Part shown: positions 1 to 64,000 of the stretch, in pieces
Position numbering within the stretch: position 1 is the first letter of the stretch
Layout of the letters: each line of letters starts with the position of its first letter
IMG/VR virus record: IMGVR_UViG_3300001846_000239
Location: 1 to 64,000 of that record
Source: a virus
Strand: one strand, 5' to 3'
Length of the DNA stretch: 64,000 bases
Program-made: the position numbers and the translations under genes
The notes under the pieces: generated by a model
What the model saw: only the letters and a program-made list of their open reading frames with translations
The model's database searches: none
What the model was told of the DNA's origin: nothing

Positions 1-1724
1 CAATAACAACTGTAGTTTCTAATGATTCACATAACCATAATCATTCTGATGGTGACTTTACAGTAAATGGTGGGTTAGTAGTTGAAGGTAGCAAAGACTC
101 TGGCGGATCAGATTATGGTTTCTATCAAAGCGCAGGAACAAATATAATACTAAAAGGCGATGCATCTGGTCGAAGTGGTATTTTCTTTGAATCAGAAAAG
201 AATGGCACAAACATTAATGATCCATCTGATTATGGATTTATACAATTTCATGCTTATGGTTATGGTGGTACTTCAGGCGAAAACATTGATATGGTTATTG
301 GTACTGCCAATGACTCTGCTGACCATGTTATTATTCAATCTCCATATAATGGAGGTGTAAAAGTTGGTTATAAAGATGCGACTAGTGGAACTGGCCTAAC
401 TACTCAAACTGTATTCCATGATGCATATCATCCTAATGCTGACAAGTGGACAACTGCAAGAACAATTACATTATCTGGGGCAGTTACAGGTTCGACATCG
501 ATAGATGGTTCAGGAAATGTAACTATTGCTACAACTGCAACCTCGGACCCAACACTAACACTTAGTGGTGATGCTTCGGGGTCCGCTACATTTACAAATT
601 TGGGAAATGCAACACTATCTGTTACAGTTAATAATGATTCACATAATCATACTAAGTTATTTGAAAATGGCACTATAACTTATGGCGGCTCTTACGTTCA
701 ATGGACAGACCAAAGTGGAACAGGCGGCACTGGATTAAATGGCGCTGCTCCAAGAAATCCTGCCAATGGTTGGTATCATAATTTAATTATGAATCACGCT
801 AACAGTAATGGTTATTATTCTCAAATTGCAACTGGATTAAATTCAAGTGATATATACTTTACAAGAGTCCAAAACGGAAGTGTTCAGCCTTGGCAAAGAA
901 TTTTTGCTGATGACTATCATCCAAATGCTGATAAGTGGACTACAGCAAGAACACTGACATTATCAGGTGATGTAACAGGTTCTACTTCGTGGGACGGATC
1001 TGGTAACGCTACAATAACAACTGCTGTTGCTGATGACTCACATAATCATAATCATTCTGATGGTGACTTTACAGTTAATGGTCATTTGTATGGTAGATCT
1101 GTCAATAATGCATATTCTAATATTTATAGAATGGGTGGACTATTCTTTACATGGGATTCAGATTCTTATGGAACAAATACTCATCATTCTATAAGATCTA
1201 CTTATGGTGATACCTATGGTGATGAAATAACGCTTAACTCTTATAACCATCTTAGATTCAATATTGATAGCAATAATAATGACGCAACTTCTTATTTTGA
1301 AGTAGGACATCATACTACTGGTACTGGTAATATTTTAATGAGATTAACCAGTCCATCAGGCAATCTAGAAGTTGATGGTAACGTAACCGCATATTCATCT
1401 TCTATATCGGATGCTAAGTATAAAGACAATATTGAACCATTAAAAGGTTCATTAGATAAAGTTTTAAAACTTCAGGGTGTTGAATTTGATTGGACTGCTA
1501 CAAGCAGAAAGGGCATGCGCGATATTGGATTTATTGCCCAGGAAGTTGAACCTATTGTTCCTGAAGTTGTTCAAGAACATCAAAACGGTGTTGGAGAGTT
1601 TAGTCAGAAAGAAGAAACTTCTAAGTCTATTGCATACGATAAATTGGTACCATTATTAGTAGAATCGATTAAAGAGCTTAAAGCCGAGATTGACGACTTA
1701 AAAGAACAACTAAAGAAAAAATAG
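1..1724 (+). CDS. Tail fibre protein, 3' part, with C-terminal S74 chaperone domain
   Basis: The reading frame is open from the left window edge (codons in phase with base 3), so the N terminus is missing; the first internal Met is at 291. The body is Gly/Ser/Thr/Asn-rich and repetitive: a module with NADKWTTART and LSG(A/D)VTGST occurs twice (about 411-545 and 907-1023), and a DSHNHNHSDGDFTVNG block occurs at about 27-71 and again at 1036-1083. The last ~105 residues match the S74 intramolecular chaperone family (SDAKYKDNI, then GFIAQEV, ending in a coiled coil), which trimerises the fibre and cuts itself off. The likely self-cleavage Ser codon is 1407-1409. Receptor specificity cannot be read from the sequence. 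Confidence 0.85.
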   Translation, partial: ITTVVSNDSHNHNHSDGDFTVNGGLVVEGSKDSGGSDYGFYQSAGTNIILKGDASGRSGIFFESEKNGTNINDPSDYGFIQFHAYGYGGTSGENIDMVIGTANDSADHVIIQSPYNGGVKVGYKDATSGTGLTTQTVFHDAYHPNADKWTTARTITLSGAVTGSTSIDGSGNVTIATTATSDPTLTLSGDASGSATFTNLGNATLSVTVNNDSHNHTKLFENGTITYGGSYVQWTDQSGTGGTGLNGAAPRNPANGWYHNLIMNHANSNGYYSQIATGLNSSDIYFTRVQNGSVQPWQRIFADDYHPNADKWTTARTLTLSGDVTGSTSWDGSGNATITTAVADDSHNHNHSDGDFTVNGHLYGRSVNNAYSNIYRMGGLFFTWDSDSYGTNTHHSIRSTYGDTYGDEITLNSYNHLRFNIDSNNNDATSYFEVGHHTTGTGNILMRLTSPSGNLEVDGNVTAYSSSISDAKYKDNIEPLKGSLDKVLKLQGVEFDWTATSRKGMRDIGFIAQEVEPIVPEVVQEHQNGVGEFSQKEETSKSIAYDKLVPLLVESIKELKAEIDDLKEQLKKK

Positions 1725-1725
1725 T

Positions 1726-1733
1726 TATAAATA
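1726..1733 (+). promoter_or_regulatory. T4-type late promoter upstream of gene 13
   Basis: Exact TATAAATA, the T4 late promoter -10 element read by gp55-RNA polymerase with gp33/gp45. It sits between the fibre stop codon and the gene 13 ATG, where a late head/neck operon should start. gp55 and gp45 are both encoded in this window. Confidence 0.7.
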
Positions 1734-1769
1734 GATATATAAGAATTATCTTACTTAGAGGAATTTAAA

Positions 1770-2516
1770 ATGGCAAAACCTAATTCAAGACAATCGTTAA
1801 TTGATTACTGCTTAAGAGCACTTGGTGCTCCAGTAGTTGAAATTAATGTCGATGATGACCAGGTTGAAGATAGAGTTGATGAGGCTTTACAGTTTTATCA
1901 GCACTATCATGCTGACTCTATTGAAAAAGTATTTTTAAAGCATCAGGTCACGCAAACTGATATTGATAATGGGTATTTGAGTATACCCGATCTCGTGACT
2001 GATGTTATCCAAGTATTTCCTTTAAGAGAAAGCAGTGGTCATAATATGTTTGATATTCGTTATCAAATGCATTTAAATGATATGTACTCGCTTGGATATA
2101 TGGGCTCATTAGTAGAGTATGAGATGTCACAACAATGGCTATCTATGCTAGATCTTATTATGGATTCTGATACAAAACACGTTAGCTTTGATAGACATAA
2201 AAATCAACTAAGAATTGATATGGATTGGTCGAAAGAAGTTAAAGTCGACGAATATATTATTATTGAATGTTATAGAATTATCGATCCAGCAACTTATACT
2301 GATGTATATAACGATTATTTTTTAAAGCGCTATCTTACTGCACTCATTAAAATGCAATGGGGTATCAATCTATCTAAGTTCGAAGGAATGGTAATGCCAG
2401 GCGGTGTTACGTTTAACGGAAGACAGATTTTAGAAGACGCTAAGGAAGAGATTCGAGAATTAACAGAAGAAGTCAGATTAAACTGGGAGCAACCAGTAGA
2501 CTTTTATACGGGGTAA
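1770..2516 (+). CDS. 13: Neck / head completion protein gp13
   Basis: A 248-residue protein recognised as T4 gp13-like from its N-terminal pattern (SRQSLIDYCLRALGAPV, then a DDQVEDRVDEALQFYQ helix) and from its position directly before gp14 and gp15. In T4, gp13 and gp14 join the filled head to the tail. An SD-like AGAGGAA lies 8-9 nt before the ATG, and the late promoter at 1726 is just upstream. Length is slightly below T4 gp13 (about 309 aa), as is usual in marine relatives. Confidence 0.9.
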   Translation: MAKPNSRQSLIDYCLRALGAPVVEINVDDDQVEDRVDEALQFYQHYHADSIEKVFLKHQVTQTDIDNGYLSIPDLVTDVIQVFPLRESSGHNMFDIRYQMHLNDMYSLGYMGSLVEYEMSQQWLSMLDLIMDSDTKHVSFDRHKNQLRIDMDWSKEVKVDEYIIIECYRIIDPATYTDVYNDYFLKRYLTALIKMQWGINLSKFEGMVMPGGVTFNGRQILEDAKEEIRELTEEVRLNWEQPVDFYTG

Positions 2517-2519
2517 AAT

Positions 2520-3449
2520 ATGCCACGAAGTGTATATTTCTCCCAGGCGGTAAAGTCCGAACAAAATTTATACGAAGATCTGATTATAGAATCGCTTAAG
2601 ATATTTGGTCAGGACGTATATTATATTCCACGGACTTTAGTTTCTAGGGACAACATATTAGGCGAAGATGTAGCATCTAAATTTGATGATGCATATCTTA
2701 TCGAAGCTTATATTGAAAACTCTGATGGATTTGAGGGTGCGGGAGATCTATATCAAAAATTTGGTTTAGAGATTAGAGATGAAGCTACATTTATAATCTC
2801 TAGAAGACAATGGCAAAATCTAGTAGGTGTATGGAATAATACAGTAGATTCATTGAAGCCAAAAGAAGGGGATTTGTTATTCCTTCCGCTATCAAACTCG
2901 TTCTTTGAAATATCATTTGTTGAAGACGAACAACCATTTTATCAGCTGTCCAATTTACCAGTTTATAAGATGCAGTGCTCATTGTTTGAATATAATGAGG
3001 AAGATTTCGATACTGGAGTGGCTGAAATTGATGTTGCTCAGATTCAGTCGTCTTATCAAGTCGGAATGAAAATGGTAACAACTGGTGGTAATCACTTTAC
3101 CTTAGGTGAAACTATTACTCAGGTAATATCATCAAATCCAGAGGTAAGTGTATATGGTGAAATCCAAACACTTTCTAAGCTTTCAGATATTTCAACTGAA
3201 ATTTCGGTTTCTAATATTGGTGTTACTGGATCAAGTGAAGCGAAATCATTTGTGGTTTCAGATACTTTAGGTGTTGTAGGTTCTGAATCTAATATCACAT
3301 GTCACATTGGTGAGATCTATGATGTTGATGATGCAGAAGTGTTCCCAAGCGATGAGCAAGCTGAAAACTATGCTTTCGAAATAGAAGCTGACGGATTTTT
3401 AGATTTTACTGAAACTAATCCTTTCGGTGATGTATCGGAGACTTATTAA
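2520..3449 (+). CDS. 14: Neck protein gp14
   Basis: 309 residues starting MPRSVYFSQ, followed by a segment (EDLIIESLKIFGQDVYYIPR) typical of T4-like gp14. It starts 3 nt after the gene 13 stop and ends overlapping the gene 15 ATG by 1 nt, so 13-14-15 are translationally tight. The role is inferred from T4: neck assembly with gp13 and attachment of the tail to the head after packaging. The C-terminal ~100 residues are beta/Ser-rich and acidic. Confidence 0.9.
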   Translation: MPRSVYFSQAVKSEQNLYEDLIIESLKIFGQDVYYIPRTLVSRDNILGEDVASKFDDAYLIEAYIENSDGFEGAGDLYQKFGLEIRDEATFIISRRQWQNLVGVWNNTVDSLKPKEGDLLFLPLSNSFFEISFVEDEQPFYQLSNLPVYKMQCSLFEYNEEDFDTGVAEIDVAQIQSSYQVGMKMVTTGGNHFTLGETITQVISSNPEVSVYGEIQTLSKLSDISTEISVSNIGVTGSSEAKSFVVSDTLGVVGSESNITCHIGEIYDVDDAEVFPSDEQAENYAFEIEADGFLDFTETNPFGDVSETY

Positions 3450-4195
3450 TGTTTGGAAATCATTTTTACCACGCGACCACTAGAAAGGCAGTAGCTTTGT
3501 TTGGTACATTATTTAATAATATTTCCGTCATAAGAAAGGACGGATCTGGCAATGTACTCAATCAGGTCAAAGTACCTCTAGCATACGGACCAAAGCAAAA
3601 GTTTTTGTCTAGGTTAGATACTCCTACAGGTCGTGATGCTACTATGGCTATTAAGCTTCCTAGGATGGGATTTGAAATTACATCCATGGATATTGATTCT
3701 ACGCAAAAGCTTGCGAAAAGAAATCAAATAACAGAGAATCATTCTACTGATTCCACTAAAAAGAAAACAATAAAGCAGGCAGTTGCATATAATATTAATA
3801 TGTCTCTATTTGCTATGGCTAAAAATCAAGATGATGGTCTTCAAATTATGGAACAGATTCTTCCGTATTTTCAGCCGGAATATACTGTAACTATTACTCC
3901 AGTAGATGGATTCGCTTATAAGCAAGATGTTCCAATTATACTGAGCGCTGTTACAGTACAGGATGATTACGAAGGTGATTACCAAACAAGAAGAGCTTTA
4001 ATATATCAATTTGATTTTGTCATGAAAATGAAATACTTTGGTCCTACTGCAGATCAAGGTGTTATTAAAGAAGTCAATATTGATTTTAATGCAGATGCAT
4101 CTAATAATAATATATTAGAAGAAATGGATTTGACTATTACCCCAGCTGATGCGGATGAGGATGACAACTATACTGTCAATGTAAATATAACATAG
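3449..4195 (+). CDS. 15: Tail terminator / sheath stabiliser gp15
   Basis: 248 residues; the N terminus (MFGNHFYHATTRKAVALFGTL) and the IRKDGSGNV...VPLAYGPKQKFLSRL segment are hallmarks of T4 gp15-type tail completion proteins. In T4 it caps the sheath and tube and binds the neck. The start overlaps the gene 14 stop (TAATG). The C-terminal tail is very acidic (DADEDDN). Confidence 0.92.
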   Translation: MFGNHFYHATTRKAVALFGTLFNNISVIRKDGSGNVLNQVKVPLAYGPKQKFLSRLDTPTGRDATMAIKLPRMGFEITSMDIDSTQKLAKRNQITENHSTDSTKKKTIKQAVAYNINMSLFAMAKNQDDGLQIMEQILPYFQPEYTVTITPVDGFAYKQDVPIILSAVTVQDDYEGDYQTRRALIYQFDFVMKMKYFGPTADQGVIKEVNIDFNADASNNNILEEMDLTITPADADEDDNYTVNVNIT

Positions 4196-4202
4196 GTACA
4201 TT

Positions 4203-4634
4203 ATGGATAAACTAGAGAAGATGCAGGCAAGCCTGAATAAGAACTTGCCCGAAAAAAGAGAAGAGAAAGGTAAACTAACTAAAACTCAAGAAGAAATTAA
4301 AAGCGATTATGAGTTTTCTAGAAAAACCTATAAAGATCTTATTGAAACAGGAGTAAGATCTTTAGACGTACTTGCTGAGTTGGCAAGGGAATCTGAACAT
4401 CCCAGAGCATTTGAAGTATTATCTAAAGCCATTAAGGATATCGGTGATGTCACTGATAAACTTATGGACCTTCAAAAAGATCATAGAGATTTAACCGACG
4501 AGAACAAAGGTAAAAAGGAAGTTACTAACAATAATTTATTTGTTGGTAGTACTACTGATTTACAAAGGCTCTTTGCGAAACATGACAAAGAGCAGAAAGA
4601 CAAGAAGATTATAGATGCCACGCCCGAAGAATGA
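4203..4634 (+). CDS. 16: Small terminase subunit gp16
   Basis: 143 residues, charged and helical, between gp15 and the large terminase. The central helix-rich part (DYEFSRKTYKDLIETGVRSLDVLAELARESEHPRAFEVL) is the conserved T4-like TerS core. The protein is expected to form a ring that regulates gp17 and recognises DNA. Its 3' end overlaps gene 17 by 20 nt in another frame, the usual 16/17 arrangement. There is no clear helix-turn-helix. Confidence 0.88.
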   Translation: MDKLEKMQASLNKNLPEKREEKGKLTKTQEEIKSDYEFSRKTYKDLIETGVRSLDVLAELARESEHPRAFEVLSKAIKDIGDVTDKLMDLQKDHRDLTDENKGKKEVTNNNLFVGSTTDLQRLFAKHDKEQKDKKIIDATPEE

Positions 4635-6213
4635 ACATGAAGGCTATTTAGGAAATCCTAATGTAAAAAAGGATGGAGTAGAAAGCGAATTTAGCGAAGA
4701 GCAGATAAAAGAATACAGACAATGTATGATGGACCCTGGCTACTTCGCTACAAACTATTTAAAAGTGATTTCACTTGATGATGGTTTAGTACCATTTAAT
4801 CTTTATCCATATCAGAAAAATATGTTCAAACATTTTAATGATAATAGGTTTTCTATTGTACTTGCATGTCGTCAGTCTGGTAAATCTATATCTGCAGTTG
4901 CATATTTACTTTGGTATGCATGTTTTCATCCAGAAAAAACTATTGCTATATTAGCAAACAAAGGTTCGACTGCTAGAGAGATGTTGGCTCGTATTACTCT
5001 TATGTTAGAGAATTTGCCATTCTTTTTACAGCCAGGATGTAAGGCTTTGAATAAAGGATCTATTGAATTTTCTAATAATTCTAAGATTATTGCTTCTGCG
5101 ACAAGTGGTTCTTCAATTCGTGGTTTATCTATTAACTTATTGTTCTTAGACGAATTTGCTTTTGTTGAAAACGATGCACAGTTTTATACGTCGACATATC
5201 CTGTAGTTTCTTCTGGTAAAGATACAAAGGTTATTATTACATCAACCGCTAATGGTATCGGTAATATATTCCATAAAATATGGGAAGGTGCGACAACATA
5301 CGTAAATGAATATAAAGCTTTTAGGGTTGATTGGTGGGATGTTCCAGGAAGAGATGAAGAGTGGAAAAGACAGACTATAGCAAATACATCTGAGCTCCAG
5401 TTTGACCAAGAATTTGGTAATAACTTCCATGGTCGAGGTAATACCTTGATTGATGCCAGTGATTTATTAGCACAAAAATCACAACGACCCATGACATGGA
5501 ATGAGAATATATTTATTTATGAAAAGACTAAAGAAGATCACCATTATGTAATGACTGTCGACGTTGCAAAAGGTCGAGGCCAAGACTATAGTACATTTAC
5601 AATAATTGATACATCGGTGAATCCGTTTAAACAAGTTTGTGTATTTAGAGATAACAATATATCACCAATGCTATTGCCTGATATATGTTATAAATATGCT
5701 AAGATATATAATGATGCATACATAATAGTAGAATCTAATGATCAAGGGGCTATTGTATGTAATGGGCTATATTATGATTTAGAATACGAAAATATGTTCG
5801 TTGAGTCGCAAGTAAAAGCAAACTCGATTGGTGCTACAATGACTCGACGAGTAAAAAGAATCGGTTGTTCGACATTTAAGGATTTGATAGGGCAGAAAAA
5901 ACTACACATTGTTGATGCTGAAACAATATCAGAAATGTGTACCTTTGTCGCAAGAGGTTCTTCGTTTGAAGCTCAAGCTCCAAACCATGATGACTTGGTT
6001 ATGAATCTGGTAATGTTTGCGTGGTTTACCACAACAGATATATTCCAGGGTCTAACTAATATAGACATGAAAAATATGCTTTATAAAGAGCAATTAAAAG
6101 CAATACAAGAGGATTTATTACCATTTGGGATTATTAATGACGGAAGTGGTAAGAATATGGAGGGAACACCGGACGGAGAAGGCAATGTCTGGTTTGAGGT
6201 AGATCACCTTTAA
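4615..6213 (+). CDS. 17: Large terminase subunit gp17 (ATPase-nuclease)
   Basis: 532 residues. The N-terminal ATPase has a Walker A CRQSGKS at about residues 85-91 and a Walker B NLLFLDEFAF near residue 180. The C-terminal RNase H-like nuclease shows an acidic strand (TVDVAKGRGQD, near residue 316) and a late HDDLVMNL acidic pair. This is the headful packaging motor that docks on the portal. The start lies inside the 3' end of gene 16. Residues are intact at all visible catalytic positions. Confidence 0.95.
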   Translation: MPRPKNEHEGYLGNPNVKKDGVESEFSEEQIKEYRQCMMDPGYFATNYLKVISLDDGLVPFNLYPYQKNMFKHFNDNRFSIVLACRQSGKSISAVAYLLWYACFHPEKTIAILANKGSTAREMLARITLMLENLPFFLQPGCKALNKGSIEFSNNSKIIASATSGSSIRGLSINLLFLDEFAFVENDAQFYTSTYPVVSSGKDTKVIITSTANGIGNIFHKIWEGATTYVNEYKAFRVDWWDVPGRDEEWKRQTIANTSELQFDQEFGNNFHGRGNTLIDASDLLAQKSQRPMTWNENIFIYEKTKEDHHYVMTVDVAKGRGQDYSTFTIIDTSVNPFKQVCVFRDNNISPMLLPDICYKYAKIYNDAYIIVESNDQGAIVCNGLYYDLEYENMFVESQVKANSIGATMTRRVKRIGCSTFKDLIGQKKLHIVDAETISEMCTFVARGSSFEAQAPNHDDLVMNLVMFAWFTTTDIFQGLTNIDMKNMLYKEQLKAIQEDLLPFGIINDGSGKNMEGTPDGEGNVWFEVDHL

Positions 6214-6224
6214 ATCTTTATTCT

Positions 6225-6232
6225 TATAAATA
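6225..6232 (+). promoter_or_regulatory. T4-type late promoter upstream of gene 18
   Basis: Exact TATAAATA in the 83-nt gap between genes 17 and 18, followed by a strong SD (GAGAGGA) before the gene 18 ATG. Confidence 0.7.
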
Positions 6233-6296
6233 ATACTGATTGAATATAACCGTATTATGAAAACTTATTAATAACTCAATTTGAGAGGACAAAAAC

Positions 6297-7970
6297 ATGG
6301 CATTTCAAGTATCTCCAGGCGTCCAAGTCAAAGAAATTGACGCATCGGGCGTAATACCTGCGGTATCTACCAGTATTGGTGGTTTTGTAGGTTCGTTTAA
6401 TTGGGGTCCAGTAGAAGAGATTGTTACGGTTGGTTCAGAAACAGAATTAGCTAGCATTTTCGGAACGCCGGATTCTGATACTTTTAAGTACTTTTTAACT
6501 GCTGCATCATTCCTAAAGTATGGTAATGCGCTTAAAGTAGTACGAGCTGCCTCAGGTCACGTTAACGCGGCCGATGGTACAGCTACATTAATTAAAAATG
6601 AAGACCACTACGAATCAGTAGTTGATGGCGTAGGCGGAACCTTCATCGCAAGATATCCAGGTACACTGGGTAACTCAATCAAAGTTGAAATCTGTCCAGC
6701 TGACGCAACAGCTTGGGCCGCTTTTAACTATTCAGGCCAATTTGATGCTGCTCCAGGAACTTCTGCGACAGCGGCAAAATATGGCAATACAAATGATGAA
6801 CTTCACGTTGTAGTATATGACTCGACTGGTGAGTGGACTGGTACAGCTGGTACTGTTCTAGAAACATTCCCATTCCTATCTCAAGCATCTGATGCTAAAG
6901 GTTCTGATGGTCAATCTAGCTACTATGCTGAAGTTATCAATAGAAAATCCGATTATGTTTGGTTTTCAGATCACAACTCTGCATTAACTAATGCGGGTGT
7001 AACAGCTAATGGTTTACCTGTTGGTCAAACCGCATTTGTTACTGGAACTGCAGTACTTACATCGACTCTTGCCGGTGGTACTGATGACAATACTCCAACA
7101 GTCGGTGAAATTAAAGCAGGTTTTGATTTGCTTGGGGACGCAGAAACAGTTGATGTAAATCTACTATTCGCATATCCCGATGCAGATGGTAGTAAAGAAA
7201 TCGCGGATAAACTAATTTCAGTTTGTGAAGCTAGAAAGGATTGTATGGCATTTGTATCACCACCAATTGAAGACTCGACTGGTGGAGATGTTGCAGATGT
7301 TATTGAATGGGCTAATACATTGCCATCGACATCTTATGCTTCAACTGATTCGTCTGCAGTATACGTATATGACAAATATAACGACGTATATAGATGGATT
7401 GGTGCTTCTGGTCTTTGTGCTGGTCTTTGCGCTAATACTGATAATGTGGCCGATGCATGGTTCTCACCAGCCGGTGTTAACAGAGGTCAGTTGTTTGGCG
7501 TAACAAAACTAGCAATTAATCCTAAGAAAGCAGATAGAGATAGTCTATATAAAGCTAGAGTTAATCCTTTGGTTTCTTTCCCAGGACAAGGTACAATGTT
7601 GTTTGGTGATAAAACATTGCTAAGCAAGCCAAGCGCATTCGACCGAATTAACGTGAGAAGACTGTTTATCGTATTGGAAAAAGCAATTGCAACCGCTGCT
7701 AAGGGTCAATTGTTCGAATTCAACGACGAGTTTACAAGAGCTCAATTTAGAAATATGCTTGAACCATTTATGAGAGATGTTAAAGGCAGACGTGGCATGA
7801 CCGACTTTAGAGTCGTGTGTGACGAAACAAACAACACAGGTCAAGTAATTGATGCTAATAGATTTGTAGCTGATATCTTTATCAAGCCTTCAAGGTCTAT
7901 TAACTTCATCTCACTTAACTTTATTGCAACCAGAACCGGGGTCGATTTCTCAGAAATCGCTGGCGGTTAA
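6297..7970 (+). CDS. 18: Tail sheath protein gp18
   Basis: 557 residues with the typical myovirus sheath N terminus (FQVSPGVQVKEIDASG, then STSIGGFVGSFNWGP). The conserved C-terminal domain (SLYKARVNPLVSFPGQGTMLFGDKT, then FIVLEKAIATAAK) builds the contractile helix. It is preceded by its own late promoter and strong SD, and followed after 13 nt by the tube gene, as in T4. Confidence 0.95.
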   Translation: MAFQVSPGVQVKEIDASGVIPAVSTSIGGFVGSFNWGPVEEIVTVGSETELASIFGTPDSDTFKYFLTAASFLKYGNALKVVRAASGHVNAADGTATLIKNEDHYESVVDGVGGTFIARYPGTLGNSIKVEICPADATAWAAFNYSGQFDAAPGTSATAAKYGNTNDELHVVVYDSTGEWTGTAGTVLETFPFLSQASDAKGSDGQSSYYAEVINRKSDYVWFSDHNSALTNAGVTANGLPVGQTAFVTGTAVLTSTLAGGTDDNTPTVGEIKAGFDLLGDAETVDVNLLFAYPDADGSKEIADKLISVCEARKDCMAFVSPPIEDSTGGDVADVIEWANTLPSTSYASTDSSAVYVYDKYNDVYRWIGASGLCAGLCANTDNVADAWFSPAGVNRGQLFGVTKLAINPKKADRDSLYKARVNPLVSFPGQGTMLFGDKTLLSKPSAFDRINVRRLFIVLEKAIATAAKGQLFEFNDEFTRAQFRNMLEPFMRDVKGRRGMTDFRVVCDETNNTGQVIDANRFVADIFIKPSRSINFISLNFIATRTGVDFSEIAGG

Positions 7971-7983
7971 TTAGGAGAAAGAA

Positions 7984-8511
7984 ATGGCTATTTTAGGCGT
8001 AGATGATTTTAAATCAAAGCTTGTAGGTGGTGGCGCACGTGCCAACATGTTCAAAGTAACATGTAACTTTCCTGCTTATGCTCAAGGTGATGTTGAACTC
8101 TCTTCTTTCATGATTAAGGGTGCACAGTTTCCATCATCAGTTGTAGCTCCTGTTCCTGTATTATTCAGAGGCAGACAGTTGCAATTGGCTGGTGACAGAA
8201 CTTTTGAACCTATCACATTGACAGTGATCAATGATACAGGTTTCGAAGTGAGAAATGCATTTGAAAGATGGATGAATGGTATCAGCGAGCACAACAATAA
8301 TACAGGTAGAAGTAATCCAACGGATTATATGGCTGATATGATTGTTGAGCAATTAAATAAGCAAGGAGACGTGACCAAGACTTATGATATTAGAGGTTGT
8401 TTCCCAACTAATCTTTCTACAATCGAACTTTCATACGACAATGAAAACCAGATTGAAGAGTTTACAGTTGAGTTACAGGTTCAATATTGGGAGTCTGGAA
8501 CTACTTCTTAA
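7984..8511 (+). CDS. 19: Tail tube protein gp19
   Basis: 175 residues with the T4-like tube pattern: VPVLFRGRQLQLAGDRTFEP, then VRNAFERWMNG, and a C-terminal RGCFPTNLSTIELSYD block. It forms the inner tail tube through which DNA, and any packaged protein, is delivered. An SD-like TTAGGAG precedes the ATG. A second gene with the same fold pattern lies at 13529. Confidence 0.95.
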   Translation: MAILGVDDFKSKLVGGGARANMFKVTCNFPAYAQGDVELSSFMIKGAQFPSSVVAPVPVLFRGRQLQLAGDRTFEPITLTVINDTGFEVRNAFERWMNGISEHNNNTGRSNPTDYMADMIVEQLNKQGDVTKTYDIRGCFPTNLSTIELSYDNENQIEEFTVELQVQYWESGTTS

Positions 8512-8516
8512 AGCGG

Positions 8517-8524
8517 TATAAATA
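8517..8524 (+). promoter_or_regulatory. T4-type late promoter upstream of portal gene
   Basis: Exact TATAAATA directly after the gene 19 stop. With T4 spacing the transcript would start near 8530, 2 nt before a strong hairpin (8532-8554). Confidence 0.65.
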
Positions 8525-8531
8525 TATTAGA

Positions 8532-8554
8532 AGAGGGGAGTTTTTCTCCCCTCT
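8532..8554 (+). terminator. 9-bp hairpin between genes 19 and 20
   Basis: Arms AGAGGGGAG (8532-8540) and CTCCCCTCT (8546-8554) pair perfectly around a T5 loop. No T-run follows on the + strand, so it is not a canonical intrinsic terminator. It lies at the predicted 5' end of the late portal transcript, so it may instead be a 5' stabilising stem, or both. Confidence 0.5.
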
Positions 8555-8580
8555 GATAATTATTTGAGGTAAATATAAAA

Positions 8581-10074
8581 ATGGCAGAACTTTTTGGTTT
8601 TTCGATAAATAGGAAAGATAGGAAATCCGAACCTGTCTTGCCTTCCTTTGTTCCAAATACAGACGAAGACGGTGTCGGTGTTATTAATACAGGTGGTCAT
8701 TTTGGCCAGTACGTTGATATTGACGGCGATAACGCGAAGAATGAAGTAGACCTTATTTTAAAATATAGGGATATTGCTTCACACCCAGAATGTGATGCAG
8801 CAATTGAAGATATAGTTAATGAATCAATCGTGGGTGATAATACATCTGCTCCGATTGAAATTATAATGGATGAGTTAGATGCATCCGACCAAGTTAAAAA
8901 TGCGATAAAAGAAGAATTTGAAAATATTATATCATTACTGCACTTCAATAGCTACTCGCATGATATTTTTAGAAAATGGTATGTCGACGGTAGACTGCCG
9001 TATCATATCATTATTGATGATAAGAACCCTAAAAAGGGTATACAAGAATTACGATACATTGACCCAACTAAGTTGAAGAAAGTAAAAGAGATCGAAGAAG
9101 AGACCGATCCTAAAACTGGGGCAAAGTTAATTAAGAAAGAACAGGAATATTTTGTATATTCTGACACAAGAACAACAGGAGATAACCAGGGATTAAAGAT
9201 CCACCCAGATGCAATTGCGTATTGTACATCGGGTATGTTAGATCCACAAAGAAAAAGAATACTATCATTCTTACATAAGGCAATTAAGCCAGTAAATCAG
9301 CTAAGAATGATGGAAGATTCACTAGTTATATACAGAATAAGTAGAGCACCAGAAAGAAGAATATTCTATATTGATGTTGGTAACTTACCAAAGGGTAAGG
9401 CAGAGGAATATTTGAAAAACATTATGGGCCAATACAGAAATAAATTGGTCTATGATGCTAAAACTGGAGACATTAAAGACGATCGCAAACATATGTCGAT
9501 GCTCGAAGATTTCTTCTTACCACGTCGAGAGGGTGGTAGAGGTACAGAAATTTCAACATTGCCTGGTGGTGAAAACCTTGGACAAATTGATGATATTATA
9601 TACTTCCAAAAGAAATTATATAAATCACTTAATGTTCCAGCGAATAGATTGGAACAAGAATCAGGGTTTAATCTAGGTAGATCAACTGAGATTACTAGGG
9701 ACGAAGTTAAATTTAAAAAGTTCCTTGATAGATTAAGAAAAAGATTTAGTGATCTATTCTTACAACTATTAAGAACTCAGTTAATCCTAAAAGGTATTGT
9801 TACCAAGGATGATTGGAGATCATTTAAAGAAGATATCGTTTTTGATTATCTAGAAGATAACTACTTTAGTGAGCTAAAACAATCTGAGATAGTAAGAGAA
9901 AGATTTGAAATGCTATCACAAATGGATGAATATGTTGGAAAGTATGTTTCAAATGAATGGGTACGTAAAAATATTCTACGTCAATCGGATGATGAGATCG
10001 CAGAGATTAAAAAACAAATTGAATCTGAGAGAGCTTCTGGCGAAATCGAAGATGAAGATGCTCTTGACATCTAA
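8581..10074 (+). CDS. 20: Portal vertex protein gp20
   Basis: 497 residues; the T4-like portal core is clear (HPECDAAIEDIVNESIV near residue 70, the YIDPTKLKKVKE segment, VYRISRAPERRIFYIDVGNLPK, and a C-terminal acidic tail). A dodecamer at one capsid vertex nucleates the prohead and docks gp17. It is slightly shorter than T4 gp20 (524 aa). It has its own late promoter and leader hairpin upstream. Confidence 0.95.
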   Translation: MAELFGFSINRKDRKSEPVLPSFVPNTDEDGVGVINTGGHFGQYVDIDGDNAKNEVDLILKYRDIASHPECDAAIEDIVNESIVGDNTSAPIEIIMDELDASDQVKNAIKEEFENIISLLHFNSYSHDIFRKWYVDGRLPYHIIIDDKNPKKGIQELRYIDPTKLKKVKEIEEETDPKTGAKLIKKEQEYFVYSDTRTTGDNQGLKIHPDAIAYCTSGMLDPQRKRILSFLHKAIKPVNQLRMMEDSLVIYRISRAPERRIFYIDVGNLPKGKAEEYLKNIMGQYRNKLVYDAKTGDIKDDRKHMSMLEDFFLPRREGGRGTEISTLPGGENLGQIDDIIYFQKKLYKSLNVPANRLEQESGFNLGRSTEITRDEVKFKKFLDRLRKRFSDLFLQLLRTQLILKGIVTKDDWRSFKEDIVFDYLEDNYFSELKQSEIVRERFEMLSQMDEYVGKYVSNEWVRKNILRQSDDEIAEIKKQIESERASGEIEDEDALDI

Positions 10075-10079
10075 AATAT

Positions 10080-10087
10080 TATAAATA
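10080..10087 (+). promoter_or_regulatory. T4-type late promoter upstream of the prohead gene cluster
   Basis: Exact TATAAATA right after the gene 20 stop and 20 nt before the gene 67 ATG. No further TATAAATA is seen before genes 21, 22 and 23, so this promoter could drive the whole 67-21-22-23 block. Confidence 0.65.
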
Positions 10088-10106
10088 TATAACAAAGGAA
10101 ATAGAA

Positions 10107-10274
10107 ATGAGTATTGAAAATTTAATTGATAATGTTAAAGACGGCGATAATGTTTCGGCAGCGAAGCAGTTTAATAGTATTATGGCCGATAAATTATCAG
10201 CTGCTCTAGATGCTGAGAAGATTAAAATTGCTTCTTCTTTGCATGATAGACAGGCCTCTAAAGAAGAGGAATAA
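10107..10274 (+). CDS. 67: Prohead core protein gp67-like
   Basis: A 55-residue ORF, MSIENLIDNVKDGDNVSAAK followed by QFNSIMADKLSAALDAEKIK. It aligns by eye with the T4 gp67 (PIP) N-terminal pattern L-I-x-A-I-K-x-x-D...A-x-x-x-F...A...EKIAIA, and it sits exactly where T4 has gene 67 (between 20 and 21). T4 gp67 has a long acidic tail; here only KEEE remains. An SD-like AAAGGAAA precedes the ATG. Confidence 0.75.
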   Translation: MSIENLIDNVKDGDNVSAAKQFNSIMADKLSAALDAEKIKIASSLHDRQASKEEE

Positions 10275-10290
10275 CAACGGAAATAAGTAT

Positions 10291-10944
10291 ATGAAACTTA
10301 TAGCAGAATATATGGAAAGTGACCTAGAGGTCATTTCAGAAAAAGTTAACGGTAAAGATAACCTCGTTATTGAGGGTATTTTTATGCAAGCCGATTCTAA
10401 AAATAGAAACGGTAGAGTATACCCAAGAGAAATTTTGGAAAATGCCGTTAATAAATATGTAACCGAACAAGTAAATACTGGTAGAGCTGTTGGGGAGCTG
10501 AATCACCCTGATGGTCCTACTATTAACTTAGATAAAGTTTCACATAAGATTACTGAACTCAAATTTGACGGAAGTAATGTTATAGGAAAAGCATCAATCT
10601 TGGAAACACCTATGGGTCAGATCGTAAAAGGTCTACTTGAAGGTGGCGTTAAGCTTGGTGTATCAAGTCGTGGTATGGGAAGTCTTGTGCAAAAAAATGG
10701 CGCTATGTATGTGAAAGATGACTTTATGTTGTCCACAGTAGATATCGTTCAAGATCCTTCAGCTCCAGAGGCATTTGTCAATGGTGTTATGGAAGGTGTT
10801 GAATGGGTATGGAATAACGGCGTACTTTGCCCGCAAGAAATTGAAGAAATTGAGACTGAAATCAAGGAAGCTCGAAACATGAGGTCAGCCGATGTCGAGA
10901 TCAAAGCTTTCAAGAATTTCCTCTCTAAACTTGTAAATTCTTAA
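10291..10944 (+). CDS. 21: Prohead core protease gp21
   Basis: 217 residues from the ATG at 10291, chosen because the upstream in-frame part lies inside gene 67 and this ATG begins the conserved MKLIAEYMES. Protease signatures are His72 in GELNHPDGP and Ser125/126 in GVSSRG, as in the herpes-assemblin-like T4 prohead protease. It cleaves scaffold, capsid and internal proteins after (L/I)-x-E, which matters for the leader array at 47-57 kb. Confidence 0.93.
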   Translation: MKLIAEYMESDLEVISEKVNGKDNLVIEGIFMQADSKNRNGRVYPREILENAVNKYVTEQVNTGRAVGELNHPDGPTINLDKVSHKITELKFDGSNVIGKASILETPMGQIVKGLLEGGVKLGVSSRGMGSLVQKNGAMYVKDDFMLSTVDIVQDPSAPEAFVNGVMEGVEWVWNNGVLCPQEIEEIETEIKEARNMRSADVEIKAFKNFLSKLVNS

Positions 10945-10957
10945 TAGGAGAATAATT

Positions 10958-12061
10958 ATGTCATTAGACGAAATCAAAAATGATGAATTAGTCGAAGACG
11001 TATCAGAAACTGAAGAGCTTGAAAACGAGGAGCTCGTTGAAGACGAACAAGTTCAAGACGAAGAAATCGTAGAAGCTAAGGACGAGGATGAAGACGAAGA
11101 GGAAGAAGTCACTGAAGATTCCGATGAAGAAGAGGAAGATGAAGAAGACGAAGAGCCTGTAGTTGAAATGCCTAAGACTAAAGCTGCCATTATGGCGTCA
11201 GTAAATGATATGGTCAAAAAGGCTAAAAAAGTGGATGCACAAAAGATCTACGCTCAAGTCTATAAAGTAGTCAATGCTCCTGATGTTGAACCTGAAAAGG
11301 TTGTTAAAGATCCAAATGAATCAGTTGATGTAAGTCATATTGATTATCAAGAAGATCTTGAAACATTGGTTGCAGAAGAAGCTACTTTGTCAGACGGTTT
11401 CCAAGCGAAAGCTGGAATTATTTTCGAAGCTGCTTTAAAATCTAAAGTAGGTGCGGAGATTGAGAGACTAGAATCTGAGTACGTTCAAAACCTTGAAGAA
11501 GAAGTATCTGAAATCAAGTCTGATCTAGTAGAAAAGGTAGATTCTTACCTTAACTATGTGGTTGGTAACTGGATGGAAGAGAATAAAGTTGCAGTTGAAA
11601 CTGGTCTTAGAACCGAAATCGCTGAAGACTTTATGGCTTCTTTACAATCAGTGTTCAAAGAGCACTATATTGAGGTTCCAGAAGGTAAAGTTGATCTGAT
11701 TGACGAATTGTCAGAGCAGGTTGCTGAACTGGAAGAGTCTTTAAATAAATCAACAGAAGAAAATATCAAACTAACTGAGTCTGTTTCTAATCTAGAAAGA
11801 GCTGAGATTGTAAGAAAAGCTTCTGCTGGGCTAGCATTGACTGAAGCTGAAAAGCTTGCATCTTTGGTAGAAGATATCGATTTTGATTCAGCTGAATCTT
11901 TCGAAATGAAAGTGAATGTTGTTAAAGAATCATACTTCAAATCTGAAGCACGAGAATCAGTTGATGAAGCTCAAACCTTAGTTGGTACTGATCAGGCGGT
12001 TGCCGATATCAGTGATGTTATGGCTAGATACACATCTGCTATTTCAAAATATAACAAATAG
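10958..12061 (+). CDS. 22: Prohead scaffold core protein gp22
   Basis: 367 residues. The N-terminal ~70 residues are almost entirely Glu/Asp/Val and the rest is alpha-helical coiled-coil-like, as expected for the T4 gp22 scaffold, which is degraded by gp21 during maturation. It lies between protease and capsid genes. The C-terminal MARYTSAISKYNK is the usual conserved end in T4-like relatives. SD AGGAG precedes the start. Confidence 0.92.
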   Translation: MSLDEIKNDELVEDVSETEELENEELVEDEQVQDEEIVEAKDEDEDEEEEVTEDSDEEEEDEEDEEPVVEMPKTKAAIMASVNDMVKKAKKVDAQKIYAQVYKVVNAPDVEPEKVVKDPNESVDVSHIDYQEDLETLVAEEATLSDGFQAKAGIIFEAALKSKVGAEIERLESEYVQNLEEEVSEIKSDLVEKVDSYLNYVVGNWMEENKVAVETGLRTEIAEDFMASLQSVFKEHYIEVPEGKVDLIDELSEQVAELEESLNKSTEENIKLTESVSNLERAEIVRKASAGLALTEAEKLASLVEDIDFDSAESFEMKVNVVKESYFKSEARESVDEAQTLVGTDQAVADISDVMARYTSAISKYNK

Positions 12062-12081
12062 TCTAATAGGGGAAACTAAAA

Positions 12082-13437
12082 ATGTTTAACGCAGACAGAA
12101 ACTTAATGGAAAAGTGGGCTCCGGTTCTTGAGCACGCAGACGTTCCATCAATTGAAGATAGTCACAAAGCAGCTGTTACAGCTAGACTATTAGAGAACCA
12201 AGAAATCGCAGCTAGAGAAGAAGCTATTGCTAAGTCAGGAACCTTCATCGGTGAAGATGTTGCTGCTAACGCAACTGGTGCTAATGTAGCTGAGTTTAAC
12301 CCTGTTCTTATCTCTTTGGTAAGAAGAGCTATGCCTAACCTTATCGCTTATGATATCGCAGGTGTACAGCCTATGACTGGTCCTACCGGTCTAATCTTCG
12401 CTATGAAGTCTCAGTATGTTGCCAGTGACGGTACTAAAACTGAAGCTTTGTTCGATGAAGCTAACACTGCATTCTCTGGTGACACTACTGTTACTCAAGA
12501 GCAAGGTCCTTCTGGTCTTGAAACTGCAGCTGATGACGGTGACGGTGACCTAGGTACTGGTGAAACAGCTGGTGAAATCGTTTCTGATTACGCTGGTGGT
12601 CTTTCAACTGCTGACGCTGAAGCGTTGGGTACTGGTGGTTCAGGTGGTGCTTTCGGTGAGATGGCATTCAAAATCGAAAAATCAACTGTTACAGCTAAGT
12701 CAAGAGCTCTTAAAGCTGAATACACTATGGAACTTGCTCAAGATCTTAAAGCAATCCACGGTCTAGACGCTGAAGGTGAACTTGCTAACATCCTTTCTTC
12801 TGAAATCCTTGCGGAAATCAACAGAGAAGTTGTTAGAACTGTAAACAGAACTGCTAAGCTAGGTGCTGGTCAGTCAAGCGTTGCTGTTAAAGGTATCTTT
12901 AACCTGCACACTGACAGCGATGGCAGATGGTTGGCTGAAAAAGCTAAAGGTTTGATTATTCAAATCGAAAGAGAAGCAAACCAAATTGCTAAAGAAACAA
13001 GAAGAGGAAAAGGTAACTATGTAATCTGTTCTTCTGACGTTGCTTCAGTACTTGCTGCTTCTGGCATGCTTGATTACAGCCCTGCACTTTCTACTAGCTT
13101 GAACGTAGACGATACTGGTAATACTTTTGCTGGTGTTCTTAATGGTAAGTTCAAAGTATACGTTGATCCGTATGCTGGTGGTACTAACCAAGACTACGTA
13201 ACTGTTGGTTACAGAGGTAACACTCCGTATGACGCTGGTGTATTCTACTGCCCATACGTACCTCTAACCATGGTTAAAGCAATTGGTGAAGAAGACTTCC
13301 AGCCAAGAATCGGTTTCAAAACTAGATATGGCATGGTTGCTAACCCATTTGTTGCAACTGACGGTACAGTTGGTGGTGACAGAGCTAACCCATACTTTAG
13401 AATCTTTAGAGTAGACGGTATCATGCAAAACTCATAA
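12082..13437 (+). CDS. 23: Major capsid protein gp23
   Basis: 451 residues with the T4 gp23 landmarks: N-terminal RNLMEKWAPVLEH, PVLISLVRRAMPNLIAYDIAGVQPM, and C-terminal QPRIGFKTRYGMVANPF and NPYFRIFRV. A gp21-type processing site, I56-G57-E58 before Asp59, fits removal of an N-terminal propeptide; T4 cleaves after residue 65. It is followed by a UUCG-loop terminator. GC-richer third positions and a strong SD (AGGGGAA) fit very high expression. Confidence 0.96.
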   Translation: MFNADRNLMEKWAPVLEHADVPSIEDSHKAAVTARLLENQEIAAREEAIAKSGTFIGEDVAANATGANVAEFNPVLISLVRRAMPNLIAYDIAGVQPMTGPTGLIFAMKSQYVASDGTKTEALFDEANTAFSGDTTVTQEQGPSGLETAADDGDGDLGTGETAGEIVSDYAGGLSTADAEALGTGGSGGAFGEMAFKIEKSTVTAKSRALKAEYTMELAQDLKAIHGLDAEGELANILSSEILAEINREVVRTVNRTAKLGAGQSSVAVKGIFNLHTDSDGRWLAEKAKGLIIQIEREANQIAKETRRGKGNYVICSSDVASVLAASGMLDYSPALSTSLNVDDTGNTFAGVLNGKFKVYVDPYAGGTNQDYVTVGYRGNTPYDAGVFYCPYVPLTMVKAIGEEDFQPRIGFKTRYGMVANPFVATDGTVGGDRANPYFRIFRVDGIMQNS

Positions 13438-13457
13438 TCTTTAATTAGATTTGTTTT

Positions 13458-13483
13458 AAGGGGAACTTCGGTTCCCCTTTTTT
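13458..13483 (+). terminator. Intrinsic terminator after gene 23
   Basis: Arms AAGGGGAAC and GTTCCCCTT pair perfectly around a TTCG tetraloop and are followed by TTTT. It is a textbook rho-independent terminator closing the prohead operon. Confidence 0.9.
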
Positions 13484-13488
13484 GTACG

Positions 13489-13496
13489 TATAAATA
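13489..13496 (+). promoter_or_regulatory. T4-type late promoter after the gene 23 terminator
   Basis: Exact TATAAATA just downstream of the terminator, restarting late transcription for the tube-like gene at 13529. A second exact TATAAATA at 13516-13523 is only 5 nt from the ATG and is probably not used, or gives a nearly leaderless mRNA. Confidence 0.6.
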
Positions 13497-13528
13497 ATAT
13501 TAAACAACTGAAAGGTATAAATAGAAAT

Positions 13529-13987
13529 ATGATTACATCAAATAAAAACTTTTTAAGTCCCACTGGTTTTCAATTTAAGATTGACGCGGGGAAGTACTCG
13601 AACGTTGAATATTTTTGTACTGGTGTAACACTTCCAGATTTATCTTTAAGTGAATCACCTATGCCATATAAAGCCACTAATATTGCATTTACTGGCGATC
13701 GAATTAATTTCGGTGAGCTTTCATTACGATTTAACATTACAGAGAATATGGAAAATTATATTGAGATGTTTAATTGGATGCATGATATTATAACAGACGG
13801 TGAATCACACAAATCAGATGCGACACTAGCTATACTGAGTAGTCATAATAATGTTACAACTGAGATTTCATTTAGGGACTGTTTCCCTATTGCACTATCA
13901 GCTGTGGAATTTTCTACACAACAAACTGATATTGAATACCTACAAGCCGACGTTACATTAAAATATACTTACTTTGAAGTAAAATAA
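13529..13987 (+). CDS. Tail-tube-fold structural protein (gp19-like paralogue)
   Basis: 152 residues. It shares with gp19 the layout of an early beta strand run, a KATNIAFTGDRINFGELSL strand pair, a central helix (YIEMFNWMHDI) and a C-terminal RDCFPIALSAVEFS block matching gp19's RGCFPTNLSTIELS. It is therefore a tube-fold protein, possibly a baseplate or tube-end component. The exact T4 equivalent is not clear. It is under late promoter control and precedes uvsY. Confidence 0.65.
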   Translation: MITSNKNFLSPTGFQFKIDAGKYSNVEYFCTGVTLPDLSLSESPMPYKATNIAFTGDRINFGELSLRFNITENMENYIEMFNWMHDIITDGESHKSDATLAILSSHNNVTTEISFRDCFPIALSAVEFSTQQTDIEYLQADVTLKYTYFEVK

Positions 13988-14054
13988 GTACACACGAATT
14001 CACTAAAATGGTTACTTTCTGTGTAGATAAATAACTTTATACTATGGAGATATT

Positions 14055-14501
14055 ATGAATAATTTAGAACAAATACTTGAGATGTGGAAAAAAGATTCTG
14101 TCATTGATGAGTTACAATTAGATCAATCCGCAAGAGATTCAGCAAAGCTTCATTCGAAGTATCTAGAACTTTATTCAGTTAATAAATTGAGATATAAGAA
14201 ATTAGATCTTGAGTTTAAGGTTCTATTAAAAGAAAAATTCATGCACTATAACGGCAAGCTAAGTCAAGAAGAGATGGACGCGAAAGGCTGGGATTACGAT
14301 CCTTTGAATGGCCTTACTGTATTAAAAGGTGATATGGATAAATGGTATGATTCAGATCCTATCATTCAGGCGCATCAGGCCAAGATGCATTATACTCAAG
14401 AACTAATTGATACATTGAAAGAGATTTTAGATAATATCAAATGGCGACATCAGAATATCAAAAATATTATTGAGTGGAATAAGTTTACTAGTGGGATGTA
14501 A
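14055..14501 (+). CDS. uvsY: Recombination mediator UvsY
   Basis: 148 residues, all helical and charged, with the UvsY pattern (IDELQLDQSARDSAKLHSKYLEL near the N terminus and IKWRHQNIKNIIEWNKF at the end). UvsY loads UvsX on gp32-coated single-stranded DNA. It overlaps the uvsW start by 1 nt (TAATG), as in T4-like genomes where uvsY and uvsW are adjacent. SD TGGAGA precedes the ATG. Confidence 0.88.
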   Translation: MNNLEQILEMWKKDSVIDELQLDQSARDSAKLHSKYLELYSVNKLRYKKLDLEFKVLLKEKFMHYNGKLSQEEMDAKGWDYDPLNGLTVLKGDMDKWYDSDPIIQAHQAKMHYTQELIDTLKEILDNIKWRHQNIKNIIEWNKFTSGM

Positions 14502-16009
14502 TGGAAAAAATAATCGTTAAAAGTAAGAACGAAGTATTTTTAAGCGTAGTCACAGAGCCAGGTATAGAAATGGAGTTATCAGAACATTTCTGTTTTTATG
14601 TCCCTGGTTATAAATTCATGCCTGCATATAAGAATCGTATGTGGGATGGTAAGATTAGATTATATGATTTACGCAAAAAGCAAATATACGGTGGCCTCTT
14701 TAAGTATTTGAAAGAGTTTGCTGAGGCTCGTGAATATGAACTTATAGTAGAGGATAACGCTAATTTTGGTCGACCCGATGCTGAAGAGATTCACGATATA
14801 GATGAGTACCTTAAAACTTTAACTCTTACTGCAGGTGGTGAATTAATTAAGCCGCGGGATTATCAGCTCGAGGCACTTTCCCACGCCCTAGAAAATAAAA
14901 AGTCTTTATTGCTGAGTCCGACCGCGTCGGGTAAGAGTCTTATTATTTACTTGGCTGTTCGATATTATTTAGAGAATAATGATGGCAATGTGCTACTTAT
15001 CGTTCCGACTACTTCTTTGGTAGAACAAATGTATTCTGATTTTGCGGATTATTCCAAAAGTGATATGTGGAATGTAGATGAAAATTGTCATAAGATTTAT
15101 GCAGGTAAAGAAAAGTACCACATAAAGCAGCGTGTTATTATTACTACATGGCAATCGATTTATAAATTACAGTCAAACTGGTTTAGTGATTATGGAATGG
15201 TGATTGGTGATGAAGCGCATAACTTTAAGGCTAAATCACTTACTGCTATTCTCGAAAAATGTGTCAATGCTAAATATCGTATGGGTACTACAGGTACATT
15301 AGATGGTACACAAACTCATCAGTTAGTATTAGAAGGATTGTTTGGTCCAGTATATAAAGTGACAACTACTAAAAAGTTGATTGAAGAGAAGTCGTTATCT
15401 CAGTTGGATATATATGTACTACTACTAAAATACAAACCTGAATTTTGTCAAACTGTTTCGAAAATGAAATATCAAGATGAGGTGGATTTTATAGTTAAAT
15501 ATGGACCGCGGAATAACTTCATTTCTAATTTGGCTATGGATCAGAGTGGTAATACATTGATACTTTTTCAATTCGTGGATAAGCATGGTAAACCACTACA
15601 TGACTTATTGAGAAAGAAATTTGATGAATTACCAAGGAATACTAGGAGGTTATTTTATGTCTCAGGTGAAACCGATGTGGATACGCGGGAGGAGATTCGC
15701 GCGATTACAGAAAAACAGGATGATGCGATTATTGTCGCCAGTATGGGCACTTTTTCTACTGGTATTAATATTAAGCGTCTGCACAATATTATTTTCGCTT
15801 CTCCATCTAAGTCACAAATTAGGGTTCTTCAGAGTATCGGACGAGGTTTAAGAAAATCTGACGATGGAATAAATACTAAGGTATATGATATTGCAGATGA
15901 TTTACATTGGAAGAATAAGAAGAACTATACATTAGAACATGCAGCTGAAAGGATTAGGATTTATAGTCGCGAAAAATTTGACTATAAGATTCATGATATA
16001 AATATATAA
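14501..16009 (+). CDS. uvsW: Helicase UvsW
   Basis: 502 residues of superfamily 2 helicase: N-terminal gp-like domain, Walker A SPTASGKS, a DEAH-type motif GDEAHNFKAKSL, motif III TGTLDG, and a C-terminal motif VI block (QSIGRGLRKS). UvsW unwinds R-loops and branched DNA and switches replication from origin- to recombination-dependent mode. It starts at the uvsY stop. Confidence 0.93.
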   Translation: MEKIIVKSKNEVFLSVVTEPGIEMELSEHFCFYVPGYKFMPAYKNRMWDGKIRLYDLRKKQIYGGLFKYLKEFAEAREYELIVEDNANFGRPDAEEIHDIDEYLKTLTLTAGGELIKPRDYQLEALSHALENKKSLLLSPTASGKSLIIYLAVRYYLENNDGNVLLIVPTTSLVEQMYSDFADYSKSDMWNVDENCHKIYAGKEKYHIKQRVIITTWQSIYKLQSNWFSDYGMVIGDEAHNFKAKSLTAILEKCVNAKYRMGTTGTLDGTQTHQLVLEGLFGPVYKVTTTKKLIEEKSLSQLDIYVLLLKYKPEFCQTVSKMKYQDEVDFIVKYGPRNNFISNLAMDQSGNTLILFQFVDKHGKPLHDLLRKKFDELPRNTRRLFYVSGETDVDTREEIRAITEKQDDAIIVASMGTFSTGINIKRLHNIIFASPSKSQIRVLQSIGRGLRKSDDGINTKVYDIADDLHWKNKKNYTLEHAAERIRIYSREKFDYKIHDINI

Positions 16010-16010
16010 T

Positions 16011-16403
16011 ATGGAAGATATAAATAATATAAACGACATAAACATTCGACACTTTAAGCTGACGAATGGTGAAGATCTTATTTGTTACGTGCAGGATATG
16101 AATACTGACGCATTTATTGTTGAACGGCCTGCGGCCGTGCAGGTTTCACCTGCTGGACAATGGACATTTCAAGATTGGTTTCCATTTTCAGATAAGAAAG
16201 TGTTTAAGATTATGAAGAGATTTGTGATCAACCATACAGAGGTTGTTGAAGAGACTAAGGAGTCATATATTAAGTATTCGTTACAATACGAACTTAAACA
16301 ACTAATTGGACCAGAATTTGAATTTAGTGATGATTATACAGAAGATGATGAACTTAATCAAACGACGCTCAATACAGATAAAAAAGAGCCCACAATACAT
16401 TAG
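16011..16403 (+). CDS. Sm-like (LSm-fold) phage protein A
   Basis: 130 residues. The segment HFKLTNGEDLICYVQDMNTDAFIVERPAAV has the Sm1 motif layout (L-x-x-G-x-x-(I/L)-x-G/C-x-V). The same pattern occurs in the gene at 32846 (RLTSGEEIIGKV), so the two are likely paralogues. Phage Sm-like proteins of this type are common in marine T4-like genomes, with no settled role; RNA binding is possible. It starts 1 nt after uvsW and ends before the gene 55 promoter. Confidence 0.6.
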   Translation: MEDINNINDINIRHFKLTNGEDLICYVQDMNTDAFIVERPAAVQVSPAGQWTFQDWFPFSDKKVFKIMKRFVINHTEVVEETKESYIKYSLQYELKQLIGPEFEFSDDYTEDDELNQTTLNTDKKEPTIH

Positions 16404-16507
16404 GTATACCCCTACCTCCCCGGTGTACTTCTATATTATATCACGCTTTTTATGATTTGTACATACTTTTTTAAATTATTTTTAAATTATTTTATTGAAA
16501 ATAACTG

Positions 16508-16536
16508 TTTACTTTTTGTGTAAACCATGTTATAAT
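16508..16536 (+). promoter_or_regulatory. Sigma70-type (early) promoter upstream of gene 55
   Basis: TTTACT (16508-16513), 17-nt spacer, TATAAT (16531-16536). The upstream region 16465-16505 is almost pure A/T with a tandem TTTTTAAATTA repeat, resembling an UP element. It lies in the 156-nt gap before the late sigma gene, so gp55 would be made early. Confidence 0.8.
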
Positions 16537-16559
16537 ATACCATTATCAGGAGATTTTAT

Positions 16560-17135
16560 ATGACTAAAAGACTAAAAGCGAAAGCGAAACCACATTACGT
16601 TAATAATAAAGAGTTCTCACTCGCGGTAGTTGACTATGTTAAAAGTGTTAATACTGCCAAGGAGAAAGGTGAAAGTATTCCAATTGTTCCTGATTACGTA
16701 GCTTCCTGTTTCATGAAAATATCAGAAGGCCTGTCTCACAGACCGAACTTCGTTCGGTACACCTATCGTGAAGAGATGGTTATGGATGGTGTTGAAAATT
16801 GTTTAAGAGCAATTGGTAACTATAATATTGATACTGCGACAAGAACTGGTAATCCGAACGCATTTAGTTATTTTACGCAAATATGTTATTTTGCATTTAT
16901 TCGTAGAATTACTAAAGAGAAAAAACAACAAGATATCAAGTTTAAATTCATTGAAAAAATGGGTGTTGAAGACTTTGTTGCTATGGGTATGGATAATACA
17001 GCTGCAGCAGAAACTATGAATTATGTTGATACCTTGAGAAGCAGGATTGATCAGATCAGAACTAAAGATCAAAAGATCAAAGAATTTGCTAAGATTGAAA
17101 AAGAGAAAGAAAAACTTGAATTGTTTATGGTATAA
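16560..17135 (+). CDS. 55: Late sigma factor gp55
   Basis: 191 residues. Typical T4-like gp55 elements: an N-terminal YVNNKEFSLAVVDYV segment, a sigma-2-like helix pair (REEMVMDGVENCLRAIGNYN), FSYFTQICYFAFIRRI, and a basic C-terminal tail ending in the clamp-binding-like ELFMV. It redirects host RNA polymerase to TATAAATA promoters, which occur at several places in this window. SD AGGAGA precedes the ATG. Confidence 0.93.
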   Translation: MTKRLKAKAKPHYVNNKEFSLAVVDYVKSVNTAKEKGESIPIVPDYVASCFMKISEGLSHRPNFVRYTYREEMVMDGVENCLRAIGNYNIDTATRTGNPNAFSYFTQICYFAFIRRITKEKKQQDIKFKFIEKMGVEDFVAMGMDNTAAAETMNYVDTLRSRIDQIRTKDQKIKEFAKIEKEKEKLELFMV

Positions 17136-17138
17136 TAT

Positions 17139-17360
17139 ATGATTAAAAAAGCTGAAGAGAAACCTTATATTACATTAGTATGCGAACCGTATGAGTGTGT
17201 GTCATCTGTGAATACACGTGTTACTATTGAAGTTATGGAAAAGGATTTAGATCGTGATGCAATAGTAAGCGTATTTGAAGACTTTATGAAAGCAATGGGT
17301 TATCATTTTGATCCTAATGAACATCTTGATATAGTTAACGATTGGGGTGGTAGTGAATGA
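17139..17360 (+). CDS. Conserved small protein between genes 55 and 47
   Basis: 73 residues, mixed alpha/beta, acidic, with no motif I recognise: a beta strand (YITLVCEPYECV), TIEVMEKD, then a helix (RDAIVSVFEDFMKAMGYHF). It starts 3 nt after gene 55, and its stop overlaps the gene 47 start by 4 nt (ATGA), so it is co-translated with the recombination nuclease. Function is unknown. Confidence 0.7.
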   Translation: MIKKAEEKPYITLVCEPYECVSSVNTRVTIEVMEKDLDRDAIVSVFEDFMKAMGYHFDPNEHLDIVNDWGGSE

Positions 17361-18418
17361 AAATAGCTATATTAAATGACACACACGCAGGGGTAAGAAA
17401 CTCATCGGATATATTTCTAAATTACCAAGAAAGGTTTTATACAGAAATATTTTTCCCTTATTTGAAAGAGCATAATATCAAAAATATTTTGCATCTAGGT
17501 GATTATTATGAACACAGAAAATTCGTCAATTTTAAAGCTCTTAATGCTAATAGGAAACATTTTCTTGAACCTATGCGGGATGCTGGTATTACTATGGATA
17601 TCATTCCTGGTAATCATGATGTGTATTTCAAAAATACTAATGAGCTGTGTAGCCTCAAAGAATTGCTCGGATACTTTACTTCAAATGTTAATATTATCAT
17701 GAAACCGACAGTCCTAGATTATGATGGTCTAGGAGTTGCTGTTATTCCATGGATTAATAATACTAACTATAAAGAGTATGTCGACTTTGCTTTGAAGTGT
17801 AAAGCTCCATTCTTAGGTGCTCATTTGGAATTAGCTGGTTTTGAAATGATGGCTGGTATTACTAATCCACATGGCATGAACGCTGAGATTTTCTCGCGAT
17901 TTGAAAAAGTATTATCTGGACATTTTCATACTAGATCAAGTCAAGGTAATGTCGATTATTTAGGATCACAATTTGAATTTACATGGGCCGATGTTGATGA
18001 TCCAAAATATTTCCACATTCTAGATACTGAAACACGTGAAGTAACTCCAGTACGTAATCCTATTACTATGTTTAAAAAGATTGTATATGATGATTCTAAG
18101 AATGATTATAGTAATTTCGACTTTACGGATTGTGAAAAGAAATTTATTAAGCTAATTGTTTTGAATAAAAATGATTTGTATATGTTTGATAAATTCGTTG
18201 ATAAGTTACAAAGTATTGAAACCTACGAATTAAAAATCGCTGAGAGCTTTGAGGAATATCTAGGTGAAAGCGTAGAAGATGAAAAAGTATCTTTGGAAGA
18301 TACGACTGAATTATTAGATTCTTATGTAGATGCTGTTGAAACAGAATTAGATAAAGATCATTTAAAAATTGAATTGAGAAAGCTTTATACCGAAGCTCAA
18401 AACCTAGAGGTTATATGA
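17357..18418 (+). CDS. 47: Recombination endonuclease subunit gp47 (Mre11/SbcD-like)
   Basis: 353 residues of a calcineurin-like phosphoesterase: NDTHAG near the start, GDYYEHR, GNHD, and GHFHTRS motifs, in the order expected for Mre11/SbcD nucleases. With gp46 it resects DNA ends for recombination-dependent replication. It overlaps the upstream small gene and gene 46 by 4 nt each. Confidence 0.94.
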   Translation: MKIAILNDTHAGVRNSSDIFLNYQERFYTEIFFPYLKEHNIKNILHLGDYYEHRKFVNFKALNANRKHFLEPMRDAGITMDIIPGNHDVYFKNTNELCSLKELLGYFTSNVNIIMKPTVLDYDGLGVAVIPWINNTNYKEYVDFALKCKAPFLGAHLELAGFEMMAGITNPHGMNAEIFSRFEKVLSGHFHTRSSQGNVDYLGSQFEFTWADVDDPKYFHILDTETREVTPVRNPITMFKKIVYDDSKNDYSNFDFTDCEKKFIKLIVLNKNDLYMFDKFVDKLQSIETYELKIAESFEEYLGESVEDEKVSLEDTTELLDSYVDAVETELDKDHLKIELRKLYTEAQNLEVI

Positions 18419-20130
18419 TACATTTTAAAAGCGTCAGTTGGAAGAATTTTCTTTCGACTGGCAACGATACTATTAAAGTACAATTAGATAGAACTCCATC
18501 AACTCTTATTGTTGGTTCTAATGGTGCAGGTAAGTCTACAATGCTAGATGCTTTATCGTTTGGTCTATTTGGTAAACCGCATCGCGATATTAAGAAAGAT
18601 CAAATGATCAATAGTATTAATAAGAAAGGCGCTGTAGTTGAAGTAGAGTTCAATATTGGTAACTCGGAATTTAGGATTCTTCGTGGCATCAAACCAAATA
18701 AGTTCGAAATATATCAAAATGGAAATATGATCAATCAATCTAGTAATGCTAGAGATTATCAAAAGTTCCTAGAACAAAATATTCTAAAACTTAATCACAA
18801 ATCGTTTCACCAAGTAGTCGTATTGGGAAGTAGTTCATTTATTCCATTTATGCAATTACCTGCATGGTCTCGTAGAGATGTTATTGAAGATCTATTGGAT
18901 ATTAATATTTTCTCAAAGATGAACATGTTACTGAAAGAACGTAACGCAAAGATCAGAGACGAGTTATCAGAAATCAACCATTCTTTGGATTTGTATAAAG
19001 CCAAGATGGATACTCAAACAAAATATATTAAAGATCTACAAGCTATCAATAAGGATATGATCGAATCTAAACAAGCTTCTATTGAGACGTATGAAGGCGA
19101 TGTTAAATCTTTGGTTAGTGAATCATCAGAGCTAGGCAAAAATTTAGAATCGTTAACTGAGCTTGAGAACGCAAAGCATGAAGAGTTAACACAAAAAGTT
19201 TCTGATATCAAATCTGAAGACCGAGTCTTTAAGTCTAAAATCAAAGACCTTGTGAGTCAGGCTAAATTCTTCGAGGAAAATGAAGTTTGTCCTACATGTG
19301 ATCAAGATATTGATAGTAGTATTAAAGATAGTAAGTTGACTAGTATTAAAGAGTCTGCTGCTAATATCCAAAAAGGTATGTCTGAACTGGCCGAAGATAA
19401 TGCTGCATGCGCTACTCAATTAGCTGAATGTCAAACTAATATGAAGGAGTTATTGAATAAGCAAAGAAAGATCAATTCTAATAATGATAAGATTAATTTG
19501 ATTCAAAAAGAAATCGAAAAGATTCAGAAAGAAATTGCTACACTATTACAATCGTCAGGTGATATTAAATCTGCTAAGGATGAACTAAACACATTGCGCG
19601 ATGGTAAAGAGACAATGACTGAGAAAAAGCTTCAATATGTAGAAGAGCGCACATACAATGAAGTTATAGGCGAGATGTTGAAAGATACGGGCATTAAAAC
19701 GAAGGTAATTAAGCAATACCTTCCTGTGATGAATAGACTGATCAATCAGTATCTACAAGTCTTAGATTTCTTTGTTGCATTCCATTTGGATGAGAACTTT
19801 ACTGAAACTATTAGATCTCGACATCGCGATGCATTTAACTATGCTTCGTTCTCTGAAGGTGAAAAGCAAAGAATTGACTTAAGTCTACTTTTCACGTGGA
19901 GACAAATCGCTAAGATGAAAAACTCAGCTTCGACAAATCTACTAGTTCTAGACGAAACCTTTGATTCTTCACTAGATCACGACGGAATTGATAATCTGAC
20001 TAAGATTCTAAATACTCTAGAAGATGGAACAAACGTCTTCATTATATCACACAAAGGTGATATCCTAGAGAATAAGTTTAGATCTAAGATCGAATTCATT
20101 AAAGAGAGGAATTTCTCTAAAATTAAATAA
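18415..20130 (+). CDS. 46: Recombination endonuclease subunit gp46 (Rad50/SbcC-like)
   Basis: 571 residues. Walker A GSNGAGKST (near residue 37), long coiled coils broken by a zinc hook CPTC (in EVCPTCDQDI, near residue 297), ABC signature FSEGEKQRIDL and Walker B LLVLDETFDSSLD near the C terminus. It is the ATPase partner of gp47. Coiled coils are short compared with Rad50, as in T4 (560 aa). Confidence 0.95.
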   Translation: MIHFKSVSWKNFLSTGNDTIKVQLDRTPSTLIVGSNGAGKSTMLDALSFGLFGKPHRDIKKDQMINSINKKGAVVEVEFNIGNSEFRILRGIKPNKFEIYQNGNMINQSSNARDYQKFLEQNILKLNHKSFHQVVVLGSSSFIPFMQLPAWSRRDVIEDLLDINIFSKMNMLLKERNAKIRDELSEINHSLDLYKAKMDTQTKYIKDLQAINKDMIESKQASIETYEGDVKSLVSESSELGKNLESLTELENAKHEELTQKVSDIKSEDRVFKSKIKDLVSQAKFFEENEVCPTCDQDIDSSIKDSKLTSIKESAANIQKGMSELAEDNAACATQLAECQTNMKELLNKQRKINSNNDKINLIQKEIEKIQKEIATLLQSSGDIKSAKDELNTLRDGKETMTEKKLQYVEERTYNEVIGEMLKDTGIKTKVIKQYLPVMNRLINQYLQVLDFFVAFHLDENFTETIRSRHRDAFNYASFSEGEKQRIDLSLLFTWRQIAKMKNSASTNLLVLDETFDSSLDHDGIDNLTKILNTLEDGTNVFIISHKGDILENKFRSKIEFIKERNFSKIK

Positions 20131-20151
20131 TTCGAGTCCTTATTCCGGAAA

Positions 20152-20167
20152 GTTATAAGCTTATAAC
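20152..20167 (+). repeat. 16-bp perfect palindrome after gene 46
   Basis: GTTATAAGCTTATAAC equals its own reverse complement. It lies between gene 46 and the promoter at 20208, at the left edge of the long upstream box shared with the promoter at 45938. It is too AT-rich and lacks a following T-run for a convincing terminator. Confidence 0.5.
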
Positions 20168-20236
20168 AAATACGTCTAAAAAATATATACTTTTTTTCAA
20201 AAAAGTGTGTACAAGTACGCTGAAACATCGTATAAT
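20163..20236 (+). promoter_or_regulatory. Early promoter with extended upstream box, VWA gene
   Basis: TGTACA (20208-20213), 17-nt spacer, TATAAT (20231-20236). Upstream, 20163-20213 matches 45893-45943 at 44 of 51 positions by hand count, with identical spacing to the -10. A near-palindrome ACTTTTTTTCAAAAAAGT (20189-20206) ends 1 nt before the -35; the same arrangement recurs at 22416-22433. Confidence 0.8.
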
Positions 20237-20264
20237 ATACCTATATTAAAGATAAGGAGTTAAT

Positions 20265-22400
20265 ATGTACGATAATTCAAGTTTACCTAAACTGTTGGCG
20301 AAAGAGAACATCTCTATTCGTCACGGTAATTATCAGACCCCATGGTTTGATATCAAAAACCGTGTTCTCGGTCTTCCGCTCTGGAAGGATATGGGTAAAG
20401 ACGTTTATGATCTATTTGTTGGTCATGAAGTTGGTCACGCGTTAGAAACTCCTTATGAAGGATGGCACGACAGCCCTGAAAAACTTCAAGGCTGTCCTCG
20501 CTCTTATATCAACGTAATCGAAGATGCAAGGATCGAAAGAAAAGTTAAAGCTAGATATCCTGGTCTAGTCGGTCCTTTCGCACGTGCATACGCAAAACTC
20601 TTTGATGATAACTTTTTCGGTACTAACAATCTTGATCATACAGAACTTAAGTTAATCGATAAAATCAATCTTCAAGCGAAGGTTGGTGATCACTTAAATC
20701 TTGAGTTTAATGACGAAGAACAAGTCTTTATGGATCGAGCTATGAAAACTGAAGATTTCCAAGAAGTCTTACAGTTAGTAAAAGACATTGTCGCGTATGA
20801 CAAGACTCAACAAGATGACGAGGAAGAGCCTAATACTCCTGAGAATAACGACGAAAATGATTCTACTGATGAGTCACAAGATAGCATGCAAGATTCTATG
20901 TCAGGTGGTGATGAAGAATCTGAAGAAGAAAACAATGATCAATCGGATCAAGCTGGTGACGAAGATCAAGGTAGCGAAGAAAACGAAGATCAAAAACGTG
21001 AAGTTTCAAATGGTAAAGAAGCTCCGGAAGGTCCTACTTCAATTACTGATGAAGCTTTCAGATCAAACGAACATAAGTTCTTAGATACAAATGAAGATGG
21101 TACACAGACGTTAACTGTAAGTGACATCAATAAAGAGATTAGAAAAAAGATTGTGATCAGCTACGATCAACTAGCAGAAGAAAGACTTAAGCAAAACGAA
21201 TTTATTAACAGTTATCAACAAAGCATTATTGACAAAGCTTTAGAAAACTACGGTCCTTTCATGAAGTCTGTCAAGAGAAGTGTTGGTATTGCTGTGAAAG
21301 AATTTGAAATGAGAAAAGCAGCTACGCAATGGGCCAAAGCGACAACCGCAAAAACTGGTGTGATTGATGTAAACAAGTTGTTCTCGTACAAAACTAACGA
21401 AGATATTTTCAAGCAAACTACACGACTTTATGATTCAAAAAATCATGGTATGATGTTGCTCATTGACTATTCAGGTTCTATGTGTGATTCTCTACCTAAA
21501 GTGCTTGAGCAAGTAATTCACTTAGTGTTGTTCTGTAAGCAAGTAAATATTCCTTTCGAAGTTTACGCGTTTACTACAACAAACAGAGCTTTAGATACAT
21601 ACGATCTACGTCATCAAGGTCTTCTATTTGATGGTGATATGGATTTAGATAACGTAGCTATGCCGCTATTAACTTCTTCGAAGCTCAAGAAAAAAGACTT
21701 CGAAGAGTCTATTAAGAATCTTTACGTTAGATCACAAGTTGATGGATGGACTTCTAGAGATATTATATCTCCTCATGAAGATTACGGTTCAACTCCGTTG
21801 AATCAAGCTTTAGTTATGTCACATCACTTGATCAAAGACTTCAAAATGAAGAATGCGATTGAGAAAATGAATCTAGTCGTATTTTCTGATGGTGAAGCGA
21901 ATAGTCTACGTGCATTTTCTGACAATAAACTACGTAAGAAAAAGATCGAAACTCAGGCTTCTTGGAGAGATGTTAATATTGTTGTTGATGGTAAGTTAGT
22001 CAAGTCAGAAGGTGGAAGAAGCCAAGTAACTCAAGCTTTACTTGAGAATCTAAGAAACAGATACGGAATCAACTGTATCGGATTCTTCATGGCTGATAAC
22101 AATCGTGCGTTTAACTTTAAAGTTGATCAGATTGTGAATACGACTTGGGCTGAAGATGCTAGGAAAGCCGCTCAACAAGAATATAGAAAAAACAAGTGTG
22201 TTGTAAAAGTAAATGCTTTAGGTTACAACGAATTTTACTTGATCAAAGGTGGCAATAACCTTTCTACTGAAGATGATGATTTCGAAGTTTCTTCAGAGCA
22301 GTCTAGAGGTCAAATGGCAAATGCTTTCAAAAAGTACTCTAAGAGTAAGAAAGCAAATAAAGTGCTTATGACCCAATTCGGTAGATGTGTCGCTCAATAA
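20265..22400 (+). CDS. VWA-domain protein with N-terminal HEXXH metalloprotease-like motif (CobT-like)
   Basis: 711 residues. The N-terminal region has HEVGH at residues 54-58 (HEXXH zinc site) followed by a NVIEDARIERKV helix typical of VWA-metallopeptidase proteins. Residues ~180-245 are a very acidic linker. A von Willebrand A domain follows with a MIDAS DYSGS near residue 401. Together with the AAA+ ATPase at 22499 it forms a MoxR/VWA (CobS/CobT-like) pair, a chaperone or protein-remodelling arrangement. A real cobalt chelatase role is unlikely without CobN. Each partner has its own early promoter. Confidence 0.8.
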   Translation: MYDNSSLPKLLAKENISIRHGNYQTPWFDIKNRVLGLPLWKDMGKDVYDLFVGHEVGHALETPYEGWHDSPEKLQGCPRSYINVIEDARIERKVKARYPGLVGPFARAYAKLFDDNFFGTNNLDHTELKLIDKINLQAKVGDHLNLEFNDEEQVFMDRAMKTEDFQEVLQLVKDIVAYDKTQQDDEEEPNTPENNDENDSTDESQDSMQDSMSGGDEESEEENNDQSDQAGDEDQGSEENEDQKREVSNGKEAPEGPTSITDEAFRSNEHKFLDTNEDGTQTLTVSDINKEIRKKIVISYDQLAEERLKQNEFINSYQQSIIDKALENYGPFMKSVKRSVGIAVKEFEMRKAATQWAKATTAKTGVIDVNKLFSYKTNEDIFKQTTRLYDSKNHGMMLLIDYSGSMCDSLPKVLEQVIHLVLFCKQVNIPFEVYAFTTTNRALDTYDLRHQGLLFDGDMDLDNVAMPLLTSSKLKKKDFEESIKNLYVRSQVDGWTSRDIISPHEDYGSTPLNQALVMSHHLIKDFKMKNAIEKMNLVVFSDGEANSLRAFSDNKLRKKKIETQASWRDVNIVVDGKLVKSEGGRSQVTQALLENLRNRYGINCIGFFMADNNRAFNFKVDQIVNTTWAEDARKAAQQEYRKNKCVVKVNALGYNEFYLIKGGNNLSTEDDDFEVSSEQSRGQMANAFKKYSKSKKANKVLMTQFGRCVAQ

Positions 22401-22415
22401 GTGTAAAAAAATTAA

Positions 22416-22463
22416 ACTTTTTTGCAAAAAAGTGTGTACAAGACCTAAAAAACTTGGTATAAT
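22416..22463 (+). promoter_or_regulatory. Early promoter with 18-bp palindrome, MoxR/CobS-like gene
   Basis: Perfect palindrome ACTTTTTTGCAAAAAAGT (22416-22433), 1 nt, TGTACA (22435-22440), 17-nt spacer, TATAAT (22458-22463). The palindrome-to--35 spacing is the same as at the VWA gene promoter, suggesting a common operator or UP-like element for the two partners. Confidence 0.8.
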
Positions 22464-22498
22464 ATACACATATTGAAAAATTGATAAGGAATTACATT

Positions 22499-23629
22499 AT
22501 GAAAAACATTAAAATATCAACCCAAAACATTCTTAAGGAACTGAAAAAGAACTATCCAGATCAGACTCAATTCCGTAAGAATGTTATCGAATCCACAGCA
22601 AAAGCTATGGGTTATACTGGTAAAGACTTTTATCCAATGCTTACAGCAGAAAATAGAGTCAAGATTGGTACTTATGATTTAAGTGCTTTACTTCAAACAG
22701 TAGAAATTGACACGAGTGTTGTGGATATTTCTCCAAAGGCGAAAATGCAATCAATTGTTAACGACGAGAAGACTTTTGCAAAGGCTGATCCTACGTTTGT
22801 ACCTTGGGGTGCATTCCACGATCTAGTAAAGATTATAAAGTCAGAGATGTTCTATCCTGTTTACGTTTCAGGTTTGTCTGGTAACGGTAAGACCTTTATG
22901 GTAGAACAAGCTTGTTCGAAACTGAATAAGGAGTTTATACGTGTTCAAATCAATCCTGAAACAGACGAAGACGATTTGCTTGGTGGCTTTAGGCTCATCA
23001 ACGGAGAAACTGTCTTCTCTAAAGGACCAGTTCTTAAAGCAATGGAAAACGGTGCAATATTATTGCTCGACGAAATTGATAGAGCTACAAATAAAATTAT
23101 GTGTCTTCAAGGTATATTGGAAGGTAAGCCTGTTCTGGTTAAGAAAACGGGCGAAACGATTACTCCGGCGCCTGGATTCAATGTTATAGCAACAGCTAAC
23201 ACAAAAGGTAAAGGTTCTGAAGACGGTAGGTTTACTGCTGCTTCTATTATCGATGAAGCTTTCCTTGAAAGGTTTACTGTTGCGATTGATCAGAAGTTTC
23301 CATCGCCTTCAATCGAAACAAAAATTCTTAACAACCACATGTCTAAGTTTGGTACTGAAGACGAAGATTTCGTCGAAAAGCTAATCACTTGGGCCGATAT
23401 TATTAGGAAGACTTTCTATGATGATGGTGTCGACGAAGTTATTTCAACTCGTAGGTTATGTCACATAGCTCAAACTTACTCTATCTTTAAGAATAGAGCA
23501 AAAGCGATCGATCTATGTATCGCAAGGTTTGATGAAGATACCAAGTCAGCTTTCTTAGATCTCTACAGCAAAGTTGATGCCGGAGTAGAAACTCTCGAAG
23601 AAACAGAGGATAACGATGGCGAAATCTAA
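22499..23629 (+). CDS. cobS: MoxR/CobS-type AAA+ ATPase
   Basis: 376 residues from the ATG at 22499, chosen over the in-frame ATG at 22481 because ATAAGGAATT sits at SD distance and 22481 would leave no SD. Walker A GLSGNGKT at 125-132, Walker B ILLLDEIDRA, sensor region NVIATANTKGKG. Similar proteins are called CobS in marine T4-like phages. The VWA gene upstream is its probable partner. The stop overlaps the next gene by 14 nt. Confidence 0.88.
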   Translation: MKNIKISTQNILKELKKNYPDQTQFRKNVIESTAKAMGYTGKDFYPMLTAENRVKIGTYDLSALLQTVEIDTSVVDISPKAKMQSIVNDEKTFAKADPTFVPWGAFHDLVKIIKSEMFYPVYVSGLSGNGKTFMVEQACSKLNKEFIRVQINPETDEDDLLGGFRLINGETVFSKGPVLKAMENGAILLLDEIDRATNKIMCLQGILEGKPVLVKKTGETITPAPGFNVIATANTKGKGSEDGRFTAASIIDEAFLERFTVAIDQKFPSPSIETKILNNHMSKFGTEDEDFVEKLITWADIIRKTFYDDGVDEVISTRRLCHIAQTYSIFKNRAKAIDLCIARFDEDTKSAFLDLYSKVDAGVETLEETEDNDGEI

Positions 23630-23909
23630 AAAGCCCGATTATAAATTTAACGAAGGAGCTCTTATTGAAGAGCTCCAAAAGTATATTGATTCTACATACG
23701 GTGCACATTACGGTCAAGGTGGTTTACAATCATCAGAAGTAATTATTGATCGTGGACATGGCCTAGGATTTTTTCTAGGAAATGTTGATAAGTATAATGC
23801 GCGGTACGGTAAAAAAGGAACTCCAGAAGATCATAGGAAAGATCTGATGAAGGTCTTACACTATGGATTGCTTGCGCTCTATGAGCACGATCGATTAAAC
23901 TCAAATTAA
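23616..23909 (+). CDS. Small DUF3310-like protein
   Basis: 97 residues. The C-terminal half, GFFLGNVDKYNARYGKK followed by an acidic/basic helix (HRKDLMKVLHYGLLALYEHD), resembles the phage DUF3310 pattern (x-L-G-N-x-x-K-Y...K-D-L-x-K-x-x-x-Y-L). No biochemical role is established for that family. It overlaps the ATPase 3' end, so it is translationally coupled, and it precedes the gene 45 promoter. Confidence 0.6.
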   Translation: MAKSKKPDYKFNEGALIEELQKYIDSTYGAHYGQGGLQSSEVIIDRGHGLGFFLGNVDKYNARYGKKGTPEDHRKDLMKVLHYGLLALYEHDRLNSN

Positions 23910-23912
23910 GTA

Positions 23913-23941
23913 TGTACAATCATTGTAAAATGTGTTATAAT
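23913..23941 (+). promoter_or_regulatory. Early promoter upstream of gene 45
   Basis: TGTACA (23913-23918), 17-nt spacer, TATAAT (23936-23941), giving a leader of about 23 nt with an AAAGGT SD before the clamp ATG. Confidence 0.85.
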
Positions 23942-23970
23942 ACTGGTATCAAAATTAAAAAAGGTAAATT

Positions 23971-24636
23971 ATGAAAATATCAAGTGAAACTATTAGTATC
24001 CTCAAAAACTTTGCGGGTATCAATTCGAATCTAGTCTTTAAACCTGGAAAGGAACTCAAGACTATTTCCGAAGCAAAAACAATTATGGCAAAAGCCTCTA
24101 TCCTAGAAGATTTTCCAGGTGAGTTCGGTGTATACGATCTCAACGAGTTTTTGTCATTGTATAATCTTATGAATGATCCGGATCTTACATTTACAGATCA
24201 CTATTTGATCATGTCCGACGGATCTCAAAAGATTAAGTATTTCTATTCTGAGGTAGACATTCTTACACAACCAAGTAAGGATATCAATATGCCAGAGTGT
24301 GAAGTTGTATTGGATCTGACTATGGAAAACCTACAGAAGATTCAAAAAGCGGCCGCTGTTCTTGGTCACTCGGAATTGAGTTTTAGTAGTAAAGGTGGTG
24401 ACGTTGTAGCATCTGTCTTTAATGAAAAAGATGCGACTGCGAATACTTTTGATATCGATCTAGGTACTACATCTACTGAAACATTCAACTACGTCTTTAG
24501 CATCGCTAACCTTAAGATGCTTCAAGGTGATTATAAAGTATCGATTTCATCTAAGCTAATTTCTAATTGGCGCAACGCGGATAATCCTTTAGATTATTAT
24601 ATCGCTTTAGAGAAATCATCAAGTTTCGGTGTATAA
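23971..24636 (+). CDS. 45: Sliding clamp gp45
   Basis: 221 residues, T4 gp45-like by size, by the conserved N terminus (ISSETISILKNFAGINSNLVFKPG) and by position directly before clamp-loader genes. The trimeric clamp tethers gp43 and also activates late transcription with gp55/gp33. The stop codon overlaps a TATAAATA element (24632-24639). The clamp is preceded by an early promoter. Confidence 0.93.
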   Translation: MKISSETISILKNFAGINSNLVFKPGKELKTISEAKTIMAKASILEDFPGEFGVYDLNEFLSLYNLMNDPDLTFTDHYLIMSDGSQKIKYFYSEVDILTQPSKDINMPECEVVLDLTMENLQKIQKAAAVLGHSELSFSSKGGDVVASVFNEKDATANTFDIDLGTTSTETFNYVFSIANLKMLQGDYKVSISSKLISNWRNADNPLDYYIALEKSSSFGV

Positions 24637-24639
24637 ATA
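24632..24639 (+). promoter_or_regulatory. T4-type late promoter overlapping the gene 45 stop
   Basis: Exact TATAAATA whose central TAA is the gp45 stop codon. Predicted start near 24645, so the late transcript of the 24744 gene would carry both downstream hairpins (24658-24674 and 24683-24708). Confidence 0.6.
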
Positions 24640-24657
24640 AATGTGCACAGAAAAATT

Positions 24658-24674
24658 CTCATATACATTATGAG
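24658..24674 (+). promoter_or_regulatory. Small hairpin in the 5' leader of the 24744 gene
   Basis: CTCATA (24658-24663) pairs with TATGAG (24669-24674) around a 5-nt loop. It lies 8 nt upstream of the conserved hairpin element at 24683-24708. Confidence 0.4.
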
Positions 24675-24682
24675 GATAATGC

Positions 24683-24708
24683 GAGAAATGCCGACGGTCG
24701 GGTTTCTC
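24683..24708 (+). ncRNA. Two-copy structured leader element, copy 1
   Basis: Outer stem GAGAAA (24683-24688) with TTTCTC (24703-24708); inner stem CCGA (24691-24694) with TCGG (24698-24701) around CGG. Copy 2 at 29474-29499 has the same architecture and core (TG-CCGA-YGG-TCGG-G) but a completely different, still fully paired outer stem. It is not followed by a T-run. A candidate cis-acting RNA upstream of the 24744 gene. Confidence 0.6.
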
Positions 24709-24743
24709 AAAATTAGTCTATAAACTTTGCAAAGGAGAAGAAA

Positions 24744-25019
24744 ATGACTGAAGAAGTAAACGCAGCTGTAGATGCTGCACCAGAGGAGCAAGTTGCTCCA
24801 CAACTTTCACTACAAGATATCGCTACAGTAGTACAAGTAATTGATATTTGTTCTAAGCGTGGCGCTTTCGAAGGTAGTGAACTAGAAGCAGTTGGCGCTG
24901 TAAGAACTCGTATTGTAGCATTCCTACAAGCGGCAGCCCCTGCTCAAGGTGAAGAAGTTTCAGAAGGTGAAGTACCTGCTGGCGACGATCTTCCTACCGA
25001 AGAAGCTGAAGTAGCTTAA
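24744..25019 (+). CDS. Conserved small acidic Ala-rich protein after gene 45
   Basis: 91 residues. Acidic, Ala/Glu-rich ends flank a helical core (LSLQDIATVVQVIDICSKRGAFEGSELEAVGAVRTRIVAFLQAAA). Proteins with this core (L-x-D...I...RGAF...E-L-x-x-V-G-x-V) recur in marine T4-like phages without a proven function; a virion role is possible but not shown here. It has a late promoter, a structured leader and a strong SD (AAAGGAGAAG) and is closed by a terminator, so it is a separate, well-expressed late unit. Confidence 0.75.
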   Translation: MTEEVNAAVDAAPEEQVAPQLSLQDIATVVQVIDICSKRGAFEGSELEAVGAVRTRIVAFLQAAAPAQGEEVSEGEVPAGDDLPTEEAEVA

Positions 25020-25034
25020 TCGAAGTAGCTTAAT
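25008..25034 (+). repeat. 13-bp tandem duplication at the 3' end of the 24744 gene
   Basis: GAAGTAGCTTAAT occurs at 25008-25020, including the real stop, and again at 25022-25034. It looks like a small tandem duplication that copied the last codons and stop codon just beyond the gene. Confidence 0.7.
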
Positions 25035-25059
25035 GCGAGGGTAGCTCCCTCGCGTTTTA
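25034..25059 (+). terminator. Intrinsic terminator after the 24744 gene
   Basis: GCGAGGG (25035-25041) pairs with CCCTCGC (25047-25053) around TAGCT, followed by GTTTTATT. It separates the small late gene from the clamp-loader operon. Confidence 0.85.
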
Positions 25060-25085
25060 TTAATTTTTATTATGAAGGATATATT

Positions 25086-25343
25086 ATGGATCGCAATGAA
25101 TGTTCACGCTTAATTGAAGCGCTTCGAAAAGGTACAGTTACTGTTACCTTTCAAAAAATTGACTCTGACGAAATACGAGTCATGCCTTGTTCTCTCAACC
25201 CTGCTGTTTTAGAAGCAAATGGTGTTAAAGCCACAATTGATTCTATTAGTCCAGATTCAGACCATTTAGCGGTTTGGTCTTTGGATAAAGATGCATGGAG
25301 ATCTTTCCGCGTATCAACGGTTCTTGGTTGGGAGGTACTATAA
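25086..25343 (+). CDS. DUF2693-like SH3-fold small protein
   Basis: 85 residues. RKGTVTVTFQKIDSDEIRVM, CSLNP, and WSLDKDAWRSFRVSTV follow the pattern of the phage DUF2693/SH3-barrel family (K-G-x-V-x-V-x-F-T-K...R-x-M-x-C-T-L-N-P...V-W-D...W-R-S-F-R). Function is unknown. It sits directly before gene 44, and its stop overlaps the gp44 ATG (TAATG). Confidence 0.65.
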   Translation: MDRNECSRLIEALRKGTVTVTFQKIDSDEIRVMPCSLNPAVLEANGVKATIDSISPDSDHLAVWSLDKDAWRSFRVSTVLGWEVL

Positions 25344-26278
25344 TGTCAGAATTTCTTTGGGTTGAAAAATATCGTCCACAAAAAATTCAAGATTGTATTT
25401 TACCAAAATCAATCAAGAAAACCTTTGAAGATATTGTTAGAGGAGGTGACCTACACAATATGCTTCTGACCGGAACAGCCGGCCTGGGTAAAACTACAGT
25501 TGCGAAAGCTTTGTGCAACGAACTTGAACTAGATTATCTTCTTATCAATGGATCCGAAGAATCTGGCATCGATACATTACGTAACAAGATAAAACAATTC
25601 GCGTCTACTGTATCACTTCAAGGTGGCTATAAAGTAGTCATCTTAGATGAGGCTGATTACCTCAATGCACAATCAACACAACCTGCTTTGCGTGGTTTCA
25701 TCGAAGAGTTTTCTAACAATTGCCGTTTTATTTTGACGTGTAATTTTAAGAATCGAATCATTGATCCATTGCATTCTCGTTGTACAACAATCGAGTTTAA
25801 TGTTTCTAAGAAAGATTCAGCTCCACTTTGTGGACAATTCCTTCATAGAGTTTGTGATATTCTTGAAAATGAGAATATTACTTATGATAAAAAAGTAGTT
25901 GCTGAATTAATTATGAAACACATGCCAGATTGGCGTAAAGTTCTTAATGAACTTCAACGTTACAGTAGTAGCGGCGTTATCGATTCAGGCATTTTAGTAT
26001 CTTTATCGGAAGTATCTCTTAATGATCTTATGCTCCATCTTAAGGGAAAAAACTTTAAAGGTATGCGTCAGTGGGTGAGCAACAATATTGACTCTGAACC
26101 TGCGGCAATTTATCGTAAAATTTATGATAATATGAATGACTATATTGAACCACAAAGTATACCTCAATTGGTACTTATTTTGGCGGACTATCAATATAAA
26201 AATTCATTTGTTGCAGATCACGAACTTAATACTGTTGCTTGTCTTACTGAGGTAATGGCGGGGGTTCAATTTAAATGA
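25343..26278 (+). CDS. 44: Clamp loader large subunit gp44
   Basis: 311 residues from the ATG at 25343, preceded by GGGAGGT; an in-frame extension upstream overlaps the previous gene and is not needed. Starts SEFLWVEKYRPQ like other clamp loaders. Walker A GTAGLGKTT, Walker B VVILDEADYL, and the arginine finger SRC in LHSRCTTIEF. It works with gp62 to load gp45. Confidence 0.95.
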   Translation: MSEFLWVEKYRPQKIQDCILPKSIKKTFEDIVRGGDLHNMLLTGTAGLGKTTVAKALCNELELDYLLINGSEESGIDTLRNKIKQFASTVSLQGGYKVVILDEADYLNAQSTQPALRGFIEEFSNNCRFILTCNFKNRIIDPLHSRCTTIEFNVSKKDSAPLCGQFLHRVCDILENENITYDKKVVAELIMKHMPDWRKVLNELQRYSSSGVIDSGILVSLSEVSLNDLMLHLKGKNFKGMRQWVSNNIDSEPAAIYRKIYDNMNDYIEPQSIPQLVLILADYQYKNSFVADHELNTVACLTEVMAGVQFK

Positions 26279-26655
26279 GCCCCTTCGATTACTTAAACGC
26301 AATCAACACAACTAAAAAGGATATTATGGTTGACGATATTGCTGAAAAGGCATATCCGGCTTTTATGGTAAATCGTGGGCTTTCGTATTTTCCAGACACT
26401 ATTCTTTTTGCTAATGAAATGAATGTTAATCATCATATTGATAATAGGCTTCAGTTTGATTTTTTTATAAATATAATCAGTAAGAAGAAAAGATTCTCTA
26501 AATGGGCAAAACCTATTGATATAGATAATCTTGAACTGGTAAAAGAATATTATGGATATAGTACTGAAAAAGCTAAATCCATTTTGCCATTACTAAATGA
26601 TGCACAAATTAACGAATTGAAATTAAGGATTTACAAAGGTGGAAAACGAAAATAA
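26275..26655 (+). CDS. 62: Clamp loader small subunit gp62
   Basis: 126 residues. The pattern SPFDYLNAINTTKKDIM, then YPAFMVNRGLSYFPDTILFANEMN, is the typical short gp62 of marine T4-like phages; T4 gp62 is 187 aa. It overlaps gp44 by 4 nt (ATGA), and the 44-62-regA order is conserved. Confidence 0.92.
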   Translation: MSPFDYLNAINTTKKDIMVDDIAEKAYPAFMVNRGLSYFPDTILFANEMNVNHHIDNRLQFDFFINIISKKKRFSKWAKPIDIDNLELVKEYYGYSTEKAKSILPLLNDAQINELKLRIYKGGKRK

Positions 26656-27064
26656 TACTGAAGTAAAGTGGTCTCCAGCTTCGATGCTAGAAATCACTTT
26701 AAACGAGCCCGACGATTTTTTAAAAATCAGAGAAACCCTGACACGTATTGGAGTAGCTTCTCGTAAAGATCAAAAGCTATACCAATCATGTCATATATTG
26801 CACAAGCAAGGTCGATATTTTATCGTACATTTTAAAGAATTGTTTTTACTAGATGGGAAACCTTCTAATTTATTGTTGAATGATGTTCAACGTAGAAATA
26901 CTATTGCCACACTGTTGGCTGACTGGGGACTAATTACTTTTGTTTCTGCGGATCAGGCTAAAGATATTGCACCACTCCGACAAATCAAAGTAATTCCTTA
27001 TAAAGAAAAAAGTCAATGGCAATTATGCCCTAAGTATAATATTGGTAATAGCAATAAGGAGTAA
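26639..27064 (+). CDS. regA: Translational repressor RegA
   Basis: 141 residues from the GTG at 26639, with TAAGGA about 10 nt upstream. The RegA core begins at MLEITLNEPDDFLKIRETL (Met codon 26683), which aligns with the T4 N terminus MIEITL, so a start at 26683 is possible but has no SD. Other signatures are YQSCHILHKQGRYFIVHFKELFLLDG and LADWGLI, ending CPKYNIGN. RegA binds start regions of early mRNAs. The gene overlaps gene 62 by 17 nt. Confidence 0.9.
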   Translation: MENENNTEVKWSPASMLEITLNEPDDFLKIRETLTRIGVASRKDQKLYQSCHILHKQGRYFIVHFKELFLLDGKPSNLLLNDVQRRNTIATLLADWGLITFVSADQAKDIAPLRQIKVIPYKEKSQWQLCPKYNIGNSNKE

Positions 27065-27071
27065 ATAGTTT

Positions 27072-27758
27072 ATGGCTATTGGTTCAACTGGAGCTGTATC
27101 ATTATCCACTGTTCAAACTGAATTTGGTGGAAGTAACCCAATTGGGATTAACGAATATTATGGAGTAAACTCAGATCCATATAAAGTTGTGCCTAGATCT
27201 GGAACAATCTCACTGGATGATTTTTATGATACTTCAAAGCGAACTGCAGAGCTAACATTAAAAACTTCTTATGACACAAATGCTCGTTTCGGTTGGAGTG
27301 TTTATAAAGGTTCGAGCTATATTGTATCAGAAAGCGGTCAGTCAGATTCGGGTTTTGGTAGTATCTCTCGTATCGATGGTCTTTTTAACTATGGTCCAAT
27401 AACCTGTATAGTTGGAGAAGATACTTCTGAATTAAATCCTTTTAATCCAAGGTACAATATTGTAATAGGTACTCGCGGCGGTTATAATAGCGGATGGACT
27501 AGAATCGATTTTAGATATACGGCCAATTCGTATACGCACGATCATGCTAACGCCGGCACCGTTTACCAGAAAAGTATATATAGAACTGGAGCTGATTCGT
27601 TCGTTCAAATGTCTAATACTGCGGTAAACGGGACTTACGCTTATGCTTGGATATATGGTAATGGTAGTTGGACTAGTGACGAACTAGCTATTTTTTACTT
27701 GCTTCGAAGCGCACTAAATACTGGGTCGACCCACTATTGTTCGATAAGAGTTTATTAG
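27072..27758 (+). CDS. Putative tail fibre / collar-type structural protein
   Basis: 228 residues. The N-terminal layout (MAIGSTGAVSLSTVQTEFGGSNPI, a G-x-x-x-x-Y block, then VPRSGTISLDDFYD) is characteristic of marine phage virion proteins built from 'SG-x-I-S-L-x-D-F' modules. The C-terminal 150 residues are beta-rich and Gly/Ser/Tyr-rich. Together with the next two genes it forms an insertion between regA and the polymerase region. Adsorption function is inferred only from composition. Confidence 0.6.
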   Translation: MAIGSTGAVSLSTVQTEFGGSNPIGINEYYGVNSDPYKVVPRSGTISLDDFYDTSKRTAELTLKTSYDTNARFGWSVYKGSSYIVSESGQSDSGFGSISRIDGLFNYGPITCIVGEDTSELNPFNPRYNIVIGTRGGYNSGWTRIDFRYTANSYTHDHANAGTVYQKSIYRTGADSFVQMSNTAVNGTYAYAWIYGNGSWTSDELAIFYLLRSALNTGSTHYCSIRVY

Positions 27759-27768
27759 GAATTAAAAA

Positions 27769-28308
27769 ATGTATAACAGATATGAAATTATAAGAATTGA
27801 TGCGGTTGAGAATGTAATAAAAGTAAAGTTTGAAAGTGATACTTTACCTACTTATTATGATCAACAATACTATGATCCAGTTATTGGATTGTCTGAAGAA
27901 ATACTAGCAGAAATTATATTTAATTTGCAAATGAAAGCAGTAAAATACGCCAGCAAATTAGAAGAAGCAGTAGAGTTTACTCCTGAGTCAATGACAGGAG
28001 ATTTAAAAGAACTTACACTAGTCGATTTGCCGGAGTTTAATCCGTTATATCAAAGAGTCGTAGAAACTTGGGAAGAAACAGAAACTACTAAAACCCAAGT
28101 ATTAACCGTAACTGATTTAACGGATAGCGATAAGGCTGCATTCATTCGACAAAAGCGTAATATATTATTGGCTGATACCGATATTGAAGCACTAGGTGAT
28201 AGAACTATGAGCACTGAAATGCAAGACTATCGCGCAGCACTAAGAAATATTACTGATCAAGAAACATTTCCACAATCAGTTATCTGGCCAATTTTACCTA
28301 TTGGATAA
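27769..28308 (+). CDS. Putative tail fibre assembly chaperone
   Basis: 179 residues. The C-terminal part (RQKRNILLADTDIEALGDR, then YRAALRNITDQETFPQSVIWP) resembles the C terminus of phage tail-fibre assembly proteins, which usually carries R..L-L..TD...YRQALRDI...FP..V.WP. It lies right after a fibre-like gene, the usual place for such a chaperone. The N-terminal ~100 residues are not recognised. Confidence 0.6.
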   Translation: MYNRYEIIRIDAVENVIKVKFESDTLPTYYDQQYYDPVIGLSEEILAEIIFNLQMKAVKYASKLEEAVEFTPESMTGDLKELTLVDLPEFNPLYQRVVETWEETETTKTQVLTVTDLTDSDKAAFIRQKRNILLADTDIEALGDRTMSTEMQDYRAALRNITDQETFPQSVIWPILPIG

Positions 28309-28311
28309 GTT

Positions 28312-29343
28312 ATGGCTAAACTTAAATATTATGCGTTATGCAGTAAAAACATAAATGCTGCTAAAAGACACCTAGCTCGTATTCCAAAAGAAGATCTAGT
28401 AATAGTTATAAACACATTGTTAGATACTGATGAAAGATGGGCATTTCATAACCAAACAGTTGCTTGGTGTGAAGCCGAAGGAATCGAGCATTACGTTACT
28501 GAAAGTGACGGAACTCCTTCTACTGGAAAAAATTCAGTATTTGATTTGTTCCTAGCTTCAGATAACGACTATATGGTACTAGTTGATGGTGATGATTTTA
28601 TTACTCCCCATGGACTAGTAGTATATGACATGATAGCGCAATCGGATAATCCACCCGATGCAGTTGCCTTGGAATATCAGTATGGACTTGTTCCAAATGA
28701 AGGATATCATCCTGGTGAAGCTTGGATGCATCTTCATGGAGAAAATGTAGGTAAAGCAAATGCCGCTGATATTACAAATCCGGATCATATTCATGGGTTT
28801 GGACTAAGAATATTCCAACACCCGTATGACTGGTGGCAAAAAGCATTAGCCGGAGAATCTGTAAAGGTTTGGGATGAGTTTACTCAAGAATGTTCTGATG
28901 CGCATCAAAAATTATATACGTACGAGTATAATAATATTAATGGCTGGGAAAGTCACTTAAGAATTACTTTTTATTCTAGGCATGGTGCCACGTACAGGTT
29001 TGATCCTGAACTTTTAGTTGGTGAAGACACAATGCAATATTTTAGAATGAAGTACGATATGTCATTAGGAACTTTTGATCTAAGACATCTAAATGAAATA
29101 TATCCAACATACGTATATGATCAAAGAATTGAAGGAATTGTTCGATTCGCAAATGAAAGAGATGATGGTCGCGGTTGGTTAAACTGGATGAATAAGCTCA
29201 ACGATGAATTTGACAAGTGGGATGCTGCTGGTAAATTTGTCGATGTAGAAGTACCTTCAGTTGATTTACCTGATTTCGCGGATGATTATCGACCTGACAC
29301 TCTTGGATTAGTTAACTATCCGCATAAAAACCCAAGATATTAA
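28312..29343 (+). CDS. Putative GT-A-type glycosyltransferase
   Basis: 343 residues. An N-terminal Rossmann-like strand (YYALCSKNINAAKRHLARI, then DLVIVINTLLDTDERW) leads to YMVLVDGDDFITPHG, a DxD-type metal/nucleotide-sugar motif of family-2-like glycosyltransferases. Later it has the acidic EDTMQYFRMKY helix. A role in decorating the adjacent fibre or another virion or DNA target is inference from context. It is followed by a short AT-rich gap. Confidence 0.6.
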   Translation: MAKLKYYALCSKNINAAKRHLARIPKEDLVIVINTLLDTDERWAFHNQTVAWCEAEGIEHYVTESDGTPSTGKNSVFDLFLASDNDYMVLVDGDDFITPHGLVVYDMIAQSDNPPDAVALEYQYGLVPNEGYHPGEAWMHLHGENVGKANAADITNPDHIHGFGLRIFQHPYDWWQKALAGESVKVWDEFTQECSDAHQKLYTYEYNNINGWESHLRITFYSRHGATYRFDPELLVGEDTMQYFRMKYDMSLGTFDLRHLNEIYPTYVYDQRIEGIVRFANERDDGRGWLNWMNKLNDEFDKWDAAGKFVDVEVPSVDLPDFADDYRPDTLGLVNYPHKNPRY

Positions 29344-29344
29344 T

Positions 29345-29446
29345 ATGATACAAAAGATAAAAGACAAATTAAAACAGTTTCATAAGCTTATGAAATCTGG
29401 TAGACTTAGTAAAATAATAAACAAAAGTTTACAAAAAAATATTTAA
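29345..29446 (+). CDS. Possible tiny basic peptide (33 aa)
   Basis: A 33-residue Lys-rich ORF starting 1 nt after the glycosyltransferase stop. It has no recognisable motif and no clear SD; its existence as a gene is uncertain. Confidence 0.25.
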   Translation: MIQKIKDKLKQFHKLMKSGRLSKIINKSLQKNI

Positions 29447-29463
29447 ACTGGCAAGATTGCTGG

Positions 29464-29471
29464 TATAAATA
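29464..29471 (+). promoter_or_regulatory. T4-type late promoter upstream of hsp20
   Basis: Exact TATAAATA 2 nt before the outer stem of structured element copy 2. With T4 spacing the start would be near 29477, inside that outer stem, so transcripts from further upstream would be needed to form the complete hairpin. Confidence 0.55.
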
Positions 29472-29473
29472 TA

Positions 29474-29499
29474 TTCGGATGCCGATGGTCGGGTCCGAA
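29474..29499 (+). ncRNA. Two-copy structured leader element, copy 2
   Basis: Outer stem TTCGGA (29474-29479) with TCCGAA (29494-29499); inner stem CCGA (29482-29485) with TCGG (29489-29492) around TGG. It keeps the 14-nt core of copy 1 (TGCCGAYGGTCGGG) while all outer-stem pairs differ yet remain paired. It lies in the 5' region of hsp20. Confidence 0.6.
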
Positions 29500-29533
29500 A
29501 AATTAACCTTGCTATATATAGGAGGAAACTAAA

Positions 29534-29989
29534 ATGGTAAGAAGTACTATGAACGTACCACGTTCACTATTCATTGGTTTTGAACCAATACTAAACGAAC
29601 TCGAAAGAATCCACTCAGCTGGAAGAGCTCAAGATAATTATCCACCCCATAACGTTGTAAAGGTCGATGATGAAAACTTCATTATTGAACTAGCGGTTGC
29701 TGGGTTCTCGGAAGAGGACATTTCAATCGAAGTCAAAGACGGAATTCTTTTAGTTCAAGGTCAAAAAGCTTTTGATGACGAACGCGAATACGCACACAAA
29801 GGTATCTCATCCCGCAAGTTTGAAAAGTCCTTCCGACTTTCTGAATTTGTCGTAATAGATGGTGCCGATCTTGTGAATGGCATACTCGTGGTGAATGCCA
29901 GGGTTGAAGTTCCAGAAGAAAGGCGTCCTAGGAAGATCGAAATCGGATCTGCTGGGGCATCAAAGAAGAAGGAATTTATTCAAGACTAA
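29534..29989 (+). CDS. hsp20: Small heat shock protein Hsp20
   Basis: 151 residues with a full alpha-crystallin domain: YPPHNVVKVDDENFIIELAVAGF, EEDISIEVKDGILLVQG, KFEKSFRLSEFV, GILVVNARVEVPEE, and a C-terminal KIEI that fits the I-x-I assembly motif. It is a holdase chaperone, often encoded by marine T4-like phages. A strong SD (TAGGAGGAA) and the leader element sit upstream. Confidence 0.93.
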   Translation: MVRSTMNVPRSLFIGFEPILNELERIHSAGRAQDNYPPHNVVKVDDENFIIELAVAGFSEEDISIEVKDGILLVQGQKAFDDEREYAHKGISSRKFEKSFRLSEFVVIDGADLVNGILVVNARVEVPEERRPRKIEIGSAGASKKKEFIQD

Positions 29990-30010
29990 ATTCCGGTGAG
30001 CAGCGAATAC

Positions 30011-30039
30011 CCAGTGGATTGTAATAATCAATTTACTGG
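30011..30039 (+). promoter_or_regulatory. 11-bp hairpin covering the ribosome binding site of the 30049 ORF
   Basis: CCAGTGGATTG (30011-30021) pairs with CAATTTACTGG (30029-30039), nine Watson-Crick pairs plus two G-U, around a 7-nt loop. The SD-like GGAG (30038-30041) is partly in the 3' arm, so folding could block initiation. Confidence 0.45.
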
Positions 30040-30048
30040 AGTCTAACT

Positions 30049-30168
30049 ATGGGTTACATACGTAAACACAAAGAAGGCATTAGATCTGGATTCGAAGTAG
30101 TATTATTAATGGGTGGAGTCTTAGGAATTTCTCCGTTAATTATTTACGCAGCTTCGAATACATTCTAA
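30049..30168 (+). CDS. Small single-pass membrane protein (39 aa)
   Basis: 39 residues: a basic N-terminal decapeptide (MGYIRKHKEG) followed by a hydrophobic segment of ~20 residues (VVLLMGGVLGISPLIIYAA). GGAG lies 7 nt before the ATG, inside a hairpin. It sits between hsp20 and the terminator before gene 43. The length and N-in basic charge fit a small inner-membrane protein; the function is unknown. Confidence 0.55.
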   Translation: MGYIRKHKEGIRSGFEVVLLMGGVLGISPLIIYAASNTF

Positions 30169-30177
30169 TTGTTGAAT

Positions 30178-30206
30178 AAAATGAGGGGGGAAACTCCCTC
30201 ATTTTT
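30178..30206 (+). terminator. Intrinsic terminator upstream of gene 43
   Basis: ATGAGGG (30181-30187) pairs with CCCTCAT (30196-30202), followed by TTTT. It ends the hsp20 unit immediately before the polymerase promoter. Confidence 0.85.
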
Positions 30207-30209
30207 GTG

Positions 30210-30238
30210 TGTACAATACGTTTAAAATGTGATATAAT
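30210..30238 (+). promoter_or_regulatory. Early promoter upstream of gene 43
   Basis: TGTACA (30210-30215), 17-nt spacer, TATAAT (30233-30238), starting right after the T-run of the terminator. Confidence 0.85.
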
Positions 30239-30268
30239 ATGTACATATAAAATTGAAATGGCTATACT

Positions 30269-32785
30269 ATGAACACAAAATTCTACACTAACGTTTCTCG
30301 ATACGGCAACTCGCTCATGTATCGGGGTTATAAAAACGGCAAAAAGATTCAAACTAAAATAAAATACCAACCTACGTATTTTGTTAGTACCGCTAAACCT
30401 TCCGCATGGAAATCCCTAGACGGGTATAATGTAGCACCTATCAAATTTGAATCAATGCGTGAAGCTAAAGAATGGCTTCATGTCAATAAGCAAGTTGTTG
30501 GCCGTAATATTTACGGTAACGATAAACATATTCCAGCCTTTATCAATGATGAATTTCCAGGAGAAATCAAATTTGATCGAAACTTGATTAACGTTACTAC
30601 TATCGATATCGAGGTTCAATCTGATGCTGGATTCCCTGATCCAGAACATGCGGCACATGAAGTTACCGCTATCTGTATGAAAAATAATATTGATAATACC
30701 TTCTATGTTTGGGGTCTAAAAGACTATGATGTGGAAAGTAGTATCATGCAAGAAAATCGAGTTGTATACAAAAAGTGTGCAACCGAATCAGAACTCTTAC
30801 TCGAATTTATTGCGCATTGGTCATTACCTTCACAATGTCCCGATGTAATTACCGGATGGAACTCTCGATTCTTTGATATGCCTTATATCATCAATCGTAT
30901 TATCAAAATACATGGTGAAGAGTTTGTTCGTAGATTATCCCCTTGGGGTTTGATCGATCGTCGTGATGTGACTACAATGCAACGTAAACAAATCGCATAC
31001 GATATTCAAGGTATTGCTCAAATGGATTACCTAGATTTGTTCCGTAAATTCGGTTATTCTTATGGTCCACAAGAATCTTACAAACTTGATCATATTGCAT
31101 CTGTTGTCCTTGGTGAGAAAAAACTAAGTTACGAAGAACATGGTAACTTGCATACACTTTACAAACATGATCATCAAAAGTTCATTGACTATAATATCAA
31201 AGACGTAGATTTGGTAGATCGCTTCGAGGATAAGATGGGTCTTATTACTCTAGCATTGACTATGGCCTATCGTGGTGGTGTGAACTACAGCGATGTTATG
31301 GGAACAACTGCTATTTGGGATGCGATCATATTTCGTAATCTATATGCTAATAACGTCATCATTCCATTCGGTGAAGAAAAGTTTAAAACCCCATATCCTG
31401 GTGGTTTTGTAAAAGATCCTCATGTTGGAATGCACGAATGGGTTGTATCTTTCGATCTAAACTCACTATATCCGTCTATTATTATGCAGTACAATATGTC
31501 ACCAGAAACTATTATTCCTGGTAAAGTTGCTAATATCAATGTTGAAAGTTTGCTTAGTGGCGAAGTACGACCAGTTATCGAAGATGGCGAATGCGCATCT
31601 GCTTCCGGACAATATTTCAAAACTGACAAACAAGGTATTCTTCCAAAGATTATCGATCAGATGTATAGTGAACGTGTTGTTATTAAAAAGCAAATGATCA
31701 ATGCTCAACGCGAACTTGAAAAGATTGACAAAAGCGATAAACAAGAATTGTATCGAGTACAACGTGATATTGCTATTGCTGAAAACCAACAAATGTCTAT
31801 TAAGATTCTACTTAATAGTCTTTATGGTGCGCTAGGTAATAAATACTTCCGATTCTTCGATCAACGTATCGCAGAAGGTATTACGCTAACTGGTCAGTTG
31901 ACAATTCGTTGGGCTGAAAAAGCAATCAATGATTATTTGAACAAGATCTTAAAAACTAACAAAGATTATGTACTAGCGATCGACACTGATTCTGTTTATG
32001 TTTCACTAGATACACTTGTTAATGCGGTAAAACCTAAAAACCCACTTGAGTTTGTAAATACGGTTTGTCAAGAAAAACTAGAAACTGTACTTGCAGATAG
32101 CTATACTAATCTATTCGAAAGTATGGGTGGTATCGAAAACCGTATGGTAATGAAACGAGAAGCAATTGCTGACCGTGGTATCTGGACTGCTAAGAAACGT
32201 TACATTCTAAATGTCCTTGATAACGAAGGTGTTCGATACGCAGAACCTAAACTCAAGATTATGGGCATCGAAGCTATTAAATCTTCGACACCAGCTCCAT
32301 GTCGAGAAGCACTTAAAGAAATATTCAAAACAATTATTGGCGGAACCGAACGTGATGTTCAAAAGAATATCGACTCGTTCCGAACGTATTTTAAAACACT
32401 TCCGCCACACGAAATCGCATTCCCTCGTGGAATTACAAACTTGACTCAATTCAGAGACAAGCAAACAATATACAAAAAGGGAACACCAATCCATGCTCGC
32501 GGTGGCATTTTGTATAATAAAATGTTGAAAGATTTATCATTAGATAAACAATACAACAAAATTCAAAATGGCGAGAAGATTAAGTTCATCTATCTTCGAA
32601 CACCAAATCATCTCAAGGAAAATGTAATCTCTTTCTTGGATTACCTACCTGAAGAGTTTGGTCTACATCGTTATATTGATTATGATACTCAGTTCAATAA
32701 AACATTCTTAGATGTTATTGATCCGATACTATCAGCTGTTGGATGGAACTCAAAAGAGATTGCAACCCTTGATGAATTTTTTTAA
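30269..32785 (+). CDS. 43: DNA polymerase gp43 (family B)
   Basis: 838 residues. Exonuclease motifs: TTIDIEVQSD (Exo I), GWNSRFFDMPYI (Exo II), YNIKDVDLVDRF (Exo III). Polymerase motifs: DLNSLYPSIIMQYNMSPET (A), KILLNSLYGALGNKYFRF (B), AIDTDSVYVSLD (C). The C-terminal LDEFF resembles a clamp-binding peptide. It is somewhat shorter than T4 gp43 (898 aa). All catalytic residues look intact. Confidence 0.97.
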   Translation: MNTKFYTNVSRYGNSLMYRGYKNGKKIQTKIKYQPTYFVSTAKPSAWKSLDGYNVAPIKFESMREAKEWLHVNKQVVGRNIYGNDKHIPAFINDEFPGEIKFDRNLINVTTIDIEVQSDAGFPDPEHAAHEVTAICMKNNIDNTFYVWGLKDYDVESSIMQENRVVYKKCATESELLLEFIAHWSLPSQCPDVITGWNSRFFDMPYIINRIIKIHGEEFVRRLSPWGLIDRRDVTTMQRKQIAYDIQGIAQMDYLDLFRKFGYSYGPQESYKLDHIASVVLGEKKLSYEEHGNLHTLYKHDHQKFIDYNIKDVDLVDRFEDKMGLITLALTMAYRGGVNYSDVMGTTAIWDAIIFRNLYANNVIIPFGEEKFKTPYPGGFVKDPHVGMHEWVVSFDLNSLYPSIIMQYNMSPETIIPGKVANINVESLLSGEVRPVIEDGECASASGQYFKTDKQGILPKIIDQMYSERVVIKKQMINAQRELEKIDKSDKQELYRVQRDIAIAENQQMSIKILLNSLYGALGNKYFRFFDQRIAEGITLTGQLTIRWAEKAINDYLNKILKTNKDYVLAIDTDSVYVSLDTLVNAVKPKNPLEFVNTVCQEKLETVLADSYTNLFESMGGIENRMVMKREAIADRGIWTAKKRYILNVLDNEGVRYAEPKLKIMGIEAIKSSTPAPCREALKEIFKTIIGGTERDVQKNIDSFRTYFKTLPPHEIAFPRGITNLTQFRDKQTIYKKGTPIHARGGILYNKMLKDLSLDKQYNKIQNGEKIKFIYLRTPNHLKENVISFLDYLPEEFGLHRYIDYDTQFNKTFLDVIDPILSAVGWNSKEIATLDEFF

Positions 32786-32793
32786 AATAACTA

Positions 32794-32822
32794 TGTACAA
32801 TACGCAAAAAGCGTGTTATAAT
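32794..32822 (+). promoter_or_regulatory. Early promoter upstream of Sm-like gene B
   Basis: TGTACA (32794-32799), 17-nt spacer, TATAAT (32817-32822). It starts the operon 32846 to about 35806. Confidence 0.85.
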
Positions 32823-32845
32823 ATACCAATTATAGGAGAAATAAA

Positions 32846-33124
32846 ATGAAATTAATACGATTAACCTCAGGTGAGGAAATCATTGGAAAAGTAGCAGTGT
32901 CAGATACGACTGTAACTATTAGCGATGCATTTAATATGGTTTCGACTGAACCCGGTAAAATTGGGTTTATTCCATTTATGGCATACTCTAGTGATACACA
33001 GTTCGAAGTTGACAAAAGCCATGTACTTATGATCTGTACGCCAGTCGATGAATTGGTTGATCAAATCAGAAGTATGACGTCTGGAATCGTAACACCACCA
33101 AAACAAGGAATCATTACATCATGA
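32846..33124 (+). CDS. Sm-like (LSm-fold) phage protein B
   Basis: 92 residues: KLIRLTSGEEIIGKVAVSDTTVTISDAFNMV matches the Sm1-type pattern, followed by strands (IPFMAYSSDTQFEVDKSHVLMICTP). It shares the L-T-x-G-E-(E/D)-(I/L)-I-x-x-V signature with the gene at 16011. RNA binding is possible. It is the first gene after an early promoter, and its stop overlaps the next gene (ATGA). Confidence 0.65.
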   Translation: MKLIRLTSGEEIIGKVAVSDTTVTISDAFNMVSTEPGKIGFIPFMAYSSDTQFEVDKSHVLMICTPVDELVDQIRSMTSGIVTPPKQGIITS

Positions 33125-33531
33125 GCCAGAACTGGGTAAAAGACATCGAACAGATGCAAGATAAGTTCGGAACCCTTGATTGGGTTTTCGAAAATAAAAA
33201 TAATCCTGAAAAGCTAAGAAAGTTTTTGGAATTTCGTATTGCGTTTCTACAAGAAGAACTTGATGAAACTAAAAAGGCTTTTGAAACTATGGACGGTGAA
33301 GAAATCGTCGATGGTTTGATTGACCTATGTGTTGTAGCAATCGGAACTCTAGATGCTTTCAGTGTAGATGCATATAAGGCTTGGGACGAAGTCCTTAAAG
33401 CTAATATGGCAAAGGAAGTAGGGGTTAAAGCAGAACGACCCAATCCTCTAGGTTTGCCTGATTTGGTAAAACCAAAAGGTTGGACAAATCCATCACATAG
33501 TGGCAACCATGGTATCTTGGGAGATATTTAA
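33121..33531 (+). CDS. MazG-like all-alpha NTP pyrophosphatase
   Basis: 136 residues. FLQEELDETKKAFE (E-E-x-x-E type metal site) and EEIVDGLIDLCVVAIGTLDA (E/D-x-x-D-x-x-x-D) are the MazG/HisE-like helices; the tail VGVKAERPNPLGLPDLVKP is conserved in phage members. It probably hydrolyses a nucleoside triphosphate to monophosphate plus PPi. It overlaps the Sm-like gene by 4 nt. Confidence 0.75.
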   Translation: MSQNWVKDIEQMQDKFGTLDWVFENKNNPEKLRKFLEFRIAFLQEELDETKKAFETMDGEEIVDGLIDLCVVAIGTLDAFSVDAYKAWDEVLKANMAKEVGVKAERPNPLGLPDLVKPKGWTNPSHSGNHGILGDI

Positions 33532-33546
33532 AAAAAGAGTTAAATA

Positions 33547-34467
33547 ATGACAGTATCTTTGACGATATTTGATAGTATCTATGATAACAAGACGACTAAA
33601 CGAGTCGATTATAACTCGTTTGATGATTTTGAGAAAGTACTATATAAACTAGCAGGAAGTGAGAAGTATCAGAAAAAAGCTGATGCTCCATTAATATCAC
33701 CTGCGGTATATCAAGCCGAAACGACCCGCGCAAATGCTAACGTAGTTGAGTGGGGAGGTTTCGGTATCGTCGATGTTGATGACTATGAAGGATCAATTGA
33801 AGATATCCATGAGAAATACTCTAAGTACAAATACGTTTGTTATTCGACAGCAAGTTCAACTAAAGAGCATCCAAAGTTTAGATTAGTATTTCCACTTACA
33901 TCATCAGTTCCTGCTGATAAGATTAAACACTTTTGGTTTGCACTTAATAAAGAAATAGGAGACATCGCAGATGCCCAAACAAAAGACCTTAGCCGAATGT
34001 ACTACGTCCCAAGTAAGTACAGAGGGGCTTACAATTTCATATTCACCCACGACGGAGAGCTCATGGATGCAAACGTACTCATGGCCAAACACAGATATGT
34101 CGTACCAAATGAATCGTTTTTCGATAAGTTACCCGAATCTATCAGAAACGGTATCATTGAACACAGAAAATCCCAACTCAATAACACTGACTTTACATGG
34201 ACCGGATATCGCGACTGTCCTTTTGTAAATCAAAAACAAGTTAATGAATATAAATCAATTACTGGTTCTGGTTGGTATTTACAGATGTACAAAATTATGG
34301 TATCAACTGCTGGTAATGCGATGCAACGTGGTTATCCAATCACTGCTCGCGAAATAGCATGGATCTGTTCTGATCTAGATAATGATACAGGCAATTGGTA
34401 CGGGAAAAGAGATATGGTAAAAGAAGCAGAGAGAGCAATTGATTTCGTTTTTCGGAATAATATGTAA
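33547..34467 (+). CDS. Putative archaeo-eukaryotic primase-like protein
   Basis: 306 residues. The pattern GFGIVDVDDYEG (D76-x-D78), then YVCYSTASSTKEHPKFRLVFPL, and later LSRMYYVPSKY fits prim-pol-like domains (an hhDhD motif, an S-T-x-S-x...R-h-R-h-x-x-P-L block, then a conserved S-R-x-x-Y-x-P). The C-terminal ~100 residues are helical, like a PriCT-type domain. T4 uses gp61 for priming; whether this replaces or supplements it cannot be decided here. It overlaps the next gene by 1 nt. Confidence 0.5.
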   Translation: MTVSLTIFDSIYDNKTTKRVDYNSFDDFEKVLYKLAGSEKYQKKADAPLISPAVYQAETTRANANVVEWGGFGIVDVDDYEGSIEDIHEKYSKYKYVCYSTASSTKEHPKFRLVFPLTSSVPADKIKHFWFALNKEIGDIADAQTKDLSRMYYVPSKYRGAYNFIFTHDGELMDANVLMAKHRYVVPNESFFDKLPESIRNGIIEHRKSQLNNTDFTWTGYRDCPFVNQKQVNEYKSITGSGWYLQMYKIMVSTAGNAMQRGYPITAREIAWICSDLDNDTGNWYGKRDMVKEAERAIDFVFRNNM

Positions 34468-34847
34468 TGAGAAGATCTAATTTTAAAGGCAAATTTGTGC
34501 CAAAGAATGTATCGAAATATAAAGGTAATGAAAAGCAAATCATTTATCGCAGTAGTTGGGAAAGACTTTTTATGGTCTACTGTGATAAGAAAGAAGAAAT
34601 ACTGTCATGGTCAAGTGAGGAAGTAAAGATTCCTTATGAGTTTGATGGTAAACATAGAACATACTATCCTGACTTTTACATTCGTATGATTAATGAAAAA
34701 GGCAATATAGTAGAGAAGCTGATAGAAATCAAGCCACATCATCAACGCAAGATGAGAGTGAATGTAGCTAAATGGCAAGCTGCGGAACAATGGTGTTCAG
34801 CTTCTAATATGCAGTTTCTTGTATTAACTGAAAGGGAGTTATTTTAA
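34467..34847 (+). CDS. 4: Head completion protein gp4-like (nuclease fold)
   Basis: 126 residues. GKFVPKNVSKYKGNEKQIIYRSSWERLFMVYCD matches the T4 gp4 (gp50/65) head completion protein (K-G-x-F-x-P-K-N-P-x-K-Y-x-G...Y-R-S-S-W-E). WSSEEVKIPYEFDGKHRTYYPDF and EIKPHHQR give a restriction-endonuclease-like D...E-x-K core. In T4 this protein finishes the filled head. It starts at the previous stop (TAATG). Confidence 0.85.
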   Translation: MRRSNFKGKFVPKNVSKYKGNEKQIIYRSSWERLFMVYCDKKEEILSWSSEEVKIPYEFDGKHRTYYPDFYIRMINEKGNIVEKLIEIKPHHQRKMRVNVAKWQAAEQWCSASNMQFLVLTERELF

Positions 34848-35056
34848 TGCGTTTCTTTTATAGACTCAAAGGGAAACTGTTTAGAAAAATAGTAAATATC
34901 GCTGATAGAATCGATATTTGGTTTAATAATAAATTTAATGTAAATTTAAAACAAAAAGCGCTTGAGGTTGCTCAAGATAAAATACCACTAAGTCATTTAG
35001 ATAAGACTATTGGTTCACATTTAAAGATTAAAACTGGAGAAAAAAATGGCAATTAA
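34847..35056 (+). CDS. Small hypothetical protein, Lys-rich
   Basis: 69 residues with a basic N terminus (MRFFYRLKGKLFRK) and an amphipathic helix; no family recognised. It starts at the gp4 stop (TAATG) and overlaps the GroES-like gene by 11 nt, so it is part of a tightly coupled run of head and chaperone genes. Confidence 0.6.
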   Translation: MRFFYRLKGKLFRKIVNIADRIDIWFNNKFNVNLKQKALEVAQDKIPLSHLDKTIGSHLKIKTGEKNGN

Positions 35057-35309
35057 AATGTTACATAATCAAGTCCTGGTAACTCAGGCCGAAAAAGAAG
35101 AAACAACTGCTGGTGGTATTATCCTTACAGCAGATACTACAAAGGGATCTAAGCCTGGTGTAGTACTAGCTGCTAGTACTGATGCACTTAGTTTTGTTGA
35201 ACCTGGTAATCGTGTATTTCTCGATTGGAATAAAGCGATGCCAGTAGATGTTGATGGAAGTGCGGCTGCTATTATTGATGTGGAATTTGTTAAAGCGGTT
35301 ATTTCATAA
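35046..35309 (+). CDS. GroES/gp31-like co-chaperonin
   Basis: 87 residues. HNQVLVTQAEKEETTAGGIIL matches the GroES N-terminal strand and mobile loop (R-V-L-V...E-x-x-T-x-G-G-I-x-L), followed by KGSKPGVVLAAS and VEPGNRVFLDWNKA (G-x-x-V-x-F). T4 gp31 plays this role in folding gp23 with host GroEL. It is shorter than gp31 (111 aa) and close to bacterial GroES size. SD GGAGAAAAA precedes the ATG. Confidence 0.8.
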   Translation: MAIKMLHNQVLVTQAEKEETTAGGIILTADTTKGSKPGVVLAASTDALSFVEPGNRVFLDWNKAMPVDVDGSAAAIIDVEFVKAVIS

Positions 35310-35806
35310 TGAAGCTTTATAAATCGGATATCATTACGGACTTTAATGGAGTATATACAGGTACACCAACCGCTGATTTTATCAAGAAAAGAGACGCGCA
35401 TGTAGCACAGACTCGTGATAAAAGTGAGCTAAATAAGTATCGTAGATGGGATTCCGAGTTTCCGGAACATGATATTATTAATCATAGAAATGATCTCAAG
35501 CTATATGAAGGAATTGCATATGATAATATTCATGAAGAATACGGAAATATTGATTTTAAGATGTTTGCAAAAATCGGGGTAAAAGTTAATTACTTTCCAC
35601 AAGAACAAGTTTTATTGGGTAATATTAATTACTTTATGATATGGAAATGGGTTGAACCTTGGTCAGAACCTCTTCGCGAAGGACAAGAATATTCTTACCA
35701 AATCTTAGGATTGGTCGATGCACATAAAGCATTAAACGCTTTGAAGGTAGGTAAGAGTTTTCCAGGTAAAGATCCAGATTATAGATTTGCATTTCCGCTA
35801 AAATAA
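35309..35806 (+). CDS. Conserved hypothetical protein (165 aa)
   Basis: 165 residues, Tyr/Trp-rich, mixed charge. The DFNGVYTGTPTADFIKKRD start and the MIWKWVEPWSEPLREGQEY segment are distinctive, but I do not recognise the family. It overlaps the GroES-like gene by 1 nt and ends just before an early promoter. Virion or baseplate roles are conceivable from the neighbouring head genes, but nothing in the sequence proves it. Confidence 0.6.
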   Translation: MKLYKSDIITDFNGVYTGTPTADFIKKRDAHVAQTRDKSELNKYRRWDSEFPEHDIINHRNDLKLYEGIAYDNIHEEYGNIDFKMFAKIGVKVNYFPQEQVLLGNINYFMIWKWVEPWSEPLREGQEYSYQILGLVDAHKALNALKVGKSFPGKDPDYRFAFPLK

Positions 35807-35819
35807 ATGAAAAAAAGTA

Positions 35820-35848
35820 TGTACAAATCCAATTCATCGTGTTATAAT
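35820..35848 (+). promoter_or_regulatory. Early promoter opening the nucleotide-metabolism island
   Basis: TGTACA (35820-35825), 17-nt spacer, TATAAT (35843-35848). No other promoter of this class is seen until 42003. Confidence 0.85.
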
Positions 35849-35879
35849 ATACAAGTAAATTTGAAAAGGCTCTATTATT

Positions 35880-36182
35880 ATGAAGTTTGACGAAGGTAAA
35901 GCTCCATTAGCTTTAATTCCACCAGAAGCATTACTCGAAATCGCTGAAGTGTTTGGCTTCGGTGCTGAAAAGTATGGCGTAAACAATTGGCGTATCGATG
36001 GCGATACAAGTAAGTTGCGCACATATTCATCTATTCAGCGACATCTTAATGCATGGCATAGTGGCGAAGATCTAGATCCAGAATCTGGTATGAGTCACTT
36101 GGCACACGCCGCAACACAATTAATGATTCTAATGATTCATACATTAGAACATCCAGAAGTAGACGATAGGTATGGCAAATGA
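35880..36182 (+). CDS. dATP/dGTP diphosphohydrolase-like protein (DUF5664/MazZ-like)
   Basis: 100 residues. KFDEGKAPLALIPPEALLEIAEVFGFGAEKYGVNNW and RHLNAWHSGEDLDPESGMSHLAHAATQL follow the DUF5664 pattern (D-x-G-K...L-I-P...G-A-x-K-Y...N-W...R-H...G-E-x-x-D-x-E-S-G-x-x-H-x-x-H), whose family includes MazZ of phage S-2L. MazZ acts with PurZ in 2-aminoadenine genomes; no purZ is seen in this window. It overlaps the next gene by 4 nt. Confidence 0.7.
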   Translation: MKFDEGKAPLALIPPEALLEIAEVFGFGAEKYGVNNWRIDGDTSKLRTYSSIQRHLNAWHSGEDLDPESGMSHLAHAATQLMILMIHTLEHPEVDDRYGK

Positions 36183-36829
36183 ATATACGTGATATAAGAA
36201 ACCACTTTAGACAAGAACTCTTAAACAAGAATTTTACTGTTGATCGGAATGGCAGTAAGACGATTGAATTGTTGGGTGCGTCCTTTCATGCAACCGAACC
36301 GGCTATTTTTGGTACACCTAATCAAGAATATATTGATGCTGAAATTGCATGGTATGAATCGCAATCGACAAATATCTATGATATCTTTATTGACAAAGAT
36401 CCACCAAAGGCATGGCAAATGACCGCCAATCGTCATGGTGAGATTAACTCGAATTATGGCCATCTTATTTTTAGCGATAAGTATAATAACCAGTTTGAAC
36501 AAGTAGTTAACGAGCTACGTAAAAACAAAGATTCACGTCGAGCTTCTATGATCTATACTCGTCCATCTATTTGGCTTGAGTATAATGATCAAAACAAGAA
36601 TGACTATATTTGTACAAATTCTGTTACATATTATATCCGCGACAATGAATTACATTGTGTGGTACAGATGCGTTCTAATGATGTTATCTTCGGATATCGT
36701 AATGATTATGCATGGCAAGAATATGTACTATGCACATTGGCTGATGAACTTGGAGTCGATGACGGTGAAATTTATTGGCAAGTTCAAAATTTACATGTCT
36801 ATGAACGACACTTTGATTTGGTAGAATAA
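36179..36829 (+). CDS. Thymidylate synthase-family enzyme, dCMP-type (possible dCMP hydroxymethylase)
   Basis: 216 residues. Nucleophile Cys145 in ICTNS, then MRSNDVIFGYRNDYAW, and QNLHVYERH (TS H-x-Y). At the position of the TS Asn that reads dUMP (LPFN in TS) this protein has Asp176 (G-Y-R-N-D). The same Asn-to-Asp change distinguishes T4 dCMP hydroxymethylase. With a separate ThyX at 45221 for dTMP, a role in making a modified pyrimidine is plausible. Short for the family (T4 gp42 is 246 aa). Confidence 0.7.
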   Translation: MNIRDIRNHFRQELLNKNFTVDRNGSKTIELLGASFHATEPAIFGTPNQEYIDAEIAWYESQSTNIYDIFIDKDPPKAWQMTANRHGEINSNYGHLIFSDKYNNQFEQVVNELRKNKDSRRASMIYTRPSIWLEYNDQNKNDYICTNSVTYYIRDNELHCVVQMRSNDVIFGYRNDYAWQEYVLCTLADELGVDDGEIYWQVQNLHVYERHFDLVE

Positions 36830-37317
36830 TGGAAAATTATAACAAACGGCCTGGCGGCCAATGGGCAGTCGCAAACATATACAAGTGGGATAAACGCTAT
36901 TTAGATTTAGCGGAACATATTTCCACTTGGTCTAAAGATCCTTCACGTAAAGTAGGAGCTGTCGCTGTTGGTTCTAAAGGTCAAGTTTTAGCACAAGGTT
37001 ATAATGGTTTTCCTCGTGGAATCTCAGATGATGATTCCATGTATGAAAATAAAGTAACTAAATATCAGTATGTCGTTCATGCTGAAATGAATTGTATTTA
37101 CAATGCTACATATAACGGCACATCACTTGATGGAGCAACTATGTACATTTATGGATTACCAGTTTGTTCCGAATGCGCAAAAGGCATTATTCAAGTCGGA
37201 ATTAAACGAGTGGTAACACGCGAGCTCGATGATACAATGCCAGAACGCTGGGTTGAATCGACTCAATTGACTAAACGAATGTTTGAAGAGGCTAATATAG
37301 TTTATGAGTTCATCTAA
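36829..37317 (+). CDS. cd: dCMP deaminase
   Basis: 162 residues. Zinc-site motif HAEMN (His84, Glu86) and Cys113-x-x-Cys116 in PVCSECAKG; SKDPSRKVGAVAV and GYNGFPRG are typical of deoxycytidylate deaminases. It produces dUMP from dCMP. It starts 1 nt inside the stop of the TS-family gene. Confidence 0.92.
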   Translation: MENYNKRPGGQWAVANIYKWDKRYLDLAEHISTWSKDPSRKVGAVAVGSKGQVLAQGYNGFPRGISDDDSMYENKVTKYQYVVHAEMNCIYNATYNGTSLDGATMYIYGLPVCSECAKGIIQVGIKRVVTRELDDTMPERWVESTQLTKRMFEEANIVYEFI

Positions 37318-37609
37318 AGCATTAGATCGCTTTGATCTAGAAGAACAAATTATGAAATGTTGGAATGTTACTGAAGATTTGGATATGGTACTAGAACGAG
37401 TACTTGATAGTCCATCATTTGAAGGTATGCCACCAGAACTAGCAGATAAAATTGCTAATATTTTAATTGGTATGAAAGAGTTGTACGAAATGAGGTTTGA
37501 AAAACTTTGGGACACGTTTGAAACAATGGTAGAACAAGGTCAATTCAAATTTGATTACTCAGAGATTAACCAGTATAAGTATCTAGCGGATAATGGCAAC
37601 TGCGGGTAA
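37304..37609 (+). CDS. Conserved hypothetical protein (101 aa)
   Basis: 101 residues, acidic and helical: LDRFDLEEQIMKCWNVTEDLDMVLERVLD, then ADKIANILIGMKELYEMRFEKLWDTFE. Proteins of this pattern are widespread in marine T4-like phages with no assigned function. It overlaps the dCMP deaminase gene by 14 nt, and the two tRNA genes follow. Confidence 0.7.
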   Translation: MSSSKALDRFDLEEQIMKCWNVTEDLDMVLERVLDSPSFEGMPPELADKIANILIGMKELYEMRFEKLWDTFETMVEQGQFKFDYSEINQYKYLADNGNCG

Positions 37610-37627
37610 AGAGGATTAAAAGTTTTT

Positions 37628-37703
37628 GCGCCCGTAGTTCAGTGGATAGAACAACGGTCTTCTAAACCGTAGGTCACAGGTTCGAATCCTGTCGGGCGCG
37701 CCA
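37628..37703 (+). tRNA. tRNA-Arg (anticodon UCU)
   Basis: 76 nt. Acceptor GCGCCCG with CGGGCGC (37693-37699), discriminator G, encoded CCA (37701-37703). D arm GTTC/GAAC; anticodon stem ACGGT/ACCGT with loop CTTCTAA (anticodon TCT); T arm ACAGG/CCTGT with TTCGAAT. It reads AGA, a codon used very often in this phage. Confidence 0.95.
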
Positions 37704-37707
37704 ATTA

Positions 37708-37784
37708 CGGAACATAGCACAGTCTGGTAGTGCACTGCCTTTGGGAGGCAGGGGTCGTAGGTTCGAATCCTACTGTTCCGACCA
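37708..37784 (+). tRNA. tRNA-Pro (anticodon UGG)
   Basis: 77 nt, 4 nt after the tRNA-Arg gene. Acceptor CGGAACA with TGTTCCG (37774-37780), encoded CCA (37782-37784). Anticodon stem CTGCC/GGCAG with loop TTTGGGA (anticodon TGG); T arm GTAGG/CCTAC. It reads CCA and other CCN codons. Confidence 0.95.
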
Positions 37785-37801
37785 ATGAGGAGAAAAGTAA
37801 A

Positions 37802-38011
37802 ATGTTATATTCAGGATATATGTTTAAAATCACGGAAGATGGTTTACTTATGGTTGATAGTCAACCAGATGAAATGATCATGATAGAAAGTACTCCATTT
37901 AGTGTTGGAGATACCTTCGTATTAACACAAACAACAGAAGGTAATATGTTTTTTAGGAAAACACAACAACCGCAACAAATACCTTTAGAAATTGAGGGAT
38001 GGGAATGGTAA
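37802..38011 (+). CDS. Small hypothetical protein after the tRNAs
   Basis: 69 residues from the ATG at 37802 with an upstream GAGGAGAAA; an in-frame start further upstream would lie inside the tRNA-Pro gene. The beta-rich sequence (GYMFKITEDGLLMVDSQPDE, then FSVGDTFVLTQTTEG) resembles a small barrel. Family not recognised. Confidence 0.6.
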   Translation: MLYSGYMFKITEDGLLMVDSQPDEMIMIESTPFSVGDTFVLTQTTEGNMFFRKTQQPQQIPLEIEGWEW

Positions 38012-38190
38012 GTAAAAATGATATTACAGGAGATTCAATTAAATCCAAAACGTTATCACAACAAGGAAGAGATAACTGGGATCGAATCTTCGGTAAAAAA
38101 GATAAACCAAGTGCAGTAGACGACTGCGCAACAAGCAAGGAAGAAAGTGCAATTAATGAAATTGAAAAAAGAACTGAAAAGAATGGCTGA
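38005..38190 (+). CDS. Small conserved phage protein (RDNWDRIFGKK motif)
   Basis: 61 residues from the ATG at 38005, with GAGGGA at SD distance; an ATG at 37999 is an alternative. The core NDITGDSIKSKTLSQQGRDNWDRIFGKK is a recurrent short phage protein pattern of unknown function. It overlaps both neighbours. Confidence 0.6.
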   Translation: MVSKNDITGDSIKSKTLSQQGRDNWDRIFGKKDKPSAVDDCATSKEESAINEIEKRTEKNG

Positions 38191-38434
38191 GTTTACAACA
38201 CCAAAACAGACTTTAGACTGGTATGTAAAGTGGGTTGCATCTATTTTTGTACTGGCTGCAATGTCATTGCGAGGAATTGAAGGATTACAATTATGGGACC
38301 TTTTATTGTCCTCTATTGGTATTCTATTATGGTTATGGGTTTCTATTTTATGGAAAGACCGCGCATTAATTCTACTTAATGGGGTAGGATTAATCTTTTT
38401 GGCTAAGAACTTTTTTGCGACACTTATGATATGA
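38183..38434 (+). CDS. Small membrane protein, about three transmembrane segments
   Basis: 83 residues from the ATG at 38183. Hydrophobic stretches VKWVASIFVLAAMSL, LLLSSIGILLWLWVSI and ALILLNGVGLIFLAKNFF give about three membrane passes with short loops. The upstream in-frame extension is hydrophilic and overlaps the previous gene. Function unknown; similar small membrane proteins recur in marine myophages. Confidence 0.6.
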   Translation: MAEFTTPKQTLDWYVKWVASIFVLAAMSLRGIEGLQLWDLLLSSIGILLWLWVSILWKDRALILLNGVGLIFLAKNFFATLMI

Positions 38435-38844
38435 GAGTAGGAATAACTTTTTCTAGTTTTGATTTATTACATGCAGGTCATGTACAAATGCTACGTGAAG
38501 CAAAGAGTCAATGTGATTATCTAATATGCGGATTACAATATGATCCATCAATAGATAGACTAGAAAAAAATCAACCAGTACAATCGATGGTTGAAAGATA
38601 TACACAATTGAATGCTATTAAATATGTAGATGAAATTATTCCTTATATGTTTGAGCACGAAGTTGTAGATATTCTGAGTCTATATAAACCAGACGTAAGA
38701 ATTTTAGGTGACGAATACAGACACCAAGATTTTACTGGAAAAGAATTATGTCAACAATATAATATAGAATTATATTTTAATAGTAGACGTCATAGATTCA
38801 GTACAACTAACTTGAGACAAGATATACAAAATGCAAAAAACTAA
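38431..38844 (+). CDS. Cytidylyltransferase-like nucleotidyltransferase
   Basis: 137 residues. DLLHAGHVQML (HxGH at 14-17) opens a Rossmann nucleotidyltransferase; the later STTNLR resembles the (I)SST-x-x-R signature. The size fits TagD/GCT-like glycerol-3-phosphate cytidylyltransferases. It probably activates a small phosphorylated compound with CTP or ATP; the substrate is unknown. It overlaps neighbours on both sides within the island. Confidence 0.75.
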   Translation: MRVGITFSSFDLLHAGHVQMLREAKSQCDYLICGLQYDPSIDRLEKNQPVQSMVERYTQLNAIKYVDEIIPYMFEHEVVDILSLYKPDVRILGDEYRHQDFTGKELCQQYNIELYFNSRRHRFSTTNLRQDIQNAKN

Positions 38845-39979
38845 ATATTATTATGACTTTTTGAAGTACTTCCAGTTGGCCAAAGATCAACAAGAAAAGT
38901 GTAATGTTCCTAATTTTATGCCTCATACTGAAAGTGGCATGAATGATGATCTTATGGAACAAGTTGAACTATATGATGTAGTCGAAAGAAAATATGCAGG
39001 TTTTTCACAAATCGTAAATGACATATTTTATGGTTGGACTGATAAACATCCTTATTGGGATCGAATGCAAGCTGGTAAAGCAACTTCTCAAAGAGAACTC
39101 GTTGCACAAAATTGGACTGGACGTCAACATACACTAGAAACCTGGTTGTATCTTTTTATTCTACATAGAGTAACCGGTTCAGCAATTAACTATGGAACTA
39201 AACCTTCCGGATATCATAACACATTATTATTCAAGCTTCATTTAGCCGATGATATTGAAGCTATGAAAAAGATTATCAAAGCTGAAGGTAAGATGGGTAA
39301 ACCTTTCTATACCTCTATCGGATATCAATTCCCAGCATTTCCAAAACCGACAAATGATTTTAAGAAAGGTGGTGATTACTATCTCTGTGAATATGCTCCT
39401 AGATTAGCATGTGATCTTGCACGATATTTAGAAACACCTGGTAAAAAAGATCTACGTCAGATCGGTGAATTTATGCTCAACTGGAATGTTGAAAATGGAC
39501 TAAGACAATACAAGTTTCAATACGCGGCTGTTGTCGCAGATGTTGCTGATTGGTTTCCAGAATATGTGAATAAAGAAAGTCTATTTTATTATGGAACAAA
39601 CGCAGTTGAGTGTATTTCATATCTTGCTGAAAATGATCAACGATTAAAGAAGGAAGCTTTCCTTGATGAAGTAATGATGAACATTTATAAAGATACAGGA
39701 AGTGTACCATATAATGCAGAAGATGTATGTTGTGATTATATTAGATGGGTAGAAAATTATATTAAACCCGGTGACGATTATGCGCATCTTGATTTTGACA
39801 AAGTATGGTCTAGCAGTGATATTAAAGATCATCCACGTGGACGTCAAAAAGCAATGTTGGATTTAGGACTTGTAGAAACATTTAACGGCATGACTTCACA
39901 TCCTTCGGATTTTAAAATACTAAATGATAATGGTCTAACTGTTGAACAATATCAAAGCATGGTGAATAATGGCTCATAA
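38831..39979 (+). CDS. Putative DNA base-hypermodification protein (aGPT-PPlase/HMUDK-like helical family)
   Basis: 382 residues, mostly helical. Distinctive blocks: RELVAQNWTGRQHTLETWLYLFILHRVTGSAINYG, then GYHNTLLFKLHLADDIEAM, GGDYYLCEYAPRLACDLARYL, and DVCCDYIRWVENYI. I associate this layout with the alpha-glutamyl/putrescinyl thymine pyrophosphorylase clade 3 group linked to hypermodified phage DNA, but only from pattern memory. Neighbours (TS-family enzyme, cytidylyltransferase, PLP enzyme) support a modification role. It could also be an unrelated conserved phage protein. Confidence 0.45.
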   Translation: MQKTKYYYDFLKYFQLAKDQQEKCNVPNFMPHTESGMNDDLMEQVELYDVVERKYAGFSQIVNDIFYGWTDKHPYWDRMQAGKATSQRELVAQNWTGRQHTLETWLYLFILHRVTGSAINYGTKPSGYHNTLLFKLHLADDIEAMKKIIKAEGKMGKPFYTSIGYQFPAFPKPTNDFKKGGDYYLCEYAPRLACDLARYLETPGKKDLRQIGEFMLNWNVENGLRQYKFQYAAVVADVADWFPEYVNKESLFYYGTNAVECISYLAENDQRLKKEAFLDEVMMNIYKDTGSVPYNAEDVCCDYIRWVENYIKPGDDYAHLDFDKVWSSSDIKDHPRGRQKAMLDLGLVETFNGMTSHPSDFKILNDNGLTVEQYQSMVNNGS

Positions 39980-40844
39980 TAAACACGTAGAAGATGGATT
40001 TAATAAAGATATTGGGTTAATGCAACCTGATGAAGCAAAGCAATATTACCTAGATCTAGCTAAAGATTGGGAAGATCCGAATCCAGCTCCAGTTGAAGTA
40101 ATTCATGATGGAGTTCGTGTTATTAGAGATGATATGATCGTCGGATCTAAAACACGTGGTGGTGATTGTCTAATTAGTACAATTAAAGAAGATACAATTG
40201 CGTATGTTCAACCACGTACAGGTTTGGCCGGTGTGAGTATTTTAGATGTAGCAAAACGTCATGGTAAAAAAGTACGACTGTATATGCCATCAAGTAAAAA
40301 GATTTCTCATCATCAAGCATGTTGTATTGAACAAGGCGCTGAAGCAAGTTTTCATCGAATCGCAGCAATGCCTAATCTAAACAAAATCGCATTAGAAGAT
40401 TCTAAGAAGAACGGATATTACTTTGTTCCTCTTGGTCTAAAACATGAAATGGTAACTGCGGGTTTAGTAAAGGTTGCGAGTGCAATTAAAGAACCCGATG
40501 AAGTTTATGTGGCTACATCAACTGGCGTTCTAACACGAGCACTTCAAATAGCATGGCCTAATGCGAAGTTTGTTTCAGTAGCAGTATCTAGAAATATGAA
40601 AGCAGGTGAGTTGGGTAGAGCTGAAGTGATTAGTGAACCTAAAGCTTTTACCGCATCAGAGAGTAAAGAAAACTTACCACCATTTCCATGCATTGATACT
40701 TATGACGGAAAAGTATGGAAATTTATTCCAAAGAATAGCGACAAAGATATTCTATTTTGGAACGTAGGTCCCGAACCTACATTACATGATGAAACACTAT
40801 ATGAAACTGTTGACTCTTATAGAGATTGGGATAAGAATTTATGA
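39969..40844 (+). CDS. PLP-dependent enzyme, ACC deaminase / D-cysteine desulfhydrase-like
   Basis: 291 residues. GSKTRGGDCLIS (Lys61) aligns with the PLP-lysine segment GNKTRKLEYL of fold-type II enzymes. Then VQPRTGLAGVSILDVAKRHGKKVRLYMPS gives the cofactor-phosphate-side Rossmann layout, and EVYVATSTGVLTRAL a Ser/Gly-rich phosphate loop. It probably acts on a small amino acid. PLP enzymes of this kind are rare in T4-like phages; in this island it may supply or attach an amino-acid-derived group. It overlaps both neighbours. Confidence 0.65.
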   Translation: MAHNKHVEDGFNKDIGLMQPDEAKQYYLDLAKDWEDPNPAPVEVIHDGVRVIRDDMIVGSKTRGGDCLISTIKEDTIAYVQPRTGLAGVSILDVAKRHGKKVRLYMPSSKKISHHQACCIEQGAEASFHRIAAMPNLNKIALEDSKKNGYYFVPLGLKHEMVTAGLVKVASAIKEPDEVYVATSTGVLTRALQIAWPNAKFVSVAVSRNMKAGELGRAEVISEPKAFTASESKENLPPFPCIDTYDGKVWKFIPKNSDKDILFWNVGPEPTLHDETLYETVDSYRDWDKNL

Positions 40845-41080
40845 ACCAAGAAGCCTTGATTATAACAATGGAAGAATGTGGTGAGTTGATCCAAGCATGT
40901 AGTAAAGTTATAAGATCAAAAGGTGATACAAAGTATATACATAATCTGCAAGATGAAATCGGTGATGTGATGTGTATGATCGAAATCCTTAAGAAACATA
41001 ACTTTGTAACTGATGAACAAATTGAAAATCGCATAGAAGTAAAAATGAACAAATTGAAAAAGTGGAGCACTTTATTATGA
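40841..41080 (+). CDS. Small MazG-like NTP pyrophosphatase
   Basis: 79 residues. ITMEECGELIQACSKVIR (E-E-x-x-E-x-x-Q) and NLQDEIGDVMCMIEIL (E-x-x-D) form the classic MazG metal site. It is the third nucleotide-pyrophosphatase-like gene in the window (with 33121 and 35880). It overlaps neighbours by 4 nt on both sides. Confidence 0.8.
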   Translation: MNQEALIITMEECGELIQACSKVIRSKGDTKYIHNLQDEIGDVMCMIEILKKHNFVTDEQIENRIEVKMNKLKKWSTLL

Positions 41081-42030
41081 TAACCGGAACTTTTAGTAAA
41101 ATACCTAAAAAGAAAAATAGTCATGGTTATGGTTGGGCAAGAACCTGGTCAGAAAATCTAGGAGTCGGTATTAATCATGAAGGTGATTTTACCGAAGTTT
41201 TATATTTAGATCATGGAGTTAATTTTGGAGGATCTCTAAACTTATTCGGAGGTTTTACTCCAGACCTTGAACGTAGAATTAACAACTTTCTAAAAGCACG
41301 ATACGTATATTCACTAGATATTGATATGCCAGATTATGGTGAAATGTTAAAGAAAAGAAAGGATGTAGTAGACAAAGGATGGTGTGATCTAGTTTCAGCC
41401 AAATGTAAATCAGCAAAGACTCTAAAATCTACCGATATCTCTGAACTGAGATGGTTAACTATCGGTGATTCTCATACTGCCGCATACGCAAAAGATAGAT
41501 CTATGGTAATAAAAACTAATGGATTGACACTCAATGGTCAAATCAGAACTGCATTTGATTATGTCACGGACCACATTCAACAATGTATGCCTTCAGGTGT
41601 TACAATGTCATTTGGTAATATAGATATTAGGCATCACGTTTGCAGACTCGGTGTAGATATCGAAGGAATGCTAATTGCTTGGAAAAAGTATGGTGATAGA
41701 CTAGAAGATCGTGGTATTATTGTCGAATATGCAACACCATGGCCAATCGAATACGAAGAGAGAAAACTACCTAAAACTGGTTATTATAAAGGTCAACCGT
41801 TTTGGGGAACTCGCGATGAAAGAATCAACGTCTTAAATAAATGGATTTCAATTATGGATGATCTAGGTATGAAAAGGGTTGAATATCCATCGGAATGGCT
41901 CACTATGGATGGTGAGAAATATGCCAAGGATATTATGGAAAGCGTGTCATCTGTACACTTATCTCCTGAATGTTATAGAAGAAAAAATTGGGGAATTAAC
42001 TGTGTACAATTAACAGATTTCATGTTATAA
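41077..42030 (+). CDS. SGNH/GDSL-like hydrolase family protein
   Basis: 317 residues from the ATG at 41077, which overlaps the previous stop (ATGA); a GTG at 41062 is less likely. LRWLTIGDSHTAAY (GDSHT at 130-134) is SGNH block I, SFGNIDIRHHVCR fits block III, and SSVHLSPECY fits block V with the His. It may be an acyl or other ester hydrolase or transferase. An early promoter for the next operon overlaps its 3' end. Confidence 0.6.
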   Translation: MITGTFSKIPKKKNSHGYGWARTWSENLGVGINHEGDFTEVLYLDHGVNFGGSLNLFGGFTPDLERRINNFLKARYVYSLDIDMPDYGEMLKKRKDVVDKGWCDLVSAKCKSAKTLKSTDISELRWLTIGDSHTAAYAKDRSMVIKTNGLTLNGQIRTAFDYVTDHIQQCMPSGVTMSFGNIDIRHHVCRLGVDIEGMLIAWKKYGDRLEDRGIIVEYATPWPIEYEERKLPKTGYYKGQPFWGTRDERINVLNKWISIMDDLGMKRVEYPSEWLTMDGEKYAKDIMESVSSVHLSPECYRRKNWGINCVQLTDFML

Positions 42031-42031
42031 T
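42003..42031 (+). promoter_or_regulatory. Early promoter overlapping the 41077 stop codon
   Basis: TGTACA (42003-42008), 17-nt spacer, TATAAT (42026-42031); the -10 contains the TAA stop of the SGNH gene. It drives bS21, uvsX and gene 41. Confidence 0.85.
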
Positions 42032-42062
42032 ATACACATTAAATTAATAAAAGAAGGAAAAT

Positions 42063-42332
42063 ATGCCAAGTATAAATTTGAAAGCACAACCACGGAAGTT
42101 TCGTAAAGGTAAGAAAAACAACCGGCCTCCACAGGATATGCCGTTTGATGTTGCATTACGAAAGTTCAAAAAGGCTGTAGAAGCTGCAGGTATTCTACAA
42201 GATGTTCGTAGAAAAGAATATTATGAAAAACCAACAGCAAAACGTAAGCGCAAAAAAGCCGAAGCAATCGCGCGCCATAAGAGACAATTAAGAGCTCAAG
42301 AGCAAACACAGTTCGGCAGGAGAAAACGATAA
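42063..42332 (+). CDS. rpsU: Ribosomal protein bS21
   Basis: 89 residues. [49 protein letters not shown] follows bacterial S21 (PFD-x-A-L-R-R-F-K-R...R-R-x-E-x-Y-E-K-P-T-x-x-R-K-R-K). Phage-encoded bS21 is known in some marine phages. It could bias translation initiation by entering 30S subunits. The SD AGAAGGAAA is strong, and it is the first gene of the uvsX operon. Confidence 0.93.
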
Positions 42333-43387
42333 TGTCAGTAATGGACAAACTAAAAAAGAACTCTAAGATTAAAACCTCGGAGGTTCTTAAGGAATCCGTT
42401 TTCTTTAGTGATAAAGAAATGATTCCTACAGATGTACCAATGATCAATGTTGCATTATCAGGCGATCCCGATGGTGGATTAACACCTGGTTTGACAGTAT
42501 TGGCTGGTCCATCTAAGCACTTCAAAACGTCATTCGCTTTATTGATGGCGAGTGCGTATATGAAAAAACATGATGATGCAGTATTACTATTTTATGATTC
42601 AGAATTTGGTTCACCACAATCATACTTTGAATCTTTTGATATCGATACTGGTAGAGTATTACACACTCCGATTACGGATGTGGAACAATTGAAATTTGAT
42701 TTAGTTAATCAATTAGAAAATATTGAACGTAGTGATAAAGTAATTGTTGTTATCGATTCTATTGGTAACCTAGCTTCTAAGAAAGAACTAGAAGATGCAT
42801 TGAATGAAAAATCAGTGGCTGATATGTCTCGAGCTAAAGCACTTAAAGGATTGTTTAGAATGGTAACTCCATATCTAGCAATGAAAAATATTCCTTTGCT
42901 TGCAGTAAACCATACGTATCAAGAGATCGGTTTATTCCCTAAAGCTATCGTATCAGGTGGTACAGGGATTTATTATTCAGCAGATAATATCTGGATTCTT
43001 GGTCGTCAACAACAAAAACAAGGTACCGAAGTAAAAGGTTACAACTTTGTTATTAACGTAGAAAAATCAAGATTTGTAAAAGAGAAATCTAAAATCCCAA
43101 TTAGTGTAACATGGGAAGGTGGTATCGAAACTTATTCGGGTCTACTTGATGTTGCATTGGCTGGTGGTTATGTACAAAAACCAAGTAATGGTTGGTATTG
43201 TAGAGTTGATCAAGACACAAGAGAATTGATTGAACCCAAAGTTCGTGAAAAAGATACATTGACTGCTGCATTCTGGAATCCAATCTTTGAAGAAACTAAT
43301 TTCAAAGAGTTCTTGATCGGTCATTATCAGATCGGACATAAACCATTGTTTGACGTAGAAATCGATTTGGAGCAAGAGGATGGATAG
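42332..43387 (+). CDS. uvsX: Recombinase UvsX
   Basis: 351 residues, RecA-like. Walker A GPSKHFKT at 59-66 has the special T4 UvsX form; VVIDSIGNLASK is the Walker B strand. The N terminus VPMINVALSGDPDGGLTPGLT is typical. It performs strand exchange with UvsY (14055). The start overlaps the bS21 stop and the end overlaps the next gene. Confidence 0.95.
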   Translation: MSVMDKLKKNSKIKTSEVLKESVFFSDKEMIPTDVPMINVALSGDPDGGLTPGLTVLAGPSKHFKTSFALLMASAYMKKHDDAVLLFYDSEFGSPQSYFESFDIDTGRVLHTPITDVEQLKFDLVNQLENIERSDKVIVVIDSIGNLASKKELEDALNEKSVADMSRAKALKGLFRMVTPYLAMKNIPLLAVNHTYQEIGLFPKAIVSGGTGIYYSADNIWILGRQQQKQGTEVKGYNFVINVEKSRFVKEKSKIPISVTWEGGIETYSGLLDVALAGGYVQKPSNGWYCRVDQDTRELIEPKVREKDTLTAAFWNPIFEETNFKEFLIGHYQIGHKPLFDVEIDLEQEDG

Positions 43388-43682
43388 TCATTTTATTGTA
43401 CAAGAACATCCCGGTTCTGATTTTTACGCGATACATTTGACTGAAGATTCACCATATCCTGGGGTAAGATTTATTTATGGAACCGTTTCTATTAAAGAAG
43501 ATCCCAACCTAGGATTTGCGACATTGTCATTTTCATATAATATCAATGATCCAGGTGAATATGAACATGATTTATTGAAAGACGACGAGGATTTTAACAA
43601 TTACCTCGGAGAGTTATTAACCCATATTATTGAACAAGGAACAATAGAACGTGCAGAACGAGATACCGACACACGTACTTAG
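43380..43682 (+). CDS. Conserved hypothetical protein between uvsX and 41
   Basis: 100 residues, beta-rich and acidic (FIVQEHPGSDFYAIHL, then ATLSFSYNIND, then a C-terminal helix). It occurs between uvsX and gene 41, overlaps both, and has no recognised domain. The conserved position suggests a replication-linked role, but this is inference. Confidence 0.65.
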   Translation: MDSHFIVQEHPGSDFYAIHLTEDSPYPGVRFIYGTVSIKEDPNLGFATLSFSYNINDPGEYEHDLLKDDEDFNNYLGELLTHIIEQGTIERAERDTDTRT

Positions 43683-45039
43683 TCATCTACTGAATAACGA
43701 AGAATACTGTAGACGCGTAATCCCATATATTCAAAAAGAATATTTTGAGGGTTCGCATAAAATAGTATTCGATCTTATTGTAGACTTTGTAGCTAAACAT
43801 AATAAACTACCAACAGGTAGAGTATTAGATATTGAGCTACAAAAAGTATCTGCGCCAGAAGATGTTCTAAATCAGTCATCGATATTGATTAGTGAAATCA
43901 ATAGTAAGACTGATCTAGATACTGACTATTTGATTAATGAAACTGAGAAATGGTGTAAAGATAGAGCTGTATATCTTGCTATTATGGATTCTATCAACAT
44001 TATTGACGGTAAAGATAAAGAAAGAACTGAGGGAGCAATTCCTGACATTCTATCTAATGCGTTAGGTGTATCTTTTGATCAAGCTATTGGTCATGACTAT
44101 ATTGATGATTCGGATAGTCGTTTTGATTTTTATACTAAAGTGGAAGAAAGACTACCATGGGATTTGGAATACTTTAATAAAATTACAAAAGGTGGCATCC
44201 CAAATAAAACACTCAATGTTTGTTTGGCAGGTACGGGTGTAGGTAAATCTTTGTTTATGTGTCACAATGCGGCATCTGTGTTACAACAAGGGAAAAATGT
44301 TCTTTACATCACTATGGAAATGGCTGAAGAGAGAATTGCTGAACGTATCGACGCTAATCTAATGGATTTGCCAATTCAGCAACTTGAGTCATTACCTAAA
44401 GATGTATTTTCTGAAAAGATTCAGAAGATTGCTAAAGGCACAATCGGTAAACTATTAATTAAAGAATATCCAACGGGTGCTGCGCATTCTGGTCACTTTA
44501 GAGCTTTACTAAATGAATTAAAATTGAAGAAGAAATTTAAGCCTGATATCATTTATGTAGATTATCTTAATATATGTTCGTCTTCTCGTATGAAGGCAAT
44601 GGGTGGAAGTATAAATAGTTACACTTACGTAAAAGCAATCGCAGAAGAATTACGTGGTTTAGCAATTGAGTTTAATGTCCCAATCATGACAGCAACTCAA
44701 ACAACAAGATCGGGTTATAGTAATACTGATGTTGGTTTGGAAGATACATCCGAATCCTTCGGTTTGCCTGCAACGGCTGATTTGATGTTTGCTTTGATTG
44801 CTACAGAAGAACTAGATGAGTTAAATCAGGTAATGGTAAAACAATTAAAAAACCGTTACAACGATCCCACAAAATATAAACGTTTTGTGATAGGAATAGA
44901 TCGTGCAAGAATGAAGTTGTACGATGTTGAAGAGTCGGCTCAATCGGATATTATGTCTGATATGAGCATCCCCGATAAACCAATTGCAACGTGGGGGGAT
45001 AATGAAAAGAAAGACACGTTTGCAGATTTTCAAGTATAG
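43651..45039 (+). CDS. 41: Replicative helicase gp41 (DnaB-like)
   Basis: 462 residues from the GTG at 43651, with AAGGA about 10 nt upstream. The N terminus (LSHLLNNEEYCRRVIPYIQKEYFEG) matches gp41. Walker A AGTGVGKS near residues 193-200, DYLNICSSSRMKAMGG and TATQTTRSGY are DnaB-family motifs. It overlaps the previous gene by 32 nt. It is the replication fork helicase. Confidence 0.94.
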   Translation: MQNEIPTHVLSHLLNNEEYCRRVIPYIQKEYFEGSHKIVFDLIVDFVAKHNKLPTGRVLDIELQKVSAPEDVLNQSSILISEINSKTDLDTDYLINETEKWCKDRAVYLAIMDSINIIDGKDKERTEGAIPDILSNALGVSFDQAIGHDYIDDSDSRFDFYTKVEERLPWDLEYFNKITKGGIPNKTLNVCLAGTGVGKSLFMCHNAASVLQQGKNVLYITMEMAEERIAERIDANLMDLPIQQLESLPKDVFSEKIQKIAKGTIGKLLIKEYPTGAAHSGHFRALLNELKLKKKFKPDIIYVDYLNICSSSRMKAMGGSINSYTYVKAIAEELRGLAIEFNVPIMTATQTTRSGYSNTDVGLEDTSESFGLPATADLMFALIATEELDELNQVMVKQLKNRYNDPTKYKRFVIGIDRARMKLYDVEESAQSDIMSDMSIPDKPIATWGDNEKKDTFADFQV

Positions 45040-45048
45040 GAGATGATT

Positions 45049-45213
45049 ATGTTAGATTGGATTAAAGCAAGAATCGCAGAAAGAACATCACTAGATGGAC
45101 TTTCACTTATTGTAATTTGTGGTTCAGTAATCTTATTTGGCGGTATTGCCAAATTATTGGCTTGGGCTGGATTAGCCTGGGGTGTTTATACATTAGTAAA
45201 AGAAGAGGGCTAA
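45049..45213 (+). CDS. Small membrane protein (54 aa)
   Basis: 54 residues from the ATG at 45049 with AGGAGA 5 nt upstream. LSLIVICGSVILFGGIAKLLAWAGLAWGVYTLV gives one long or two short hydrophobic segments. It lies between helicase and thyX. Similar small hydrophobic proteins are common in this position in marine T4-like phages; function unknown. Confidence 0.65.
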   Translation: MLDWIKARIAERTSLDGLSLIVICGSVILFGGIAKLLAWAGLAWGVYTLVKEEG

Positions 45214-45220
45214 TAATACC

Positions 45221-45880
45221 ATGTTTAATGTGCGAGTTGTTTCACACAGTAAACCGGCAATCGGTGTGGAGTTAAAAGATGATTTGTTACAAATGGTTGC
45301 GTATTGCGCAAGAGTATCAAATCCAGGAAATCAAAGCAACGAAGAAACTGCCGAAAAATTAGTCAAGTATTTGATTAAACATCAGCACTGGTCTCCACTA
45401 GAGATGGCCAGTGTCTGCATGGAAATCGAGACCACAAGGGATATTGCTAGACAAATTCTTAGACATCGATCTTTTTCGTTTCAAGAATTTAGTCAGCGAT
45501 ATGCCGATCCAACACAAGATCTAAGCTTTGTTACACGTGAAGCCAGATTACAAGACAATAAGAATAGACAAAACTCATTGTCAATCCCTATTGAAGATTC
45601 AATTCATCATATTTGGGAATCATACCAGGAAGTTATCATTGAGCGATGCAAACACGCTTATGAATGGGCTATCAATGCTGGTATTGCTAAAGAACAGGCT
45701 AGAGCAATTCTGCCTGAGGGACTAACAATGTCTCGTATGTACGTTAATGGAACATTGCGTTCTTGGATTCATTATATCCAATTGAGAGCAGGTAATGGTA
45801 CTCAGAAGGAACATCAGGAGATTGCTAAAGCTTGTGCAGAGGCAATTTATCAGATATTCCCGCTTGATGACGTTATATAA
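45221..45880 (+). CDS. thyX: Flavin-dependent thymidylate synthase ThyX
   Basis: 219 residues. The ThyX signature RHRSFSFQEFSQRY is at 81-94 (R-H-R-x(7)-S), followed by a C-terminal LRAGNGTQKEHQEIA block that contacts FAD and dUMP. It makes dTMP from dUMP, using dUMP from the dCMP deaminase at 36829. Its presence means the TS-family gene at 36179 is not needed for dTMP. Confidence 0.95.
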   Translation: MFNVRVVSHSKPAIGVELKDDLLQMVAYCARVSNPGNQSNEETAEKLVKYLIKHQHWSPLEMASVCMEIETTRDIARQILRHRSFSFQEFSQRYADPTQDLSFVTREARLQDNKNRQNSLSIPIEDSIHHIWESYQEVIIERCKHAYEWAINAGIAKEQARAILPEGLTMSRMYVNGTLRSWIHYIQLRAGNGTQKEHQEIAKACAEAIYQIFPLDDVI

Positions 45881-45892
45881 AATACTTTACAT

Positions 45893-45966
45893 ATAACAAA
45901 TATATCTAAAAAATGTATACTTTTTTTACAAAAACTGTTTACAACAGGTGAAAACTGTGGTATAAT
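45893..45966 (+). promoter_or_regulatory. Early promoter with extended upstream box, 45997 operon
   Basis: TTTACA (45938-45943), 17-nt spacer, TATAAT (45961-45966). The upstream 51 nt repeat the box at 20163-20213 (44/51 matches by hand) at exactly the same distance from the -10. Confidence 0.8.
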
Positions 45967-45996
45967 ATAACTATAAATTGACGAGGTACTTATAAT

Positions 45997-46170
45997 ATGA
46001 AATATAGTTTAGAAGACGTAATTAAAGGAATAGTTAAGGTCGACCTGACCGAAGCGCAAGTCAGGAGTCTTGTAGGTGCTCCTTCTCAAGAAGAGTCGGA
46101 GACCTGCATGTGCGGAAAGAAACTAAACGAATGTGACGAGTCATACGAACACATGACTCATGGAGTATAA
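45997..46170 (+). CDS. Small Cys-containing protein (57 aa)
   Basis: 57 residues, acidic; CMCGKKLNEC places three Cys in a possible small metal-binding knuckle, preceded by a helix (SLEDVIKGIVKVDLTEAQVRSLVG). It is the first gene after a strong early promoter, with GACGAGGT upstream. Family not recognised. Likely a host-interaction or regulatory protein by position only. Confidence 0.6.
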   Translation: MKYSLEDVIKGIVKVDLTEAQVRSLVGAPSQEESETCMCGKKLNECDESYEHMTHGV

Positions 46171-46172
46171 TT

Positions 46173-46475
46173 ATGAGATATAGTGACAGTTACGTAATGA
46201 CAGCTCACTGCGCTTCTGCAGGTGATATGTTAGAGGTTGAAACAATTAGAAAGACTGTATCGATCATCAATAAGCACAATAAAGCAAAAGAGATGATGAG
46301 AAACAGGATTAATCCGATGAATCCCATAGATCTTCCTAGATATAGAGTAAAGCTACAAGGAAGAGGTCCTAGGACTTCAGCGGCACTTTCGGATGGAAAA
46401 TATCCTAGAAAGTATGATCAATCTTTACCATTAAAACACGCAGAGAGAGTCGATGTCTATATTTACGAAATCTAA
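46173..46475 (+). CDS. Hypothetical basic protein (100 aa)
   Basis: 100 residues. A helical N-terminal half (MLEVETIRKTVSIINKHNKAKEMMRNR) is followed by a basic segment (YRVKLQGRGPRTSAAL, SDGKYPRKYD) with Arg/Lys/Gly character, and a final strand VDVYIYEI. No family recognised; nucleic-acid binding is possible from composition. It overlaps the next gene by 23 nt. Confidence 0.6.
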   Translation: MRYSDSYVMTAHCASAGDMLEVETIRKTVSIINKHNKAKEMMRNRINPMNPIDLPRYRVKLQGRGPRTSAALSDGKYPRKYDQSLPLKHAERVDVYIYEI

Positions 46476-46683
46476 GTTAAGAGCTTTTAAAGAAATTACG
46501 AAGTGGGAAGATAACACACCAAATCATACCTATATTCTAAATGAACAAGGTCATTGCGTTGGTTATCGGAAAACTAGTACAAAGGAATATATCCAATTTA
46601 AAAATCCTATGAAACAATTTTCAAAATCTCGTAGGAAATTTATTGAACTCAAACCCGTTGAAAAATATATGGTGAATGCATGA
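46453..46683 (+). CDS. Hypothetical basic protein (76 aa)
   Basis: 76 residues, Lys/Arg-rich (FTKSKLRAFKEITKWED, then YIQFKNPMKQFSKSRRKFIEL). No motif recognised. It overlaps the neighbouring ORFs at both ends; part of a run of tiny early genes. Confidence 0.55.
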   Translation: MSIFTKSKLRAFKEITKWEDNTPNHTYILNEQGHCVGYRKTSTKEYIQFKNPMKQFSKSRRKFIELKPVEKYMVNA

Positions 46684-46829
46684 ATTACAGCTTTAAAGTT
46701 TTCGCAATAAACCCTAAGGATAAAAGGTGCGTAGCTGAGTATATATTTGAACAATTGCAAGAAGCAATGAAGTTCGAACTTGGTATGCGCAAAAAAGGTT
46801 ACGAAACTAGAATAGAGCGGTTCATTTAA
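46680..46829 (+). CDS. Small hypothetical protein (49 aa)
   Basis: 49 residues; a strand (YSFKVFAINPKDKR) followed by a helix (VAEYIFEQLQEAMKFELGMRKKG). It overlaps the previous stop by 4 nt (ATGA). Function unknown. Confidence 0.5.
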   Translation: MNYSFKVFAINPKDKRCVAEYIFEQLQEAMKFELGMRKKGYETRIERFI

Positions 46830-46830
46830 T

Positions 46831-47019
46831 ATGCATGAATTTATTATATTTACCGTCTGTTGTATCGGATCCGGAATTATGTCGTATCGTATTGGACGTG
46901 AAGAAGGTGCCGCAAATACGGTTGATCTATTAGAGGATCTCGGAATAATTAATGTAGACGAAGATGGCGAAATAACGCCAAATAAGTTGTACGTGCCTAA
47001 ATATCAAGTTAAAAAATAG
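46831..47019 (+). CDS. Small membrane-anchored protein (62 aa)
   Basis: 62 residues. The N-terminal hydrophobic stretch (FIIFTVCCIGSGIMSYRIG) is a likely membrane anchor; the rest is acidic and soluble (EDLGIINVDEDGEITPNK). It starts 1 nt after the previous stop and ends right before the promoters of the leader-protein array. Confidence 0.55.
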   Translation: MHEFIIFTVCCIGSGIMSYRIGREEGAANTVDLLEDLGIINVDEDGEITPNKLYVPKYQVKK

Positions 47020-47059
47020 TATAAATAGTATTGTACAAATTCTACTGGAGTGTTATAAT
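47020..47059 (+). promoter_or_regulatory. Overlapping late and early promoters at the head of the leader-protein array
   Basis: Late-type TATAAATA at 47020-47027, followed by TGTACA (47032-47037), a 16-nt spacer and TATAAT (47054-47059). Early transcripts would start at about 47066, the A of the first ATG, so they may be leaderless. No SD lies at normal distance from the ATG. Confidence 0.65.
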
Positions 47060-47065
47060 ACTACT

Positions 47066-48430
47066 ATGAAAAGTTTTTTATCTTTTGAACCGTTAAACGA
47101 GGCGTCTAAGTTACAACCTAGTCAGCTAAAGAAACCGAATGCTGCAACTGGTGAAGCTCGGATCGATATCCTAGCAAGACTTATTCGAGATGGAAAGCCT
47201 CTTGAATTAGCTAAAGGCGGAACCTTTACTGTAACTGAAGTTGAAGATGCCTTGGCGCAAATTGAAATCTTTAAAAAACTTGGTAAAGCATTTAATCTCC
47301 ACGGAGACGGTAAAACAATTTCTACTTCCGAACTAGCCAAATCATCAGTATTTGGTGGCGGAAGTGGTGCAGGCGGTGGTACATTAAATACAAAAATCAC
47401 CGAATCACATCAGTGTGTTATATGTCAAGCAGTACTAGATCATGGTGTTCAGTCTAAGGAATACTTCGAAGATCCAAACGTGCTTAAAGATGCATATAAA
47501 AAAGTTGAAGTAGATGCATCCCTTGATGAAATTATGTCAGTTGATGAGACGTGGTTTCATTCGTCATATGAATCCGCTATATTACTTCTTAAAGAAGGTT
47601 ATATTAACAAAAACCAAGTATTCCACAGAAATAGTAAACTGATGAATTTAGTCTATGCACAGAAAAATATCGCATATAAAAATTCTGATCAGAAACCTGT
47701 TAAAGATGATAAGTGGAATCCAGGTGATATATGGGCAATTGAAAAAGGATTTAATGTAAAAGATCTAAACATAGATTCTATTGCCGGTTATAACAAATCA
47801 TTATTACAAGCTTTCGTTGATAGAAAACTAGTTGGTATATCACTCAAGCTTGTGAAAAAGAAAGCAAAAGCTAAAGTATATAATACACAAATTCCCCCCG
47901 ATACAGATGATCATAAGTTAGAAAGAATCACATTCCAAGGCGATAAGCGTGGAACTTTCTGGTCAAATAAAACAGGAACAGTTTTCTTCGATTCTGGAAA
48001 AATGGATTTCAGAGCCGGAACGCTAGGCGGTGCAATCAAAGCAGAAATTATTCTGAAAACAGCACGCGGTGGTGGTGCAGGTTATGGTGTAATGCTAGAT
48101 GCGGCTAAGCAAGTATTTAGAAAAACTATACCTACAAATAAAGCTATAAATAGAACAGCAAAAGATATTACTAAAAATAATAAAAGAGCACTTAGTGTCT
48201 TTTGGAAGCTATATAGTCATTTTTATAAAAACGACACTTATGAAAACTTTGAGAAAGAAATCAGTAAGAAAGATGTCTATTGGATCGGAGCCAAAATGCA
48301 AAGCTTGTATGTTTTGTATTATGTAGATACAAATACTGGCCCGAAAGCAAATAGATTTATTACTAAACTTGTTAATTACGCTGGATCTAAATTAGAAGAT
48401 TCTAGTGTATATGTTAAGGTGTATGAATAA
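47066..48430 (+). CDS. Large internal-protein candidate with capsid-targeting leader (454 aa)
   Basis: 454 residues. The start MKSFLSFEPLNEA resembles the T4 capsid-targeting leader, with an L-N-E cleavage site at Glu12. The middle contains VFGGGSGAGGG, a Cys pair (HQCVICQ), and long alpha/beta stretches (HRNSKLMNLVYAQKNIA, WNPGDIWAIEKGFNVKDLN). The WNPGDIWAI and Gly-rich SLKLVKKK-type segments recall large conserved proteins of marine myophages, but no enzyme class is recognised. It is first in the array. Confidence 0.65.
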   Translation: MKSFLSFEPLNEASKLQPSQLKKPNAATGEARIDILARLIRDGKPLELAKGGTFTVTEVEDALAQIEIFKKLGKAFNLHGDGKTISTSELAKSSVFGGGSGAGGGTLNTKITESHQCVICQAVLDHGVQSKEYFEDPNVLKDAYKKVEVDASLDEIMSVDETWFHSSYESAILLLKEGYINKNQVFHRNSKLMNLVYAQKNIAYKNSDQKPVKDDKWNPGDIWAIEKGFNVKDLNIDSIAGYNKSLLQAFVDRKLVGISLKLVKKKAKAKVYNTQIPPDTDDHKLERITFQGDKRGTFWSNKTGTVFFDSGKMDFRAGTLGGAIKAEIILKTARGGGAGYGVMLDAAKQVFRKTIPTNKAINRTAKDITKNNKRALSVFWKLYSHFYKNDTYENFEKEISKKDVYWIGAKMQSLYVLYYVDTNTGPKANRFITKLVNYAGSKLEDSSVYVKVYE

Positions 48431-49674
48431 TGAGATCATTTAAAAATTACGTACCGTTACAAGAAGCAGCAAAAAATACTCATATGACTCATATCGAGGA
48501 TTTGATTCTTGACGGTGGTGTTAAGGGGGCGCGCCAAGCTATCATCGCACTCAGGTCGTTGCGAGATATGTTACAAGGTAACGCAAAATCTGCAGTAGAC
48601 GTTACAGTCAAGTGGGACGGTGCCCCCGCCGTATTTGCGGGTGAAGATCCAGAAACTGGAGAATTCTTCGTTGCGAAAAAAGGAATCTTTGCAAAGAATC
48701 CTAAGATTTATAAATCCCATGCTGATATTGATGCAGATACAAGTGGCGATCTAGCTAAAAAATTAAAGCTTGCATTTGATAACCTAAAGGATTTAGGTAT
48801 TAAAGGAGTTATTCAAGGTGATTTTATGTTCGACTCCTCAGATTTAAAAAAGGAGAAGATAAATGGAGTTACTCATATTGTGTTTCATCCTAACACTATT
48901 GCCTATGCAATACCTGTTGACAGTCCTCTTGCTAAGGAGATTAGATCAGCTAAGGTCGGAATTGTTTGGCATACTACATACTCAGGAGCAACATTCGAAA
49001 CGATGAGAGCTGAGTTTGGAAGAGAAATCGTTCCAAAATTAAGAAAATCTAAAAGCGTATGGATGCAAGATGCAACATTACCCGATCTATCTGGTACTGC
49101 TACATTGACAAAAGCTGAAACTGACGAACTCAATAAGAACCTATCTAATGCTGGTAAAATGTTTAAGAAGATTGCAGCTAGCACATTGAAAGATATTGAA
49201 TCGAATAAAGAGCTCAATATGATTATTAATATATACAATAATCGTAAGGTAAGAGAAGGTCAAAGAATCACGGATACAAAGAAACATGCAACCGGCCTTA
49301 TTATGTTTGTGCAAGATCGTTATCAAAAAGAAATCGATAAAAGATCAAGTCAAGCTGGTAAAGATGTACAAATTGCAAAAAGAGACGAATTACTTAAGTT
49401 TTTTGATAAAAAGAATCTAAAAAACTTGCAAAATGTGTTCGATTTGCAAAATTTTGTTATTGATAGCAAATTAATTATTATAAATAAACTAAACAAACTG
49501 AACAAAATTGGGACGTTTGTCAAAACTAAGTCCGGATTTAAGGTAACCAACCCAGAGGGTTTTGTTGCCATAGATCGTATGGAAGGTGGAGCAGTTAAGC
49601 TTGTTGATAGATTAGAATTTTCTACTAACAACTTTAGCAAAGATATTATAAAAGGTTGGGACAATCCTAACTAA
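48430..49674 (+). CDS. RNA ligase-like nucleotidyltransferase with capsid-targeting leader
   Basis: 414 residues. Leader MRSFKNYVPLQEA with L-Q-E (Glu12). Motif I VKWDGAP has Lys61-W-D-G64, the K-x-D-G nucleotidyl-Lys site of ligases; GDFMF (130-134) resembles a motif III/IIIa block; EGFVAIDR (376-383) with VKLV at 389-392 mirrors RNA ligase 1 motif IV EGYVA and motif V (F)K-x-K. It is probably a covalent nucleotidyltransferase; substrate (RNA, tRNA or DNA ends) is unknown. It overlaps the previous gene by 1 nt. Confidence 0.6.
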   Translation: MRSFKNYVPLQEAAKNTHMTHIEDLILDGGVKGARQAIIALRSLRDMLQGNAKSAVDVTVKWDGAPAVFAGEDPETGEFFVAKKGIFAKNPKIYKSHADIDADTSGDLAKKLKLAFDNLKDLGIKGVIQGDFMFDSSDLKKEKINGVTHIVFHPNTIAYAIPVDSPLAKEIRSAKVGIVWHTTYSGATFETMRAEFGREIVPKLRKSKSVWMQDATLPDLSGTATLTKAETDELNKNLSNAGKMFKKIAASTLKDIESNKELNMIINIYNNRKVREGQRITDTKKHATGLIMFVQDRYQKEIDKRSSQAGKDVQIAKRDELLKFFDKKNLKNLQNVFDLQNFVIDSKLIIINKLNKLNKIGTFVKTKSGFKVTNPEGFVAIDRMEGGAVKLVDRLEFSTNNFSKDIIKGWDNPN

Positions 49675-49691
49675 TGGGAACCGAGGATCAG

Positions 49692-50075
49692 ATGAAATCT
49701 TTTAAAGAGCACAGCGCAGAACTATCTGAAGAAAGCGTAGACTTCTCTGAAGCTATGTCTTTGCAGCATAGAATGAAAATGAAAGCTGCATTCAGAAAAA
49801 ATAAAGCAAAGATTGCGCTAGGTAAAAAGAAAGCCGAACGTAAATTAGCGACTCCAGAAAAGCTTCAAAAACGAGCCGAGAGACACGCTCGTGATTTACT
49901 AGTTAAGAAAATCCTTAAGGATAAAGATAAGAGTGATCTATCTTATGCAGGCCGTGAAGGTATCGAAAAGAAATTAAAGAATAAAAAAGCAGCAATCAAA
50001 AAGATTGCTAGAAAACTATTACCTCAAATTAAGAAGGCTGATAGAGCTAAATTAAAACAAAAAGGTGGTGAATAA
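49692..50075 (+). CDS. Highly basic internal-protein candidate with capsid-targeting leader
   Basis: 127 residues from the ATG at 49692, with GAGGA 4 nt upstream; the in-frame ATG at 49674 gives an 18-nt longer, less leader-like start. Leader MKSFKEHSAELSEES contains L-S-E (Glu13). The mature part is Lys/Arg/Ala-rich and helical (ARDLLVKKILKDKDKSD, KKLKNKKAAIKKIARKLLPQ), fitting a DNA-bound internal head protein. Confidence 0.65.
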   Translation: MKSFKEHSAELSEESVDFSEAMSLQHRMKMKAAFRKNKAKIALGKKKAERKLATPEKLQKRAERHARDLLVKKILKDKDKSDLSYAGREGIEKKLKNKKAAIKKIARKLLPQIKKADRAKLKQKGGE

Positions 50076-50079
50076 TATT

Positions 50080-51393
50080 ATGGAATTTAAGAGTTTTAGT
50101 GACTATTTGACGGAACAAAAGGGTGAAATTACTTTTGTATTTGGCCGATTTAATCCACCTACGACAGGACATGAAAAGCTTTTCGAGAAACTAAAGAAAG
50201 TTTCTGGAGGGTCATATCGAATATACGCGTCAAAATCGCAAGATCCAAAAAAGAACCCACTACCATTTAAAGTAAAAATTAAGTTTATGCGCAAAATGTT
50301 TCCTAAGCATGCGCGAAACATTATGGCTGATGCAGATGTAAGAACTGTATTGGATATTGCAGTAAAGCTTTATGATCAAGGGTTTACTAAAGTCCAAATG
50401 GTTGCTGGTAGTGATAGAGTAAAAGAATTTGATACACTATTAAACAAATATAATGGTGTAAAAGCAAGACACGGTTTCTATAATTTTGAAGAAGGTGTTA
50501 AAGTTATTTCAGCTGGCGAAAGAGATCCAGACGCTGAAGGTGTTGCTGGTATGTCGGCCTCAAAATTGAGAGCCTTTGTTGCCGCAGGTGATCTACAAGG
50601 ATTTGCTGATAATTCATTAGAAATTCCAGGTGATGGAATACAAACCTTATACTATGCCTTAAGAAAAGGCATGGGCCTCAAAAAAGAATCAACGAGAAAG
50701 CACATAGAATTACAACCAGTTTCTGAACATAGAGAAAAGTTTGTAGAAGGTTCTCTATTTAAAGCCGGTGATGAAGTTGTGTTAAAAGAAACAAATCAAG
50801 TTGGTATTATCGAAAGATGCGGAACAAACTTTCTTGTAGTTGAGTTCGGTCAATGGAAAAAGAGAGTCTGGTTAGATCAAGTCGAACTTGTAGAAAAGTG
50901 CGGTAGTGATCATAAGAAGCCGGCTAAAGAAGATAAAGAACCACAAAAGCGCAAAGCTGCATATCATAAAGATTTAAGTAAATCTACTCAAGATAAGCGT
51001 CAAGCTCATTTCAATAAGCAAGCAAAAAAAGATGACGATGATCCTAGTGCGTATAAACCTGCACCAGGTGATGCTCAAGCAAAAACAAAGCCATCTAAAC
51101 ATACTAAAAAATATCAACAAATGTTTGGTGAAGAAACTCTTTCACTGGCTGACTTTTTACTTGATGAAGGCCAGGCTGATGCAGCATTAAAGAAAAAAGC
51201 TGAAAAGACTGGTATGCCATTAGGTATTCTAAGAAAGGTATTTGATAGAGGTGTTGCTGCATGGAGAACAGGTCATAGACCTGGAACAAATTCAATTCAA
51301 TGGGGATTAGCGAGAGTTAATTCTTTTGTTACTAAATCAAAAGGTACCTGGGGCGGGGCTGATAAAGACCTTGCTGCTAAAGTAAGGAGTTAA
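50080..51393 (+). CDS. NMN adenylyltransferase-like protein with capsid-targeting leader
   Basis: 437 residues from the ATG at 50080. Leader MEFKSFSDYLTEQ (L-T-E, Glu12). FGRFNPPTTGHEKL (T-x-G-H) and GMSASKLRAFV (S-x-S-x-x-R) are nucleotidyltransferase motifs, as in NadM-like enzymes. A KOW-like barrel follows (GDEVVLKETNQVGIIERCG). The C-terminal KKKAEKTGMPLGILRKVFDRGVAAWRTGHRPGT is a recurrent phage domain (DUF5824-like). Starts further upstream (50065) lack the leader pattern. Confidence 0.7.
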   Translation: MEFKSFSDYLTEQKGEITFVFGRFNPPTTGHEKLFEKLKKVSGGSYRIYASKSQDPKKNPLPFKVKIKFMRKMFPKHARNIMADADVRTVLDIAVKLYDQGFTKVQMVAGSDRVKEFDTLLNKYNGVKARHGFYNFEEGVKVISAGERDPDAEGVAGMSASKLRAFVAAGDLQGFADNSLEIPGDGIQTLYYALRKGMGLKKESTRKHIELQPVSEHREKFVEGSLFKAGDEVVLKETNQVGIIERCGTNFLVVEFGQWKKRVWLDQVELVEKCGSDHKKPAKEDKEPQKRKAAYHKDLSKSTQDKRQAHFNKQAKKDDDDPSAYKPAPGDAQAKTKPSKHTKKYQQMFGEETLSLADFLLDEGQADAALKKKAEKTGMPLGILRKVFDRGVAAWRTGHRPGTNSIQWGLARVNSFVTKSKGTWGGADKDLAAKVRS

Positions 51394-51394
51394 A

Positions 51395-52012
51395 ATGCAA
51401 AGGTTTAAAGATATTAAAGAATTAAAAGGTATAGTTGAAAATTACGACTATATCAACGAAATGACTGATACTCAACTTGACGAGTATGTTAGAGGTTTAA
51501 GCGAAGAACAGCTTGACGAATTAATCGGTAGGTTGGTAAAAGGCGTTGGTAGACTAGCGGCTAAAGGTGCTAAAGCTGGTGGTAGCCTAGCAGTTAAGGG
51601 AGCCAAGGCCGGAGCCAAAAGAATGTCTGCTGACGGTAGAGCCGCTGCTGCTGAAAAGAAAGCTGCTAAACTAGAAAAGAAAAGAAAAGCTTTAGAGCGA
51701 ATCCAAGCTGCGCGTGATAAAATCAGAGCAGAAAAAGAAGCTATTAAAAAGAAAAAAGATTCAATGCCACCAAATACTTTGGCTAAACTAAGAGCGAAAC
51801 TAAAGCAAAAAGTTTCTAAAGTAAATGATGCAGAAAATAAACTAAAAGAATATAAAGAAGAAGACGAGGAAGAAGTAGAAGAGTCTTCAGCTTCATGGGC
51901 TAAGTCTTTAGAGAAGATCGCTAAGCAGAGACAGCTAGATAAAATCTCTGATAAAGATAAAGAAACCTTAATGAAGATTGCTGCAATGATGGCTAAAGAA
52001 AAGAAGAAGTAA
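51395..52012 (+). CDS. Basic/helical internal-protein candidate with capsid-targeting leader
   Basis: 205 residues. The leader MQRFKDIKELKGIVEN offers I-K-E (Glu9) and I-V-E (Glu15). The middle is Gly/Ala/Lys-rich (LAAKGAKAGGSLAVKGAKAG), followed by a long Lys/Glu coiled coil and an acidic EEDEEEVEES stretch. The DEYVRGLSEEQLDELIG helices resemble those of scaffold-associated proteins. SD AAGGAG precedes the ATG. Confidence 0.6.
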   Translation: MQRFKDIKELKGIVENYDYINEMTDTQLDEYVRGLSEEQLDELIGRLVKGVGRLAAKGAKAGGSLAVKGAKAGAKRMSADGRAAAAEKKAAKLEKKRKALERIQAARDKIRAEKEAIKKKKDSMPPNTLAKLRAKLKQKVSKVNDAENKLKEYKEEDEEEVEESSASWAKSLEKIAKQRQLDKISDKDKETLMKIAAMMAKEKKK

Positions 52013-52013
52013 T

Positions 52014-52250
52014 ATGAAATCTTTTAAAGAACAAGCTAATTTAGATGAAGCTCCATTAGTCATGAAAGACTTAGATATGGTTAAGACTTTATTTCATAAA
52101 ATTGAATCAGACTTAGCAAAAAATGTAAGATCCAATAAAAGTGAAAAGAACTGGCCTATTCTAAAGCAATTAGCTAGTATTGCAGGTTATGGTATTACTA
52201 AAAAAGGCCAGACTTCAGGCAAGTCTTACAGATATGATTTAAAAAAATGA
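52014..52250 (+). CDS. Small internal-protein candidate with capsid-targeting leader (78 aa)
   Basis: 78 residues. Leader MKSFKEQANLDEAPL with L-D-E (Glu12). The remainder is basic with a helix (MVKTLFHKIESDLAKNVR) and a Gly/Lys tail (GITKKGQTSGKSYRYDLKK). It overlaps the next gene by 4 nt. Function unknown. Confidence 0.6.
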   Translation: MKSFKEQANLDEAPLVMKDLDMVKTLFHKIESDLAKNVRSNKSEKNWPILKQLASIAGYGITKKGQTSGKSYRYDLKK

Positions 52251-52765
52251 TTACGTTTAAAGACTACATTACTGAGCAAAAAAAGATTAAGTGGCTTAAA
52301 AAGCCCGATGGCTATATTGGTAATAATAAAAAAGTATTTAAACACGTTTCTTCAGATGGTAAGTTTGAGATTCGTTTATCTGGTATGGATAGTTCTCGTA
52401 AGAACAAAGATGGTAGTCAGAAAGTAATGCCTACATTGTTTGATATGAGTGGCCATACACCAAGGCATCCAGTTACAGCATATAAAAATGTAGCTGCAGC
52501 TAAGAAAGATGCTCAAATATGGGCAGATAGACATTGGACTATTACTGAAGGCGAAGGTAAATATAAAGGCGAAACATGGGAAGATGGTTATAAAAGGCGA
52601 GTTGTAAAAACAACCGATCCTGAGCATAAAGAAAAAGGATATAATTGGAGAATCAAAGGCAAAGAAAGACCTGAGATTTCAATTAAATTATATAAACAAA
52701 AACCAGATTTTGCTGAATTTAAAAAGCAAATGAAGCGAGTTGCGGGGCACGAATTCGGTGGATAG
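52247..52765 (+). CDS. Internal-protein candidate with capsid-targeting leader (172 aa)
   Basis: 172 residues. Leader MITFKDYITEQ with I-T-E (Glu10), nearly the T4 MKTYQEFIAEA form. The rest is basic, Lys/Trp/Gly-rich (YIGNNKKVFKHVSSDGKFEIRL, then TITEGEGKYKGETWEDGYKRR) without a recognised domain. It starts overlapping the previous stop (ATGA). Confidence 0.6.
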   Translation: MITFKDYITEQKKIKWLKKPDGYIGNNKKVFKHVSSDGKFEIRLSGMDSSRKNKDGSQKVMPTLFDMSGHTPRHPVTAYKNVAAAKKDAQIWADRHWTITEGEGKYKGETWEDGYKRRVVKTTDPEHKEKGYNWRIKGKERPEISIKLYKQKPDFAEFKKQMKRVAGHEFGG

Positions 52766-53426
52766 TTTTAAAGAACATTATGATATAATGGAAGGTGTTA
52801 ATGATCCTGCTATATTTAAAGCAATATTTTTAGCAGGTGGCCCAGGAAGCGGTAAATCGTTTGTTGTGGGTAAAACATCTTTGATGGCATTAGGATTTAA
52901 ATTAATTAATTCCGATGATGCCTTTGAAAAAGGTTTGAAAAAAGCTGGATTGACAATGAATCCAGAAGATATATTTTCAGTTCAAGGCCAGGAAGTAAGA
53001 GCTAAAGCGAAAGCGCTTACTGGTAAAAAAATGAATATGGCTTTGAGAGGAAGAAACGGCATTGTAATCGATGGTACTGGTAAAGACTATGCTAAGATTA
53101 AAAAGCAAGTTGATATGCTAAGAAATATCGGTTATGCTGTTCATATGATTTTTGTAAATACAGATTTAGAAACAGCTTTAGACAGAAATCAGTCTAGACC
53201 AAGAAGTCTACCTGATGCGGAAGTCGAAAAGATGTGGAAAAATGTACAAAAGAATATCGGTAAATTCCAAGGGCTATTTAGGAATAGACTGATTATTGTT
53301 GATAACTCTAAGGGAGCAGATATTGAAACTGCAACTTTAGAAGCTTATAAAGATATTATGGCATGGTCAAAAAGACCACCCGAAAACGCAATAGCAATTA
53401 AATGGATAAAGAGTCAAACAAAATGA
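52758..53426 (+). CDS. P-loop kinase with capsid-targeting leader (PNK/zeta-toxin-like)
   Basis: 222 residues from the GTG at 52758, which restores a leader VDSFKEHYDIMEG (I-M-E, Glu12). Walker A AGGPGSGKS at 26-34, INSDDAFE (acidic acceptor region), GIVIDGTGKDYAKIKKQVDML, and a lid-like NQSRPRSLP. It could phosphorylate polynucleotide ends, nucleosides or another small target; T4 Pnk and zeta toxins have similar folds. It overlaps the previous gene by 8 nt. Confidence 0.65.
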   Translation: MDSFKEHYDIMEGVNDPAIFKAIFLAGGPGSGKSFVVGKTSLMALGFKLINSDDAFEKGLKKAGLTMNPEDIFSVQGQEVRAKAKALTGKKMNMALRGRNGIVIDGTGKDYAKIKKQVDMLRNIGYAVHMIFVNTDLETALDRNQSRPRSLPDAEVEKMWKNVQKNIGKFQGLFRNRLIIVDNSKGADIETATLEAYKDIMAWSKRPPENAIAIKWIKSQTK

Positions 53427-53632
53427 AAAATTTTAAAACAATAAGAGAAGCCTTGAAGAATCCTTACAAAGGAAAACCAGAACGTGATCTAAAGCGCAAG
53501 CTCGATTCCTTTGAATCGCAACTTCAAGACTTAATTAAAAAGAGTCGAGGACGTCAGCGAAGAGAAATCGAAGGTGAAATCCGAGATATGGAAACAAAAG
53601 TGCAACAGGTTAGAGCTGCACTAAAGGATTAA
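53423..53632 (+). CDS. Small coiled-coil internal-protein candidate
   Basis: 69 residues from the ATG at 53423, which overlaps the kinase stop (ATGA). Leader MKNFKTIREAL with I-R-E (Glu9). The rest is a charged helix (LDSFESQLQDLIKKSRG, then REIEGEIRDMETKVQQVRAAL). Function unknown. Confidence 0.55.
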   Translation: MKNFKTIREALKNPYKGKPERDLKRKLDSFESQLQDLIKKSRGRQRREIEGEIRDMETKVQQVRAALKD

Positions 53633-53636
53633 TATA

Positions 53637-54005
53637 ATGCATTCTTTTTTAGAACATATAGAAGAGAGGTTTGGTCTATATGAAGGTGTTCATGTACCAT
53701 TGGAACAACCAATGATTGAAATCGAAGAGCAAGAGCTGAATAAGCCAAAACGCTCTAGCGGTAAAAAGAAGTATGTAGTATATGTTAAAAATCCTAAAAC
53801 AGGGAATATTAAGAAAATAGAATTTGGGGACGAAAAAGGTGGTCTTACTTCAAAAATTAACGATAGAGAAGCAGCTAGAAACTTCGCATCACGACATAAC
53901 TGCGATACGAAGACAGATAAATTATCTCCAGGATATTGGGCTTGCAGATTGCCTAAATATGCGAAAGACTTGGGACTTAAAGGCGGTGGAAACTATTTTT
54001 GGTAA
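53637..54005 (+). CDS. DUF5872-like protein with capsid-targeting leader
   Basis: 122 residues. Leader MHSFLEHIEERFGLYEG (I-E-E, Glu10; L-Y-E, Glu16). C-terminal KKYVVYVKNPKTGNIKKIEFGDEKG, then FASRHNCDTKTDKLSPGYWACRLPKYAK and a Gly/aromatic end follow the DUF5872 pattern seen in many giant viruses and phages. No catalytic role is known. It overlaps the next gene by 47 nt. Confidence 0.65.
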   Translation: MHSFLEHIEERFGLYEGVHVPLEQPMIEIEEQELNKPKRSSGKKKYVVYVKNPKTGNIKKIEFGDEKGGLTSKINDREAARNFASRHNCDTKTDKLSPGYWACRLPKYAKDLGLKGGGNYFW

Positions 54006-54276
54006 GCCATATTGGGAAAACGGAGAAATTCGTATCTTCGACCCTACGGTTGAGGATAGCGAATTTGTTTGGCATAGAGATGATGAAAACAGAGAAATAG
54101 AGATTTTAGAAGGCGAGGGTTGGCAATTCCAACTTCAAGGTTGTTTACCTTGGCTTTTAAAAAAGGGTATGGTATTTAGAATTACTAAATTAGAATATCA
54201 TCGATTAATAAAAGGCGTTACGCCACTAAAATGTAGGGTGTGTAGATATGACCACAGCAGCACAACAACGGGCTGA
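53959..54276 (+). CDS. Cupin-like small protein
   Basis: 105 residues from the ATG at 53959; upstream in-frame codons lie fully inside the previous gene and are unlike the family. SEFVWHRDDENREIEILEGEGWQFQLQGCLPWLLKKGMVFRITKLEYHRLIKG has the cupin-like order W-H-x-D...E-G-x-G-x-x-F-Q...L-x-x-G...Y-H-R-x-I-K-G that recurs in marine T4-like phages. It may bind a metal or small ligand. No leader is visible. Confidence 0.6.
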   Translation: MRKTWDLKAVETIFGKPYWENGEIRIFDPTVEDSEFVWHRDDENREIEILEGEGWQFQLQGCLPWLLKKGMVFRITKLEYHRLIKGVTPLKCRVCRYDHSSTTTG

Positions 54277-54547
54277 ACAAGCGGCAAGACTTGACAGAAT
54301 CGAAGAAAAAATCGATAAAATGTCAGACGTTATTATTTCTTTAGCAAGAGCTGAAGAAAGAATTGCTACTATGGCCGAATTTGGTAAACAACAAGGAGAG
54401 CAGATTCTAACTCTTATAAATAGAGTTGATAGGCTTGAAATATTGGTGAGGGAGAATGCCCAAACCGTAAACGTAATTAATAAATTATTCTGGATAGTAA
54501 TTGCTGGCGCCGCCACAGCTATCACAGGAATGCTTTTCATACAATAG
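54248..54547 (+). CDS. Coiled-coil protein with C-terminal membrane anchor (XhlA-like)
   Basis: 99 residues. A coiled coil (RLDRIEEKIDKMSDVIISLARAEERI, then LINRVDRLEILVRENAQTVNVI) ends in one hydrophobic helix (LFWIVIAGAATAITGMLFIQ). It looks like XhlA/hemolysin-type phage proteins that accompany holins. It overlaps the cupin-like gene by 29 nt. A lysis role is possible but not shown. Confidence 0.6.
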   Translation: MTTAAQQRAEQAARLDRIEEKIDKMSDVIISLARAEERIATMAEFGKQQGEQILTLINRVDRLEILVRENAQTVNVINKLFWIVIAGAATAITGMLFIQ

Positions 54548-54557
54548 GAGAACTAAT

Positions 54558-55268
54558 ATGAAACTTAAAGATGCAAAAACTTTGAGCATTGCTGAGGCCG
54601 TTAGCGATGTACTCGAAGGTAAAGTAAAAAAGGAAGAAGTAAAATATCCACACGATATGTTTCATCCAGAAACTGGTGAGAAAGAAGTAGCCAAAAACGA
54701 AGCAGAGCATAAAGCCCTTGCTAAGAAAGGTTACACTCACGAGAAACCAGAAGTTGACGAAGTAGCAGAGCCTAAAGCTAAAGGTGAAAAAGACTTTAAA
54801 GACGCTCATGTTGCAGCTGTGTCTGGTGAAAAAGAAGATGGTACAGTTGTTAAAGAAGCTGAAGAAAAAGAAGAAGAAGAAGAAGAAGAAGTTGAAGAAG
54901 CTAAATCTAAGTTTTCAAAGTCGCTTCTTAAGAAAGCAAGTGACATCGCTCTTTCAATGAGTGGTAACATGACTGGTGCTGTTAAGAAAATCGAAAAAAT
55001 TAAAAAAGGTTTGTCTGACGACCCAGAAGTTAAAGCTGCATTGCAACTAGCTAACGAAGAAGTAACTAAAGAAATTATGGATGAAGCTTATGCAATGAAT
55101 GAAGCCAAAGATAAAGTTGCAGAAGATAAAGAAAGATATCAAAAATTCTTCCAAAAAGCACTGAAAAAGTTTGGTGTTGATTCACCTGCTCAACTCAAAG
55201 GTGATAAAAAGAAAGAGTTTTTTGATTACGTAGATGCAAACTACGAGGCTGATGACGAAGAAGACTAA
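54558..55268 (+). CDS. Acidic/Lys-rich internal-protein candidate with leader (236 aa)
   Basis: 236 residues from the ATG at 54558 after TAGGAGAA. Leader-like MKLKDAKTLSIAEAV with I-A-E (Glu13, the same tripeptide as T4 IPIII). A very acidic central EEKEEEEEEEVEE run is followed by helices and a C-terminal KKFGVDSPAQLKGDKKKEFFDYVDANYE, a motif that recurs in large virion-associated proteins of marine myophages. Confidence 0.65.
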   Translation: MKLKDAKTLSIAEAVSDVLEGKVKKEEVKYPHDMFHPETGEKEVAKNEAEHKALAKKGYTHEKPEVDEVAEPKAKGEKDFKDAHVAAVSGEKEDGTVVKEAEEKEEEEEEEVEEAKSKFSKSLLKKASDIALSMSGNMTGAVKKIEKIKKGLSDDPEVKAALQLANEEVTKEIMDEAYAMNEAKDKVAEDKERYQKFFQKALKKFGVDSPAQLKGDKKKEFFDYVDANYEADDEED

Positions 55269-55290
55269 AATTATCTGATATAGATAATAT

Positions 55291-55662
55291 ATGATGAAAA
55301 TATTTGACGAGTTGACAAACAGGAACTTTGAGCTCTATGCGTCACAGCATTACAATAACCCGGAATGCTGTGACGTTGAAGAGTTCAAGGAAGATTTAAC
55401 CAGGTTTAAGTATCTAAAAAGATTACTTAGACGCTATGAGCAATCTGGTGATCTGCAAGAGCGATTAATACTAAATCACATTATTGTTATTTTTAATGTA
55501 TTTGGTATTAAAGCAGCAAATAGAATGATTTGGTTCAAAGTAGAACCTGAACATTATTCTACGCTAAAAACATTTTTAGTGTTCTTGCATTATATGCCAG
55601 AGGATTATAAAGTAGAAATCCCTCTAGATAAAAACGTTATTGAGAGGTTAAGGAAAATTTAA
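55291..55662 (+). CDS. Conserved hypothetical protein (123 aa)
   Basis: 123 residues, helical. FDELTNRNFELYASQHYNNPECCDVEEFKEDLTRFKYLKRLL, then QERLILNHIIVIFNVFGIKAANRMIWFKV is a well-conserved marine T4-like phage pattern of unknown function. No leader. It overlaps the next gene by 1 nt. Confidence 0.7.
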   Translation: MMKIFDELTNRNFELYASQHYNNPECCDVEEFKEDLTRFKYLKRLLRRYEQSGDLQERLILNHIIVIFNVFGIKAANRMIWFKVEPEHYSTLKTFLVFLHYMPEDYKVEIPLDKNVIERLRKI

Positions 55663-56255
55663 TGAGTATAGTATCAAGAACAGCTGATTTATTCTATGCG
55701 TTTAGATTCCTAAAGCTATTAGTAACGCCTTGGGAAAAAACTACTGCATTTGAATTAGGCATTATCGATAAAGATGGTAACACCTTAAAGAAAAGCAAAG
55801 ATAGAACTACTTCTCAAGAAAGGTCTGCATATACTGTTTTTCATAGATTAGTATTTAATCTGAAAAGACTATTGGGCAAAGTGCCAGGTGGTTCATCAAG
55901 ATTAGCTACTTATGCTTCGGCTTTGTTTTTAATTAAAGAACATGCTAATCTAACTGAAGATGAAATCAGAGATGTACTAAACAATATATTTGAAGATCTT
56001 GAAGAAACAATTGATCTATCAGAAAGTAGTGCATGGTTTGAAAAGAATAATAAACTTGCGCCAGGAACTTATAAGCTGGTTCAAGAAGTAGCATCACCAC
56101 AAACTGGTGAAGTTATTGCGCATATAAATACTAATGTTAAGGCATTAGATTTTGTAGAACCTCACGGTTCTATATTTGGTTTAAATGTATACCAAGTGGA
56201 ACATACATTAACAAAACAAAAAATACTTATTACGAGTATGGATATAAAAAGATGA
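55662..56255 (+). CDS. Conserved hypothetical protein (197 aa)
   Basis: 197 residues. TADLFYAFRFLKLLVTPWEKTTAFELGIIDKDG and VFHRLVFNLKRLLGKVPGG are conserved in marine T4-like phages; the C-terminal ~60 residues are beta-rich (GTYKLVQEV...GSIFGLNVYQVEH). Function unknown; probably virion-associated because it lies among internal-protein candidates (inference). It overlaps the neighbours by 1-4 nt. Confidence 0.7.
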   Translation: MSIVSRTADLFYAFRFLKLLVTPWEKTTAFELGIIDKDGNTLKKSKDRTTSQERSAYTVFHRLVFNLKRLLGKVPGGSSRLATYASALFLIKEHANLTEDEIRDVLNNIFEDLEETIDLSESSAWFEKNNKLAPGTYKLVQEVASPQTGEVIAHINTNVKALDFVEPHGSIFGLNVYQVEHTLTKQKILITSMDIKR

Positions 56256-56464
56256 AGACATTTAAAGACATGTGGGAAGACGCGGCAGCTACATCAGTAG
56301 CGTCAGGTGACATTGCTTTACCTGCCGATGCAGTTCATGATAAAAAGAAAAAGAAAAAAGATTTGTATGACGGGAGAACGAAAGCCGGTCGTGCGTTCAT
56401 AGAAAGGATATTGGCTAGAAGAAAAGCCGCTGAACAGAAAAGGATCGATAATGAAGAAGTTTAA
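56252..56464 (+). CDS. Small basic internal-protein candidate with leader-like start
   Basis: 70 residues. The start MKTFKDMWEDAAA matches the T4-type leader except that the site would be M-W-E (Glu9) instead of (L/I)-x-E. The second half is very basic (DKKKKKKDLYDGRTKAGRAF, then ILARRKAAEQKR). It overlaps the next gene by 14 nt. Confidence 0.55.
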   Translation: MKTFKDMWEDAAATSVASGDIALPADAVHDKKKKKKDLYDGRTKAGRAFIERILARRKAAEQKRIDNEEV

Positions 56465-56681
56465 TGATATTAGAGAAGACGCTTTTGATAAATCAAAAGA
56501 AAAGAATGTTGACCAACTGAATAAAAAGCTTCAGAGTATGTCTCAGCATATTAACAACTTAGAAAAGTTGGACAAGCAAGGTGAAGGCAAAGGCGAAATG
56601 GCTAAAGAGATTAAAGTCTTCAAATCTAAATTCTTTGAACTGAATAAGGCTTTAGCAAAATTAGAAAATAGATTAGTGTAA
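56451..56681 (+). CDS. Small coiled-coil internal-protein candidate with leader
   Basis: 76 residues. Leader MKKFNDIREDAF with I-R-E (Glu9). The rest is a Lys/Glu coiled coil (LNKKLQSMSQHINNLEKLDKQ, then EIKVFKSKFFELNKALAKLENR). It is the last member of the array, 4 nt before the spanin genes. Confidence 0.55.
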   Translation: MKKFNDIREDAFDKSKEKNVDQLNKKLQSMSQHINNLEKLDKQGEGKGEMAKEIKVFKSKFFELNKALAKLENRLV

Positions 56682-56685
56682 AATT

Positions 56686-57078
56686 ATGTCAAAAATATTG
56701 ATTGGAATTATTGTTGCTATGGGTTTGTCAGGTATATTATATTACCAATTCTCCGTAGTACCTATGAAAAATAAAATCGAAGAACAGGGTAAGGTTATCC
56801 TTGCCCAAGATCTTCGTAATCAAGAACAAATTGCTACAATCGAAGCAATTCAGACTCGGATGGAGCAAACTACAATTGCTCTGACCGACATGCAAAACGA
56901 AAATCAAAGAATTGAAGCAGAAATGTCAGAATATCTTGATATATTCAGACGACATAATACTACTAAATTAGCAAGTGCTAAACCTGGATTGATGGAAAAA
57001 CGAATTAATAATGCAACCAAGGGGGTATTCGATGCAATTGAAAATGATAGCAAGCGCATTTCTAGTCTTAATGATTAG
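56686..57078 (+). CDS. Inner-membrane spanin candidate (Rz-like)
   Basis: 130 residues: an N-terminal membrane anchor (ILIGIIVAMGLSGILYYQF) followed by a long periplasmic coiled coil (KIEEQGKVILAQDLRNQEQ and onward). The gene for a lipoprotein starts inside its 3' end in another frame, the classic Rz/Rz1 layout. Spanins fuse inner and outer membranes at lysis. Confidence 0.75.
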   Translation: MSKILIGIIVAMGLSGILYYQFSVVPMKNKIEEQGKVILAQDLRNQEQIATIEAIQTRMEQTTIALTDMQNENQRIEAEMSEYLDIFRRHNTTKLASAKPGLMEKRINNATKGVFDAIENDSKRISSLND

Positions 57079-57529
57079 TGGATGTAGCTTACTCCAACAA
57101 CCTCCAAGAGAAGTAGAAATAATCACAAAACCGGTTCAAATTGAAATTGTTCAACCGGTAATGCCAAGACCATTAGATTTAAAAGAACCAAAATGGTATG
57201 TAGTTTCTGACTCTGTAATCATTGAAGAATGTATTAGGAATCAAGAAACTAAAGAAAGAGATTGTAAACTGGGTAAGGAAGATTTGTATCCTGAGGGATA
57301 CACATATCTAGACCGGTTTATTGATAGTATAAAAAAGAAGCACGGAGGCGATATTGTATTTGTCGCAATGACTGTTGATGATTATGAATTAATGTCCTAT
57401 AATACTCAGGAAATTAAAAGATATATAAATCAATTAGGTGAAGTTATAGTGTATTACAGGAATGTAACAATAGGTGATGAAGATGCTGGAGCAGTTGAAA
57501 TTAAAGTGGAGAAAAAGGAAGATGAGTAG
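57032..57529 (+). CDS. Outer-membrane spanin lipoprotein candidate (Rz1-like)
   Basis: 165 residues from the ATG at 57032 after AAGGGGG. MQLKMIASAFLVLMISGC is a lipoprotein signal with lipobox I-S-G-C18, followed by a Pro-rich segment (QQPPREVEIITKPVQIEIVQ, then PVMPRPLDLKEP). It overlaps the inner-membrane spanin by 47 nt. Longer than lambda Rz1, with an extra C-terminal domain of unknown role. Confidence 0.75.
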   Translation: MQLKMIASAFLVLMISGCSLLQQPPREVEIITKPVQIEIVQPVMPRPLDLKEPKWYVVSDSVIIEECIRNQETKERDCKLGKEDLYPEGYTYLDRFIDSIKKKHGGDIVFVAMTVDDYELMSYNTQEIKRYINQLGEVIVYYRNVTIGDEDAGAVEIKVEKKEDE

Positions 57530-57530
57530 A

Positions 57531-58277
57531 ATGAAAGATAAATTAACGGTATGGCAAAGGGCAGAGATAGCAGCTAAGTTATCAGCCATTGCTTATATGA
57601 ACCCAAAACCAGCTGAAACTGCATGTAAGAAATTAGGATTTGCGTCAGGAAAGATTATTAGTAGAGACGGTGCAGAGGTACTAATCGCAAAGGATAGAAA
57701 CGATTTGTGGTTTGCTTTTAGAGGAACAGAACCATCAAAACTAAATGATGTGATGGCCGATCTAAAAGTAATTAAAAATACTGCCAAAGCTGGTGGTAAA
57801 GTCCATGGCGGATTTCAAGAAGAAGTCAACGACCTATGGATGGATATTGTAAAAGAACTAGAACATAACGATCAACTTAAGGTAAGAAAAGATGTATACT
57901 TTACTGGTCATAGTCTTGGTGCTGCTATGGCTACCATTAGCGCAACGCGTTATCAACCGGAAGAATTGTTTACGTTCGGATCCCCGAGGGTCGGAGGTAA
58001 ATACTTCATCAAGAATATAAAGTGTGATCATTATAGGTTTATGAACAATAATGATATTGTTTGTAGAATCCCACCGGCTTGGTTGGGTTTTAAGCATCAT
58101 GGAGAAATGATTTATTTCGATAGAAATGGAAGTAGAGCTTTAAAACCAACTTGGGCTGATATGTTTTACGGTATTTTAAATAGCTGGAAAAGATTTAAAT
58201 TCTTTGACGGAATTGTAGATCACGGAATGCCTAATTATGTAAAGGCTATTAAGAAATTTGCTAAGGAAGCAGAATAA
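57531..58277 (+). CDS. Class 3 lipase-like alpha/beta hydrolase
   Basis: 248 residues from the ATG at 57531 (AAGGA 11 nt upstream; ATG 57522 is an alternative). GHSLGAAMATI near residue 126 is the nucleophile elbow; FRGTEP, FGSPRVGG (strand before the catalytic Asp) and DHGMPNYVK (His) complete a lipase_3 triad pattern. It follows the spanin genes and may help membrane disruption or host-lipid use. It overlaps the next ORF by 1 nt. Confidence 0.8.
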   Translation: MKDKLTVWQRAEIAAKLSAIAYMNPKPAETACKKLGFASGKIISRDGAEVLIAKDRNDLWFAFRGTEPSKLNDVMADLKVIKNTAKAGGKVHGGFQEEVNDLWMDIVKELEHNDQLKVRKDVYFTGHSLGAAMATISATRYQPEELFTFGSPRVGGKYFIKNIKCDHYRFMNNNDIVCRIPPAWLGFKHHGEMIYFDRNGSRALKPTWADMFYGILNSWKRFKFFDGIVDHGMPNYVKAIKKFAKEAE

Positions 58278-58393
58278 TGGATCCCGTAAATGCTTGGAAT
58301 AGTCTAACATATGTCGACGGTGTATTATTCACCGTTTGGCTTGGTATACTTTATTACGGAAAATGCTGGATAGACAGCAAATTTAAGGATTAA
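58277..58393 (+). CDS. Small membrane protein (38 aa)
   Basis: 38 residues, MDPVNAWNSLTYVDGVLFTV followed by WLGILYYGKCW: one hydrophobic segment. The start overlaps the lipase stop. Possible minor lysis or membrane protein. Confidence 0.5.
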   Translation: MDPVNAWNSLTYVDGVLFTVWLGILYYGKCWIDSKFKD

Positions 58394-58395
58394 CA

Positions 58396-58695
58396 ATGAG
58401 CTGGCTTATAACACTTACACTAAAATCAATTTTGTCTTCTATTATTGGTAGTTCTTTTTACGCTTGGTTTCAAGGCACAACACTTGGCATCTGGTTTCAA
58501 AAGCAAGTAGATAAATTTATGCAGTACTTTGCAGAGAAGTATGAACTAGAATTAATGAAAAAAGATGCAAAGTTTAGAAAACAGTATCCACTTCAGGCTG
58601 AAAGATTAGATCATCTTGAAGCTGATGTGCAGACCTTCTTTGAACTTCCAATAGTTCAAAAGGCCCTTCAGGCTGAATTAAAAAAGAAAAAATAA
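58396..58695 (+). CDS. Small protein with hydrophobic N terminus (99 aa)
   Basis: 99 residues. The N-terminal ~32 residues are hydrophobic/amphipathic (WLITLTLKSILSSIIGSSFY, then GIWFQKQV); the rest is a charged helical domain (KFRKQYPLQAERLDHLEADVQTFFE). Similar proteins occur at this place in marine T4-like phages. No proven role. Confidence 0.6.
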   Translation: MSWLITLTLKSILSSIIGSSFYAWFQGTTLGIWFQKQVDKFMQYFAEKYELELMKKDAKFRKQYPLQAERLDHLEADVQTFFELPIVQKALQAELKKKK

Positions 58696-58698
58696 CTA

Positions 58699-58727
58699 TG
58701 TACAAAATTTAGCTTTCGTGTTATAAT
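58699..58727 (+). promoter_or_regulatory. Early promoter upstream of nrdA
   Basis: TGTACA (58699-58704), 17-nt spacer, TATAAT (58722-58727). The nrdA leader is about 22 nt and has no obvious SD. Confidence 0.85.
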
Positions 58728-58756
58728 ATATAATATTATTATTTAACTAACTGACA

Positions 58757-61075
58757 ATGAATGACGGACTAAAACTTATGACGATGCACGTAACTAAGCG
58801 TGACGGCTCGACGCAGGACTTTGACTTAGAAAAAGTACACAAGGTCTTAGAATGGGCTACCGCTGACATTTCTGGAGTTTCGATTTCTGAGATCGAACTC
58901 AAGGCAAACATACAACTATATGACAAGATTCCAGCTTATGATATTCATGAGCTTCTTATTAAATCTGCCGCAGAACTAATTTCTGAGCATACTCCAAATT
59001 ACCAATTTGTAGCAGCTCGATTAGTTTCTTATAAACTTCGAAAAGAAGTATACGGAGATTATAAACCTTGGCCACTAAAGCAAATCATTATTGAGAATGT
59101 AAGTAATAATATTTACGATGGTGGTATTATGGAATCTTATAATCCAGATGAAATCGACGAACTAGACGCTTACATCAAACACGATCGTGACGATAATTTT
59201 ACCTATGCTGGTATGGAACAGTTTAGAGGTAAATATCTAGTACAAGATCGAAGAACAAAACAACATTTTGAAACTCCTCAAGTGTTGTATATGATGATTG
59301 CGGCTACGTTATTTTCTAACTATCCAAAAGAAACTCGTATGAAATACGTAAAGGACTACTACGATGCAATTTCTCAATTTTATATTTCATTACCTACACC
59401 AATTATGGCAGGAGTTCGAACTCCAACAAGACAATTCTCAAGTTGTGTACTCATTGAATCTGGTGATAGCCTCGATTCTATTAATTCTACTGCTACGAGT
59501 ATTGTCAAATATATAAGTAAAAAAGCAGGTATTGGTATTGGCGCGGGTTCTATTCGAGCAGAAGGTGCACGAGTTGGTGATGGATCAGTTGTCCATACCG
59601 GTTTGATTCCGTTTCTAAAATATTTTCAGGCTGCAGTTAAGTCATGTTCACAAGGTGGTGTTCGAGGTGGTGCTGCTACGGTATATCTACCTATTTGGCA
59701 CTATGAATTTGAAGATCTAGTAGTACTTAAAAATAATAAAGGTATTGAAGAGAATCGGGTTCGTCACATGGATTATGCATTCCAGTTGAACAAACTGATG
59801 TATGAACGACTTCTTACTGGTGGTAATATAACTTTCTTTGATCCGAATGATGTCCCAGGGTTATATGACGCATTCTTTGATGATCAAGATAAGTTTAAAG
59901 AATTGTATGAAAAATACGAACGAGCATATTCGATTCGTAAGAAAACATTACCAGCTACAGAAGTATTTTCTCAACTTATTCAACAAAGAAAAGATACTGG
60001 TAGAATCTATATAATGAATGTAGATCACGCAAACGAACATGGTGCATTTGATCCTAAACAAGCACCAATTAAGATGAGTAATCTATGTTGTGAAATTGAT
60101 CTACCTACAAGTCCATTGTCAGACAATCCGGATGAAGGTGAGATTTCATTATGTACACTATCAGCAATTAATTGGGGATTAATTAATGAACCATCAGAAT
60201 TTGAAAAATATTGCAACCTGTCTGTTCGTGCTCTCGATGAGTTGCTTGACTATCAGTCTTATCCTGTACGTGCGGCAGAACGTGGGACTATGAATCGTAG
60301 ACCGCTGGGTATTGGTATTATTAACCTAGCATATTTCTTAGCTAAACGTGGTCTTAAATATGATGAATCAGCCTTTGAAATTGTTGATGAGTACGCAGAA
60401 GCATGGTCATATTACTTAATTAAGGCTTCTCAGCAATTAGCTGAAGAAAAAGGTGAAATAAATTTAAAAAATCATACAAAATATGCCGGTGGAGTTCTCC
60501 CAATTGATACATATAAACGAGAGCTAGATAATTTAATAGAGCATAAAGAAAGACTACCGTGGAACGAGCTTAGAGAAAAACTCCTAGAAACGGGAACTCG
60601 CAATTCTACTCTAATGGCATTAATGCCTGCTGAAACAAGCGCTCAAATTTCTAATAGCACGAATGGTATTGAACCACCTCGAGCATTAGTTAGTTACAAA
60701 CAGAGTAAAGATGGAGTTATGGCTCAGGTTGTACCTGGTTATCACCATCTAAAAAATAAATATGATCTTCTGTGGGATCAAAAATCTCCAGATGGATATT
60801 TAAAAATTTGTGGAATTTTACAAAAATATATTGATCAGGGGATCAGTGTAAATACCTCTTATAACCCTGAACATTATGAAGATAATAAAATTCCGATGTC
60901 TGTAATGTTGACTGATCTTGTTACAGCATATAAGTATGGCCTAAAACAGCTCTACTACTTTAATACGTACGACGGAGCCGGTGAAATAACTGACAATGAA
61001 ACGCATCACGCGTATGATGGTGAAAGTGAACAACCAACATATGACAACGAAGAATGCGATAGTTGTACTATCTAA
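58757..61075 (+). CDS. nrdA: Ribonucleotide reductase class I alpha subunit NrdA
   Basis: 772 residues. An ATP-cone-like N terminus (HVTKRDGSTQDFDLEKVHKVLEWA), the SSCVLIE redox-Cys strand, NLCCEIDLPTSP, and ETSAQISNSTNGIEPPRALVSYKQSKDG in the catalytic barrel; C-terminal ECDSCTI carries the shuttle Cys pair. It reduces ribonucleoside diphosphates with NrdB. The start lacks an SD; MTMHV at about 58778 is a possible alternative. Confidence 0.96.
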   Translation: MNDGLKLMTMHVTKRDGSTQDFDLEKVHKVLEWATADISGVSISEIELKANIQLYDKIPAYDIHELLIKSAAELISEHTPNYQFVAARLVSYKLRKEVYGDYKPWPLKQIIIENVSNNIYDGGIMESYNPDEIDELDAYIKHDRDDNFTYAGMEQFRGKYLVQDRRTKQHFETPQVLYMMIAATLFSNYPKETRMKYVKDYYDAISQFYISLPTPIMAGVRTPTRQFSSCVLIESGDSLDSINSTATSIVKYISKKAGIGIGAGSIRAEGARVGDGSVVHTGLIPFLKYFQAAVKSCSQGGVRGGAATVYLPIWHYEFEDLVVLKNNKGIEENRVRHMDYAFQLNKLMYERLLTGGNITFFDPNDVPGLYDAFFDDQDKFKELYEKYERAYSIRKKTLPATEVFSQLIQQRKDTGRIYIMNVDHANEHGAFDPKQAPIKMSNLCCEIDLPTSPLSDNPDEGEISLCTLSAINWGLINEPSEFEKYCNLSVRALDELLDYQSYPVRAAERGTMNRRPLGIGIINLAYFLAKRGLKYDESAFEIVDEYAEAWSYYLIKASQQLAEEKGEINLKNHTKYAGGVLPIDTYKRELDNLIEHKERLPWNELREKLLETGTRNSTLMALMPAETSAQISNSTNGIEPPRALVSYKQSKDGVMAQVVPGYHHLKNKYDLLWDQKSPDGYLKICGILQKYIDQGISVNTSYNPEHYEDNKIPMSVMLTDLVTAYKYGLKQLYYFNTYDGAGEITDNETHHAYDGESEQPTYDNEECDSCTI

Positions 61076-61089
61076 CAAGAGGTAATATT

Positions 61090-61257
61090 ATGAAGAAACG
61101 ACCAAAGATTAAATTTAAGAGTAGTGGCGAATGGGATGCATTAACTTCTGCCAAGAAATTTTACTGCTATCTTACAAAACCAGGTATTTCTAAGCGAATA
61201 AAAAGGATATATAATAAACGCTTTAGAAAACTGGGCAAAGATGAGTGTGTCTCGTGA
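61090..61257 (+). CDS. Small basic protein between nrdA and nrdB
   Basis: 55 residues from the ATG at 61090 after AAGAGGTAA, very Lys/Arg-rich (KKRPKIKFKSSGEW, then GISKRIKRIYNKRFRKLGK). It overlaps the next start (GTGA). Not recognised. Confidence 0.6.
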   Translation: MKKRPKIKFKSSGEWDALTSAKKFYCYLTKPGISKRIKRIYNKRFRKLGKDECVS

Positions 61258-61646
61258 AATGGTTAGCCGTAACACTAGCGTGTTTACTGTCGGGCACAGT
61301 AATGGCAAACGAAGCCCAAGAATTAGTCTTACCTGAAACATCCGAATGGTTACCTTTAACTGCATCATGTAGCTTTACAGATCAAGGTCCAATGTTGGAA
61401 GAACGGCATGGTGAAATCGCATTAGTTGGCGGCCGAATGGTCGTCGTTATACCAGATGAAAAACGACTTCCTGGTAGACTTAGATTTTATATTAATACAG
61501 AAACAGGCTCTTTCACTATAGTATTTGTAGTTGAGGGACAAAGAAATATTCACTGTATTATTGCCTCAGGTCTAGAACTAGAGCCACTAAAGTATAAAAG
61601 CACATTAAACATATTAAAAAAGAAATTAAAAGGAACATTAACGTAA
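61254..61646 (+). CDS. Secreted (periplasmic) hypothetical protein
   Basis: 130 residues from the GTG at 61254, chosen because it gives a clean signal peptide (KWLAVTLACLLSGTVMA, likely cut before NEA) and overlaps the previous stop by 4 nt. The mature part is beta-rich with two Cys (SCSFTDQG...HCIIASG), which could form a disulphide in the periplasm. Family not recognised. It lies inside the nrd operon. Confidence 0.6.
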   Translation: MKWLAVTLACLLSGTVMANEAQELVLPETSEWLPLTASCSFTDQGPMLEERHGEIALVGGRMVVVIPDEKRLPGRLRFYINTETGSFTIVFVVEGQRNIHCIIASGLELEPLKYKSTLNILKKKLKGTLT

Positions 61647-62720
61647 ATGGCAGTATTGAAAAAGAATAGAAAATCTCATCTAACAAAGAATATGTTTTTA
61701 GATGAAGCGGTTGATATTCAACGTTATGATGAAGTAAAATACCCACAAATGGATAAAATCACAGATAGACAACTTGGTTTCTTTTGGAGACCTGAAGAAG
61801 TTGATGTATCTAAAGACAAAAAGGATTTTAACGCTCTTACAGAGAATGAACAACACATCTTTACTAGTAATCTGAAAAGACAGATTCTACTTGATAGTGT
61901 ACAAGGCCGAGCTCCTAACTTGGCATTTCTTCCAATCGTATCTTTACCTGAAGTAGAGAATTGGATTGAAACATGGTCATTTTCTGAAACGATTCATAGT
62001 AGATCATATACACATATTATTCGTAATATCTATCCAGATCCATCATTTGTATTTGATGGCTTACTAGAAGAAAAGAATATTATGGATTGTGGTAAATCAA
62101 TCGCAAAATATTACGACGATCTAATCATATGTAATAATGGTCCGACAAATAAAATAGATCATAAGAGAGCGATTTGGATGGCATTGATGAGTGCTAATGC
62201 TTTAGAAGGTGTTAGATTCTATGTATCATTTGCTTGTTCATGGGCTTTTGCTGAATTGAAGAAGATGGAAGGGAACGCAAAAATTATTAAGTTGATTGCA
62301 CGTGATGAGAATGTTCATCTAGCATCAACTACAACTATGCTCAAGCTTCTTAAAAAAGAAGATAAAGATTTCGAAAAGATCGCGAAAGAAATGGAGCAAA
62401 AATGTATTGATCTATATGTTGAAGTTATTGATCAAGAAAAAGAATGGGCTAAATACCTATTCAAAAACGGTTCAATGATCGGACTAAATGAAAAGATTTT
62501 GGCTGATTATATCGAATGGATCGGATGTAAGAGAATGAGGGCAATCGGGTTACCATGTCCTTATGTAGTACCACAAGCAAATCCACTACCATGGACTGAA
62601 AAATGGATCGGAGGCGGTAACGTACAAGTTGCTCCTCAAGAGACTGAAATCAGTTCTTATATTATTGGTGGTGTTAAACAAGATATTGATAACGACGCAT
62701 TAAAAGGATTAAGTTTATGA
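61647..62720 (+). CDS. nrdB: Ribonucleotide reductase class I beta subunit NrdB
   Basis: 357 residues, ferritin-like. Metal-ligand helices: ENWIETWSFSETIHSRSY (E...E-x-x-H) and KLIARDENVHLAST (E-x-x-H); FFWRPEEVDVS is the usual N-terminal segment and the final GLSL end is short. It provides the radical cofactor for NrdA. It overlaps the glutaredoxin gene by 4 nt. Confidence 0.95.
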   Translation: MAVLKKNRKSHLTKNMFLDEAVDIQRYDEVKYPQMDKITDRQLGFFWRPEEVDVSKDKKDFNALTENEQHIFTSNLKRQILLDSVQGRAPNLAFLPIVSLPEVENWIETWSFSETIHSRSYTHIIRNIYPDPSFVFDGLLEEKNIMDCGKSIAKYYDDLIICNNGPTNKIDHKRAIWMALMSANALEGVRFYVSFACSWAFAELKKMEGNAKIIKLIARDENVHLASTTTMLKLLKKEDKDFEKIAKEMEQKCIDLYVEVIDQEKEWAKYLFKNGSMIGLNEKILADYIEWIGCKRMRAIGLPCPYVVPQANPLPWTEKWIGGGNVQVAPQETEISSYIIGGVKQDIDNDALKGLSL

Positions 62721-62944
62721 ACATAGAAATTTATAGTAAGGATGGTTGCCCCAGCTGTGTTGTAGCAGAAGCAAAAGCTTCGATGCTTAAAAGAGCATCG
62801 TACAAAGTCTACAAATTAGGTGTAGATTTCACTCGAGAAGAATTGTTAGCAAAATTTCCAACGGCTAGAACATTCCCTCAAATCACAATCGATGGTAAAT
62901 CAATCGGTGGTGCACAAGAATTTCTAGAAATGGAGATTGTGTAA
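62717..62944 (+). CDS. nrdC: Glutaredoxin NrdC/Grx
   Basis: 75 residues with redox motif CPSC at residues 11-14, the cis-Pro strand TFPQITIDG and GGAQEFLE. It re-reduces ribonucleotide reductase. Overlaps on both sides indicate one translational unit with nrdB. Confidence 0.92.
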   Translation: MNIEIYSKDGCPSCVVAEAKASMLKRASYKVYKLGVDFTREELLAKFPTARTFPQITIDGKSIGGAQEFLEMEIV

Positions 62945-63084
62945 TGAAACGAACGGTTGTAGATTGTGATTATTGCTATAATAAATCTATAATTGCTCAT
63001 AGTGAGGATGATGTAGTATTATTCTGTCCTCACTGTGGAGAGGCCCAAGGAGATGATCTAGAAGAACTAGATTTTGATGAGTAA
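62944..63084 (+). CDS. Small zinc-ribbon-like protein (46 aa)
   Basis: 46 residues. VDCDYCYNK and FCPHCGEAQ give two C-x-x-C knuckles with about 17 residues between, followed by an acidic tail (GDDLEELDFDE). It overlaps the glutaredoxin stop by 1 nt, and the next ATG follows its stop directly. Function unknown. Confidence 0.65.
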   Translation: MKRTVVDCDYCYNKSIIAHSEDDVVLFCPHCGEAQGDDLEELDFDE

Positions 63085-63507
63085 ATGACATGGCACTACA
63101 AAGGCAAAGAATGGCAGCCGCCAGAAGAGTTCAATCCCAAAGACGCTTATGGCTTTGTTTACATGATAACGAACAGAGCGACCAACCGCAAGTATATCGG
63201 AAAGAAGTTCTTTTGGAACCAGAAAACTCTTCCTATAACGAAAACTCGGAAGAGGCGAAAAAGAACGTTAGTTGAATCTGATTGGAGAGAATACTACGGA
63301 TCTAATAAACATCTTAATGAAGATGTAAACAAACAAGGCGAAGATTTCTTTTATAGAGAGATACTTCACTTTTGTAAAACTAAAGGAGAATGTTCTTACA
63401 TGGAAGCAAAAGAACAATTCGATCGAGGTGTACTTTTAACGGATGATTACTATAATGGAATCATTCAAATAAGACTTGGCGGAAACGCTATTAAGAAAAT
63501 TAAGTAA
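63085..63507 (+). CDS. GIY-YIG-like endonuclease
   Basis: 140 residues. YGFVYMITNRATNRKYIGKKFFW has the G-F-V-Y...K-Y-I-G form of the GIY-YIG motif, followed by a basic RKRRKRT patch, DWREYYGSNKHL (conserved Y-Y-G-S) and EAKEQFDRGVL (Glu). It is short, with no separate DNA-binding domain, so it may be a stand-alone phage nuclease rather than a full homing enzyme. Confidence 0.7.
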   Translation: MTWHYKGKEWQPPEEFNPKDAYGFVYMITNRATNRKYIGKKFFWNQKTLPITKTRKRRKRTLVESDWREYYGSNKHLNEDVNKQGEDFFYREILHFCKTKGECSYMEAKEQFDRGVLLTDDYYNGIIQIRLGGNAIKKIK

Positions 63508-63516
63508 GGATTTATA

Positions 63517-64000
63517 ATGCTAGAAACAATTTGTGAAGTGATGAAACATTCATACGATAAAGGTATGATTAGTACAAGGGATGGTAATGTATCGATTCGA
63601 CATAAAGATAGAGATTATTTTCATGTAACACCATCGGGTGTAAGAAAGCAAGTCATTCAATATGACATGTTTAAAAAATTAAAAGCGGTAGACTGTGAAG
63701 AAATGTATTTTACAGATATCGCATCGGGATTGAAACCAACAGGAGAATTGCCACTTCATTGGGGACTACAGAAAAATATACCGACTGATACAAGAGTTGT
63801 ATTACATACTCATCCGACGTATATTGTAGCAGCAATGCATGCGGGAATACAACTAAACGAATTAGTTGATAAATTTCCAGAGCTTGGTCGCTATTCAAAA
63901 GTGGCAGCGAATGTTCCAGACGTTCCACCTATTTCACAAGAGTTGGCTGATAAATGTTTTGAAAACCTTGGACTACAAGAAGATGGAAGTTGCTATTTTG
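63517..64000 (+). CDS. Class II aldolase/adducin-family protein (5' part)
   Basis: 161 residues to the right window edge; the C terminus is outside. STRDGNVSIRH, VTPSGVRK, SGLKPTGELPLHWGLQKN, and VVLHTHPTYIVAAMHAG (zinc His pair, metal site H-x-H) are the class II aldolase/fuculose-phosphate aldolase signatures. The enzyme would act on a sugar phosphate. It is uncommon in T4-like phages. SD AAGGA precedes the ATG. Confidence 0.85.
   Translation, partial: MLETICEVMKHSYDKGMISTRDGNVSIRHKDRDYFHVTPSGVRKQVIQYDMFKKLKAVDCEEMYFTDIASGLKPTGELPLHWGLQKNIPTDTRVVLHTHPTYIVAAMHAGIQLNELVDKFPELGRYSKVAANVPDVPPISQELADKCFENLGLQEDGSCYF

Follow-up and report, generated by a model that had tools for sequence, protein, structure and literature searches.

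The 64,000 nucleotides analysed here (the window; positions 1 to 64,000 of IMG/VR record IMGVR_UViG_3300001846_000239) belong to a T4-like phage in which 5-hydroxymethylcytosine (5hmC) is probably made by an orthologue of T4 gp42 and then acted upon, in place of glucosylation, by a cassette encoding an ADDT-like protein, a PLP enzyme and a composite protein with a beta-glucosyltransferase (beta-gt)-like N-terminal part and an SGNH-like C-terminal part. We put the probability of this reading at roughly 0.7. The cassette is likely to hypermodify 5hmC, and the chance that the added group is amino-acid-derived is about even. To our knowledge, pyrimidine hypermodification with amino-acid-derived groups is known only on thymine, and the literature that we compared describes only sugar and carbamoyl modifications of cytosine. 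An equivalent on cytosine, if true, would widen the known range of DNA chemistry and would account for the way in which numerous uncultured T4-like phages might escape restriction although they do not glucosylate; such DNA enzymes could also serve as tools in 5hmC labelling.

Organization of the locus

The named genes of the block all lie on the plus strand, in the order given below, and most neighbours overlap by 1-19 nt, much as the initial annotation had described them; the small open reading frames between them were absent from it.

35820..35848, +, site TGTACA-17-TATAAT ahead of the first gene, promoter-like by consensus match only
35880..36182, +, dATP/dGTP diphosphohydrolase N-terminal domain protein (PF18909, E = 8e-32); nucleotide pool, peripheral
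36179..36829, +, dCMP hydroxymethylase, T4 gp42 orthologue (PDB 1b49, E = 6.6e-66)
36829..37317, +, dCMP deaminase (PF00383, E = 4e-20; phrog_174, E = 2e-45); dUMP supply for ThyX
37304-37609, 37999-38190 and 38147-38434, small open reading frames
37628..37703, +, tRNA-Arg (TCT)
37708..37784, +, tRNA-Pro (TGG)
38431..38844, +, HldE/TagD-like (cytidylyltransferase-like) nucleotidyltransferase (TIGR02199, E = 4e-23, below the TIGR02199 cut-off)
38831..39979, +, helical ADDT-like protein, cassette core, predicted to be a transferase acting on 5hmC in DNA (AlphaFold, Foldseek)
39969..40844, +, fold-type II PLP enzyme (PALP), relative of M6 gp52 (tblastn, hhalign, Lys61)
40841..41080, +, MazG-like nucleotide pyrophosphohydrolase, possibly dCTPase-like (PF03819, E = 1.8e-4; 22.2 bits against a cut-off of 22); peripheral
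41077..42030, +, composite protein, N-terminal part beta-gt-like and C-terminal part with SGNH motifs (PF09198, hhalign, motifs)
42003..42031, +, another promoter-like site, matching the form of that at 35820, where the block ends
42332..43387, +, uvsX, RecA-like (phmmer with T4 UvsX, E = 2e-119); neighbour of beta-gt in T4
45221..45880, +, ThyX thymidylate synthase (PF02511, E = 6e-45)

The block is densely packed and is flanked by the two promoter-like sites. A single early promoter had been proposed at 35820; the consensus match is real, but a second site of matching form lies at 42003, and since the region holds no more promoter-like matches than chance would give (58 observed vs 54.3 +/- 6.4 expected), a single early promoter is unproved.

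T4 glucosylates 5hmC via alpha-gt and beta-gt, and the gene block of the window lies where T4 has beta-gt, after gene 42 and before uvsX: the order is 43-42-[cassette]-uvsX-41 in the window and 43-42-beta-gt-uvsX-41 on the T4 map. Along with the gp42 orthologue and this gene order, the window shares with T4 a beta-gt-like N-terminal part encoded at the beta-gt position. It differs in lacking the UDP-glucose-binding half of beta-gt and any alpha-gt match, and in carrying the ADDT-like protein and PLP enzyme instead. Neither T4 glucosyltransferase (AGT or full BGT) was found above cut-off in the record; for alpha-gt this absence carries little weight, because PF11440 gave no match in any control genome either. 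Both the position of the block and the beta-gt-like N-terminal part had been overlooked in the initial annotation.

A gp42-type hydroxymethylase alongside ThyX

The TS-family protein aligns with T4 gp42 over its full length (residues 1-215 of 216; E = 6.6e-66), and its active-site Cys145 and substrate-selecting Asp176 (E. coli TS position 177) are conserved in 54/54 relatives, whereas the dUMP-type enzyme of M6 has Asn where the window enzyme and its relatives carry Asp. In contigs with modified cytosine, this Asp is likewise the signature of substrate choice (PMC8670742). The dCMP-type Asp reported earlier was thus confirmed, and by homology the enzyme is a gp42-type dCMP hydroxymethylase, predicted to make 5-hydroxymethyl-dCMP. 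Since ThyX is present, the TS-family enzyme would be freed from dTMP synthesis. Most jumbo phages carry either TS or ThyX (PMC7824862); in all eight long contigs with gp42, the gp42-type gene was the sole TS-family gene, and seven of the eight also carried ThyX. Counting against the proposed reading, a 104-kb contig and several shorter ones had the ADDT-like, PLP and SGNH genes with gp42 and ThyX both absent. Searches with phmmer for T4 gp1 dNMP kinase, gp56 dCTPase and denB found none in the 113-kb record, and the lack of a recognisable gp1 or gp56 also speaks against this reading, although the record is possibly incomplete.

Proteins of the cassette

The protein encoded at 38831 had been said to resemble the aGPT-PPlase/HMUDK group, a likeness that held in its predicted fold and failed in every sequence test. 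Its AlphaFold model (pLDDT 80.7) was compared with BFVD by Foldseek, and the top matches of named function were two ADDT proteins, at E = 9e-37 and at E = 1.2e-4 (the latter with probability 1.00), followed by HMUDK helical proteins (PhiW-14, SP10, RSL1) and Pplase1 at probabilities of 0.89-0.99 (SP10 HMUDK, 0.99; Pplase1, 0.97). Against PDB structures, the model gave no significant match and a weak glycosylase-fold likeness (3knt, probability 0.44). At the sequence level, the protein had no match in Pfam or PDB, Pfam scans of its family gave chance hits only, with none to PF18723 or PF18724 among 49 members at E values up to 10, and hhalign of the family with M6 ADDT or HMUDK gave probabilities below 1%. 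Membership of the ADDT/HMUDK/aGPT-PPlase group by fold is supported by one predicted structure, and because PF18723 and PF18724 were unmatched, we call the protein ADDT-like and not a Pfam ADDT.

The PLP enzyme has homologues in few known phages, M6 and its kin among them. It matched M6 by tblastn (E = 5e-3), and hhalign with the M6 PLP enzyme gave a probability of 98% and a common C-terminal signature, PFP...YDxKaW...FWNxG. Across 76 PLP-enzyme proteins, the PLP-binding Lys61 (GxK motif) was invariant (76/76) and the tested signature residues were invariant or nearly so. The suggested tie between this gene and hypermodification is thereby strengthened, its relative being an enzyme of M6 thymidine hypermodification; we predict that it serves as a tailoring decarboxylase or lyase. 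An alignment with the EvgA response regulator, obtained in a PDB sequence search, was judged spurious because the PALP and M6 matches occupy the same residues.

The composite protein probably starts at ATG 41077 and not GTG 41062, since its relatives begin at MITG. Its annotation as an SGNH-like hydrolase may apply to the C-terminal part; the N-terminal part resembles T4 beta-gt: PF09198 matched 11/30 relatives (best E = 5.8e-4), hhalign of the family with the BGT family gave 81%, and hmmsearch with the composite-family profile placed all six beta-gt proteins at the top of its ranking (E from 3e-5 to 0.026). The alignment spans only about residues 20-95, and where beta-gt has its C-terminal UDP-glucose-binding domain the composite protein has SGNH-like motifs. 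In these, GDSH, ID and His are invariant and block III reads G[NS]ID as against the canonical GxND; Lipase_GDSL matched only 2/30 relatives, a marginal Pfam support, and a PDB search gave no match. On its motifs, the C-terminal part is a candidate SGNH-like domain.

Conservation across related loci

The hydroxymethylase, transferase-like, PLP and SGNH genes co-occur beyond chance in tens of environmental viral contigs. Among 43 loci with adequate flanks, the SGNH-type composite gene was found in all 43 and the PLP gene in 38; gp42 lay within 4.5 kb in 40/55. Some loci (L034, L048, L116) lack the PLP gene, which counts against the proposed reading. The view that the whole island forms one pathway was not supported by the comparison: of ~70 related loci, none had the cytidylyltransferase and hardly any had MazG, and the dATP/dGTP hydrolase was largely confined to close relatives. 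The tRNAs and these three genes lie outside the conserved core.

A second candidate helical protein, of ~330 aa (c3), follows the ADDT-like gene in 61/104 loci; a Pfam scan of it gave chance matches only, and its single-sequence AlphaFold model (L003:1840-2793) was set aside at pLDDT 38. A UDG-superfamily protein resembling one in the M6 cluster occurred in 24 loci. PF18723 (HMUDK) had no match in the record or in seven related contigs, and the lack of an HMUDK kinase in the record counts against the proposed reading.

Proposed pathway and alternatives

In the proposed pathway, 5-hydroxymethyl-dCMP would be supplied by the gp42 orthologue, and the base would enter DNA in place of cytosine. The composite protein may then recognise and activate the 5-hydroxymethyl group, and the ADDT-like protein, judging from its fold, may attach an amino acid or amine. 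The PLP enzyme, by analogy with its M6 relative, would tailor the product, probably by decarboxylation, to a positively charged aminoalkyl group. The likely purpose would be to withstand restriction and other defences aimed at DNA. The PLP enzyme and the ADDT-like fold point to amino-acid chemistry, while the order and chemistry of activation, attachment and tailoring are a proposal. In its most specific form, which we offer tentatively and at odds below even, this would be the first amino-acid-type cytosine hypermodification, in which a beta-gt-derived 5hmC-recognition part and an SGNH catalytic part activate the base with no P-loop DNA kinase, an ADDT-like transferase adds an amino acid, and a PLP enzyme trims it to leave aminoalkyl cytosine.

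ADDT and PLP enzymes act in the thymidine hypermodification of Pseudomonas phage M6 (5-aminoethyl-dU) and Salmonella phage ViI. Their roles there have been summarised (PMC9476957; PMC6449724). The window shares with these phages a pyrimidine hydroxymethylase, an ADDT/HMUDK-superfamily protein and a related PLP enzyme, together with, in some relatives of the locus, a UDG-like protein. It differs in that its hydroxymethylase is predicted from the gp42 type to act on cytosine and not uracil, and in having the composite protein in the place that a P-loop kinase should fill. An ordinary M6/ViI-type thymidine pathway would account for the PLP relative and the ADDT-like fold, yet it is barely credible given the lack of an HMUDK_hel match, and we rejected it because of Asp176 and ThyX. 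Almost as improbable is an attack on unmodified host DNA by the ADDT-like and SGNH proteins, with no decoration of phage DNA. The glycosylase-fold likeness to 3knt would fit, as would the denB by which T4 gp42 phages degrade host DNA (PMC2993671), but the named fold matches are to modification enzymes and not to nucleases or glycosylases, and the PLP enzyme would be left without a role.

Sugar or acyl-sugar modification, in which the composite protein would take part in glycosylation and the other two cassette proteins would be accessories, is improbable, though less so than either of these. It draws on the beta-gt similarity of the composite protein, on a UDP-galactopyranose mutase gene or homologue near the composite homologue in Aeromonas phages 25 and phiAS4 and in phage IME13, and on two gp42-based T4-like phages that modify cytosine without T4 glucosyltransferases, RB69 with arabinose (PMC6024577) and Shewanella phage Thanatos with a pentose (PMC12838424). 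Those two phages carry sugar-nucleotide synthesis and glycosyltransferase genes and not an ADDT-like/PLP pair. Against a sugar, the composite protein is without the UDP-sugar-binding half of beta-gt, the record gave no match to AGT or full-length BGT, and the other two proteins suggest amino-acid chemistry. A somewhat better candidate, still unlikely, is plain 5hmC, the other genes being unrelated nucleotide or host-takeover metabolism that shares the operon by chance. MazG, the dATP/dGTP hydrolase, the tRNAs and the cytidylyltransferase are indeed ordinary phage cargo, and some gp42 phages without glucosyltransferases might tolerate plain 5hmC (RB69/JS98 types; PMC2993671). Against this, the ADDT-like, PLP and SGNH genes stay linked across diverged phages, no other protein of the four-member core changes as slowly as the ADDT-like one, and two core proteins have hypermodification relatives. 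Hypermodification of 5hmC by the cassette has a partial precedent in the 5hmC carbamoyltransferase found by MetaGPA (PMC8670742), where a gp42-type enzyme likewise accompanies a non-sugar group on 5hmC, as proposed for the window; there a carbamoyltransferase acts, whereas none was matched by PF02543 or PF16861 among the operon proteins.

Homologues in cultured phages

Aeromonas phages 44RR, 31 and 25 carry gene 42 yet lack a glucosyltransferase, and the decoration of their 5hmC was listed as unknown in 2010 (PMC2993671). Homologues of the composite protein occur among them, as ORF233c in 44RR and 31 and ORF225c in 25, and these are candidate modification enzymes of cultured phages, so that the question is testable on phages in hand. 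The arrangement in 44RR2.8t differs from that of the window in that the homologue is fused to a PF18723 HMUDK_hel-like helical domain and the 38831 protein has no homologue. All four of the Straboviridae with a composite homologue that were tested have gp42.

Cassette at the beta-gt position

The parent virus record is 112,994 bases long, and the window is its bases 1-64000. Since its replication genes match T4 gp45, gp44, gp62, RegA, gp43, UvsX and gp41, in the same order as in T4, the phage is T4-like. In T4, the beta-glucosyltransferase (beta-gt) gene lies between 42 and uvsX, whereas the window carries at this position a cassette of amino acid:DNA transferase (ADDT)-like, PLP-enzyme and composite genes, the last ending 32 nt before a small ORF that precedes uvsX. 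We predict, with a probability of about 0.7, that this cassette hypermodifies 5-hydroxymethylcytosine; that the group attached would be amino-acid-derived is predicted at roughly even odds. The gene island reported in the initial annotation was found as described, with minor corrections.

Genes of the window considered here
36179-36829, +, TS-family protein (dCMP hydroxymethylase, gp42 orthologue)
38831-39979, +, ADDT-like helical protein (38831 protein)
39969-40844, +, PLP enzyme
41077-42030, +, predicted composite beta-gt-N/SGNH protein
45221 (start), +, ThyX

The 36179 protein aligned over its whole length with T4 dCMP hydroxymethylase (PDB 1b49; E 6.6e-66), and far more weakly with thymidylate synthases (best E 5e-13). 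The residue selecting cytosine over uracil is Asp in 54/54 hydroxymethylases compared (the window's protein and those adjoining 38831-family genes), bearing out the dCMP type proposed initially, whereas the dUMP-type enzyme of Pseudomonas phage M6 has Asn. Asp at this position is a mark of contigs with modified cytosine (PMC8670742). Since jumbo phages mostly encode one of TS or ThyX (PMC7824862) and the window encodes ThyX beside its TS-family enzyme, the latter very probably forms 5-hydroxymethyl-dCMP. A gp42-like gene and ThyX occurred together in seven of eight long contigs carrying the former, none with a second TS. Counting against the cassette reading, neither a dNMP kinase for 5-hydroxymethyl-dCMP nor a gp56 dCTPase was recognised in the 112,994-base record.

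Proteins of the cassette

The 38831 protein matched nothing in Pfam, PHROGs, NCBIfam or PDB sequences and has no relatives among 50,697 sequenced phages; at least 501 were confirmed in uncultured viral contigs. When its alignment-based AlphaFold model (pLDDT 80.7) was compared with viral models by Foldseek, the top match was an "amino acid:DNA transferase" (62% identical), followed by two distant proteins without names and, at rank 4, another amino acid:DNA transferase (E 1.2e-4, probability 1.00). Further matches were 5-hmdU DNA kinase (HMUDK) helical proteins of PhiW-14, SP10 and RSL1 and aGPT-PPlase (probability 0.89-0.99), with no unrelated named family intervening among these matches. Aligned by eye, NAEDVCCDYIRWVE near its C-terminus looks similar to a Glu/Cys motif found in M6 ADDT (QEVETVLCKW), M6 HMUDK (IEHTLCEFDKY), protein c3 (VEDKTCFFYK) and the 44RR C-terminal domain (CEIACCQFNVFTR). 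Given these Foldseek matches and no sequence match, the earlier assignment to the ADDT/HMUDK/aGPT-PPlase group holds by modelled fold and not by sequence.

Homologues of the PLP enzyme are few in known phages; M6 and its relatives are among them. The profile comparison between the window and M6-type enzymes gave a probability of 98%, the signature PFP...YDxKaW...FWNxG is common to the C-termini of the window's enzyme and that of M6, and the PLP lysine is invariant across 76 proteins. The PLP enzymes of M6 and Salmonella phage ViI strip the carboxyl group off an amino acid already on the base, and our guess at the identity of the attached group follows these two phages. The DNA of M6 and relatives contains 5-aminoethyl-deoxyuridine (PMC6449724), and a PLP-dependent enzyme is listed in the modification cassette (PMC9476957). 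In Erythrobacter phages R6L and ZS04 and Microcystis phage Mae-JY30, homologues annotated as DNA methylases have ParB/sulfiredoxin-like or PAPS-reductase-like genes in their vicinity and may belong to a further system of DNA modification.

The T4 beta-gt model was matched weakly by 11/30 members of the composite-protein family (best E 5.8e-4). With the family's own profile, which took in cultured-phage members, no decoy outranked any of the six beta-gt proteins (E 3e-5 to 0.026 for the six); hhalign gave 81% over about residues 20-95. The remainder has the SGNH pattern (invariant GDSH, G[NS]IDxRxH and a terminal His). The protein is thus likely, as predicted from sequence, to combine a beta-gt N-terminal part with an SGNH part.

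Conservation across loci

Among loci with enough flank, SGNH was present in 43/43 and PLP in 38/43, and 40/55 had gp42 no more than 4.5 kb away. For the four core proteins, pairwise distances correlate (r 0.45-0.73; as high in 0/1000 permutations); co-inherited genes would be expected to give this, as would any set of genes from a single lineage. The tRNAs, cytidylyltransferase and MazG fall outside the conserved core of related loci. Also counting against the cassette reading, a 104-kb contig (behind locus L070) lacks gp42 and ThyX despite ADDT-like, PLP and SGNH genes, as do several shorter contigs; these may be incomplete or using another base.

Protein c3 (~330 aa) follows the ADDT-like gene in 61/104 loci (L003:1840-2796 and 60 others) and was not found in the 112,994-base record. 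It has no convincing Pfam match, its C-terminal motif resembles HMUDK_hel, and it is perhaps a second member of the ADDT/HMUDK superfamily. The HldE/TagD-like nucleotidyltransferase at 38431-38844 (+) has no homologue in related loci and is perhaps a recent acquisition. A C-5 cytosine DNA methylase (L060:11124-12329, cluster c46) near the cassette in five loci is odd, because the phage cytosine would already be C5-modified.

Cultured phages

The cassette reading makes a prediction that can be tested on phages in culture. The composite homologue of Aeromonas phage 44RR2.8t forms the N-terminal ~335 residues of a 795-residue protein, the other 460 of which match HMUDK_hel (E 9e-4, under the family cut-off) and the M6 HMUDK profile. 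The partner of HMUDK_hel is normally a P-loop kinase; its joining here to a beta-gt-N/SGNH protein suggests that the latter replaces the kinase in activating the hydroxymethyl group. We found gp42 in 44RR, 25, phiAS4 and IME13 (4/4). Phages 44RR, 31 and 25 have gene 42 without glucosyltransferase, and other modifications in such phages were an open question as of 2010 (PMC2993671). In IME13, 25 and phiAS4, the beta-gt-N/SGNH homologue has nearby a ~358 aa protein without annotation and a gene for UDP-galactopyranose mutase, or a homologue of that gene, which suggests galactofuranose-linked hydroxymethylcytosine in these phages.

Proteins with capsid-targeting-like N-termini

A gene run at 47066-55268 of the window encodes products with MxSFxxYLxE-like N-termini, resembling the capsid-targeting peptides that internal head proteins carry in T4. 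Since these stand on the enzymes below, the latter may be packaged in the head.

Enzymes of the 47066-55268 run
48430, KxDG ligase-like protein
50065, cytidylyltransferase
52740, P-loop kinase

Follow-up and report, generated by a model that had tools for sequence, protein, structure and literature searches.

A block of neighboring genes with T4-type leaders as a candidate head-cargo module in a marine T4-like phage

The 64,000-nucleotide stretch analyzed here (the window; positions 1 to 64,000 of IMG/VR record IMGVR_UViG_3300001846_000239, a 113-kb contig whose remaining 49 kb was also read) contains a block of plus-strand genes at 47066 to 56681, twelve of which start with a leader resembling that of the T4 internal head proteins. 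We consider it likely, with a probability of roughly 0.86, that this block is a single late-expressed module of head cargo proteins with detachable leaders. Packaging of these proteins and their cleavage by the prohead protease gp21, as proposed in the first-pass annotation, are well supported by inference: the leaders match the T4 positions, the Glu before the predicted cut (P1) is conserved, leaders are reused in a modular way, a late promoter and the prohead genes are present, and virion mass spectrometry of S-CREM2, S-SM1, and S-SCSM1 detected homologues or leader-bearing proteins. No direct DNA match to known phages was found.

A T4-type late promoter, TATAAATA (47020 to 47027, plus strand), is located in the intergenic region 46 nt upstream of the first leader gene. 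The 113-kb contig holds 27 copies of this sequence on the plus strand and 3 on the minus strand; this sequence also stands upstream of the sheath (6225), portal (8517), and gp67-like (10080) genes. Since the copy number of the 7-base core of the late promoter is, by itself, not above chance, the promoter evidence consists of strand bias and placement, which argue in favor of a block that would be expressed late, together with the head genes. Genes for gp20, gp21, gp22, and gp23 are all present. Both gp21 (10291 to 10944; Peptidase_S77, 9.3e-44), the presumed leader-cutting protease, and gp22 (10958 to 12061; T4_CASP, 4.2e-64), the scaffold and presumed leader-binding core, were correctly recognized in the same window in the first-pass annotation. 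The major capsid protein, gp23 (12082 to 13437; Pfam Gp23, 2.7e-144), likewise on the plus strand, has a predicted gp21 site, TFIGE/D (here and below, the slash marks the predicted cut), that aligns with T4 SFLTE/A.

All 13 starts originally listed for the block are present as open frames, and the T4-type capsid-targeting leader attributed to them holds for 12 of the 13 proteins, 54558 being the exception. In these 12, an aromatic residue at about position 4 is often followed by a second aromatic at position 7 and then by [LI]xE, with a total leader length of 9 to 22 residues; the second aromatic occupies the matching place in 47066, 48430, 50080, and 52247, and His, Gln, Ile, or Met is found in the others. 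According to the rules described for T4 (PMC9026906), targeting depends on residues 4 and 7 and processing on residues 8 and 10, with propeptides of 10 to 19 residues, and the window leaders fit these targeting and processing rules. In relatives, the P1 Glu is nearly invariant while leader length varies: among families with enough relatives, it was found in 26/28 (47066), 64/65 (48430), 27/27 (49692), 24/24 aligned (52014), 17/17 (52758), 31/31 (53637), and 22/23 (56252) sequences and, ungapped, in 50/50 sequences of one further family.

On the basis of this conservation, three of the (L/I)-x-E sites initially assigned were moved and 54558 was removed. The LSE of 49692 is variable in relatives, while E20/A is kept in all 27; the IVE of 51395 was replaced by E22/M, kept in both sequences available (n = 2 only); and the IEE of 53637 is found in 16/31 relatives, compared with 31/31 for LYE16/G. 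In 54558, the site residue is Glu in just 2/21 sequences, there is no aromatic at position 4, and the sole conserved candidate site is V-L-E20/G. P3 deviates in 49692 and 56252. The MWE of the latter, already singled out as an exception in the first-pass annotation, proved to be a conserved variant, with P3 mostly Met but also Gln, Ile, or Val.

The cargo genes, all on the plus strand, begin with that of a phrog_1462 protein (47066 to 48430; 1.9e-37; leader MKSFLSFEPLNE/A, residues 1 to 12, cut at LNE/A), whose homologue SSCSM1_90 is labeled a virion protein. Its structure was modeled with confidence (pLDDT, 87) and yielded no PDB fold match; a PGD...SLK arrangement visible in the alignment had suggested a PD-(D/E)xK nuclease, a tentative assignment that was not adopted. 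The following gene encodes a DUF6267 protein that bears a KWDG motif (48430 to 49674; Pfam DUF6267, 2.9e-105; leader MRSFKNYVPLQE/A, residues 1 to 12, LQE/A), the leader of which is disordered in the structure model. Its invariant KxDG motif hints at a nucleotidyltransferase-type DNA/RNA ligase; however, the fold search was nonsignificant, with no Foldseek match at an E value of ≤0.001 and with archaeal DNA ligases and an NHEJ ligation complex having the top probabilities (0.21 to 0.25) among the matches listed. We therefore did not adopt this assignment, and a ligase-like activity is a lead only. Next are a small basic protein (49692 to 50075; MKSFKEHSAELSEESVDFSE/A, residues 1 to 20, FSE/A), preceded by a GAGG-type ribosome site, and a protein combining a cytidylyltransferase/NMNAT-like domain with DUF5824 (50080 to 51393; phrog_3041, 5.8e-90; DUF5824, 3.8e-16; MEFKSFSDYLTE/Q, residues 1 to 12, FSDYLTE/Q). 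A Lys/Ala-rich protein (51395 to 52012; MQRFKDIKELKGIVENYDYINE/M, residues 1 to 22) has a tentative site, YINE/M, and just one close relative, in contig L056 (MKSFKEHKVLDLTE/MTD).

The block continues with a small conserved protein (APLV...; 52014 to 52250; MKSFKEQANLDE/A, residues 1 to 12, LDE/A), a fusion of two small domains (52247 to 52765; MITFKDYITE/Q, residues 1 to 10, FKDYITE/Q), and a P-loop kinase-like protein of the AAA_33/zeta-like type (52758 to 53426; AAA_33, 6.5e-13; Zeta_toxin, 9.4e-11; MDSFKEHYDIME/G, residues 1 to 12, IME/G), which has a GTG start where many of its relatives use ATG and shares E/G with all 17 of them. A small charged protein (53423 to 53632; MKNFKTIRE/A, residues 1 to 9, IRE/A) keeps E/A in 3/3 sequences despite differing leader length, and it is followed by a small phrog_7595 protein (53637 to 54005; 6.9e-12; MHSFLEHIEERFGLYE/G, residues 1 to 16, LYE/G). 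Finally, there are a short Lys-rich protein (56252 to 56464; MKTFKDMWE/D, residues 1 to 9, MWE/D; P1' Asp in 18/23) and a coiled-coil-like protein (56451 to 56681; MKKFNDIRE/D, residues 1 to 9, IRE/D) with one relative, again in L056 (MKQFKDLRE/D). Similarity of 56252 to a capsid-protein arm, as in a copy like T4 61.1, was too weak to be retained. The earlier suggestion that several cargoes are enzymes is supported for two, the nucleotidyltransferase 50080 and the P-loop kinase-like 52758, with the DUF6267 protein as a nonsignificant lead.

Two of these proteins, 50080 and 52247, are fusions whose halves occur as separate leader-bearing genes in relatives and whose junctions keep a cleavage site. 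In 50080, the leader-like site LADFLLDE/G (residues 356 to 363; 51145 to 51168, plus strand) lies at the DUF5824 junction; an internal leader-like motif is present in 28 of 47 full-length homologues (versus 2.8 after shuffling), nearly always as TFED[FY]..E/ at that same junction, and in phage C48C1 DUF5824 is a standalone gene with the leader MITFKKYLEE/K. For 52247, L006, L008, or L011 encode the two halves separately, both of them behind leaders of their own, and the second half stands alone in L007 (MITFKDYITE/GEGKYKGETWEDG); the retained site at the fusion junction is HWTITE/GEGKYKGE (residues 96 to 101; 52532 to 52549, plus strand).

Published mass spectrometry of S-CREM2 particles (virion protein list from PMC10665884) places the exact leader on 3 of 51 virion-detected proteins and on 0 of 167 undetected ones (P = 0.012), namely, a cytidylyltransferase (MKNFSSFLTE/A), a SAM lyase (MKDFDSFLEE/F), and a kinase (MKRFDAFLTE/E), with near-variant leaders on the virion proteins gp12 (RFASFMAE/A) and gp13 (MKDLHSFLTE/Q). 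The virion cytidylyltransferase of S-SM1 starts with MKKFSAFLNE/A, and homologues of 50080 were detected in virions of S-SM1, S-SCSM1, S-CREM2, and others. As a second, independent proteome, S-SCSM1 gave a nonsignificant result (leader on 1/22 virion versus 1/76 other proteins); with the two proteomes pooled, virion proteins account for 4 of the 5 proteins that have the exact leader (P = 0.011), a result based on small numbers and driven by S-CREM2, not by S-SCSM1 alone. Since SSCSM1_30 has a leader and no virion-protein label, whereas SSCSM1_89, 90, 92, and 93 belong to the virion yet lack a leader, the leader is neither strictly necessary for nor proof of detection. DUF6267 lacks a leader in HTVC008M and several cyanophages. 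The authors of the S-CREM2 study cautioned that such virion proteins might be contaminants. A "Cas9" annotation in S-CREM2 virions, which has no Pfam support, was disregarded. We found no report, for any marine relative, of an N terminus right after the predicted Glu.

Alternatively, the leader might target proteins to the prohead core, with the cargo serving head assembly or DNA condensation and no meaningful injection, an idea compatible with the small size and Lys richness of several cargoes (49692, 51395, and 56252) and with the effect of T4 IPIII on head form. We regard this as rather unlikely, as the enzyme-like cargoes have no obvious role in assembly and, in T4, both Alt and the internal proteins enter the host by injection and function there (PMC9026906, PMC12373910).

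A profile search of 244 related contigs, a check suggested together with the original claim, revealed clear enrichment of the exact T4 pattern, fixed after the window had been seen: 220 ORFs matched on the sense strand, versus 4.3 after shuffling, and 0 antisense. When this pattern was run as a control on 150 kb of T4, it returned ipII, ipIII, 61.1, and one internal false match. The 220 ORFs fall into 23 clusters without BLAST similarity, and the mature window proteins belong to differing Pfam/PHROG families, as expected of mature parts that are otherwise unrelated. This speaks against the view of the common N terminus as a relic of ancestry, through paralogy or one mobile N-terminal segment, with no present targeting function. 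Recombination could indeed have spread leaders among genes that all lie in a single block; however, homologues preserve the Glu and its place beside the mature domain even where the leader otherwise differs, and leader-bearing proteins occur in virions, making such a relic very improbable.

Within the contig, 11 of 16 called genes of the block carry M-x2-[FY]-x2-9-[LIM]xE at an allowed start, versus 0 of 129 elsewhere (Fisher, 4e-13), although this test was not blind, the motif having been derived from the same window set. The start is therefore not equally frequent in other genes, and an origin in translation initiation, base composition (MKxFK arising from A-rich codons just behind the ATG), or chance, while in keeping with the abundance of early Lys and Phe codons in A+T-rich phage genes and with a pattern picked by eye, is hardly credible in light of that absence, of an antisense control at shuffled level, and of conservation that falls on a Glu 9 to 22 residues in, immediately preceding the mature domain.

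Under the cargo-module reading, each protein would begin with a detachable leader of 9 to 22 residues and, while the head is being assembled, would be held at the gp22 core of the prohead through the leader's aromatics at about positions 4 and 7. The protease gp21 would then cut after the Glu of [LI]xE, leaving the mature protein with the DNA, and at infection the cargo would most likely exit with the DNA and act at once in the host, injection being inferred from T4 Alt and the internal proteins. Published results on the particles of a relative agree with this, so such phages probably bring into the host cell a sizeable, ready-made set of proteins that includes some enzymes. More broadly, we see about even odds that the T4-like phages of the sea (Kyanoviridae and their relatives) possess an open-ended module for protein delivery, a late block after the gp41 helicase gene in which any gene could become cargo by gaining a 9- to 22-residue leader and from which fused cargoes would be loaded as polyproteins and separated by gp21 in the head. 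If so, enzymes that act on NAD metabolism, restriction, and phosphorylation would be brought in at the start of infection. Cyanophage virion studies repeatedly report cytidylyltransferase/NMNAT, kinases, or SAM lyase and leave undecided whether these are real cargo; a shared, cleavable head-targeting leader would supply a mechanism as well as a test at the sequence level. It also suggests that abundant marine phages deliver proteins when they infect, provides candidates for early host takeover and counterdefense among unannotated families, and adds new leaders with which T4-type heads might be loaded with proteins.

In the open-access literature, which our search covered, we found no earlier report of a capsid-targeting sequence in marine phages. 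The known cyanomyovirus virion enzymes (NMNAT/cytidylyltransferase, kinase, and SAM lyase in S-SM1, S-SCSM1, and S-CREM2) are homologues of 50080 or leader-bearing analogues, and in S-SM1 and S-SCSM1 the corresponding genes occupy the same genomic interval as the block; the passages of those reports that were consulted note no leader or packaging mechanism. Many packaged ejection proteins whose propeptides are removed after Glu by a prohead protease are also found in the phiKZ-like phages and SPN3US, but these represent a different lineage with a diverged protease. The virion ADP-ribosyltransferase Alt of T4, an injected enzyme whose packaging involves a leader cut by gp21 (PMC9026906), resembles the enzyme-like cargo, whereas its start, MELITELFDE, lacks the aromatic pattern; no Alt homologue was seen here, and cyanomyoviruses are reported to lack alt (PMC2984593). 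Closest in design are T4 IPI, IPII, and IPIII, with leaders (MKTYQEFIAE/A or MKTFKEF...ITE/A; 10 to 19 residues) that share the aromatics at 4 and 7 and the [LI]xE cut, unrelated mature parts, and a gp21 protease in the genome, although no similarity of mature parts between the window proteins and IPI to IPIII was seen. While T4 has three small internal proteins at two loci, a single block here holds about twelve proteins, among them larger cargoes that resemble enzymes; internal cleavage sites are retained, and position 7 may also be His, Gln, Ile, or Met. In summary, the array represents the T4 internal-protein system in a variant that is enlarged and carries enzymes.

Open reading frames were confirmed at all 13 starts in the leader gene block (47066-56681; bare numbers are gene starts in the window) to which the first-pass annotation had assigned a T4-type capsid-targeting sequence (CTS). 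Across the whole contig (145 genes, a single gene-calling rule), the pattern M-x2-[FY]-x2-9-[LIM]xE stood at an allowed start in 11/16 block genes versus 0/129 others (Fisher, 4e-13), with the reservation that the pattern was derived from the block's own proteins and the comparison was not blind; tests were therefore sought on other data. The neighbors 54248 and 55662 lack an aromatic start, and 55291 has one but never [LIVM]xE.

A stricter, T4-spaced pattern ([FY]xx[FYHM][LIMV]xE) returned 220 sense-strand ORFs versus 4.3 after shuffling, and none antisense, in 244 contigs that, having been retrieved via DUF6267, are related to each other and centered on the block. By BLAST, the mature parts fell into 23 clusters that show no similarity to one another, and 17 clusters have at least two members; the cytidylyltransferase and DUF6267 clusters account for 128/220 ORFs. 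As a control, the strict pattern was run over 150 kb of T4, where it recovered gene 61.1 along with ipII and ipIII, gave a single false match inside a gene, and missed ipI, whose 19-residue leader departs from the strict spacing.

The window belongs to a viral contig of 112,994 bases, and the phage collection contained no near DNA match. Encoded in the window are a portal, a prohead protease, a scaffold, and a major capsid protein, all of the T4 type. With the DUF6267 protein (48430) as the query, the closest records were phage C48C1 (56%) and then Methylophilales phages Melnitz (47%), further ones including HTVC008M and cyanomyoviruses; relatives whose taxonomy was read were Kyanoviridae, except Stenotrophomonas phage DLP6.

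Where leader meets mature protein, family alignments showed a near-invariant Glu before the predicted gp21 cut (slash in sequences below): 26/28 for 47066, 64/65 for 48430, 27/27 for 49692, 50/50 ungapped for 50080, 24/24 for 52014, 17/17 for 52758, 31/31 for 53637, and 22/23 for 56252, with 51395, 52247, 53423, and 56451 having too few relatives to be counted. These alignments moved three of the originally proposed sites, to E20/A in 49692, E16/G in 53637, and, tentatively, E22/M in 51395, and removed 54558 as a leader protein. The Lys/Glu-rich product of 54558-55268 (+) has no aromatic leader, and its conserved candidate site is V-L-E/GK at residue 20 rather than the proposed IAE. A cut between Glu and Asp is plausible here, because the phage's own capsid protein has a predicted TFIGE/D where T4 has SFLTE/A. 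Leader length is variable in both systems (9 to 22 residues here, 10 to 19 in T4).

The leaders behave as modules. The fusion protein 52247 has its halves encoded as two genes, with one leader apiece, in two relatives (L006 and L011); a third (L008) has the first half in the same separate, leader-bearing form, and a fourth (L007) has the second half alone as MITFKDYITE/GEGKYKGETWEDG, the junction in the window reading HWTITE/GEGKYKGETWEDG. Similarly, 50080 joins a cytidylyltransferase to DUF5824, which in C48C1 is its own gene with the leader MITFKKYLEE/K. An internal leader-like motif, almost always TFED[FY]..E/ at that junction, occurs in 28/47 full-length 50080 homologues versus 2.8 shuffled; since the homologues share ancestry, this is counted as a single event kept under change.

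By sequence, 50080 is a predicted nucleotidyltransferase of the NMNAT/cytidylyltransferase kind and 52758 a predicted P-loop kinase-like protein. In 48430, KxDG is invariant; fold-search matches were nonsignificant, DNA ligases having the highest probability among the matches listed. The confident structure model of 47066 had no PDB match. The leader falls in disordered regions of the structure models of 47066 and 48430 alike. The other block cargoes have no annotation. In one relative (L069, 4426-5058), a PAP2-superfamily domain follows the exact leader MKKFKQYLKE/D, an unusual cargo if packaged.

Matches to the T4 late promoter, TATAAATA, number 27 on the contig's + strand versus 3 on its - strand. 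One of them is intergenic, at 47020, 46 nt upstream of the first leader gene, and others stand upstream of the sheath, portal, and gp67-like genes; the number of copies of the 7-base core by itself was not above chance in the contig.

Evidence from virions comes from relatives. When the S-CREM2 virion list of PMC10665884 was set against 218 annotated proteins (gp85 left out), exact leaders were found on 3/51 detected versus 0/167 undetected proteins (p=0.012), namely, gp154 (cytidylyltransferase), gp6 (SAM lyase; Pfam, 2.3e-19), and gp14 (kinase-like); the virion proteins gp12 and gp13 have near-variant leaders. The authors of that study were unable to rule out contamination; a leader common to these proteins speaks for their being cargo. 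S-CRM01 has leaders of the same kind on several adjacent genes, including a kinase (MISFDQFLSE/K) that PMC10665884 cites as found in virions, and the S-SM1 cytidylyltransferase, a virion protein, starts with MKKFSAFLNE/A. The picture in S-SCSM1 is mixed: the proteins of the syntenic block (89-93), 47066 homologue included, are labeled virion proteins, but only the NMNAT has a leader, and one leader protein lacks the label. Pooled with S-CREM2, leader proteins make up 4/73 virion versus 1/243 other proteins (p=0.011). S-CREM2 gp12 (L250, 7704-10313) was described in the literature as a virion CRISPR-Cas9 nuclease, an annotation that Pfam does not support; its leader-like RFASFMAE/A lies at residues 18-25, a position kept in S-CRM01 (L254, 10422).

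Several other genes were noted. T4 gene 61.1 (L258, NC_000866, 18966-19130) reads MKTFKEFIKE/DMVAGDSGGNPENISIGTTSGAV, in which a CTS-type leader is joined to a duplicate of the N-terminal arm of gp23 that spans the arm's gp21 site (46% over 37 aa). It adjoins primase gene 61, and the 41-61 interval in which it sits is also the location of the marine arrays. Small proteins that duplicate the N-terminal arm of the mature capsid protein (GFxGxx..GPxAGYDP) are encoded in S-SCSM1 (S-SCSM1_97; L257, 18122-18307) and S-CREM2 (gp160; L249, 8343-9236), both listed as virion proteins, and in S-SM1 (L087, 16319-16867). A short ORF with an acidic tail at 10107-10274 (+) occupies the place of T4 gp67, between portal and protease, as does S-CREM2 gp142; gp67 was reported missing from all cyanophages (PMC2984593). 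Immediately after a spanin-like gene is a predicted esterase/lipase gene (57474-58277, +; phrog_21992, 9.5e-25).

Packaging by a T4-type CTS with cleavage by gp21 is the best explanation (confidence, 0.86), and injection of the cargo would follow by analogy with T4. We found no description of an enlarged CTS cargo system in this phage group in the searchable literature. Compared with the T4 internal-protein system, the system here would be larger, with some twelve cargoes grouped in a single late block, enzyme-like and fused proteins among them.
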